Assembly (NCBI GenBank): GCA_946546175.1 | Contig: CAMNNY010000117.1 | Coordinates: forward strand, 1 to 43,100 | Source: an uncultured Bacteroidales bacterium | GTDB taxonomy: Bacteria > Bacteroidota > Bacteroidia > Bacteroidales > UBA932 | DNA length: 43,100 bases | Direction: 5' to 3' | In this document: one piece after another, positions 1-43,100 of the stretch | Layout: each line of letters opens with the position of its first letter | Position numbering within the stretch: position 1 is the first letter of the stretch | Notes under the pieces: model-generated | What the model was told of the DNA's origin: nothing | The model's database searches: none | The model's input: the letters and a program-made list of their open reading frames with translations, nothing else | Made by a program: the position numbers and the translations under genes

Positions 1-57
1 GGAATTACGATTTAACGGCCTAAAGTTAATCATTATCCGCCACTTGTCCAAACGAAA

Positions 58-84
58 GGCCCCCTGGAGCGAATCCAGAGGGCC
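58..84 (-). terminator. Probable intrinsic terminator of the mnmE transcript
   Basis: Inverted repeat GGCCCcCTGGA-GCGAA-TCCAGaGGGCC (11-bp arms, one mismatch). On the minus strand it is followed by TTTCGTTTGG. It lies about 130 nt past the mnmE stop. Confidence 0.65.
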
Positions 85-112
85 TGACAGTTTCAGGTCT
101 CAGTCCCGGAGA

Positions 113-214
113 CTACGGCTCGCCGCCACCGGCCGCAGCAGCGGCGGTGGGCTCTTCCACGAGTTTGATGACGGATGCTTTGGCGCGGGATTTGGTGATT
201 ATTTTGATAATCAA
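113..214 (-). CDS. Possible 33-aa small ORF directly abutting the mnmE stop codon (TTG start)
   Basis: Reads LIIKIITKSRAKASVIKLVEEPTAAAAAGGGEP-stop (TAG at 113-115), in the mnmE frame immediately after the mnmE TGA. A terminator-like hairpin follows. Non-ATG start and no homology evidence. Confidence 0.3.
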   Translation of the reverse strand: MIIKIITKSRAKASVIKLVEEPTAAAAAGGGEP

Positions 215-1585
215 TCACTTTCCGATGCAGAACCGCCCGAATATCTCTCCGAGCAGTTCGTCGGTGGTGATTTCGCCGAAGATGGAGCCGAGGCTGGAGA
301 TTGCGGCGCGCAGATCCTCGGCCAGAAGGTCGCCGGGGAGGTTGCGGGAAAGGGCGTCGGAGGCGCGAGAAAGGTCTTCTGAAGCATCGCAGAGGGCCTG
401 ATAGTGGCGGGCAGAGGTGACGATTGCGCCCTCGCCTGAGGAGAGGCCGAAGCCGCATGAGGCAATAGCGGAGCGCAGAGCATCCAGGCCAGTGCCTCGA
501 AGAGCCGATATCGCAACAGTCTGGTGTGCAAAACCCGCAGAATCACACACCGGCTCGTCCGATCCCGCCGCCAGATCGCATTTATTCAGCGCGACAATGA
601 CCTTTTGGTCTTCGGACACTTCGTCCATGACACGGCGAAGAACAGCCTCGCGCGAAGAAGGGGAGTCGCAGGCATCCAGAAGGCAGATTACGATGGCAGC
701 TGAGCGGAGCTTTTCGAGCGAGCGCCCGATGCCGAGCCGCTCCACCGTGTCAGAAGAATCGCGCAACCCCGCCGTATCGATAAATCGGTACCGGACACCG
801 TCCAGGACCATAGTCTCCTCGACGGTATCGCGCGTGGTCCCGGGGATATCCGAAACGATCGCGCGGTCTTCGCCCAAGAGGGCGTTTAGAAGGGTGCTTT
901 TCCCGGAATTGGGCGCTCCCACGATAGCGACCGGTACGCCGTTCTTAACTGCATTGCCCACACGGTAGGAGGCCTTGAGGGCATCCACGCGGCCCCGGCA
1001 GTCTGCCAGCAGGCCGGAAAGTCGCGAGCGGTCGGCAAATTCGACCTCCTCCTCGCTGAAATCGAGCTCCAGCTCCACGAGCGATGCAAGTTCGACCAGC
1101 TGTGCGCGAAGCCTGCGGAATTCCTCCGAATAACCTCCCTTGAGCTGCGAGAGCGCCAGCCTGTGGGCGGCCTGGGAGTCGGATGCGATGAGATCTGCCA
1201 CCGCCTCCGCCTGGGCAAGGTCCATCTTCCCGTTAAGGAAGGCCCTGCGGGTGAATTCGCCCGGCTCGGCCATTCGGCAGCCCATCTCCATCAAGCGCCG
1301 GAGCAGCTCGGAAACGACAAAAGACGAGGCATGGCAACTGATCTCCACTCCGTCCTCGCCGGTGTAGGAATGCGGGGCGCGGAAGACCGTCACAAGGACT
1401 TGGTCGAGCCCTTCAACCTCTCCGAAGGCAACTCTGTAGCCCTCGTAATCGGAAAGACGTCCGTGGCGAAGCCTGACAAGCTTGTCCGCGAACTCAAGCG
1501 CCCTCGGGCCGCTTACTCTTATCACGGCAATGGCTCCCGCCCCTGGAGCGGTCGCACAAGCACAAATGGTATCTTCAAATCTCAC
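215..1585 (-). CDS. mnmE: tRNA uridine-5-carboxymethylaminomethyl(34) synthesis GTPase MnmE
   Basis: N-terminus DTICACATAPGAGAIAVIRVSG, G-domain GAPNSGKSTLLNALLGEDRAIVSDIPGTTRDTVEE, and C-terminal FCIGK ending in the MnmE CxGK motif. GTG start at 1585. Confidence 0.97.
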   Translation of the reverse strand: MRFEDTICACATAPGAGAIAVIRVSGPRALEFADKLVRLRHGRLSDYEGYRVAFGEVEGLDQVLVTVFRAPHSYTGEDGVEISCHASSFVVSELLRRLMEMGCRMAEPGEFTRRAFLNGKMDLAQAEAVADLIASDSQAAHRLALSQLKGGYSEEFRRLRAQLVELASLVELELDFSEEEVEFADRSRLSGLLADCRGRVDALKASYRVGNAVKNGVPVAIVGAPNSGKSTLLNALLGEDRAIVSDIPGTTRDTVEETMVLDGVRYRFIDTAGLRDSSDTVERLGIGRSLEKLRSAAIVICLLDACDSPSSREAVLRRVMDEVSEDQKVIVALNKCDLAAGSDEPVCDSAGFAHQTVAISALRGTGLDALRSAIASCGFGLSSGEGAIVTSARHYQALCDASEDLSRASDALSRNLPGDLLAEDLRAAISSLGSIFGEITTDELLGEIFGRFCIGK

Positions 1586-1589
1586 GGCG

Positions 1590-1597
1590 CAAATTTA
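1590..1597 (-). promoter_or_regulatory. Bacteroidota -7 element (TAAATTTG) for mnmE
   Basis: Minus strand reads TAAATTTG-CGCC-GTG (mnmE start) and matches TAnnTTTG. No convincing -33 element was seen. Confidence 0.5.
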
Positions 1598-1611
1598 ACA
1601 CAAAAAATGCG

Positions 1612-1619
1612 TATCTTTG
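1612..1619 (+). promoter_or_regulatory. Bacteroidota -7 element (TATCTTTG) for the 1627 operon
   Basis: GCGTATCTTTGAAAGTATATG; matches TAnnTTTG, 7 nt before the ATG at 1627. The same GTATCTTTGA 10-mer occurs before 28642 and 40057. Confidence 0.6.
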
Positions 1620-1626
1620 AAAGTAT

Positions 1627-3720
1627 ATGAGAAGACTGTTTGTCCTAATGTGTCTGCTGGCCCTCGCGCTCAGTTCATCCGCCGCAGTCCCGACTTTTTT
1701 TGTCAAGGCTGCGCCTCAGGTCATGGATGCACTCAGATGTACAATCGACAGTTCAAGGGCTGACGGCGTCCTCAAGTGGACTGTAACCGTCTCCAACTTA
1801 TCCGACAAACGCATCGAGCCCGAGGCGGCCGGCATTTCTCTTGGCATCGATACCTACATGGACAAGTATCCTGAGTGGCTGGACAAATACTTCCCGACCC
1901 TACTCTACTGCGAACGTACTCACTTCTACGGATATTTCCAGAGTCCCTCCGGCAAGGTTATAGCCATCGCATCGCCCGACCCCGTCGCCTGTTGGCATCT
2001 CGACTATAACATCGCTTACGAAGACCCTCCGGGCTATCCTTTCTGGGGGCATCGGATTGAAGGTGCGTATCTCGATCTAATCCACTGTCTGCCACTTCCC
2101 AAGCATCATCCGCAGAATCTGACAGGCTTGGATCCTGGAGAGTCCAGGTCGTGGACTATATACCTTAAAGAGCTGGAGAGCCTCGACAAACTCGCTGAGA
2201 CCATCTCTGCTACTGCCGGAATACCCGTCATAGATCTGGAGAAGACCAGTTATGCCCCAGGAGAGAAGTTCCGCTACAAAGTATACGGAGAAGGGGTCAG
2301 GGTCAGAGCCCGCCGACGTGCGTTCAGGGGTACGCATACAATAACGGCAACCGACAGAGAAGGCCACATAGCCACTGCAACGGTTCATATCCGCACCCCT
2401 TGGTCCAGGACAATCAAGCTCGCACGGGCAGCAGCTCTTCGCTACAAGCAACACGGCGGCTCGCATGTCGAATCTTCCTATGGCTTCTTCTCCGCTTTTC
2501 TGGCTGCGAAGCATTTTCCCTCGACAATATATGACCCCCCGTTGAAAGATCGCTTCGACTTCCTTCTCGATCTGCAGTTTGACACTGTTCGTGCATATCC
2601 CAGAGTCTTTCCGGACCGCATCCAGAATACGGCGATGACCATAAGCATGCTTGCAGACAAATACGAAGCATACGGCGACCTCTCCGACCTGCGCCTTGCA
2701 AGCCGCCTGTGCGATTGGATGACAGACCATTCGCAGGCATCTGACGGCGCTTTCATGAATGGTAATACCGTCTACACCAGTGTCATCTATATAGCAAAGG
2801 CGATAGTTGAACTTTCACTTGCCGAACGCGATTGTGGCGATCCCGATCTGGAGGAGGCTGCAGAGAGGCACTATGCTTGCGCCGAGAAGGCAGTAGACCA
2901 GCTGGTCAGGGCCAGGGGAGACTTCAACACAGAAGGCGAGATTACCTTTGAAGACGGGATGGTATCCTGCTCGGCCCTGCAGATGGGGCAGCTCGCCCTT
3001 CTGACCGATGATCCCCACAAGAGGGCCATATATGCCGGAGAAATGCTCAGGCTTCTGGGTGAGCACGACTGCCTTACACAAAACTTCGTCCCGGATGCCA
3101 GAAGACGCGGGGGAACGCTCCGTTTCTGGGAAGCGCAGTACGATGTAATGCTTATCCCGAATATGATTTCCTCGCCCCACGGCTGGAGTGCCTGGAGGGC
3201 TTACGCTACTTACTACGCATACCTGCTTACGGGCGAAGAAAAATGGCTACGGCAAACCTTCGACGCGGCCGATGCTTTCTCCCAGCTGATAGACGGCAGG
3301 ACGGGCGAACTGAGATGGGCCTTCGTCGTGGACCCGTATGTAAGGGGAGTGCAGGCCGACGAGCCGATAGAGGGTTCGAGCAAGGACTCTCTCCTTTCCG
3401 GAAATCCCAACCCGGCTTGTTATCCCAACCATGAAAAGGTTCTGGGCGAGTGTTATGTCCCGATGGTAAGCGACTATCAGACCGTAAATGTCTGCGACAA
3501 CGACGTCCACGAAGTCTTCAAGTTCATAGCGGAGGCCGTACTCACCCGAGCCTTCATCCTCGAGCGGCCGGACGGAAGCATAGGGGCCTACAACTGCAAA
3601 GTCCGCAGGCGCGGCAAGACTCTTATCGTCAAGGCAGACGAGAAGCAAATCAAAGAATTGTCTGTAAATCTGAAGTCGGACTATGAAGTCCGTTTTTCCG
3701 GAAATATATCATCATTATGA
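1627..3720 (+). CDS. Secreted protein with N-terminal beta-sandwich-like region and (alpha/alpha)-toroid-like C-terminal region; candidate carbohydrate-active enzyme of unassigned family
   Basis: 697-aa ORF with a signal peptide ([20 protein letters not shown]), toroid-like helical repeats rich in W/Y/D, and translational coupling (ATGA) to a GH2 gene. No family motif firmly recognised. Confidence 0.75.
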
Positions 3721-5570
3721 AAAGATATCTGACCATATTAATTCTTACACTATCGCTTACACTTCCTTTATGTGCCCAGGGCTGGGCGCCTGCAGGAGAC
3801 AGGCTTAAAACCCGCTGGGCAGAGCAGGTAGACCCTAAATGTCCGCTTCCCGAGTATCCCCGCCCTCAGATGGTCCGTCAGGACTGGATCAATCTCAATG
3901 GCCTCTGGGATTATTCGATAACTAAAGCAGACCAGCAATACAGTAAGCCGGACGGGAAGATCCTGGTGCCCTTCTGCGTAGAGTCTTCGCTCTCCGGAGT
4001 TCAGAGAAGCATCACAAAAGAAGATGCACTCTGGTATGAAAGGACCTTTACAGTTCCTTCAAAATGGCGCAAACAGAGCGTTCTTCTTCATTTCGGAGCA
4101 TGCGATTGGAAAACTGAAGTCTGGGTCAACGGGACTAAGGTCGGAGAGCATAAGGGAGGATACGCCCCGTTTACTTTCGATATAACAAATGTCCTCAGAA
4201 AGAGCGGCAGGCAGACTATCCGGGTCAGGGTCGAAGATGCCAGCGACAACGGCTATCAGCCGCGCGGCAAGCAGTGCCTCTCGCCCCGTGCAATCTGGTA
4301 TACGCCAACTTCCGGCATCTGGCAGACTGTGTGGCTTGAGCCTGTAAACAAGTCGGCCTACATCGCCTCATACAACACTGTGTGGGACGGAAATACTCTG
4401 TCCATTGATGTCAATGCTGAAGGCGACTATGATGGGATTAAGGCAGTTCTCAAAGACGGTTCCTCAGTAGTCGGCGAAGGACTTAAGATAGCAGTTGAGA
4501 ATCCAAAACTCTGGAGTCCTTCATCTCCCAGCATTTATGGTCTGGAAATATCTCTTCTCAAGAAAGGGAAGACGGTAGACAAGATTGATGGCTACACCTG
4601 CCTTCGCACCGTATCCATGAAAAAGGACGAATGGGCAGGCTCGCATCAGAATGCATACAAGCGCCTGGCTCTGAACGGAGAGCGCCTGTTCATGTTCGGT
4701 CCTCTGGACCAGGGTTACTGGCCGGACGGAATCTTCACCGCGCCTACAGACGAAGCTCTGAAGTCCGATATAATCCGTACCAAGGAACTGGGCTTCAATA
4801 TGATACGCAAACACGTAAAGGTAGAGCCCGCCCGCTGGTACTACTGGTGTGATGTTCTCGGAATAATAGTCTGGCAGGATATGCCCTGCATCGCCGATCC
4901 GGACAGGGAGAACTCCGTCTGGCGCGATCCGGAGGTGGTTGAGAATTCCGTTAACTGGTGGTCCGGAGACAGCTTCGTAGGCGGTTCAGACTGTAAAATC
5001 CCCGAGGAGTGGAAGGACAACTATTACCACGAATGGGGAGAGATAATCGACGCCCTGAAGCCTTTCCAGTGTATTGCTGTCTGGGTGCCTTTCAACGAAG
5101 CGTGGGGCCAGTTCGACACCCGCGAGGTAGTTGCCTTCACCAGAGCACATGACTCGACCCGCCTTGTCAACGAGGCCTCCGGTGGAAACTTCCACTTCGC
5201 CGGCGATATAATCGATGTCCACCATTATTCCTGCCCGGCGATGAACGCCTTCGACCATCAGTTCATCAATGTCCTGGGCGAATATGGCGGTATCGGTTTC
5301 CCCGTAAAGGGCCATATGTGGGTGGAATCCTCAGACAACTGGGGCTACAGCTACGGTAAGGATAAGCAGGGTCTCCAGGACCTCTACGACGAATTCGGAG
5401 AGATGCTCAAGGTCTTCATCAAGACAGGATGCTCAGCCGCAGTCTACACGCAAACCACCGACGTGGAACTCGAATCCAATGGCCTGATGACCTACGACAG
5501 AGAGGTAGTCAAGTTCGACATCGAACATCTGAAAAACGTCAACCAATCTATCATAGAGACACTTAAATGA
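3717..5570 (+). CDS. Glycoside hydrolase family 2 protein (beta-galactosidase/beta-glucuronidase-like)
   Basis: [55 protein letters not shown], acid/base region [11 protein letters not shown] and nucleophile region [11 protein letters not shown]. Signal peptide present. Confidence 0.92.
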
Positions 5571-7120
5571 GAAGATTATTTCTGGCGGCTGCCGCCATCC
5601 TTGCGGTTTGCTGCTCTTCGGAAGAAGCCCTGACCAGAAAGGCAGAGGCCGATTATGCCATACCAATCCGTAAGGGGGAGCCCTATTGGAACGTATACGC
5701 GAAGAAATTCACCTATGCGCCGGCCTTCGGTTTCGAAAAGGTCGAAGGAGCGGCCGAGTACCGATATACGGTCAGACAGAACGGCTCTGCAGTAGCCTCT
5801 TTCAAGTCTTCGACTCCCAATGATGACCTTGGAAGAATATGGAAGTTGATTCCTCCAGGAAAGACAACACTCACCGTCACTGCGCTAAACTCGCGCGGAG
5901 ACTCGCTATCGCTTGCCGGAACCCGCGAGTTCGTAAGGGATTTCCCTTTCAGGGGAGATTTCGAAGGCCCTGCAAAGAGCTATAGACAGACCGCCCTGGA
6001 TGCCTGCCGCTTCATCCACAACATGCCCTCTACCCGCCATTGGCAGGAGAGCGAGCTGCCGGATATGTCCTATCCCTTCAATTCGTATGTCTGTAAGATA
6101 GTGGGCGCGACAGTGCGCATCGAGTGTCTGGTAGCGCGCGAGATTCCCGAGCTCCATGACGAAGCGATAAAGGCCGCCCTTGGAGCCGGGCGCTACATGG
6201 CCTCCCTCGCTCAGCCCGAAGGCTCTCCGTTGGCTGGATGGCCACCCACCTATGGCGAGGCGCCGGAAGACGGCGACACCTACGTTTCGAAGGTCCAGGC
6301 GGGCAATGGGGCCAAGATGATGGTCCTGGAGGCATCTGTAGCCGGCGAAGCCTTCCTCGATCTGTTCGATGCTACCGGCGATTCCCTATGGCTTGAGCGC
6401 TCGCTCGCCGTTGCCCGGACTTATGCCCGAATCCAGCATGTAGACGGTTCATGGCCCATCAGGGTAAATCTCGCGACAGGGGAGTCCCTCAGCCACTTCC
6501 GCCTCTGGCCCGCACATGCGCTCAAGTACCTGCGCCGTTTCGAGAGCCAGTACGAAATCAAGGAGTTCGAGCAGACGCGCCTCAAGGCCGAGAAATACAT
6601 AACCGAGGTCGCGCTTCCGCGCTTCGACCTTTCGGGTATGTTCGAGGACTCGATGTGGGATGATTTCCCCTCATATATGAACCTTACGAACTTCACGGCC
6701 TCGCCCTATGCAGCCTATCTTCTGACTGCCGAAAAGCCCTCGAAGCTCGATGTCAGCAACGCCTATGACCTCATCCGCCTGAGCGAGGATCAGTTCGTCC
6801 ACTGGGACAAGTTCGAGGGCGTCAATGCCTTCCCGCCTTACGTATGCGAGCAGTATTTCTACGAAGAGCCCATCGATTCATCGATTGCAGATGTGTGTGA
6901 CGGGTATCTGTCGCTCTACGAATACAACGGCGACAAACTGGCTCTGGCGAAGGCAAAGGCCCTTCTGAATTCGCTGACCCGCTTCCAGGAACCGTCCGGC
7001 CGCATCCTTACTCTGATGGTGGACTTCGGCGATCAGGAGCCGGGTATAGAAGAGCTCTGGCTGAACAGTACATGGTGGACCGCTAGCCAGCTTCTAAGGC
7101 TTGATAAGCTTATTCGCTGA
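5567..7120 (+). CDS. Lipoprotein with (alpha/alpha)-toroid-like architecture; possible D-glucuronyl C5-epimerase-like or glycoside hydrolase-like protein
   Basis: 517-aa ORF with lipobox-like [20 protein letters not shown], then helical-toroid features ([40 protein letters not shown]). ATGA overlap with the GH2 gene. Confidence 0.6.
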
Positions 7121-8759
7121 GAGACTCCAAGAGGAACTTCCTCGTCTCCATATAACGGGTCGGGGAAGTACAATAGACCCACCAATTCGTTACGAGCCCG
7201 TCGCAGATAGCGCGGGCTTTTCCTACATCCTTGCGCTCCAGCATCTTCAGGAGTGTGATGTCTTCCAGACCGTCACGCATCTGCTCGAAGCGTATCGAAC
7301 GCAGGAATTTATGGTAGCCCGGGTAGACGATCCAGCTGTCGCCGCCGGGAAGTACCAGAGAGCCTGACCACTTGCTGGCGTCTTTGTAGCAGTCTGCATT
7401 CCAGTAATTGAAGCCCCAGTGCAGGAAACCTTCAGCGCCGTACTTATAACCCATCCAATAGACCATACGGCCTTTGAGAAGGGGCTGCTCGATAAATCTG
7501 TTGGGATACTCTTCCTGAGGGAAACAGCAGGTGTAAAACCAGATATGGTCTCCCGCCTTCTGGCGCTCCTTGTAGAAGTCGTAGTTGTTGTGCCAGATAT
7601 TCAGCTGAGGCACCCAAATATCCACCGCACCGGTCAGCCTGGTAGTCTGAAGAGCCTCAAGAACCTGGATGTCTTTCCAATAGCGGCGGATAAAGCGGAC
7701 GACCTCGCAGTAGCTTTCGGCATTGGCGTCGATAGGCTCGTCGCAGACTTTCTGGACCCACCTGTCTGCCCAGCCGTTCTGCTCGACATGGGCCTTGTAA
7801 GCCGGCAGGAACTGCGAGTAGAATTCCTGTACCCTGGGATCGGAGACGGGCAGCAGCTCAATCTCGTCGCCTCCCATCGGATAAAAGAGTCCCATCGGGC
7901 TTTCCCATACCGGGTTCAGCCTATGGCCAAGTTCGGCGCCCTGGATCCGTTCTCCCACCCCGTGGGCTATGTAGCCTCGGACCTGCTTGTCGAAAAGAGT
8001 CCAGTCGAAAGTCCATTTCCCGTCGCTTCCGCGCTCCATCCCGACTACCCTGAAGATATTGACCATGGACATAGTCTGATGGCCCTCGTACATCTTCTCG
8101 GCCAGCTGGTCCATATACTCCCAATAAAGGTCGGAATCAAGTTCGACCTTCTCGCCGTTGTTCCAATAGGTGAGGACCTCGGGGAAGTCGAAGACCCAGT
8201 TTACGTTCTCAAAGGATGGTTTCTCCATATCGAACGGGTAGACTTTGACCTTTACCGGCTCTCTGAAACAAAAGCCTCTTCCTTTCATAGTTACGGTAGC
8301 CGTGTAGATGCCCGCAGGAGTCCTTTCGGGGACACGCAGGGTAATCCAGGGACAGAAGGCTCTGAATGCAGGCAGATCGTAGCTGTCCTGTTCCAGAATA
8401 GGATCGGGGAAGAGCCCGGAATTGCTGCGTAGGGCGTCATGGGCCGGGTACTGCTGGAGTTCCGAGCAGCCTACATAATCGACGAGACCACATACCGGAG
8501 CGGGAATCTTATTACCCTCATCCGAGCGGAATTCGCTGCAACTGATCCTGAAGTTCTTGACCGGAGAATTGGAATACAGCGCAAACTGAAATTCTACATT
8601 CATCCCGCCCGCGGCGTATTGCATCTGGGGAGCGGCCGGAAAGGCCGTCATCTCAGGAAATACCTTGACAAGGGGATCTACCTGGCTGCAGGTTACCCTG
8701 ACGCATGAGAGCAGGCTGAGGGCTGCAGCGGCTATTATTGGGGCTCGTAACGCTTTCAT
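7110..8759 (-). CDS. DUF4091 / GH123-like putative glycoside hydrolase lipoprotein
   Basis: VQKVCDEPIDANAESYCEVVRFIRRYW (Asp-Glu pair as in GH123) and C-terminal YPGYHKFLRSIRFEQMRDGLEDITLLKMLER, typical of DUF4091. Paralogous to 30903..33194. Confidence 0.82.
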   Translation of the reverse strand: MKALRAPIIAAAALSLLSCVRVTCSQVDPLVKVFPEMTAFPAAPQMQYAAGGMNVEFQFALYSNSPVKNFRISCSEFRSDEGNKIPAPVCGLVDYVGCSELQQYPAHDALRSNSGLFPDPILEQDSYDLPAFRAFCPWITLRVPERTPAGIYTATVTMKGRGFCFREPVKVKVYPFDMEKPSFENVNWVFDFPEVLTYWNNGEKVELDSDLYWEYMDQLAEKMYEGHQTMSMVNIFRVVGMERGSDGKWTFDWTLFDKQVRGYIAHGVGERIQGAELGHRLNPVWESPMGLFYPMGGDEIELLPVSDPRVQEFYSQFLPAYKAHVEQNGWADRWVQKVCDEPIDANAESYCEVVRFIRRYWKDIQVLEALQTTRLTGAVDIWVPQLNIWHNNYDFYKERQKAGDHIWFYTCCFPQEEYPNRFIEQPLLKGRMVYWMGYKYGAEGFLHWGFNYWNADCYKDASKWSGSLVLPGGDSWIVYPGYHKFLRSIRFEQMRDGLEDITLLKMLERKDVGKARAICDGLVTNWWVYCTSPTRYMETRKFLLESLSE

Positions 8760-11700
8760 TTATCTGATAAAGGGAAATACTGATACTCGTAATTCGGTTG
8801 CCCCGTAGGGGACAAGAGTTATGTTTTGAATCTCATCCGAAAGAGGCTTCACATGATCTGGAGTCGGAACTTCAGGAGTGAATCTGTCTTCTTCAAGGGG
8901 CCAGTCTATCTTTCTTGCCGGAACTGTAATAGTAACAGGGGAGTTGCCCAGATCGAAAGGATAGCCCTTGCGGCGCTTCGAGATGCTTACCTTAGCCTCA
9001 CGGGCTATATCGTCCGCGCTACCGCTAAGAGCGTAATTCCACTCTGAAGCGGGAGTGATGCTCCAACACTTGAAATCCGGATTTTCGGGGACCTTTCCGT
9101 TCATATTCTCGTAGACCGTAGTGTCCTCGACTTTATTGCCGGCTACATCGAGAGCATACAGAAGAGGTCCTCTTTCTACATAGTAGCCTTTTCCGTCTAT
9201 CTCCTTTACGGATACCTTCATAGGAAGCGTCAGACGAACCTTAGTCCAGCGGCTGAACTTCCTTTCAACGGTAACGAAAGAGCCTGGCTTGAGTTCTCCG
9301 CGGTACTTTCTCAAGCCTATTCTGAGAGTGGCATTCTCACACCATTCGGGGATCCTCAGCTTGAGGGCAATCTTTGCACGTCCGGGGTTACGGAAAGTGT
9401 AGGTTACGGTCTCGTCGAAGGGATACTCCGTAGTCTCTTTTACAGTTGCCGTCTTTCCACCTGCTTCGAAGCAGTACTCTGAAGGGCCGAAAAGAGTACT
9501 TACCACCTCTCCCTGAGGGCCTCTCATCCACATCCTGTCTACATAGTTCGGCATTATTCTGTGGACATTTCCTGCGCAGCATTCGGTCTGGTGGGTAGGC
9601 CTGTAAGCCATCCAGGTACTGCCGTGGAAGAAACCGTTGTGGTTGGAATCACCCGTGACGCGAACCTGATTGACAGAAGAGAAATACTGAAGCGACTTGA
9701 AGTCCTTGGTAATCGCTCCCGGACAAGCATTGAGCACGGCTCGTTCAATCATGTCTGCATACTTTGCCTCGCCCGTAATCTGCAGGAAATACCCCAGGGT
9801 CCAGGTGTAATCGGCAATGTCACAAGTCTCGTGGCTGTTTCGGATTTCGCCTCTGCCATAGAGTGCTTCAGCGCTCACGGGGACTCCGTCGGGCAGCATA
9901 TGCTCGCGAAGCAGGTTGTTGTGGGCGTTGAGCGCCAACTCCTTGTATCTTTCCTTACCGGTGTAGGCATACAGGAGCATGGGGAGCTTGAGCTCTTCGC
10001 AGAAAGTAACTCCGTGCATGAAGGGGACATGATCCATAGCGCAGGCTTCCGGTGTAAGATCGGTAAAGAGACCGGCGTTCCATACTTCTTCGCTTAGGGT
10101 AAGCAACGCCGGATTGTGGGTGTGGGAATAAGTCCACAGCATGCCCTCGATAGATACTACATTGCGCCATAGCTTCATGCGCTCGGTGTTGAGAGTGAGG
10201 TAGTGCTTCTCCAGTTTGGAGGGAAGCGCCTCGTCGCGGTTGTAATCGTAATATGCCTTCATTGCCCTGAAGAAGACCGCCATCGGCCACATTTCTGCGA
10301 AACCGAAGGTAGTGTGGGCAAAACGCCCCGTAGAGTCCGCGTGGTCTACGGTATAATGAATCCCGCCCTCGCCTTTACGGATAAGGTCCCGCTCGCCCAG
10401 AATATAGGCCAGGCGGAGCATGCCGTCTGTGTAATAGGCAGTCTGTTCGTAGCGCCACCAGTCGCTTCCGTACGATTCGGTATTGCGGGTGATGTTCTCG
10501 CCATCCCAGAGGCAGGAATCATAAGGGTAGGAAAGGGCTTCAGGGTGGCCGGTCATACCGGAAAGCTGCCTCTTGAGGAACTCGAGCAGCCAGCCGTCGG
10601 TCTTGATGTGTCCGATTCCACCGTCACGGAAGGCCGAATAAGGGGCCTGAACACAGGGAGCCGGTCTCCCATACTTTTTTACTCGCGCGTCCCTTATAAC
10701 GCCCTTCCAATCGAGGCCGAAAGCGAAGTCATAGGCGTTGCCTTCAGAGTCGGTGTAGCAGCGCATATCGCCGGGCGTATCCTCCGCCTGGAGTTCGACG
10801 GTATTCATATCCGCCGGCATCTGAACCGGCAGCAGGCCCTGAGGCTCCGCCTTACCGGAGGCAATGTCAAGCATGGCCTGATACTGAATGCCGAAGCCGA
10901 TCAGGATTGCGTCTGCGTAAGGTTCAATCTCGGCGGGGACGAAGGGATTGTCTGCCGCTACTGCGAGAACTACGGGCTTATCTCCCATAGCCTTGCGGGT
11001 TGCCTTCACCAGGTCGAGATCCGTCCTGTTGGAAGTCCTGACGGTCTTTCCTTTGTAGCTTCTGTTGTCGAACTTCTCGAACGGGTCGCCTCCCGCAATG
11101 CTCTTCTCTCGGGCCGAATCAGCTGTATAATCATTGTACTGAAGGCTGATGGGAAGATAACCGTTTCCACCCTTCATGCGGTCTGCCAGATCGTAGCCGT
11201 AGCCACTCTGAGGACTCTGAACCATTACAAGGGCGAAATCCGCCTCCTCAGGAGTCCGGGCAAGAGTGAAATACCTGCCTACGATAGCCGTGTCGATAGG
11301 GTAGACCCAGCTTTCAGAACCGGTTGAGCCGTTAAGAAAAGTCTGTTTCTCGCTGTCGAAACGCCTGGGGAACCATACCTTCTTACCCGCAGCGACCGGG
11401 AGAACATTCGAACGGTTCTTGACCATCACAACGGACTTGAGCTGGGCCTGATAGCCCTTTTCCATAAACTCCGCCTTTCCAACGGTACGCTCGGTATAAT
11501 CGGGATCGATATAAGGATTGTCGAAAAGTCCGGTGCGGAACATGTTCATCAGAAGGCGGACCGCCGAGCGTTCGAAGCGCTCGCGGGCGCTCTTCTCCCC
11601 AAACTCATCGCACCACTTCCTGTAGGCGGCTAGTACGGGGCCCTTGTCGTTGTTGCCGCCAAATTGGTCTACGCCTGCCTTGATGACACGGTAATGTCTC

Positions 11701-12986
11701 TCGTCCTCAGAAAGCGTCTCTACACCCCAGGGCTTTCCGTATGCCTCCTCGACCTTGTAATAATCGTGGGTTATACCCCAGTCGGTACAAACAACGCCGT
11801 CGAAACCGTATTGGTCTCTCAACTTTTCGTTGATAATGTACTCGCTGAAGCTATTGCCTACGTTGTTCCCTGAAGGATCCAGCCCATAGGAGATCGTGTA
11901 ATAAGGCATCACCGCCGAAGCAGAGCCCGTCTTACCGTCCAGCTTAAACGCTCCCTCGACGAAGGGGATAATCTGCTGGCCTACGTTGTCATTGGGATAG
12001 ACAGAGTACTTACCGAAGCTGTAGTGGGCGTCGCGTCCGCCTTCTCCCGCACCTCCGCCGGGCCAATGCTTGACCATCGTGTTGACGCTCCCGAAGCCCC
12101 AGCCGTCTTCGATCTGCTCACAGACCTCGGATTCCTGGAAACCGTCGATATAGGCCTTGGTCAGGTCGGCCGCGAGATACGGATCCTCGCCAAAAGTCCC
12201 ATAATCACGGGCCCATCTCGGATCGGTTGCAAGATCCGCCTGCGGCGAAAGGGCGGTCGCGATACCGAGAGCCCGGTATTCTACCGCTGCAATCCGGCCG
12301 AAACCCCGGACCAGGTCGGGATCGAAGGTGGCAGCCAGTCCCAGCGGAGCCGGCCACTTGGAGATAGTGCCGCTCGATCCGGCGTTGAATTCGGCCACCG
12401 TCCCGACTTCATGGCGCGGGTCCGAACTTATATTGACCGGGATACCATGGCCCCGGCCCTCGCAGAATTCTTGGGCATTGTTGTTCCACTGGGCGAACAT
12501 GCGCGGGGTCTCCGAGCGGACGATAAGGACCGCGCGAAGGTTGTCCTCTGCAAGAAATGCCTTCTGTTTGTCGCTGAGGGCCGATTTAGGCAGGCCGCTG
12601 AGCCTGAGGATAGTCCCGTTGTAGGTAGACGACCAGAAACCGTAATCGTCCGTAGGGATGGCCTGGTGGCTGCTGTAGAGCATCAGGCCGGCTATCTCTT
12701 CGATGGAGAGTTTGGATGCAAGGTCCTCGGCTCTTTTTCGGGAGCTGAGACGCCAGTCTTCGTAGGGATCGAGTTCTCCGTCCCTGTCCAGATCTTTGAA
12801 ACCGTATCCGTCTGAATTAAGTATCGATATTCCGGAGGCGGGGGAGTATCCGAGCGTACGCCCTCCCTTCTGAGATATCACTCTGAACTGGCCGTAATCG
12901 GTTTCGGTATAGCGCACGCCTGGGTTGCAGGAATTGAGTGCGGATAAAAAAGCCAGAGCAAAAAGACCGATCAAACTCTTTTTCAT
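8760..12986 (-). CDS. Fusion lipoprotein: N-terminal GH3 (~8760 side is C-terminal) and C-terminal GH127/DUF1680-type beta-L-arabinofuranosidase-like module
   Basis: One 1408-aa ORF. GH3: LDRDGELDPYEDWRLSSRKRAEDLASKLSIEEIAGLM, KHWPGGGAGEGGRDAHYSFGKY, GFDGVVCTDWG. DUF1680: GRGEIRNSHETCDIADYTWTLGYFLQITGEAKYADMIERAVLNACPGA, RPTHQTECCAGNVHRIMPNYV, YVERGPLLYALD. Boundary near nt 10650-10720. Confidence 0.9.
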   Translation of the reverse strand: MKKSLIGLFALAFLSALNSCNPGVRYTETDYGQFRVISQKGGRTLGYSPASGISILNSDGYGFKDLDRDGELDPYEDWRLSSRKRAEDLASKLSIEEIAGLMLYSSHQAIPTDDYGFWSSTYNGTILRLSGLPKSALSDKQKAFLAEDNLRAVLIVRSETPRMFAQWNNNAQEFCEGRGHGIPVNISSDPRHEVGTVAEFNAGSSGTISKWPAPLGLAATFDPDLVRGFGRIAAVEYRALGIATALSPQADLATDPRWARDYGTFGEDPYLAADLTKAYIDGFQESEVCEQIEDGWGFGSVNTMVKHWPGGGAGEGGRDAHYSFGKYSVYPNDNVGQQIIPFVEGAFKLDGKTGSASAVMPYYTISYGLDPSGNNVGNSFSEYIINEKLRDQYGFDGVVCTDWGITHDYYKVEEAYGKPWGVETLSEDERHYRVIKAGVDQFGGNNDKGPVLAAYRKWCDEFGEKSARERFERSAVRLLMNMFRTGLFDNPYIDPDYTERTVGKAEFMEKGYQAQLKSVVMVKNRSNVLPVAAGKKVWFPRRFDSEKQTFLNGSTGSESWVYPIDTAIVGRYFTLARTPEEADFALVMVQSPQSGYGYDLADRMKGGNGYLPISLQYNDYTADSAREKSIAGGDPFEKFDNRSYKGKTVRTSNRTDLDLVKATRKAMGDKPVVLAVAADNPFVPAEIEPYADAILIGFGIQYQAMLDIASGKAEPQGLLPVQMPADMNTVELQAEDTPGDMRCYTDSEGNAYDFAFGLDWKGVIRDARVKKYGRPAPCVQAPYSAFRDGGIGHIKTDGWLLEFLKRQLSGMTGHPEALSYPYDSCLWDGENITRNTESYGSDWWRYEQTAYYTDGMLRLAYILGERDLIRKGEGGIHYTVDHADSTGRFAHTTFGFAEMWPMAVFFRAMKAYYDYNRDEALPSKLEKHYLTLNTERMKLWRNVVSIEGMLWTYSHTHNPALLTLSEEVWNAGLFTDLTPEACAMDHVPFMHGVTFCEELKLPMLLYAYTGKERYKELALNAHNNLLREHMLPDGVPVSAEALYGRGEIRNSHETCDIADYTWTLGYFLQITGEAKYADMIERAVLNACPGAITKDFKSLQYFSSVNQVRVTGDSNHNGFFHGSTWMAYRPTHQTECCAGNVHRIMPNYVDRMWMRGPQGEVVSTLFGPSEYCFEAGGKTATVKETTEYPFDETVTYTFRNPGRAKIALKLRIPEWCENATLRIGLRKYRGELKPGSFVTVERKFSRWTKVRLTLPMKVSVKEIDGKGYYVERGPLLYALDVAGNKVEDTTVYENMNGKVPENPDFKCWSITPASEWNYALSGSADDIAREAKVSISKRRKGYPFDLGNSPVTITVPARKIDWPLEEDRFTPEVPTPDHVKPLSDEIQNITLVPYGATELRVSVFPFIR

Positions 12987-15900
12987 CTTCTCTCCTTTAC
13001 TTCGTCTATAAGTTCCTTGGGCGATTTCCCAAATTTAGCCTTGAAAGACTTGCTGAAATATTTGGCGTCTGCGAATCCTACAGAATATGCCAGATCCGAG
13101 ACCCTGATCTTGCCCGTTTCTTTCAGAATGGTTTTGTAGGCTACTGCAAGCCTCGTATTTATTATGAACGCTACCGGGGTAAAGCCGGTAAGGCTCTTCA
13201 TCTTCTCTGTGAGTACTGTCTTCGATACAGCCATCTCTGCCGCGAAATCGGATTGGCTGAACGACTCGTCGGAGATGTGGTCGTCTACTACTCCTACGGC
13301 CTTTTCGAGGAACTGTTTGTCTATAGAGGTATACTCGCTGTCCTTTACCTCGAAAACAAGCTGAGTGCGCAGGTCTGCTATCTGCTTCTCGCGCTTTCTC
13401 ATCAGGTTGCTTATCATAGCCGAGAGCACTGCGAAATTGCAGGGCTTGGTAAGATAGCCGTCTGCCCCATGACGATAGCCCTCGATGCTGGAATCATCGT
13501 CTTTTTTGGCCGTAAGAAGGATCACCGGGATGTGGCTGTACTCGATATGTTCCTTTATGTAGGAACAAAGGTCCATTCCGTTCATTCCCGGCATCATGAC
13601 GTCAGTCACTACAACATCAACGGGATTCCCGGAGAGGATTTCTATCGCCTCCTCGGCGCTGCCGCAGGTTATAACATTGAAGCGCTTGGAGAGGATTACG
13701 TTGAAAAGGTCACACAGGTCCTGACTGTCATCCACACAAAGAACCGTGTAATTCTCCTTTATTACGTCTTCACCTATCGTAAGGGCCAGAGGCAGGGAAG
13801 AGTTCCTGGGGTTTTCCTGATCGGTTTCGGTCTCGCTGTAGCTGGACTGGGAAATAGGGATAGTAAAACTGAACCTGTTACCTATACTCTCTGCGCTTTC
13901 TACCTTGATGGTACCCTTATGGATAGTGACAAGGTCTTTGACAAGAGAAAGACCGATACCGTTGCCGATAGTGTTGAACTTGCGGTAATCGCCTTCATAG
14001 AAGCGCTGGAAGAGCTTTGAGATAGTACTCTTGCTCATCACCTTGCCGCCGTTTGTACAATTGACGATAAGTGAGTCTGAGGCGAGTCTGGCTTCAACTG
14101 AAATAGTACCGTTTTCAGGTGTATACTTGACTGCGTTGGAGATAAGGTTGTAGATAATCTTATCCAGTTTGTCCGGATCGAACCAACCCTTTATCGATGT
14201 AGGATCGCAAGTATAGGTAATAGTAAGATTGCGTTTCCTGACCAGGGGCTTGAAAGCCTCCACACAGTGTCCTATGAATTCCGCCGCATCGCCTTCGGAT
14301 ACCTTGAGGCTCATATTGTCGCTCTCTACCTTTCTGAAATCCAGTACCTGCTGAACAAGGCGAGTAAGGCGGATGGCGTTCGAACTCATTATCGCAGTTA
14401 CATTCTTGTCTTTCTGGGTCTTGGGATCAAGACTTTCGATAGAAGCGAGAATAATGCTCAGAGGGGTAAGGAATTCATGGGAAACGTTGGTGAAGAAACT
14501 GAGCTTCGCCTGATTGATTTCTTCTGTTTTCTGGGCCCTGAACTGTTCGTAGGCAATGCGCCTTTTCATCTCCATCCTTTCTTTTGTGATACGGACAGGG
14601 ATGAAGACGGCAGCGAAAAGGAGAATTGCGTAAATCAGGAAAGCCCACCACGAAAGCCAGGGGTTCTGAGGGATATATATCTCCAGACTGCTTACTGCCC
14701 CGGGCGTCTTGTCTCCGAACCTTGAACCCGATACTTCGAAGATGTAACGGCCGGGCTTGAGATTGCGGAACGATGCTTTATTGCTCTCTGCGCTTATAAT
14801 TGTCCAGCCCTCGGAGCGGCGTCTGTCGCTTTTACGGGACAGCCTGTAACGATAAATACCTTTTTTGTGGGAGCTGAAATCCATCAGGGAGAAGCTTACC
14901 GTAACATCCCTCTGATTCTGCTCTATATCCGTAATGGAGGCTCTGCTCTCGTAGCCCTTAGGAGCGGGGCTCTGCATACAAGGGAAACAGACTATGCCGC
15001 GCGTACTTCCAAAGGCCATCCGGCCGGAATCCGGCAGGTAGGCGGAGGTATTCATGTTGAACGAGACTCCGTCGAGGCTTTCGAACCACACGCTCTCGAA
15101 CGAGCCGTCGCTGTAGAGGAAAGAGGCAAGCTGGTTGTCTGCAGTAATCCAGATGCGGCCGTCGGGGCTCTGGGCGAGGTTGTTTATGTTTCTGCGCCCG
15201 AGGAAGGCGAGTTCTTCGAGTGCTTTGAATGAATCCGAATTCCTGTCGTAGAGGTACAGGCCATCTCTGGGTGATGCCACCCATATATTGGATGAAGAAT
15301 CGACAAGGACCGAGTTGAAGCTTCTGCGCTCGCGCTCGTTTCCGCTAAGGTAACCGGTCTTGCCGTCGGGAGAGAACTTGACTATTCCACTGAAATCAGT
15401 CGCAGCCCAGATGCAGTCCGACGAATCTACCGCAAGGTCGATAATCTTGAGTTCCGGGTCGATGGAGCGGATATCGCCGCCTCTGGACATACGGTAAACG
15501 CCCCTGCTGGTACCTATTATCACATCGCCCCTCGAATCCCTTGCAAGGGCCCTTATGCGGTTGTCTCCGAGCCCGGAATTGGCCGAGCTGAATACGCGTC
15601 CTGTCTTGTCTTTGTAGTCGTATACCCACAATCCTGACTCATAACTGCCGAACAGGATTTCGCCGCTGTCTTCCAGCTCCAGCGATGTTTCAACTATACC
15701 GGTATAAGGGAAGCCGCGAAATGCAGGAAGATCCGAATAATTGCTCTCACGGCCGGTATTGGAATCGTACAGGCTAAGGCCATGGCCGGAGATTCCCAGC
15801 CAGTAAATGCCGTCACCCGTGTAGCAGATGTTCTTTACCGAATTGGTCTTGTATTTAGCCCGGATCGATTCCAGCTTGATAGTTGAGTATGAAGACTGGT

Positions 15901-16879
15901 CTGATTCGGCTATGCAGATGCCTCCTCCGAGAAGGCCGAGCATCATCGTGCCATCTGCAGTTTTAACTATGGAGTTGACCTCGTTATAGGGGAGTCCCTC
16001 GTCTGTACCGTCAGGGTAGTAATTGACGAATTTCCCCTCTCTCATTATGCTCAGTCCGCTGCGGCTTCCGATCCAGATGTTGCCTTCCTCATCCTCGCTT
16101 ATATCGTAGATTATATTGTCGAGGATAGTATCGGGCTGCCTGTCGTCGTGTGAGAAACGCTGATAGGGGAGAGTGTCGTCGGTAGCGGAGGCAGGGTCCG
16201 TTTTCAGAAGGCCGTTACCCCAGGTACCTACCCATAAACGGCCCTTAGAATCCAGGAAAAGAGTAAAGGCTGAGCCCAGGGCGCCCTGGTTGTATGAGTA
16301 AAGCTTGCCTTCCGAGGTACTGTAGCGATGCAGGCCGCTCATCCAGGTCGTAATCCAGATATCCCCCTGCAAGTCTGAACAAACGGAAATCGCATCCGAG
16401 AGGCCGACCCAGGTAAAGCGGCTTTCGTCCTTACCGCGGCAGAACACTCCCTTGTCGGAACTGATCCAGATCTTCCCGTTGGAGTCTCTGGTCATTCTGG
16501 ATATATTGACATTGTTCAGCGCTTCGTCCTCTACCCTTTCTACGCTGCCTGAATGCTTGTCCATCAAGAACAGGCCCCTGGCAGTAGCGACTAGAAGACT
16601 CTTCTCGTCGTAGTCTATAACGGAATGGAGGTAATTGTCGAAATAATCGTCTGCAGCGCTTCTGGTGAAATAGAGCCTTGTGTCGTAGCCGTCGTAGCGG
16701 ACTATACCCTGATAGGTCACAGCCCAGAGATAACCTTCACCGTCTTGATAGAGATAAAGGACATTCTCAGAAGGAAGGGATTGAGAAGGGAGCGCTCTGA
16801 ACGCAATATCGCCCGCAGCCGCCTGAAGACAGACGGCAAGGAGCGCTAGTGCGAGCGAGAGTACCTTCCTCATAAACAT
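12983..16879 (-). CDS. Hybrid two-component system (HTCS) regulator: periplasmic beta-propeller/Y_Y_Y sensor, histidine kinase, receiver, AraC-type HTH
   Basis: Reg_prop-like repeats (DSKGRLWVGTWGNGL, DEEGNIWIGSRSGLS), HisKA VSHEFLTPLSIILASIESL, HATPase NLISNAVKYTPENG, receiver VVVTDVMMPGMNGMDLC, AraC DLAYSVGFADAKYFSKSFKAKFGKSPKE. Confidence 0.97.
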   Translation of the reverse strand: MFMRKVLSLALALLAVCLQAAAGDIAFRALPSQSLPSENVLYLYQDGEGYLWAVTYQGIVRYDGYDTRLYFTRSAADDYFDNYLHSVIDYDEKSLLVATARGLFLMDKHSGSVERVEDEALNNVNISRMTRDSNGKIWISSDKGVFCRGKDESRFTWVGLSDAISVCSDLQGDIWITTWMSGLHRYSTSEGKLYSYNQGALGSAFTLFLDSKGRLWVGTWGNGLLKTDPASATDDTLPYQRFSHDDRQPDTILDNIIYDISEDEEGNIWIGSRSGLSIMREGKFVNYYPDGTDEGLPYNEVNSIVKTADGTMMLGLLGGGICIAESDQSSYSTIKLESIRAKYKTNSVKNICYTGDGIYWLGISGHGLSLYDSNTGRESNYSDLPAFRGFPYTGIVETSLELEDSGEILFGSYESGLWVYDYKDKTGRVFSSANSGLGDNRIRALARDSRGDVIIGTSRGVYRMSRGGDIRSIDPELKIIDLAVDSSDCIWAATDFSGIVKFSPDGKTGYLSGNERERRSFNSVLVDSSSNIWVASPRDGLYLYDRNSDSFKALEELAFLGRRNINNLAQSPDGRIWITADNQLASFLYSDGSFESVWFESLDGVSFNMNTSAYLPDSGRMAFGSTRGIVCFPCMQSPAPKGYESRASITDIEQNQRDVTVSFSLMDFSSHKKGIYRYRLSRKSDRRRSEGWTIISAESNKASFRNLKPGRYIFEVSGSRFGDKTPGAVSSLEIYIPQNPWLSWWAFLIYAILLFAAVFIPVRITKERMEMKRRIAYEQFRAQKTEEINQAKLSFFTNVSHEFLTPLSIILASIESLDPKTQKDKNVTAIMSSNAIRLTRLVQQVLDFRKVESDNMSLKVSEGDAAEFIGHCVEAFKPLVRKRNLTITYTCDPTSIKGWFDPDKLDKIIYNLISNAVKYTPENGTISVEARLASDSLIVNCTNGGKVMSKSTISKLFQRFYEGDYRKFNTIGNGIGLSLVKDLVTIHKGTIKVESAESIGNRFSFTIPISQSSYSETETDQENPRNSSLPLALTIGEDVIKENYTVLCVDDSQDLCDLFNVILSKRFNVITCGSAEEAIEILSGNPVDVVVTDVMMPGMNGMDLCSYIKEHIEYSHIPVILLTAKKDDDSSIEGYRHGADGYLTKPCNFAVLSAMISNLMRKREKQIADLRTQLVFEVKDSEYTSIDKQFLEKAVGVVDDHISDESFSQSDFAAEMAVSKTVLTEKMKSLTGFTPVAFIINTRLAVAYKTILKETGKIRVSDLAYSVGFADAKYFSKSFKAKFGKSPKELIDEVKERR

Positions 16880-18531
16880 TAGTTCCAGCCTGTATTCTGA
16901 TTCAGATTAGGATTTTTGTGGAGTTCGACTGCAGAGATAGGATACCAGAGCATCTTGTCGTCCCAGTACCTGGTCTGAACCTTCTTCTTTGTACAGGAGA
17001 AAGAATCATCTCCGCCCTTTACTATATTCAGTCCGTAGATATCCACTGTAAGATTGCCGGTCTTCCAACGCCTCAGATCCCACATCCTGTGGCCTTCGAA
17101 GCAGAGCTCGACCCTGCGCTCGTTTCTGAGTCTTGCGCGGAACTGAGCCTCCGAAAGACCTGCAGGGATGTCAGGCATAGAGTATACCGCCCTTATCTTG
17201 TTGAGCGCCGCGCGGGGACTGAGGGTATAGCTGACTCCGCCTATGGTCCCGGTATACTCGGGATTTCCTGTGGCTTCGAAAAGAGCCTCCGCGTAGTTGA
17301 GATAGACCTCCTGGACCCTGAAGACAGGGTAGATATGGGGATAGCTCGTAATGTTTCCTGCAGTAAGGCTGGTCGCTTCCTGAACAAACTTGCGAAGATA
17401 GAATGAGGTAGGGCTTGCATTCTCGACCGGAGAGCCGTTGCGTCCGCCTTCAAAGGTCTCGACAGTCTGGCCCTTGAACAGGTCGCCATTAGAGATTATC
17501 GCCTTCGCGTAACGGGGATCCCTTGACGATGGGTTCAGGAGATTTGCCATATGGAGGCTTTCGTCGAAAGGAGTACCGTCTGCGAGGTCAAAAGCCTCTG
17601 CAAGATTCAGGGTAGGGCAGATGCCCGACAGGCCTCCTTCGTAGCCGGCGGGGAAGTTGTTCTTCTCGTAGTTGTTGTCAGACACTTCCCTTATTCCGAA
17701 TATCAGGTCCTTTGCTTCCGAATTGAAGCTCTGTCTTGCAAGACCATAGACTGCCTTCTCCGAGGTAGAGTTGATAAACTGGGAAGCAGCTGCGGCAGCC
17801 TTATAATACTTTTCCTTGTCGTTTGAAGGGTTCGAGAGGGGGCTCGCGGCATACAGGAGTACCCTGGCCTTGGCTGCCATCGCAAAGCCCTTCGTGACGC
17901 GGCCTATTTCCGCGTAGTAGGAATCCGAATAGGTACTGGGAAGATGTTCGATACAGGCATCCAGTTCGCTCACAATCCAATTCACTATCTCGCCGTTTGT
18001 ACTGGGAACCAGATCGTTTACTTCCTCCTTGGTGAAAGTTCTGTCTGCCTTTACTATGTTGTTGTAGCGCTTGAGCAGTTCCATATGGAAGAAAGCCCTC
18101 AGGGCCCTTGCTTCCCAAGGGTAATTCTGGAGCTGGGCCAGATAATCCTTATAGCGCTCGTCCCATTTCGCGTCGGCGAAATCCTCCGGACAGTTTTCTA
18201 TAAGATAATTTGCGGCGCGGATAGCCTCATAATAGTAGCCCCACTGGTCATCAATCAGATTATTCTCTGACCAGCTCCCATCGTAGTAAGGAAGTACTAT
18301 ATCCGGAGAATTGGCATATACAGCGTCATCTGTCGCACACTCCTGGAAGGAGAGGAAACCAGACTTAAGATAACCGTAGACATTGGTCATCATGTCCTTG
18401 ACTTCGGAGAAATTGCCGAACTGGAAGGTCTTGGTGTGGTACTGCGATTCGTTGAGGTCCAGATCGTGGCAACCTGAAAGGCCAAGAGCGGCAAGGGCAA
18501 TGATTACAAATAACTTATTGTAACGTTTCAT
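16879..18531 (-). CDS. SusD/RagB family starch-binding-like outer membrane lipoprotein (second pair)
   Basis: Lipobox LGLSGCHDLD; WEARALRAFFHMELLKRYNNIV; RNERRVELCFEGHRMWDLRRWKTG. Confidence 0.95.
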   Translation of the reverse strand: MKRYNKLFVIIALAALGLSGCHDLDLNESQYHTKTFQFGNFSEVKDMMTNVYGYLKSGFLSFQECATDDAVYANSPDIVLPYYDGSWSENNLIDDQWGYYYEAIRAANYLIENCPEDFADAKWDERYKDYLAQLQNYPWEARALRAFFHMELLKRYNNIVKADRTFTKEEVNDLVPSTNGEIVNWIVSELDACIEHLPSTYSDSYYAEIGRVTKGFAMAAKARVLLYAASPLSNPSNDKEKYYKAAAAASQFINSTSEKAVYGLARQSFNSEAKDLIFGIREVSDNNYEKNNFPAGYEGGLSGICPTLNLAEAFDLADGTPFDESLHMANLLNPSSRDPRYAKAIISNGDLFKGQTVETFEGGRNGSPVENASPTSFYLRKFVQEATSLTAGNITSYPHIYPVFRVQEVYLNYAEALFEATGNPEYTGTIGGVSYTLSPRAALNKIRAVYSMPDIPAGLSEAQFRARLRNERRVELCFEGHRMWDLRRWKTGNLTVDIYGLNIVKGGDDSFSCTKKKVQTRYWDDKMLWYPISAVELHKNPNLNQNTGWN

Positions 18532-18543
18532 AGCGCATCCGAA

Positions 18544-21324
18544 TTAAAAGCTGACAGTAAGACCGGCGCAGACCGTACGGGCTGTTGGATAAATGAAATC
18601 TACGGCTTCGGGATCCATGATACCGATACTGTCGATGGAGAAGAGGTTGTTGCCTCTGAGGTATACCTGAGCCTCTCCCAGCTTCAGCTTGTCTGTAAGA
18701 GAGCCCGGGAGGGTGTAGCGAAGCTCCACCTCACGAAGCTTGAGGAAGGAGCCGTCCTCTGTCCAGAGGTCGCTGGGCAAGAAATTATTTGCATTCTCAA
18801 GGGTAGTCAGGCGGGGGTAGCGGGCCTCGGTGTTGGCTGCGCTCCAGTGATTCTCCAGATAGTGTTTGGAGATATTCTTGTCGCCGCCGTAGAGAGGCTG
18901 ATAGATGCTCGTAAGAACAGTAGGTATCGTACAACCCGAAACGCCCTGGAATACGGCTTTGAAGCTTACGCCTTTAAATGAGGCGCCGAGCTGGAATCCG
19001 TAGTAGAGCTCAGGGAGGTTGGATCCGAGCTGATACTTATAGTCGTAGTTGTCTATCTTGCCGTCTGAGTTGAGGTCCTTATACTTGATGTCCCCGGGAC
19101 GTACGGAAGCGAAGGTGCTGCGAACGATTCCGGGAAGAAGGTTTCCTTCATTGTCGAAATCAGACTCCTGATAGAAGCCGTCTGAGACAAGACCATAGAA
19201 GGTGCCGATAGGATGTCCGGTTATATACATATAATCATAGGGGACATACTCTTCTGCTATCTTCTCTATCCTGTTCTTTACAAGGCTTGCGTTTCCCTTA
19301 AGGAAATAGCTGACTTCGCCTATCTTTCCGTCCCATCCCAGAGTTACTTCGACTCCCTTGCCCGCGACCTTGCCGTCGAACGCGTCTCCTACGCCTATGC
19401 CGAGTACGCCTGAGTAGACATTGCCCGAGATAGTACGGAGATTGGTTCTGGTGTTACTGAAGAGGTCGATCTCGCCGCTCAGGCCGCCAAAGAGCGTAAA
19501 TTCAAGTCCAAGGTCGGCCTTGGCATCGAGCTCGGGCTGAATTCCAGTAGAGGGCAGCGCGCCTTCCTTCATACCGTTGATGACGGTAGGAGAGATGAAG
19601 ATATAAGAAAGGCCCGAGCCGTTGAACTGGATATCCATATCGCAGTCCAGGTTCGCATCCATTCCGACCAGACCGTAGGAGCCCCGAAGTTTGAGGTAGT
19701 TTACAGCGTCTAGATCCTTCAGGAAATCTTCTTTGGAGGCCACCCATCCAAGCGAAGCAGCCGGGTAGAAGCGGTATTTGTCGCCGCGGGGCATATAGCT
19801 GCTTCCGGAATAAGAGGCTGTAATGCTGGCAAGATACTTACCGGCATAGTCGTATGCGGCATTGTAAACCAGGTCGTGGTGGACATAAGAGGTATTTGCT
19901 CCGGTATTCTTGCGCTTTTCGCGGTTGAATACGAGGGCGGAAGCGATGTGATTGGCCCCGAAGCTGCGGTCGTAGGCTATCTTAGCCCTGGCATTGACAT
20001 GCATGAACTGATATGACAGATAGCTTGAGAAGCTCATTCCGGTATCGTTGCCGTACCTGACGGCCGAGTAATCGGCCAGCTCTCCGCCCTCGAACACGGG
20101 TGTAAAGACATAGTATGAACTTCCGAAACTCTTGGTATCCTTGATGTCGGCGGAGTTGTCATATGAGATGGCAGCCTCAGCGCTCAGGCCTTCCGTTATC
20201 GCAGAAAGGTCCTGAGTAATAACGAGGTCTGCAGAGAGCATCCTGGAGAAGATTTTCGCTTCTCCTGTACCCAGAATATCGTGGACCGGGTTGGCGTATT
20301 TTGCAGACTGAGCCCAGATGTTGTGGTACATTACAGGGAATCCTACCGAAGGAGCTGCGTAAAGCTTTTCAAGGCTGCTGCCCAGGGCGGGCTCTCCCTT
20401 TTGCTGGATTCGGGCCGACAGATTGACCGCAACATTGGTCGAACGGGTTACCGCTATATCAAGGTTCGAGCGGAACTTGAGGGCGTCGTATGTGCTCTGG
20501 GAACTGAGACCGTCTATAATACCCGTATTCTTGAAGAAACCGCGGTTACTCCTGTAGTCTGCATAAACATAGAAACGTGTGTTGTCCGAACGTCCGTCTA
20601 CGGAAATGAAGGCATCGTTGTCGAAGCCCAGGTTCTTTAGTACCAGATTCTGCCAGTCTACGGTAGGGATGAAGGAGTTTCCTGCCGATATCTGATCGAG
20701 ATTGGTCTGGGAATAAAGAGGGGAGAGACCGTCATTGACCCTTGCCTCGTTGACTGCCGACGCATACTCTAGGGGTGAGGCCATCTGAGGGACTCTGAAG
20801 GGGGTCTGAACTCCGAAGGTATATCCCGTCTTGATCTTGATGGCATCTGTCCCTCCGCGTCTTGTCGTAATGAGGATAGCGCCGTCTGCGCCCCTGATTC
20901 CGTAGAGGGCAAGGGATGCCGCGTCTTTAAGGACAGTGACACTCTCGACCTCGCGCACATCCACGAACGAGGCTTTGCGCTCCACGCCGTCTACCAGGAC
21001 GAGGACATGGTTGCCGCTGTAGGATCCGTTTCCACGGACGTTGACAGTAGGATAGCAGTCGTCCGGATTAGCCGTCGAACCGGCCTGATAGACTCCAAGA
21101 CCGGCAAGCTCTCCATACAGCGCACTGAGGATCTGGTGCTGGGAAGAGCTTTCGATCTGAGAGCCGCGTATCACCCCGACCGCAGCGGAGCTGGCCTCCT
21201 TACTCTGGAAAATGTTGTATCCAAGAGCGATTGAATCCGGCTTCGATTCCTGAGCCCGGAGACCCGGACAGGCAAGGAATGCTATCGCCAATGTAGTCAG
21301 TATATATTTTCTCATCGTAGTCAT
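18544..21324 (-). CDS. SusC/RagA family TonB-dependent receptor lacking an N-terminal carboxypeptidase-regulatory-like domain
   Basis: Plug VNVRGNGSYSGNHVLVLVDGVERKASFVDVREVESVTVLKDAASLALYGIRGADGAILITTRRG; C-terminal SFLKLREVELRYTLPGSL...AGLTVSF. 926 aa, and the plug begins shortly after the signal peptide. Confidence 0.95.
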   Translation of the reverse strand: MTTMRKYILTTLAIAFLACPGLRAQESKPDSIALGYNIFQSKEASSAAVGVIRGSQIESSSQHQILSALYGELAGLGVYQAGSTANPDDCYPTVNVRGNGSYSGNHVLVLVDGVERKASFVDVREVESVTVLKDAASLALYGIRGADGAILITTRRGGTDAIKIKTGYTFGVQTPFRVPQMASPLEYASAVNEARVNDGLSPLYSQTNLDQISAGNSFIPTVDWQNLVLKNLGFDNDAFISVDGRSDNTRFYVYADYRSNRGFFKNTGIIDGLSSQSTYDALKFRSNLDIAVTRSTNVAVNLSARIQQKGEPALGSSLEKLYAAPSVGFPVMYHNIWAQSAKYANPVHDILGTGEAKIFSRMLSADLVITQDLSAITEGLSAEAAISYDNSADIKDTKSFGSSYYVFTPVFEGGELADYSAVRYGNDTGMSFSSYLSYQFMHVNARAKIAYDRSFGANHIASALVFNREKRKNTGANTSYVHHDLVYNAAYDYAGKYLASITASYSGSSYMPRGDKYRFYPAASLGWVASKEDFLKDLDAVNYLKLRGSYGLVGMDANLDCDMDIQFNGSGLSYIFISPTVINGMKEGALPSTGIQPELDAKADLGLEFTLFGGLSGEIDLFSNTRTNLRTISGNVYSGVLGIGVGDAFDGKVAGKGVEVTLGWDGKIGEVSYFLKGNASLVKNRIEKIAEEYVPYDYMYITGHPIGTFYGLVSDGFYQESDFDNEGNLLPGIVRSTFASVRPGDIKYKDLNSDGKIDNYDYKYQLGSNLPELYYGFQLGASFKGVSFKAVFQGVSGCTIPTVLTSIYQPLYGGDKNISKHYLENHWSAANTEARYPRLTTLENANNFLPSDLWTEDGSFLKLREVELRYTLPGSLTDKLKLGEAQVYLRGNNLFSIDSIGIMDPEAVDFIYPTARTVCAGLTVSF

Positions 21325-21337
21325 TTCTTAAGATAGT

Positions 21338-23380
21338 CTACCATCCGGGGTTCTGTACAAGTCCATATCCCTTGTTGAGTTCTGAGGTAGGGAAGGCGCT
21401 CAGATACCATTTCGTATCCCAATGTGTAGCCCAATACCTGTCGTTCTCCGCATAAGGGAGAGAATAGGTGAAGGTTGAAGCGAAGGCGTCTATGTCGTCT
21501 TCTTCGTTGACAAGACCGTCGTTGTTGGTGTCCTGGGTGCGGACCCCGTCTGCGATACTGATCTTGATTCCGTATATCTTTTTCTTGAAGATATCTTCGC
21601 GCTTCCAGCGAACTATGTCGTACCACCTGTTCTCCTCGAAATAGAGCTCACGGGCCCTTTCGTCAAGGATTTCCTCGCGGAGTTTCGCATCGCCCTGGAG
21701 AGGCTCGTCGTAAGTGTGGTACTGAGAGGCTGTCTGGACCTGGGCGAGAAGAGCGTCGTCCATTTTCGGAAGGCCGACCCTTTCGCGGACCTTGTTGAGC
21801 CAGTCGTAGGCCTCGGCTTTATGGCCGGTCTCATTGAGAGCCTCTGCATAGGTAAGGTAGATCTCAGGAAGTCTGAGATATGAGTAATTTGACGGACGGT
21901 TCATGAAGGTCTCGTCGTTGTAGTCCCAGATGTACTTCCTGGAGCAGAAACCCGTAAGGGCTCTGTTGCTTTCCTCCGAGCTGCGCTCCAGTCCGCCTAT
22001 CCACATCTCGGCCGGGCGTCCGCGGAAATGGTCGCCGATGATCATCACTGACTCATAGAGGCGGGGGTCACGGTCGCGGAAGGGATCGTTTTCGATCTTG
22101 CTGACCTTATCCGCTCCTCCGAGCCAGTCCGTATAAAGGGCCTTGGTTCCGTCTGTCTTGGTAAACAGGTCCACGAAGTTGAGCGTGATACATCCGCCGC
22201 CGTAGCCGCGGCCCGTGTTGCCGTGGTCGTCGGAGACTCCGAAATAACACCTCAGGTAGGTATCTGCGAAGGTGGGGTAGTGACGCCCGGTCTGGATAAG
22301 GATCTCGCCGTTGTAACGGTCTGCGTAGCAGGTGTTCCATGCGCTTCTATAGTCCTCTACGGTAGTCCCTTCGGCCTTGATGAGCTTGTAGGGATTGCCG
22401 TTGGCCTCATTCTCGGCAAGGAAGTCCTCGCAGGCGTCTACTACTGCCTGCCAGCGGGCAGGGTCATAGCCTCCGAACCAGTACATCTGTGGTATTTCGC
22501 TCGCATTGACGTGGGTGGCGTTAGCTTTCTTAGCGACCGGGGTGTTGGGGTTGTAAGGCGCGTTCGCATTGAAGATCGGGCTCGCCGCGAAGAGCAGCGC
22601 TCGTATCTTCAGTCCCATGGCCGAGGCCTTCGTGAGGTGGCCGTCACGCTCGGGAGTGACCGTCCAGGGGAGCATCGTCTCGGCCTTTTCGAGACATTCG
22701 AGTATGTAATCCAGGGTCTCCTGGGCAGTCTGCCTCGAGAAGTCGTAGGACATTACGTTGTCTGCCGCGACCGAGCTCTTGAGGAGAGGGATACCGCCGA
22801 AGTTGCGGAACATGTCAAGGTAGTGTGATGCGATTATTACATAACACTCGCCCTTTCCGACCATCTTTTCCTCTTCGGTCATATCTGGCACCTTGTCTAC
22901 ATTCTCAATATAGAGGAAGGCCTTTCTGATTCCGGTCCAGTTGTTTTCGGTACTCGGGATGAAGGCCATCTTCGTCCAGGAATTCAGGCCGTTCTCCGAA
23001 TCGGCGCTGTAGTTTCCGGCGTAGTAGAGCTGGGCTCCGCTCTGCCAGGAATTATGAGAGACCATCAGGTCTGTAATAGCATCGAAATTATCGTTGTCCA
23101 GCTGGCTGCAGCCGCGGTCGTAGTTTCCGTCTGTATTGAACTGCCACTGCGAGCCCAGGGGCCAGGCGCTGTTGTGGATGGGATAACCTACCCTCATTGT
23201 AGCGTAGGCGGATACCAGGGCGCGCTCGGCGTACATCTTCGAGGAGAATATGGTATCGATGGTAACATCCACTCCCGGAGCTTTCTCGAGGAAAGCGTCT
23301 CCAAACTTGAGGTCGCTGCAGGAAATAGCGCTTCCAATGAGCAGCGAAGCAAATATAAGTCTGTAAATATGCTTTTTCAT
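21338..23380 (-). CDS. SusD/RagB family nutrient-binding outer membrane lipoprotein (first pair)
   Basis: Lipobox LIGSAISCSDLKFGD; YLRLPEIYLTYAEALNETG; REEILDERARELYFEENRWYDIVRWKRED. Confidence 0.95.
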   Translation of the reverse strand: MKKHIYRLIFASLLIGSAISCSDLKFGDAFLEKAPGVDVTIDTIFSSKMYAERALVSAYATMRVGYPIHNSAWPLGSQWQFNTDGNYDRGCSQLDNDNFDAITDLMVSHNSWQSGAQLYYAGNYSADSENGLNSWTKMAFIPSTENNWTGIRKAFLYIENVDKVPDMTEEEKMVGKGECYVIIASHYLDMFRNFGGIPLLKSSVAADNVMSYDFSRQTAQETLDYILECLEKAETMLPWTVTPERDGHLTKASAMGLKIRALLFAASPIFNANAPYNPNTPVAKKANATHVNASEIPQMYWFGGYDPARWQAVVDACEDFLAENEANGNPYKLIKAEGTTVEDYRSAWNTCYADRYNGEILIQTGRHYPTFADTYLRCYFGVSDDHGNTGRGYGGGCITLNFVDLFTKTDGTKALYTDWLGGADKVSKIENDPFRDRDPRLYESVMIIGDHFRGRPAEMWIGGLERSSEESNRALTGFCSRKYIWDYNDETFMNRPSNYSYLRLPEIYLTYAEALNETGHKAEAYDWLNKVRERVGLPKMDDALLAQVQTASQYHTYDEPLQGDAKLREEILDERARELYFEENRWYDIVRWKREDIFKKKIYGIKISIADGVRTQDTNNDGLVNEEDDIDAFASTFTYSLPYAENDRYWATHWDTKWYLSAFPTSELNKGYGLVQNPGW

Positions 23381-23395
23381 CAGAATGTTCCTCCT

Positions 23396-26300
23396 TTAGA
23401 ATGAGATGTTGAATCCGGCATTGAAGATCCTTACATTAGGATACTTGTAGATGTACTCGCCGTTTGCGTTGGCAGAACCGGTCTGCTCCTCAGGGTCTAT
23501 GTCGATATCGGCGAGATCAGAGAAGAGGGTCAGAAGGTTGTATCCGCTGACATAAGCCCTCATAGAGCTGATGCCGAGGCGTTTCATAATAGCGATGTTG
23601 TTGAAGGTATATGAAAGCTCGATATTCTTCAGACGAAGGTATGAAGCGTCCATCAGCCAGATGTTCGAGGACATCGTATACCAGTTCTTGTTGAGGAAGG
23701 TGATACGGGGGAAGCGGGAATTCTGGTTCTCGGGGGTCCACCTTCCGTCTGCGAGGTACTTCAGAAGGCCTCTGGTATTAGTCATTCCGTAAGGCTCCAT
23801 ATACTCGATACCGAGCTGGCGGGAAGCGTTCCAGGCACCCGTAAACTGAACGGATACTCCGAAGTTCTTCCAGTTGAATCCGGTGATAAGGCCGGCTACA
23901 TACTCGGGCCTCTGGCCGTAACCGAAGAAGGTACAGTCGTCGCCGTCGATCTTGCCGTCGTGGTTCAGGTCCTTGAACATGGCGTCGCCGGGACGGGGGT
24001 TACCGAGGGTGATGCTGGGGAGGGTTCCGCCTTTTTCCGTGGTCAGGAGTTCGTTGGCCTCGTTGAAATCGCCCTCGTTGAGATAACGGTCGAAGATGAG
24101 TCCGTAGGAGAGGCCGGTGCTGCGGCCGGTCTGCGCCATATATGGTTCATTTGGCTCCACTTCGTCCATATAGATTATCTTGTTGCGGGAGAAGGAGAGG
24201 TTGCCGGTTATGTGGTAGCTGAAATCAGAATTGATTTTGTGGTTCCAGGAAGTCGAAAGCTCATAGCCGTGGTTGTCTACAATACCGAGATTGAGCATCG
24301 GCAGACTGATATCGGCTATGTCCGGCAGGGTATTGCGGGTAGAAAGAATGTCGTAGCGGTGTTCGCGGAAGTAGTCTGCCGTGATGGAGAGTTTCTGCCC
24401 GAACAGTACTACGTCGATACCGTAGTTCTGCTTGAGACATTTTTCCCAGGAGACGATAGGGTTGCCGACAGCATTTTCTATGGCGTCCTGAAGCATCGTT
24501 CCGCTGTAGAGCGAGCCGAACTGCCAGGTACCCCAGTTGCCGAAGCGGGAATCGTCGTGGGCGGGGTTCCACGATCCGTTAAGATAGAGGAAACGTGCAC
24601 CGCTGTATTTGTCGTTACCTACAAGACCGTAAGACGCTCTTACCTTAAGGAAATCGACCACATTGCTGGCTCCCTCCATCCATGGCTCGGCGCTTATTAC
24701 CCAGCCCACCGAACCGGCGGGGAAGAAGCCATAGCGATAGCCGGGAGCGAAGTTCTCAGAGCCGTTGTAACCGACATTGAAGTCTGCAAGGTACTTTCTC
24801 TTATAATTATAGGTAATACGCCCTACGTAGCCTACGTACGCGGTAGGGATCTCGGTAAAATAGGAAGGATAGTAAGACTTTGACTGGTTGTAGAGGAGAA
24901 GTCCGTTTACTTCATGCTCCCCGAACTTGCGGGAATAGTTGAGGCTGCCCTCGAGGTACCAGTCCCTGCCCCTTCCTGAATAAGAGGCGTAGGAAAGAGG
25001 CTCGTCGAGATGTTCTACGCCGGAAGTGATGAAGACGTGGGTATTGTCATACATCGGGTTGTCCATCTTCATCCCGGGCTGGGTGTAGTGGCCCTTGTAG
25101 TTGACGCCCTGCCAGCGTGAAGTGGCCGCCGTCGGGACCCTGTTGACATACAGGCTGTAGTTGGAGTTCACGGCCCCCTTGATATTGGCGCTCAGGCCCT
25201 TGGTGATGAAGTCAAGATTCTGGCTGAGCTGGAGGTCGAGATTGAGGGTGTTGGCAGTCTCTTCGTTGTAACCGTAACCGTAGTACAGGTCAATGCCGGA
25301 CATACCGGTGTCGATGGGGATGAAATCGCCCAGGATGGGTTTGGTGAAGTGGCCGTCGATGAAACCCGGGCTGGAGTAAGGCGTACACCAGGTAATATAC
25401 TGCCAGATGTTGCTGCCGTAGCCGTTGGGTTCGTGGCGTATTCCTACCCTTCCGCCGATGTTGATCTTGAGCAGGGTAGTCGGGGTGATGTCTACATCGA
25501 CATTAGCTCTGTAGTTGTATCTGTTGTAAGTATAGTTCGAATTGTAGTTTTCGAAACTCTTCAGCATACCGTCCTGATAGAGGTAACCGAAGGAAACGAA
25601 GTACCTGACCCTCTCCGCACCGCCGGAAACGGTTATGTTGTGCTGGGTCTGGAAAGAGAGTTTGTTGAAAATGTATTCGTCCCAGTTGACGTTGGGGAAC
25701 ATTATAGGGTCTGCACCCGTGCGGAACATCTCCGTCGCCATCTCAGAGAAGGTGAGTGGAGTGTTTTCCGCATAAAGGTTATCGGAAAGCTGGGCTTCCG
25801 TAAAGATCTTGGCGTGTTCGTAGCTGGTTGTTGTAGTAAGGTGACGAAGGGGCTGAGTCACGCCGAAGGAAGAGCTGAAATTGATTTTTGCCTTGCCTTG
25901 TTCTCCGCGGTTGGTAGTAACGAGGATGACGCCGTTGGCGCCGCGAACGCCGAATACGGCTGTAGAGGCGGCGTCCTTAAGGACGGTGATGTTTGCGATT
26001 TCGTTCGGATCCATCTGGAAGAACGAACGCTCTACGCCGTCTACGAGGATAAGAGGCATCGAGGCCTGATTGGTAAGCGATCCGGAGCCTCTGACGTAGA
26101 TGACAGGGTCTTCCGCACCCGGCTGACCGGAGGACTGGATTGATGAGATGCCGGTAAGGGCTCCGGCAAGGGAGTTGGCTACGCTTCCCGAAGGAGACTT
26201 AAGGAGTTCTTCGGTACCGATGGAGGTAATGGCTCCCGTAATTGAAGTCTTTCTCTGTGAGCCGTAGGCAACTATCTGTACAGCTTCCAGAAAATTCTGG

Positions 26301-26599
26301 TCATCTGACAGTTGGAATACAAGCCCGGTACGGGACGCAGGCTTGACCTCGAGGGTCGAATAGCTGATGTATGAGACTTCGAACACTATATTCTTCACTT
26401 CCGAGGGGACTGGAAGAACAAACTGTCCGTCGTTATCTGTAATCGCGCCTATGAGTGTGCCCTTGACAATCACCGACGCGCCTGCAAGAGGCTCACCGGT
26501 TCCGGCATCGATTACCTTTCCTCTGTATTCTATGTCCGGAGCCGCAAGGGCCGTCAGGCAGAGAAACACAAGGAGGATGGTCCACAGTGTTTTTTTCAT
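23396..26599 (-). CDS. SusC/RagA family TonB-linked outer membrane receptor (with N-terminal carboxypeptidase-regulatory-like domain)
   Basis: IEYRGKVIDAGTGEPLAGASVIVKGTLIGAITDNDGQF; VYVRGSGSLTNQASMPLILVDGVERSFFQMDPNEIANITVLKDAASTAVFGVRGANGVILVTTNRGEQGKAKINF; C-terminal FNAGFNISF. Confidence 0.97.
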   Translation of the reverse strand: MKKTLWTILLVFLCLTALAAPDIEYRGKVIDAGTGEPLAGASVIVKGTLIGAITDNDGQFVLPVPSEVKNIVFEVSYISYSTLEVKPASRTGLVFQLSDDQNFLEAVQIVAYGSQRKTSITGAITSIGTEELLKSPSGSVANSLAGALTGISSIQSSGQPGAEDPVIYVRGSGSLTNQASMPLILVDGVERSFFQMDPNEIANITVLKDAASTAVFGVRGANGVILVTTNRGEQGKAKINFSSSFGVTQPLRHLTTTTSYEHAKIFTEAQLSDNLYAENTPLTFSEMATEMFRTGADPIMFPNVNWDEYIFNKLSFQTQHNITVSGGAERVRYFVSFGYLYQDGMLKSFENYNSNYTYNRYNYRANVDVDITPTTLLKINIGGRVGIRHEPNGYGSNIWQYITWCTPYSSPGFIDGHFTKPILGDFIPIDTGMSGIDLYYGYGYNEETANTLNLDLQLSQNLDFITKGLSANIKGAVNSNYSLYVNRVPTAATSRWQGVNYKGHYTQPGMKMDNPMYDNTHVFITSGVEHLDEPLSYASYSGRGRDWYLEGSLNYSRKFGEHEVNGLLLYNQSKSYYPSYFTEIPTAYVGYVGRITYNYKRKYLADFNVGYNGSENFAPGYRYGFFPAGSVGWVISAEPWMEGASNVVDFLKVRASYGLVGNDKYSGARFLYLNGSWNPAHDDSRFGNWGTWQFGSLYSGTMLQDAIENAVGNPIVSWEKCLKQNYGIDVVLFGQKLSITADYFREHRYDILSTRNTLPDIADISLPMLNLGIVDNHGYELSTSWNHKINSDFSYHITGNLSFSRNKIIYMDEVEPNEPYMAQTGRSTGLSYGLIFDRYLNEGDFNEANELLTTEKGGTLPSITLGNPRPGDAMFKDLNHDGKIDGDDCTFFGYGQRPEYVAGLITGFNWKNFGVSVQFTGAWNASRQLGIEYMEPYGMTNTRGLLKYLADGRWTPENQNSRFPRITFLNKNWYTMSSNIWLMDASYLRLKNIELSYTFNNIAIMKRLGISSMRAYVSGYNLLTLFSDLADIDIDPEEQTGSANANGEYIYKYPNVRIFNAGFNISF

Positions 26600-26618
26600 T
26601 CAGATTTTTCTGTTATAA

Positions 26619-26654
26619 ATCAGGGCCAAGTTGCTGGCGCATCTTGGCCCTGAT
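26619..26654 (-). repeat. Perfect 12-bp inverted repeat in the intercistronic spacer upstream of susC
   Basis: ATCAGGGCCAAG (26619-26630) - 12-nt loop - CTTGGCCCTGAT (26643-26654), inside the 72-bp gap between 26672 and 26599. No strong U-tract follows on the transcribed (minus) strand. Confidence 0.8.
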
Positions 26655-26671
26655 GGAATCATTTGTCCCGA

Positions 26672-28414
26672 TTAACGGGCATCGAAAGTAAGGAAGTAAG
26701 AAGCTGTTACGTCTGCTGCGTCGTTGGCATACAGATCAGGTGTGTAAGTAGCCTGCTCCTGCTGGATAACAGCCTTGCCGCCGATCCTGATGTTCGGGAG
26801 GATAGCAGTTTCAGCGTGGTCGTCGCTGGTAGAGATAAGGGCTGCATTCCTCCAGCCGAGTTCATTTGCAATCCAGAGCATCTGAGGAGTCGAGAGACCC
26901 TTGATGCCGGCGCCCCATCTGTCTTCCCAGTCGAAGCCGTCGGTAAGATTGGGCTGGTTGCTTCCGTCCCAGAGATCCTCGCCGCCGCCGGAGATCATCA
27001 GAGCGATCTTGTTGTCATAGGTCTGGCCGATGACGATCCTCTTGTGATAGAAGCCGTTCCAGCCCATACCGCAGACACCCTGCATGGACATCCACTGCGA
27101 ACCGTCGTTGTAGACAATGTCGAGAGCCTTGAGAGCCTTGCCCTCGCGGATACCCTGTACGTAAGCCCAAGCTGCGTCCTTGACATCCCACTTCTCGGTA
27201 GCGTCAGCAACGACTCCTGCAACATCGGCAGCGTAGCCGGACTGAACTCCTACGATATAGAGTCCGTCATCCTTGGCGGCTGCATAATTGAAGGAGAGCT
27301 TGCCGGCTTCGTTGATACCGATGGAGTTTCTCCAGGCTGCATCTGCACCTTCGTTGGCGAAAACTTTCTCATCGTACACCATATAGTTGATGACATCACC
27401 CTTCTTGCAACCGGTCACGACAACCGCGTTGTTGAAGTCTGCCATCTTCTTGGACATATCGATGTTGGCCTGGATATTCGCTGCATACTTGGCCTGGTCG
27501 ATGTAGACGATGGCGACGCGGCCGTGGATGTCCATCTTCGGGCGGTCTTCAGCCCAATCTCCGGGGAAGGAGAACACGTCTGCAGAGTAAGTGTAGGTCT
27601 CACCTGCATCGAGATCGGGCCACTCGTAATCCCAGTTGAAGGGGTTCGAAGGGCACCACATTGTAGTCGTGCAGAAGACAGGAACGCCTGCGATGTAGTC
27701 TGTTCCGTAAACCTCCACTCCGTCTACGCCGTAGGTGGCAGACTCATCGACGAATCCGAGTGCGCCGGGAGCCTTCTTGAGATAGGAAGAAACATCGAGT
27801 TTGAGAGTGTAGGGACGGTCGCCGCCGAGTTTGAGGACGAGGGGCTGCTCCATACCGTCGGTGAAGTCATAGGTAAGATCGTCAGGGGTCTGAACGCCTT
27901 CCTGGAGAGCACCGGGGTTGAAGATGATGGTGACATTGGTCATATCGATCTTCGCCGCATCGTAAACGATTGTGATGACCTTTGCCGCATTGTCAAGGCT
28001 GATGTTCTCACCTGGCTCGAGGCCTTCCACCTGGATCTTGGTCGCATCGAGAATAGGGAATGCGTTGGATGAGAAGGTTACGCTGTACTTCACAACTGTA
28101 GCCTCGGGAGACTTAAAGTTGAGGGTAGGAGTGCTCTGAAGATCGACACCGGTAAGGGTTGTAGGGTAGGTGAGTTCCCAGCCCTTGTTTACCTGAATGT
28201 CAATGTCGCAACTTGAGAAAGACTCCGCCTCATTGAAGACGAACTTTACGTTGCGGTTTGCGTCATCGACGACTCCCTGAACGGTTTCGCCGGCGACCGT
28301 AACGCTGATGGATGCGATAGGAGTCTCAGGATTGGTAACCTTTTCCTCCTTGTCGCAGGATGCGAGTGCGAAAATACCGCAGGCAAGCATCATGAGAAAA
28401 GAAATTTTCTTCAT
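26672..28414 (-). CDS. PUL lipoprotein in the surface-glycan-binding-protein position; C-terminal region resembles phosphodiester glycosidase (NAGPA/DUF2233) fold
   Basis: Lipobox FALASCDKEE; DUF5018-like N-terminal beta repeats. The C-terminal RIVIGQTYDNKIALMISGGGEDLWDG...GIKGLSTPQMLWIANELGWRNAALIST resembles NAGPA patterns (RTAIG..dg.l.l.v.dG...G.t..ela.il..lGa..a). Confidence 0.6.
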   Translation of the reverse strand: MKKISFLMMLACGIFALASCDKEEKVTNPETPIASISVTVAGETVQGVVDDANRNVKFVFNEAESFSSCDIDIQVNKGWELTYPTTLTGVDLQSTPTLNFKSPEATVVKYSVTFSSNAFPILDATKIQVEGLEPGENISLDNAAKVITIVYDAAKIDMTNVTIIFNPGALQEGVQTPDDLTYDFTDGMEQPLVLKLGGDRPYTLKLDVSSYLKKAPGALGFVDESATYGVDGVEVYGTDYIAGVPVFCTTTMWCPSNPFNWDYEWPDLDAGETYTYSADVFSFPGDWAEDRPKMDIHGRVAIVYIDQAKYAANIQANIDMSKKMADFNNAVVVTGCKKGDVINYMVYDEKVFANEGADAAWRNSIGINEAGKLSFNYAAAKDDGLYIVGVQSGYAADVAGVVADATEKWDVKDAAWAYVQGIREGKALKALDIVYNDGSQWMSMQGVCGMGWNGFYHKRIVIGQTYDNKIALMISGGGEDLWDGSNQPNLTDGFDWEDRWGAGIKGLSTPQMLWIANELGWRNAALISTSDDHAETAILPNIRIGGKAVIQQEQATYTPDLYANDAADVTASYFLTFDAR

Positions 28415-28469
28415 TGTGAAATTAAGTTGGTTAGTTATTGAAGTGTTTTTATGTGCTTTTAATGCAATA

Positions 28470-28477
28470 CAAATGTA
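28470..28477 (-). promoter_or_regulatory. Candidate -7 element (TACATTTG) for the SGBP-susCD operon
   Basis: Minus strand GGTACATTTGTATTGC matches TAnnTTTG, about 55 nt upstream of the 28414 start codon. Confidence 0.5.
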
Positions 28478-28612
28478 CCTAATATAATAATGGAGGACGG
28501 GGGAAAAAATAACGGATTATTCGTACAGCCCCTCCCCAACATTTCAACGCAATTTACTCATTTTTTTCCTCTTTCCGTTAAAAATTCCACAAAGCTTTCT
28601 TTAAAATAGTAG

Positions 28613-28620
28613 TATCTTTG
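28613..28620 (+). promoter_or_regulatory. Candidate -7 element (TATCTTTG) for the 28642 operon
   Basis: AGTATCTTTGAGAG matches TAnnTTTG and shares GTATCTTTGA with the other plus-strand promoters. Confidence 0.6.
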
Positions 28621-28622
28621 AG

Positions 28623-28637
28623 AGTCTAATATAGACT
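28623..28637 (+). repeat. Perfect palindrome AGTCTA-ATA-TAGACT at the predicted transcription start
   Basis: Read directly, between the -7 element (ends 28620) and the ATG at 28642. Confidence 0.75.
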
Positions 28638-28641
28638 AACA

Positions 28642-30900
28642 ATGACCAGACACATGACATCAATAACACTACTTCTCGCAGGGTTATCCCTGCTGTGTTC
28701 CTGTAATAAGGAGCGTATGCAGACCGTAAGTCTCAGCCCTGATGCCCAGTCTATCGAAGCACTGGTGGGATTTTGCGGCAAAGCCCTGGTATTCAGAGAC
28801 GATGTCTGCGTGTCGGTCTGCGAGATTGAAGATGTCAGCGTATGTCCCAATCTCAGTGTAAAGCCAGGAGATAAGGTCAAGTTGCTCGCATACAAAAATC
28901 CTGATTCCTTCATCTTTTCCCCCTCTGCCGCGGGTTCTCCGTCCGGATCCTACAATCTTCAGACAGTAGATTCACGTACCTTCAACGACGGCCTCTGGGT
29001 GGCCGACCTCGACATAGAAGGCTCAGTAAAGAAAGTCATACCTCATTTCAGGCCAGTCAGTTCCGTAGTGAGTCTGAATATAATCAACGCGCCCTCCGGT
29101 TTTGACAATGCCAGACTGAGTATAGACAACTGCACCAACACATACTACGCTTTCTCAGACTCTCTTGTCAGCGAAATAGTAGCTTCTCCCTGCGTCATGA
29201 TGGCCCGCCCGGACAGTAAGACGGCAAGCGTCCTGCCTCCGCCCGGAGCCGACGAGCCATGGACTCCAGCCCTCAACCTTACCCTGGACAAGAAAACCTT
29301 CTTCCCTTCGTTGGAACTGAGTCAGGGCATCATCCCCGGAGTAGACGTATCCATCACTGTCGATCTGTCCGCTTATCCTGAAGACGGCAGCTACAGCGTA
29401 GGCGCCGTTCTTACAGAACATCAGTCAGGCAAGGTTATCGAGTCGGTAAGGAAGCGCTTCCAGACCGTCTATTCCAAGGATTGCCTTTACAGTAAGGACT
29501 ATGCAGTATATTACTACAAAGACGGCGTGTGGCAGGAAACGGATGCGTTCGAAACCCTTTGTTCGGATGCCGGAAAACACCGCTCGATCTGGAATGACTG
29601 GGACAACACTAAAGAGCTCAGAGATACTACCTCGTACTGCATAATCGAACACGATTTCAATACGCCTCTCAGGATAAGGGTCCGCAAACTGCGCGGTTCG
29701 TTCAGTTCCTGCGAAGTCCGTCCAACCACCTACGGTATTACCCCTACGGTTTCGGGAAGCGGCGCTGTAGAGTTCGAGCTGCCTTACGATCAGCGTAAAG
29801 TAAGTGTAGAATTTGACGGAGACCGCTTCCACAACCTCTTAATCTACGCAAACAAGCCCTACGAATCAAAACCCTCCGCGGACGATCCCGGTGTCCACTA
29901 TTTCGGCCCCGGCTTCCACAACCCCGGAACTATCAATCTTTCGGAGGGGGAGACTCTCTTCATCGATTATGGTGCAGTCGTCTACGGTAACGTCGTTGCT
30001 TCCGGCTCTGATATTACTATAATGGGCAACGGCATTCTCTCCGGTCAGAAAATGAAGCATTGGGGAGACGACCAGTACAGCTGGGGAGATTTCCTGGTCA
30101 ACATAGGCAAAGAATCTTCCAGAGCCGTCAATCTTACCCTCAAGGATGTCACCCTTATCGACGGTCCCGGTTGGAATGTAATAGTTCGCAACATCGACCA
30201 CGTCCGTATAGACGGCGTCAATACGATAAGCTGGGAGCTCAACGGAGACGGACTGGATATCTGCAGCTGCAAGGATGTAGAGATCTCGAACTGCTTCCTT
30301 CGCAACTACGACGACAACATCACCCTCAAGATCCGTTTCATCGTAAATCCCATGACGGACGTCTCTGATGTAGACATCCATCACTGCCTTATCTGGAACG
30401 ACTATGCCAGGGGAATAGTCGTAGGTCCCGAGGCCGGAACTACTACCTCCGGTTACCTCCACGACATCCGTATCCACGACTGCATCTTCCTTGAACACGG
30501 CAACGGCGCTGCGGGCGACCTGCGAGCCGCGCTGGCATTAGGCCAGGGAAGCAAGGGCAACACAGACCTCTGGTCCGGAACCGACCCGCCGGCAAAAATC
30601 AGCGGAGTCAGCGCCTCAGACCTTATCTTCGACAATATCAGTTCAGCCGGCCGCGCAGTAGCGATCTGGCAATACAAGAGTTCCGGCGCCCCGGTAGAGA
30701 TGTCAGACATTACATTCGAGAACTTTACTATTCTCGACGGCAATTCAAGCATCTATCCCACGCTCTACATTAAAACCAACGGAGCCAGCATCAAGGGTCT
30801 AAAGATAAAGGGGCTCAAGGTAGACGGAACTCCTGTAACAGCCGTGGGCGGGGAATTCTCGATCGATACTCCTTCAAACGTTGAATACACAATCGAATAG
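28642..30900 (+). CDS. Lipoprotein with right-handed parallel beta-helix; GH28/GH49-like putative polysaccharide hydrolase
   Basis: Lipobox LSLLCSCNKE; GAVVYGNVVASGSDITIMGNGILSGQKM...DVTLIDGPGWNVIVRNIDHVRIDGVNTISWELNGDGLDICSCKDVEISNCFLRNYDDNITLK...ARGIVVGPEAG parallels GH28 NTDGID / GDDCIA / GHGxSIG. Confidence 0.78.
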   Translation: MTRHMTSITLLLAGLSLLCSCNKERMQTVSLSPDAQSIEALVGFCGKALVFRDDVCVSVCEIEDVSVCPNLSVKPGDKVKLLAYKNPDSFIFSPSAAGSPSGSYNLQTVDSRTFNDGLWVADLDIEGSVKKVIPHFRPVSSVVSLNIINAPSGFDNARLSIDNCTNTYYAFSDSLVSEIVASPCVMMARPDSKTASVLPPPGADEPWTPALNLTLDKKTFFPSLELSQGIIPGVDVSITVDLSAYPEDGSYSVGAVLTEHQSGKVIESVRKRFQTVYSKDCLYSKDYAVYYYKDGVWQETDAFETLCSDAGKHRSIWNDWDNTKELRDTTSYCIIEHDFNTPLRIRVRKLRGSFSSCEVRPTTYGITPTVSGSGAVEFELPYDQRKVSVEFDGDRFHNLLIYANKPYESKPSADDPGVHYFGPGFHNPGTINLSEGETLFIDYGAVVYGNVVASGSDITIMGNGILSGQKMKHWGDDQYSWGDFLVNIGKESSRAVNLTLKDVTLIDGPGWNVIVRNIDHVRIDGVNTISWELNGDGLDICSCKDVEISNCFLRNYDDNITLKIRFIVNPMTDVSDVDIHHCLIWNDYARGIVVGPEAGTTTSGYLHDIRIHDCIFLEHGNGAAGDLRAALALGQGSKGNTDLWSGTDPPAKISGVSASDLIFDNISSAGRAVAIWQYKSSGAPVEMSDITFENFTILDGNSSIYPTLYIKTNGASIKGLKIKGLKVDGTPVTAVGGEFSIDTPSNVEYTIE

Positions 30901-30902
30901 AT

Positions 30903-33194
30903 ATGAAAGGTAAATTACCGTTACTTTTACTCATAATAGCAGCCGGAATCGCATTCACTTCCTGTGAGGACAACTCCGGGATAAAGAACTTCAACTATCC
31001 CGATTCAGAAACGTGGTCGCTCGTCCTTACCCCCTCAAAGCTGACTCTTAAGGAAGGGAGTTCATCTGAGCTTACCTACCGCATTACCCCCTGGAACTCG
31101 GCGTCCAATGCTCAGGTAGAGTGGACTTCGACAAACAGCGAGGTTGCCACAGTAGACGAAAATGGACGCGTATATGCCCATACCCCGGGAGAGGCAGACA
31201 TCAAGCTGTCTTACAAAGACGCTTCGGCCGTCTGCCATCTTACCGTCGTGTCCTCGCGCATAGCCGCTACCGGAATCTCCTTCGAGCAGGACTGGTTCTC
31301 CGCCACAATCGGACAGACCGTAACCGCCAAAGCCGCACTCGAGCCCTCCAACTCGACCGACAAAATAAGCTGGGAATCTACCGATGAGTCAGTTGCTGAG
31401 GTCGATTCAGACGGCGAGATCACCATCAAGGGAGAAGGCTATGCGGATATAATCGCCAGTGCTGGAGACTGCAGCGGCACTATCCGTGTCCTGGGCCACG
31501 GCAAGCTTTGGCTCGAACAGGTTGACCCTCTCTATAAGCCCGTTTCGTTCGAGTATTTCCCCTTCGAAAAAGACACCATCAAGGTCGCTAGGGGAGAGAC
31601 CGCCTGCATCCAGATGATAGGATATGCCGCCGCCAATCAGGGCGCCAGCGTCTCGTGTTACGTCAGCAAGTTCGCCCCGAAGGGAACTTCAGATGACATT
31701 AAGGTACTTGAGCCCTCACTCTACTGGGTAAGGGAAATTACCTGCTCGGAACACTGGGACGGATGGGCTGGAGGAAAGCCTTCCGACGCCTATCCCTCAA
31801 ACAAAAAGCAGTTCCCGGATCCGCTGATGCCGGTAGACGAATACAAAGTCTCCATGATGGACGGATCCAAACAACCCCTATACATCGAATTCGACATCCC
31901 GCGCGACTTCGCACCCGGTATCTATGAGGGAGTTGCCAACCTTCAGGGCAACGACCACGGCACCCTCCCGTTCGTTGTAGAGGTCTACGACGTCACTCTC
32001 CCCGAGAAGCAGACCCTCGATGTAGACCAGTGGATCAACATGAACCTCTCTGCCATGAATAACGGAGAGAGTACTGAGATGTATCAGGTCTACAACTGGT
32101 TCGAAAATATTATCGTTCCCTTTGTCAGCCGCTACGGCCAGAATACCTTCAATCTTCAGTATGCCCGCGTATCGGGCCGCAAACTGAAAAAGAACGCCAA
32201 CGGCGAGTTTGAAATGATTGCCAATTTCAACGATTGGGGAAAGGAAATCGAAATGTACTACCGCGCCTGTCCGGATCTCCATTATGTCCAGGGCAACAAC
32301 CTGGTTGCCAGCGTAGCTGAAAAAGACAACGGCATACTCGTCATCCTGGGGATTGAGCTCAATCCGGACGGTTCCATCAAGGCAACCGACAATGGAGACG
32401 GGACCTACGATTTCGAATACACCTACGTAGACCAGGCAGATCAATATTCGGCAGAAGCAGACGCATATTTCAGTCTCTATTCCGCAGCTCTATGTAAGTA
32501 CCTCAAGTCCCACTTCCTGCCGGACGGACGTTCCTACAACGATGTCTATCTCCAGACTATCTGCGACGAACCCAACGACAAAGTCGCTCCGGCATACGAC
32601 CGCCTTGCCAGCTATATCAAACACGGCGCTCCGGACCTCAAGACGATGGATCCTCTTGGGACCCACAACATCAATCCCAACCTTCTGGATTTCCCTTGCC
32701 CCTGTATCGATGTAATGAAGGGCGAGAGAGGCTACGAATACTCAGACAACCAGATTCCCTGGCTCTACCACGCGATGGGCCCCCAGGGAGAAGGTCTCAA
32801 CAGGTTCATCCGCATCCCGCTCTACAAGACAAGGCTTATCCACTGGCTCAACTACAGATATCATACGGTAGGCTTCCTCCACTGGGGTCTCAACTATTGG
32901 GAAGGCGCCCCCGACGGAGATCCATGGAAGAACGCCAGCGGCTCGTACCTCGGCGGCGACATGTGGATTATCTGGCCCGGTTATCAGAAGGTATATCCCT
33001 CTATCCGCCTCGTTGCGATGCGTGACGGTATCAGGGACTACGAACTGCTCCGTATGTACGAGGATAAGTTCGGAAGGGCGGCGGCAGACGCAATATGCAA
33101 TGAAATAGTTACCGACTGCTGGACCTACAACCGCGACCCGAAAGCAATCAGAAAGCAGCGTAAGATCATACTCGAAGGACTCGCCGGAAAATGA
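30903..33194 (+). CDS. Surface lipoprotein with Big2-type Ig-like domains and DUF4091/GH123-like catalytic domain
   Basis: Lipobox FTSCEDNSG; Big2 repeats (VEWTSTNSEVATVDENGRVYAHTPGEADI, ISWESTDESVAEVDSDGEITIKGEGYADI); DVYLQTICDEPND; YPSIRLVAMRDGIRDYELLRMYEDK. Confidence 0.88.
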   Translation: MKGKLPLLLLIIAAGIAFTSCEDNSGIKNFNYPDSETWSLVLTPSKLTLKEGSSSELTYRITPWNSASNAQVEWTSTNSEVATVDENGRVYAHTPGEADIKLSYKDASAVCHLTVVSSRIAATGISFEQDWFSATIGQTVTAKAALEPSNSTDKISWESTDESVAEVDSDGEITIKGEGYADIIASAGDCSGTIRVLGHGKLWLEQVDPLYKPVSFEYFPFEKDTIKVARGETACIQMIGYAAANQGASVSCYVSKFAPKGTSDDIKVLEPSLYWVREITCSEHWDGWAGGKPSDAYPSNKKQFPDPLMPVDEYKVSMMDGSKQPLYIEFDIPRDFAPGIYEGVANLQGNDHGTLPFVVEVYDVTLPEKQTLDVDQWINMNLSAMNNGESTEMYQVYNWFENIIVPFVSRYGQNTFNLQYARVSGRKLKKNANGEFEMIANFNDWGKEIEMYYRACPDLHYVQGNNLVASVAEKDNGILVILGIELNPDGSIKATDNGDGTYDFEYTYVDQADQYSAEADAYFSLYSAALCKYLKSHFLPDGRSYNDVYLQTICDEPNDKVAPAYDRLASYIKHGAPDLKTMDPLGTHNINPNLLDFPCPCIDVMKGERGYEYSDNQIPWLYHAMGPQGEGLNRFIRIPLYKTRLIHWLNYRYHTVGFLHWGLNYWEGAPDGDPWKNASGSYLGGDMWIIWPGYQKVYPSIRLVAMRDGIRDYELLRMYEDKFGRAAADAICNEIVTDCWTYNRDPKAIRKQRKIILEGLAGK

Positions 33195-34894
33195 AAAGAA
33201 TAGCGCTTATTCTGGGACTGGCAATACTTGCCGGCTGCGGGAAGGCTCCTGCTCCCGCGGTCATTCCTACGCCTATGCAGGAGCGCTACGGCTGCGGTAC
33301 CCTCAGCGGCAATCCCGAGCCGAGCATCGAAATAGACCACAAGTATCTCAGTAAGTACGGGCCGGAAGGCTATAATCTTGAGGTAGACCGCAGGGGAGTA
33401 AGGATAAAGGCCGCCGGGCAGGCGGGCGCTTTCTACGCGCTCCAGACTCTCTGCCAGATTTCCGACAGCACCGGAATCCGCTATGCTAAGATTACAGACA
33501 AACCCCGTTTTCCCTACCGCGGAATGCACCTCGATGTTTCCCGTCATTTCTTCCCTAAAGAAGAGGTGATGAAGATACTGGACGAGATGGCCCGCTACAA
33601 ATTCAACTATTTCCACTTCCACTTCGCCGACAACGGCGGCTGGAGGATAAAGCTGGACTCCTGTCCGGAGCTTACCCGGTACGGCGCGTTCCGAAAAATT
33701 GAGGACTGGGATACCTTCTGGCTTCATTCTCCGATGGAATTCTGCGAAGAAGGAACCCCGGAAGCCTATGGCGGCTACTATACAAAGGACGAGGTCCGGC
33801 AGATCATCGAATATGCCGCTGAAAGACATATAGAGGTAATACCCGAAGTCGAATTCCCGGCCCACTCAAACGCAGTGTTCGCCGCATACCCCGATCTTAC
33901 CTGCGGCCCCGAAGGGTACAGGGGAGGAGAGTTTTGCGTAGCCAATGAAGGAACTTTCGAATTCGCGGAAAAAGTCCTGCTGGAGATCATGGATCTGTTC
34001 CCATCTAAGATAGTCCATATCGGCGGAGACGAAGCCAGGATGGAGGGCTGGGAAAACTGCCCTAAGTGTCAGAAACTGATGAAGGAAAAGGGCTTCTCAA
34101 AGACCGGAGGTCTCCAGACCTACCTTATCAGCCGCATCCAGAAAATAATTCTGGAAAACGGACACCGCATGGCCGGATGGGACCAGATTCTCGAAAATGA
34201 AGACCTCGACAGCAGCAGCATAGTATATGCCTACAGGAGCGACAGCCTCGCTTACAAGGCGGCATTAAGGGGAGTGAATGCTGTCATTACTCCCGGAGAT
34301 GTACTGTATCTAGACTGGTTCCAGGCCCATCCCCATTATGAGAGGAAGGCCCAATACGGATACAGTCCCCTTCATAAGATATTCCGTTACGAACCTCAGG
34401 CGCTGCCCAATATCCTGGGAGTCCAGGGTTGTATGTGGACTGAATATGTCCCTACCGAAGGACATCTCGAATATATGCTCTTCCCGAGGATGCTGGCCGT
34501 CTCGGAAAAAGGCTGGTCAGAGCCCGGGACTACTACCTGGGAGCAGTTCAAAAACAAAGTTGCCACTCATATTCCAGAGCTTAAAGCCAGAGGACTGAAT
34601 GTCTACGACCAGCACGACATGCCCGAGATCGAAACCGACGGGAAAAGAGTCAGCATGGACCACGAAAACCCTTACGCAGAGATTCGCTATACGCTCGACG
34701 GCTTGGAGCCTGACGCCGGATCCCAGCTTTACACTGAGCCGTTCCCGCTGAGTTCTGATACCCTTAACATCAAGGCCGCAGCCTTCAGCGGAAAGAATAA
34801 GTCTTTCACGAGAAACATCACCCTCGTACGAGGCAAGAAATACACTGAATCCTATCCTGAGATAGATCTCCACGTATCCTGGATGGGATTGTAA
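33191..34894 (+). CDS. Glycoside hydrolase family 20 (beta-N-acetylhexosaminidase-type) lipoprotein
   Basis: RFPYRGMHLDVSRHFFPKEEVMKILDEMARYKFNYFHFHFADNGGWRIKL, VEFPAHSNAVFAAYPDL, VHIGGDEARMEGWENCPKCQKLMKEKG. Lipobox LAGCGK. Confidence 0.95.
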   Translation: MKRIALILGLAILAGCGKAPAPAVIPTPMQERYGCGTLSGNPEPSIEIDHKYLSKYGPEGYNLEVDRRGVRIKAAGQAGAFYALQTLCQISDSTGIRYAKITDKPRFPYRGMHLDVSRHFFPKEEVMKILDEMARYKFNYFHFHFADNGGWRIKLDSCPELTRYGAFRKIEDWDTFWLHSPMEFCEEGTPEAYGGYYTKDEVRQIIEYAAERHIEVIPEVEFPAHSNAVFAAYPDLTCGPEGYRGGEFCVANEGTFEFAEKVLLEIMDLFPSKIVHIGGDEARMEGWENCPKCQKLMKEKGFSKTGGLQTYLISRIQKIILENGHRMAGWDQILENEDLDSSSIVYAYRSDSLAYKAALRGVNAVITPGDVLYLDWFQAHPHYERKAQYGYSPLHKIFRYEPQALPNILGVQGCMWTEYVPTEGHLEYMLFPRMLAVSEKGWSEPGTTTWEQFKNKVATHIPELKARGLNVYDQHDMPEIETDGKRVSMDHENPYAEIRYTLDGLEPDAGSQLYTEPFPLSSDTLNIKAAAFSGKNKSFTRNITLVRGKKYTESYPEIDLHVSWMGL

Positions 34895-34906
34895 ACCACA
34901 TAATTT

Positions 34907-37345
34907 ATGAAGAGAATAGCCGCCGCATTGATTGCAACCATTTGCGTCACCGGCCTGTTTGCCCAGGATGGCATCATCAAAGACGAGCATATCCTGAAGG
35001 CAAAACAGACCGTTTCCAAGATGAGCATCGATGAAAAACTGTCCTACGTATCCGGATGGCCGGAGTTCTATCTCAGGCCGCTGGACCGATTCGAAATTCC
35101 CGCGCTTAAAACCACCGACGGCCCTCAGGGCGTAAGAGACGGGAGCAAGAGCACTCTTTACCCGTCCGGGATCTGCCTTGCCGCTACCTGGAACCGCGAC
35201 CTCCTCTACAGGGTGGGCGTCCAGCTCGGGCAGGATACTAAAGCCCACGACGCCCAGTTCCTGCTCGGTCCAGGCGTCAACATCGCCCGTTCGCCCCTAT
35301 GCGGCCGCAACTTCGAATACTTCGGCGAGGACCCTTACCTGGCCTCTGAAACTGCCGTTCAATACATACGCGGCGTCCAGTCTGAGGGAGTGAGCGCAGT
35401 AGTCAAACACTATGCGCTGAACAACTCCGAGTACGACCGCAACAACATGGGATCCGATGCCGACGAGCGGACTATGTTCGAAATCTACTTCCAGACTTTT
35501 ATGAAGGCTGTGAAGAAAGCTGATGTAGGCGCCGTCATGACCAGCTACAATCCTATCAACGGCGTCCATGCCTCGGAGAACTGGTGGACCAATGTGGAGG
35601 TTCTCCGTAACCGCTGGGGCTTCCGCGGAATAGTCATGTCCGACTGGGGCTCCACCTATTCGGCATATGCCCCCGTAAACGGCGGCCTCGACCTCGAGAT
35701 GGGAGTAACGGAGATGCTCGATCCCGCTATCCTTAAAAAAGCCATCGAAAACGGAGTAATCGAGGAATCGAAGATAGACCTTATGTGTCAGCATATACTC
35801 CAGACCGTCTATGCTTTCGGTCTGGACAAACCCGTAGCGGATAAGCCGGAAAGAGACAACCCCGCCTCGCGCGCCGTTGCCCTCGACGCCGCGAGGGAGG
35901 GCATTGTGCTGCTCAAGAACGAGCGCAACCTCCTTCCCCTTAAGGGAAAGGTGTTGCTGCTCGGTCCGAGTGCCCACAATGTCCCCAGGGGCGGCGGCTC
36001 AGGCTATGTAGACCCTTACCACGAATGCAGCGTGGCCGACGGGATGAAGGAGATTTTCGGGAAGAAGATGATCGCTCTCAGCGATAACGACTGGCGAAAG
36101 GACATCACCGCCGAAATAGGTCCATGGAAGGCCGAATACTTTTCCAACATCGACTATGACGGCGCTCCCGCCCTTGCGCGCGAAGACCCGGCAATCGACT
36201 TCTTCTGGGACGGGGGAGCCCCGGAGGGAATGCCGGAAGACAATTTCTCCGTCAAATGGACTACCGTCTTCACCCCGTCCGAGGATATGTCCGTGCTCTT
36301 CAGCATCAGCGGCGACGACGGCTATGGGATCAGTGTCGATGGTAAGGAAGTCATTTCCGACTGGACCAGACATTCGATAACCGTCAGGGAAGCGATGGTA
36401 GACCTGAAGGCAGGCCGCCCGTACAAGTTCGACGTGGGCTATTATGAGGCCGCAGGAAGCGCCGAAGTCCATCTTAAGGTATTCAAGACCGACGCAGTGA
36501 AGCTTCGCAAGAAGCTATCGGCTGCCGATGCCGTGGTCCTCTGTATTGGCTTCGACGCCGACACCGAACGCGAAGGGGCCGACCGCAGTTTCGAGCTGCC
36601 CCAGACAAACAAGCTGGCGATGGATATGGCCTTCCGCTTCAGCAAGAACGTTGTTGCCGTAGTCAATGCCGGCGCAGGAGTGGAGATGGAATCATGGATA
36701 GACAAAGCCGCAGCGGTGTTGATGGCATGGTACCCCGGTCAGGAAGGCGGAAAGGCGGTCGCCGAGATTCTGGCGGGAAAGGTGAACCCGAGCGGCAAAC
36801 TTCCCGTCACCTTCGACCGCCGCTGGGAAGACAACCCTTGTTACGATACTTATAACACCGACTACCGTTCGACTTACTGGAAGAGAGAGAAGAACGTTCC
36901 CCGCATCCAGTACAGCGAGGGAGTGTTCATGGGCTATCGCGGCTACGACAAAGCCGGGAAGGAGCCTCTGTTCCCCTTCGGCTATGGACTTTCTTATACG
37001 AGCTTCAGCTACTCTGATCTTGAGGTAAAACCCGTAGAGAAAGGCTTCGAAGTCTCGTTCACCCTGCGCAATACCGGAAAGAAAGCCGGCGCCGAGGTGG
37101 CTCAGGTCTATGTAGGCGACCTGCAGGCCTCGGTCCCGCGTCCCTTAAAAGAGCTCAAAGGCTACGAAAAAGTATACCTTAAGAAAGGGGAGAGCAAGCG
37201 CGTCACGATTATTCTTGAAGAGGATGCCTTCTCGCTCTTCGATACTTCAATCGCAGACTTCAGGGTAGAACCCGGACAATTTGAAATCAGCGTAGGCGGC
37301 AGTTCCGGCAATTTGCCCCTCAAGACCCTTATAGACATCAAGTAA
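34907..37345 (+). CDS. Glycoside hydrolase family 3 with inserted PA14 domain (beta-glucosidase/xylosidase type)
   Basis: LLGPGVNIARSPLCGRNFEYFGEDPYLAS, VVKHYALNNSE, GFRGIVMSDWGS; PA14-like insert WKAEYFSNIDYDGAPALAREDPAIDFFWDGG...FSISGDDGYGISVDGKEV; C-terminal fibronectin-III-like domain. Confidence 0.95.
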   Translation: MKRIAAALIATICVTGLFAQDGIIKDEHILKAKQTVSKMSIDEKLSYVSGWPEFYLRPLDRFEIPALKTTDGPQGVRDGSKSTLYPSGICLAATWNRDLLYRVGVQLGQDTKAHDAQFLLGPGVNIARSPLCGRNFEYFGEDPYLASETAVQYIRGVQSEGVSAVVKHYALNNSEYDRNNMGSDADERTMFEIYFQTFMKAVKKADVGAVMTSYNPINGVHASENWWTNVEVLRNRWGFRGIVMSDWGSTYSAYAPVNGGLDLEMGVTEMLDPAILKKAIENGVIEESKIDLMCQHILQTVYAFGLDKPVADKPERDNPASRAVALDAAREGIVLLKNERNLLPLKGKVLLLGPSAHNVPRGGGSGYVDPYHECSVADGMKEIFGKKMIALSDNDWRKDITAEIGPWKAEYFSNIDYDGAPALAREDPAIDFFWDGGAPEGMPEDNFSVKWTTVFTPSEDMSVLFSISGDDGYGISVDGKEVISDWTRHSITVREAMVDLKAGRPYKFDVGYYEAAGSAEVHLKVFKTDAVKLRKKLSAADAVVLCIGFDADTEREGADRSFELPQTNKLAMDMAFRFSKNVVAVVNAGAGVEMESWIDKAAAVLMAWYPGQEGGKAVAEILAGKVNPSGKLPVTFDRRWEDNPCYDTYNTDYRSTYWKREKNVPRIQYSEGVFMGYRGYDKAGKEPLFPFGYGLSYTSFSYSDLEVKPVEKGFEVSFTLRNTGKKAGAEVAQVYVGDLQASVPRPLKELKGYEKVYLKKGESKRVTIILEEDAFSLFDTSIADFRVEPGQFEISVGGSSGNLPLKTLIDIK

Positions 37346-40038
37346 TGAAACGCATCATCCTGATTCTTGCCGCGCTTCTGGCGGGCTCTATCGCGAGTTT
37401 TTCGCAGGATTATGAGCCCAAGGCAGACGACAGGGCAGTCGTCACTATAGGAAATGCCCGTTTTACGGTACTTACCAGCAGGCTTATACGTATGGAGTGG
37501 GCCGAGGACGGAGTATTTGAAGACAGAGCCACCCTCGGCGTAGTCAACCGCCTCCTCCCAGTACCTGAGTTCAAGGCAAATAAGAACTCGAAACGTCTTG
37601 TTATCCGTACCTCCGATCTTACACTTACCTACAAAAACACCGGCAAGTTCAGCTCAGACAATCTCATCGTTGAGTTCAAGCTGAACGGCAGGAAGACCAG
37701 ATGGGCCTTCGGAATGTCCGACGAAGACAACCTTCTGGGCACATGCCGCACGCTCGATCTTTGCGACGGAGAGACCACAATGGATCCCTTCGACAAGGGT
37801 GTCGCTTCGCGCGCAGGCTGGGCGGTGCTTGATGAGAGCGGGCGCCACGTGTTCGTACCCACCGGCACCGACTGGGGTGACTGGGCCGAACCCCGCAAGG
37901 AGGGTGTAGACAGGCAGGATCTGTATATCTTCGCCTATGGCCACGACTACAAGGCAGCCGTTTCGGATTTCAGTAAAATAGCTGGGAAGACCCCTATGCC
38001 TCCCAAGTATGCCTTCGGATACTGGTGGTGCCGCTACTGGGAATACTCCGACTACGAAGTGCGCGACCTTATGCACCACTTCCGTGATTTCAGTATTCCC
38101 ATCGACGTGTTCATAATCGACATGGACTGGCACGAGACCTGGAAAGACCCGAAATTCGCCGGTTACAAGGACCAGTCGGGGCAGGATCTCGGATGGACAG
38201 GCTACACCTGGAAGGAAGACTTCTTTCCCAAACCGGAGAATCTCCTGAAAGACCTTCACAACCTTGGTGTCAAGACTTCGCTCAACATCCATCCTGCATC
38301 GGGCATCCAGCCATTCGAGGAGCCTTACGAGAGGATGCGGAAGGACTATCTTTCACGCGCCACAGTCTACGACGGCCCCAAGGACTTCATCCGCGAAGAC
38401 GGCTCCGACGCCTTCATACCATGGTGCATCGACCAGCGCGAATGGGCCGACGCATACTTCAATTCGGTTATGCATCCTATGGAGAAGATGGGGGTGGACT
38501 TCTGGTGGCTGGACTGGCAGCAGAAACGCCTCAACAAGGAGTTTATCCCCGGCATCAACCAGACTTTCTGGATCAACTACGTCTTCTTCAAGGATATGGA
38601 GAAGCGCGCTAAAACCGAAGGCAAGTATGCAGTCAGGCCCATGATCTACCACCGCTGGGGAGGAATCGGCAGCCACCGCTACCAGGTCGGTTTCTCCGGC
38701 GACACATACGCCACCTGGAAGGTACTCGGTTATCTGCCATGGTTTACCTCTACTGCCGCCAACGTGGGCTACGGCTACTGGGGGCACGACATAGGCGGCC
38801 ACATGCAGCCGCGCGGCGTGAAGTACACCAACCCGGAACTCTATACCCGCTGGATGCAGAGCGGAGTATTCACCCCCATCTACAAAAGCCACTCAACCAA
38901 GGACATGAGCATGGAGAAGCGCTTCTGGGTATTCCCCGACCACTTCGACGCCATGCGCGAAGCCATACGCCTCCGCTATACCCTCAGTCCGTATATCTAC
39001 ACCGCGGCCCGCGAGTGCTACGACACGGGCATTTCCCTCTGCAGGCCAATGTACTACGACTATCCCGAAGCGGAAGAAGCCTACTCGTTCAGGCAGCAGT
39101 TCATGTTCGGCGACGACATAATCGCGACCACCGTTTGCGAGCCCGTCGACAGCGCGACGGGCCTTGCTGGAAGGCAGATGTGGATGCCTGCAGGGAGCGA
39201 CTGGTACGACGTCTCGACCGGAACCACCTACAAAGGAGGCCGGACATACGACCTTCACTACACCATCTTCGAGAATCCATATTTCGTCAGGGCCGGAGCC
39301 ATCATACCGATGGCCATGCCCGACATCAAGTCGCTTCAGGAGCAGACCGACTCATACATCATTTTCGTCGCCCCCGGCGACGGGCAATCTGAAACCCGTC
39401 TCTACGAAGATGACGGCTCCACTCAGGCCTACCGCGAAGAATACGCTTTCACCCGCATCGAAAAGATATCCGATGCCACCGGACTCATCCTCACCGTCTA
39501 TCCCCGTGAAGGCAGCTACCGCGGCTCCAAGTCCACCCGCACGGTAAGGATTGTGCTCGACGGGGGTCTTCCGGCACAAAGCGTCTATGTCAACAGTCAC
39601 GCAATTCCCTACACACGCTTCCCCGAACAGTACCCGGACAAGTCAGTCTGGACTTACGACGGCGCCGCCCTCCAGACCATAATCAATCTCGTGCCTTCAG
39701 CAGCGGCAGAGCAGACTGAAGTCGTGGTCACCTATCCCGGAACAAACAAAGCCGACAGAGCTCTCGCTGACGGCAAGAAGGGTCTTCTTCGCAGGATTAC
39801 ATCCCTCAGCGAGGAGAGCAAGTATATGCACGCCGTCTACATCAACGACTGGAAGCAGATGCCCCTCGGATTCATCCGCGCAGCCGGCACCGGAAGCCAC
39901 ATCACCGAAGATCCCAACAATGCGGCGCAGTATCTCAGGGAACTGGATGTCATGGCCGCCTACGAGCCTTACGACATTCCGAGAGTGCCCGAAACATTCC
40001 GCACCAAACTCGCAGCATGGCTGGGAATCAACAGATAA
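37345..40038 (+). CDS. Glycoside hydrolase family 31 (alpha-glycosidase)
   Basis: PPKYAFGYWWCRYWEYSDYEV, IDVFIIDMDWHETWKDPKFAGYKDQSG, GVDFWWLDWQQ (nucleophile region), GFSGDTYATWKVLGYLPWFTSTAANVGYGYWGHDIGGH, PIYKSHS. Confidence 0.95.
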   Translation: MKRIILILAALLAGSIASFSQDYEPKADDRAVVTIGNARFTVLTSRLIRMEWAEDGVFEDRATLGVVNRLLPVPEFKANKNSKRLVIRTSDLTLTYKNTGKFSSDNLIVEFKLNGRKTRWAFGMSDEDNLLGTCRTLDLCDGETTMDPFDKGVASRAGWAVLDESGRHVFVPTGTDWGDWAEPRKEGVDRQDLYIFAYGHDYKAAVSDFSKIAGKTPMPPKYAFGYWWCRYWEYSDYEVRDLMHHFRDFSIPIDVFIIDMDWHETWKDPKFAGYKDQSGQDLGWTGYTWKEDFFPKPENLLKDLHNLGVKTSLNIHPASGIQPFEEPYERMRKDYLSRATVYDGPKDFIREDGSDAFIPWCIDQREWADAYFNSVMHPMEKMGVDFWWLDWQQKRLNKEFIPGINQTFWINYVFFKDMEKRAKTEGKYAVRPMIYHRWGGIGSHRYQVGFSGDTYATWKVLGYLPWFTSTAANVGYGYWGHDIGGHMQPRGVKYTNPELYTRWMQSGVFTPIYKSHSTKDMSMEKRFWVFPDHFDAMREAIRLRYTLSPYIYTAARECYDTGISLCRPMYYDYPEAEEAYSFRQQFMFGDDIIATTVCEPVDSATGLAGRQMWMPAGSDWYDVSTGTTYKGGRTYDLHYTIFENPYFVRAGAIIPMAMPDIKSLQEQTDSYIIFVAPGDGQSETRLYEDDGSTQAYREEYAFTRIEKISDATGLILTVYPREGSYRGSKSTRTVRIVLDGGLPAQSVYVNSHAIPYTRFPEQYPDKSVWTYDGAALQTIINLVPSAAAEQTEVVVTYPGTNKADRALADGKKGLLRRITSLSEESKYMHAVYINDWKQMPLGFIRAAGTGSHITEDPNNAAQYLRELDVMAAYEPYDIPRVPETFRTKLAAWLGINR

Positions 40039-40043
40039 TTGAG

Positions 40044-40051
40044 TATCTTTG
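40044..40051 (+). promoter_or_regulatory. -7 element (TATCTTTG) for the CBM9-like/GT2 pair; transcript predicted leaderless
   Basis: GAGTATCTTTG-AGCTT-ATG: element ends 5 nt before the ATG at 40057. Confidence 0.6.
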
Positions 40052-40056
40052 AGCTT

Positions 40057-40701
40057 ATGATCCGAAAAGTGTACATCCCCGAGGGGTTCGCCCCCTGTGA
40101 CATTCCGGAGCTGTTCCGCGAAGAAGGCCTCACATACGAGACAATCGACACCGTCAACTGGCCAGGGAAGTATCCCTACAAGCCGTTGGTCGAATTCGCT
40201 CTTGCCCACACCGGAGACAAACTCCTCATCCACTACCGCGTGGTCGAGCAGACTTCGCGTGCAGCGGCGGGGGAGGACCTCGGCCGTGTGTGGGAAGACT
40301 CCTGCGTGGAGTTCTTCTGCAGCTCCGACCCGTCCGACGGCCGGTACTACAACCTCGAGTGCAACTGCATCGGCAAGGTCCTGCTCGCCTGCGGCCCCGA
40401 CCGCCACAACCGTACAAAAGCCCCGAAGGAAGCGCTGGAGGGCATCCGACGCTGGTCTTCGCTCGGCAGCGAGCCTTTTGCTGAAAGGGCCTGCGGCCCT
40501 TGGGAGGTCTGCCTTATCGTCCCCGCCCGGGCGTTCTTCAATCACCGGCTTACCGGATTCGACTCGATCGAAATAAGAGGCAATTTCTACAAGTGCGGTG
40601 ATCTGCTCAGCACTCCCCATTTCCTGAGCTACGCTCCCATCGACACCCCCGAACCGGATTTCCACCGCCCGGAGTTCTTCATCCCCATCGCTTTCGAATG
40701 A
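40057..40701 (+). CDS. Carbohydrate-binding family 9-like protein without signal peptide
   Basis: LVEFALAHTGDKLLIHYRVVEQTSRAAAGEDLGRVWEDSCVEFFCSSDPSDGRYYNLECNCIGKVLLACG matches a CBM9-like fold pattern. The ATG at 40057 is preferred over the TTG at 40039, which lies upstream of the -7 element. Confidence 0.82.
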   Translation: MIRKVYIPEGFAPCDIPELFREEGLTYETIDTVNWPGKYPYKPLVEFALAHTGDKLLIHYRVVEQTSRAAAGEDLGRVWEDSCVEFFCSSDPSDGRYYNLECNCIGKVLLACGPDRHNRTKAPKEALEGIRRWSSLGSEPFAERACGPWEVCLIVPARAFFNHRLTGFDSIEIRGNFYKCGDLLSTPHFLSYAPIDTPEPDFHRPEFFIPIAFE

Positions 40702-41639
40702 AATACTCAGTAATCATACCTGTCTACAACAGACCGGACGAGATCAGCGAACTTCTCGCGAGTCTTGCCCGTCAGACATACACCGATTTCGAGGTAATCG
40801 TGGTCGAAGACGGATCTTCCGTCAAGAGCGAAGACGTTGTGAGACAGTATGAACCAAACTTCAAGATCAAGTATTTCTTCAAGCAAAATGAAGGCCCAGC
40901 CCTAGCCCGCAACCACGGGGCCATTCACTCTGAAGGCGACTATCTTCTGATACTCGACTCCGATACCGTGCTCCCCAAGGGCTGGTTCGAAGCCGTGGAT
41001 GAAGCCGTAGTGCGCGATCTTCCCGACGCCTTCGGCGGTCCCGACCGCGCAAGCGAGGATTTCAGCCCTATCCAGAAGGCCATCAGCTACTCGATGACTT
41101 CTTTTTTCACCACGGGGGGAATACGCGGAGGCAAGCGCAAGATCACACGTTTCTACCCGCGTTCTTTCAACATGGGAGTGCGCAAGGCCGTTTTTGCCGC
41201 CATGGGCGGATTTGCCCCCATGCGTTTTGGCGAAGATGTCGATCTCAGCATGAGGATAGTCGAAGCCGGCTACAAGACCCAGCTGATCCCCGGGATGTGG
41301 CTTTACCACAAGCGCCGCACAGATTTCCGCAAATTTTTCCGCCAGGTCATGAACTCCGGCAAGGCGCGCATTGCTCTTACCAGGCGCCATCCCGGTTCGT
41401 TGAAACTTGTCCACCTCCTGCCCCTCGGCTTTGTGTTCGCCTCGCTCATCCTGCCCTTTGACCTCATCTATGCCCTCCTCGTGTTCGTGGACTCCACAAA
41501 ACAGAACAAGAGCCCGAAAATCGGGCTCCTGAGCGTCGCTGCCGCTTATGTGCAGCTATGGGGTTACGGTCTTGGCTTTGTCGCCGGACTCTTCTCCAAA
41601 GAGCAGTCCAATATCGACAACGACCGGTTCTACCGTTAG
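40698..41639 (+). CDS. Glycosyltransferase family 2 protein
   Basis: [89 protein letters not shown] overlap with 40057..40701. Confidence 0.95.
41510..41528 (-). terminator. Probable intrinsic terminator of rho, inside the convergent GT2 CDS
   Basis: Perfect 8-bp stem GAGCCCGA-(3 nt)-TCGGGCTC. On the minus strand it is followed by TTGTTCTGTTTTG. It lies 108 nt after the rho stop codon. Confidence 0.6.
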
Positions 41640-43100
41640 AAAGAATCGTAGTACTTGGCCTCGCGCGGGCTCACCTTATTCATATTGTCGAGCAGATCCT
41701 GGTTGGTCTTGTACTCGTCCATGAGCTGAAGCATGAAGTTCATCGCTTCGGTAGGATTCATGTCGGCGAGGAGCTTGCGCAGGATCCATATCCTCTGACC
41801 GTTGTACTTCTCATACAGGAGGTCGTCACGACGTGTACCCGAGAGCACAACGTTGACAGCAGGGAAGATACGCCTGTTGGCGAGGGTCCTGTCGAGCTGG
41901 ATCTCGGAGTTGCCGGTACCCTTGAACTCCTCGAAGATGACATCGTCCATCTTGGAGCCTGTCTCTGTAAGAGCAGTAGCAAGAATGGTGAGCGAACCGC
42001 CGCCCTCTACATTTCGGGCAGCACCGAAGAAACGCTTCGGCTTCTGGAGGGCGTTGGCGTCGACACCACCGGTAAGCACCTTGCCTGATGCAGGCTGCAC
42101 GGTGTTGTAAGCGCGCGCAAGACGTGTGATTGAATCAAGGAGAATAACGACGTCGTGTCCGCACTCGACAAGCCTGCGGGCCTTCTCGAGAACCATGTTG
42201 GCCACCTTCACGTGGTGATCGGCCGGCTCATCGAAGGTGGAGGCCACAACCTCTGCCTTGACGCTGCGCTGCATGTCGGTAACCTCTTCAGGGCGCTCGT
42301 CGATAAGAAGCACGATTTCGTAGACCTCGGGATGGTTGTCCGCAATGGCATTGGCGATGCTCTTAAGGAGCATGGTCTTACCTGTCTTAGGCTGCGCGAC
42401 GATAAGGCCTCGCTGACCCTTGCCGATAGGAGAGAACATGTCTACGATGCGGCAGGAAGGATCCGAGCCGTGTCCATGGCCAAGGAGGTTGAATTTCTCG
42501 TCCGGGAAAAGGGGAGTGAGGAAGTCGAAAGGAACGCGGTCGCGGATAAACTCGGGAGTGCGTCCGTTGATGTATTTGACCTTGACGAGAGGGAAGTATT
42601 TGTCTCCCTCGCGAGGAGGCCTGATCTCGCCCGTGACGGTGTCGCCGTTCTTGAGTGCGTTCTGCTTGATCTGCTGCTGGGAGATATAGATATCGTCGGG
42701 GCTGTTGAGATAGTTGTAGTCCGAACTGCGCAGGAAGCCATAGCCGTCGGGCATGATCTCAAGAACGCCGGTAGCCTCTACCGTGCCCTCATACTCGGGG
42801 ACCTTCGGCTTCTGGGGCTGCTGGTTTTGATTCTGGTTCTGGGGCTTGGGCTGGCCTGCATTCTGGGCAGCAGCGCCTTCCTTCTTGCGCTCGAGCCTCT
42901 CCTGGGCTTTTGCAAGGATTGCGGCCTTTTTCTGCTCGGGAGTGGGTTCTGCCGAAGGCTTTGACGCAGCTGCAGACTCCGTCTGAGGCTTTTCTGCGGT
43001 AGCTTCTGACTCTTTCTGGGCCTTAGGCTTACGGCCGCGTTTCTTGGCCGCGGGCTTGGCGGCTTCGGCGGCAGGTTCATTGTCTTTTTCAGGCTCCTCA
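41636..43100 (-). CDS. rho: Transcription termination factor Rho (5' end truncated by the window edge)
   Basis: [109 protein letters not shown]. The frame stays open upstream of the listed 42754 ATG ([30 protein letters not shown]) to the window end. Confidence 0.97.

Follow-up and report, generated by a model that had tools for sequence, protein, structure and literature searches.

Does a single gene of an uncultured Bacteroidales bacterium truly encode two complete glycosidases, and if so, how did they come to be joined and what might the joined protein do? These questions are raised by a 43,100-nucleotide stretch of DNA (the window), in which a GH3 enzyme and a GH127-like (DUF1680) enzyme share one reading frame within a PUL; the source is a gut or rumen member of the Bacteroidales. 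A preliminary description of the window had presented this gene as a lipoprotein fusion of two families that usually occur apart, and had proposed that the two enzymes perform sequential cleavages on the same branch of a glycan. Multicatalytic enzymes are familiar in Bacteroidota, e.g. CE15-GH8 (PMC8417218). A literature search found no paper describing a GH3-GH127 fusion. The features discussed below are collected in Table 1.

Table 1. Features of the fusion gene and of its surroundings in the window (aa, position in the fusion protein)
Feature	Coordinates	Strand	Basis
Fused GH3-GH127 gene, 1408 aa	8760..12986	-	Open frame, Pfam, same fusion in RUG489 (G399)
Putative signal peptide, lipobox LNSC, putatively lipidated Cys20	12927..12986	-	Read from the sequence by eye
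GH3 N-terminal (TIM barrel) domain, aa 136-412	11751..12581	-	PF00933, 1.1e-29
Possible acid/base region, Asp319-Ala-His321	12024..12032	-	D319 and H321 invariant in relatives
GH3 nucleophile Asp402 (TDWG)	11781..11783	-	Invariant in relatives; aligned with SN243 Asp
GH3 C-terminal domain, aa 519-759	10710..11432	-	PF01915, 8.2e-8
Junction, aa 773-785 (GRPAPCVQAPYSA), no linker domain	10632..10670	-	Conservation borders of standalone GH3s and GH127s
GH127 (DUF1680) module, aa 780-1408	8763..10649	-	Pfam, relatives' alignment, fold match to BT1003, HypBA1 and Ara127N
Glu1040, equivalent of HypBA1 acid/base Glu322	9867..9869	-	Invariant in 24 sequences; aligned with Ara127N Glu
Glu1053-Thr-Cys1055, Zn ligands (HypBA1 Glu338, Cys340)	9822..9830	-	Invariant; aligned
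Cys1136-Cys1137, nucleophile (HypBA1 Cys417) and Zn ligand (Cys418)	9576..9581	-	Invariant; aligned
Hybrid two-component regulator	12983..16879	-	Pfam Reg_prop, HisKA, HATPase, Response_reg, HTH_18
GH123 beta-N-acetylgalactosaminidase-like	7110..8759	-	PF13320, 2.9e-52; best solved relative 8k2j, 1.1e-99
Two SusC/SusD pairs	16879..26599	-	Pfam SusD_RagB and Plug
Further PUL enzymes: GH28-like, GH123, GH20, GH3, GH31, CBM9_2	28642..40701	+	Pfam
GH2, similar to a beta-D-galactofuranosidase	3717..5570	+	9j6n, 5.6e-137; 7sf2, 6.9e-188

Architecture of the fusion protein

An uninterrupted frame of 1408 aa fills positions 8760-12986 of the minus strand exactly, whilst on the plus strand the corresponding frame is broken up by stops. 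This frame joins a whole GH3 enzyme (aa 20-775) to a whole GH127-like enzyme (aa 780-1408), as the preliminary description had stated. In Pfam searches, the GH3 N-terminal and C-terminal domains reach 104.4 and 32.9 bits (curated cut-offs 27 and 31), and the GH127 catalytic domain (aa 947-1148, 1e-13) and middle domain (aa 1161-1256, 1e-15) reach 51.6 and 58.1 bits (cut-offs 24.9 and 24.2). The C-terminal domain of GH127 is not recognised by Pfam (12.3 bits against a cut-off of 23.7), and the module is therefore filed here as GH127-like, within clan GH-P, rather than as a proven member of GH127; the stretch in question is conserved inside its subgroup in an alignment of relatives. No CBM was recognised in the fusion protein. 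The five motifs quoted previously are each present in a single copy: KHWPGGG (306-312), GGRDAHY (316-322) and TDWG (401-404) in the GH3 half, and HETC (1052-1055) and TECC (1134-1137) in the GH127 half.

The N-terminus of the protein (MKKSLIGLFALAFLSALNSC), read by eye, has a lipobox (LNSC) with the cysteine at position 20, which makes its earlier designation as a lipoprotein plausible. An acidic signal for surface export, following the lipidated cysteine, is known from Bacteroidota; the residues after Cys20 (NPGVRY) do not carry such a signal, which suggests that the protein sits on the periplasmic side.

The junction and the reality of the fusion

In alignments of standalone relatives, conservation of the GH3 enzymes runs out near aa 772, and Q780-A-P marks the start of the GH127 part, a position that corresponds to the N-terminus of an Alistipes GH127 directly after its putative signal peptide. 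No stop or frameshift is present at the junction (nt 10632-10670), which lies close to the stretch (nt ~10650-10720) where, according to the preliminary description, a missed one would speak against the fusion. RUG489, a rumen MAG that was assembled independently and represents a second species of the genus, also has the junction open; the whole of it is found there at 98% identity inside a continuous 1424-aa frame.

Between the fusion and its RUG489 counterpart, 29 of 1408 residues and, at the level of the genes, about 163 of the 4167 nucleotides compared are different. These changes comprise 34 synonymous and 12 nonsynonymous substitutions in the GH3 half (p=3e-13 against neutrality) and 91 and 25, respectively, in the GH127 half (p=2e-37). 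Both halves are thus under strong purifying selection while fused, and such a synonymous excess in each half is not expected of a half that is no longer translated or used. Although the window derives from a draft genome in 175 contigs and standalone forms of GH3 and GH127 predominate among the relatives, it is scarcely conceivable that an artefact of assembly or sequencing joined two separate genes, this explanation being contradicted by the substitution pattern and by the orthologous fusion, with the same junction, in a separate MAG of another species. The GH3-GH127 gene fusion is genuine and well supported.

Distribution of GH3-GH127 and related fusions

A sweep with the junction region found the GH3-GH127 fusion in two of 400 sampled congeners. 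Among the matches listed in junction searches of 393 Bacteroidales genomes and of 396 genomes of the same phylum, there was no further fusion of this kind, and across 80 GTDB loci it was found, among the matches listed, in none but RUG489. As these searches used the junction of the present subfamily, fusions of other GH3 or GH127 branches could escape them. Two GH3 frames of apparent lengths 1162 and 1216 aa (L037 and L042) were not counted as fusions; the additional 468 aa at the N-terminus of L042 gave no family match, and this extension, like an open frame upstream of the GH3 gene in the Alistipes contig described below, may be non-coding.

The GH127 branch to which the C-terminal half belongs is present in contigs of Bacteroidota, Verrucomicrobiota and Kiritimatiellota, and is prone to fusion. 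In the same genus, five loci (L048 and L089-L092) encode GH13-GH127 proteins of 1306-1312 aa, in three of which the GH13 domain was found by Pfam. Like the protein studied here, these carry the same GH127 branch as the C-terminal module of a large (~1310-aa) protein, but the partner differs, being a GH13 of the cyclomaltodextrinase type. Elsewhere, the branch is combined with GH123 and GDSL, with GDSL and GH97, with a SASA esterase, with a PF00756 esterase or with a histidine phosphatase. The GH3-GH127 fusion is a rare, new combination of known modules.

Active site of the GH127 half

Five residues of the GH127 half (E1040, E1053, C1055, C1136 and C1137) are unchanging in an alignment of 24 relatives. 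In profile alignments, HypBA1 and Ara127N have their ETC motif opposite E1053/C1055 and their CC motif opposite C1136/C1137, and E1040 falls on the glutamate at the acid/base position of Ara127N. In HypBA1, Cys417 acts as the nucleophile and Cys418 is a Zn ligand (PMC10728902). Judged from these alignments, this half has a complete Zn/Cys site of the clan GH-P type, in agreement with the earlier reading of HETC and TECC as the GH127 Zn-thiolate site.

An AlphaFold model of the C-terminal half (mean pLDDT 76.7), which served for fold matching only, retrieved BT1003, HypBA1 and Ara127N as its top solved matches, at 16-18% identity. The GH127 half shares with these three enzymes of clan GH-P the fold and the complete Glu/Cys/Cys-Cys Zn-thiolate site, but differs from them in its very low identity, its unrecognised C-terminal domain and its attached GH3. 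Its best NCBIfam match is the model for aceric acid hydrolase, far under the cut-off of that model, and its solved relatives, less than 20% identical in the fold match, are mostly beta-L-arabinofuranosidases; family membership, therefore, does not settle the sugar. A profile of this half scores 137-80 bits on GH127 chains and 75-46 bits on GH146 chains. The module may represent an unassigned branch of clan GH-P, apparently one that is uncharacterised so far.

Active site of the GH3 half

D402 of the GH3 half is invariant in its relatives (one row of the alignment reads C-D-W, with the aspartate itself kept) and aligns with the aspartate that the solved SN243 variants 7qee and 7qea have replaced by Asn or Ala. 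D319 and H321 provide a possible candidate for the GH3 acid/base, the D-x-H arrangement having a counterpart in both SN243 and 9ul7. These two proteins, of which 9ul7 (deposited as a beta-glucosidase) is the closest solved chain and SN243 is a beta-glucuronidase, match the GH3 half in the position of the nucleophile and in the KH(W/F)PGGG...D-x-H region, but are distant from it. SN243 favours pNP-beta-glucuronide by orders of magnitude (PMC9730296). The AlphaFold model of the GH3 half is too poor (pLDDT 58) for placing the two active sites relative to each other.

Origin of the fusion

In most relatives, as the preliminary description had maintained, the two enzymes are encoded apart as two proteins, with identities of about 60% for the GH3 and about 45-60% for the GH127. 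An unfused counterpart is found on a single contig of an uncultured Alistipes MAG (E16__bin38, L095), which belongs to another family, and it is on this one contig that the precursor arrangement is based. Here, genes for GH3, GH127 and GH123 adjoin in the order seen in the window; the GH3 frame closes with TAA, GH127 follows without a change of frame and starts with a signal peptide (MKKLVVSLLLTLLCLQVGA, read by eye), and a regulator lies on the other side of GH3, pointing the opposite way. The Alistipes pair thus resembles the fusion in its two enzymes, their order and frame and the GH123 behind them, but its two enzymes are made apart and, as judged by eye, each begins with an export sequence.

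Phylogenetic trees place the fused pair as sister to the Alistipes GH3 (SH-aLRT 96) and, for GH127, inside a clade of the same genus (98) that lies next to two Alistipes sequences, one of them from this contig (support 92). Given the unfused neighbours in Alistipes and the match of Q780-A-P to the position after the signal peptide, the simplest history is that two neighbouring genes of one PUL, encoding an SN243-like GH3 and a cysteine glycosidase of the GH127 clan, became one when the stop codon of the former and the signal peptide of the latter were lost, with no linker domain gained. As both states, fused and unfused in a common frame, are extant, this origin is almost directly readable.

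Genomic context and proposed function

The regulator gene overlaps the start of the fusion by 4 nt and the GH123 gene abuts its stop with zero gap, so that regulator, fusion and GH123 are probably co-transcribed and probably form one operon. There are two GH123 genes in the locus, and the GH3 among the plus-strand enzymes is a second GH3 beside the fusion. One GH123 is close to a beta-N-acetylgalactosaminidase that releases oligosaccharides or monosaccharides, of a family described in PMC11087588. A homologous locus occurs in four congeners, with an unfused GH127 among the same GH123 genes and, in three of them, GH31 beside GH127.

Multicatalytic PUL enzymes of Bacteroidota are defined by two catalytic modules in one exported PUL protein, and two such modules are present here in a protein that is putatively exported, as judged by eye. 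Each half looks active, and the protein is likely to be a bifunctional, exo-acting PUL glycosidase and probably a periplasmic lipoprotein. From what is known of the families, the GH3 half would remove a beta-linked sugar by a retaining route via Asp402, and the GH127 half would remove a terminal beta-L-arabinofuranose-like sugar, with Glu1040 serving as acid/base and Zn-bound Cys1136 as nucleophile. The substrates of both would be oligosaccharides imported through the neighbouring SusC/SusD pairs, and fusion would give a one-to-one supply of the two activities, a single export signal and a shared membrane anchor.

Whether the two activities would follow one another on a single branch is a further matter. 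In this proposal, GH127 takes a terminal beta-L-arabinofuranose cap and GH3 the next sugar beneath it. The adjacency of the two genes in Alistipes suggests that both enzymes belong to one pathway, and to this extent the earlier proposal stands; their fusion here, the exo-acting nature of both families and the single glycan implied by the PUL context are also in its favour. The closest analogue, however, points away from a shared branch. BT0996 of Bacteroides thetaiotaomicron combines a GH137 beta-L-arabinofuranosidase with a GH2 beta-D-glucuronidase, and its two activities are directed at different RG-II side chains (PMC9843283). Like the present protein, it unites two exo-acting glycosidases in a single PUL polypeptide and includes a beta-L-arabinofuranosidase, an activity suggested for the present fusion by family, but it differs in its families, which are unrelated to the GH3 and GH127 joined here, in its added CBMs and in its RG-II substrate. 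Moreover, GH127 kin are joined to partners as unlike as GH13, GH97, GH123, esterases and a phosphatase, which implies that the enzyme joined to a GH127 does not have to attack the next sugar. That the two cuts follow one another on one branch is thus possible, but we regard it as less likely than not.

It is unlikely that a single half is catalytic and the other a binding or structural module. The GH3 acid/base is only a candidate and the GH127 half diverges from characterised enzymes, which would fit such a division, but the invariance in relatives of the GH3 nucleophile and of the five catalytic and Zn-binding residues of GH127, together with the selective constraint on both halves, disfavours a dead half. 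Within the favoured reading of a bifunctional glycosidase, a bolder version, to which we give rather little credence, is that this is a second, independently evolved fusion of a beta-uronidase and a beta-L-arabinofuranosidase, built from GH3 and GH127 in place of GH2 and GH137, and directed at a glycan that contains GalNAc and galactofuranose besides a beta-L-arabinofuranose-like cap and for which no PUL has been described; its GH127 half would then be the first characterised member of this fusion-prone branch of cysteine glycosidases.

Implications

The fusion leaves unchanged what is known of how the GH3 or GH127 families work. If beta-uronidase activity were established for the GH3 half, this protein and BT0996 would be a case of convergence. 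The fusion is in itself evidence that the two enzymes act on the same glycan, and it ties the GH127 branch to an SN243-like GH3 and to specific enzymes encoded nearby (GH123, GH2, GH31 and GH20), a link that narrows the search for the substrate of this branch.

Fusion partners of the GH127-like branch

In congeners of the window genome, the GH127-like (DUF1680) branch that forms the C-terminal half of the fusion is joined at five loci to a GH13 of the cyclomaltodextrinase type, giving proteins of 1306-1312 aa (the basis of each GH13 assignment is tabulated), and a GH31 gene lies nearby in four of the five. Further partners of this branch are listed below. Many Prevotellaceae/Bacteroidaceae GH127s of the same branch also bear a C-terminal extension of ~250 aa (the relatives' loci L106, L111, L115-L119, L122, L124, L125, L128-L134 and others), which in the one tested, L106, has no Pfam match.

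Features of the PUL and of related loci (L-numbers, relatives' loci)
Feature	Location	Strand	Remark
PUL protein	window 1627-3720	+	no Pfam match
GH2	window 3717-5570	+	
PUL protein	window 5567-7120	+	no Pfam match
PUL protein	window 26672-28414	-	no Pfam match
GH13-GH127	L048 7020-10955	+	GH13 by Pfam
GH13-GH127	L089 7951-11880	+	GH13 by Pfam
GH13-GH127	L090 7862-11779	+	GH13 by Pfam
GH13-GH127	L091 7079-11008	+	GH13 from length and match position only
GH13-GH127	L092 7289-11206	-	GH13 from length and match position only
GH127 fusion	L157 7327-11793		GH123+GDSL
GH127 fusion	L173 3308-7570		GDSL+GH97
GH127 fusion	L120 9863-14857		SASA esterase
GH127 fusion	L050 7703-10546	-	PF00756 esterase
GH127 fusion	L093 2745-5918		histidine phosphatase

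Apparent exchange and possible substrate of the PUL

Between the two fusion-bearing genomes, that of the window and a rumen genome of a second species, the PUL DNA is ~97% identical over 19 kb (window 2886-22035 against L074/L075), whereas a matching stretch of the neighbouring mnmE is only 82% identical, which suggests an interspecies exchange of the PUL. Within the fusion gene, one 300-nt block (window ~9687-9986), which includes the HETC motif, carries 58 differences as against 2-18 in other blocks, and is possibly a recombination patch. Of the PUL proteins lacking a Pfam match, that encoded at window 5567-7120 shares 71-72% identity with counterparts in related PULs. Since the GH2 is close to the beta-D-galactofuranosidase 9j6n, and also to 7sf2, its sequence suggests that the PUL substrate contains galactofuranose.
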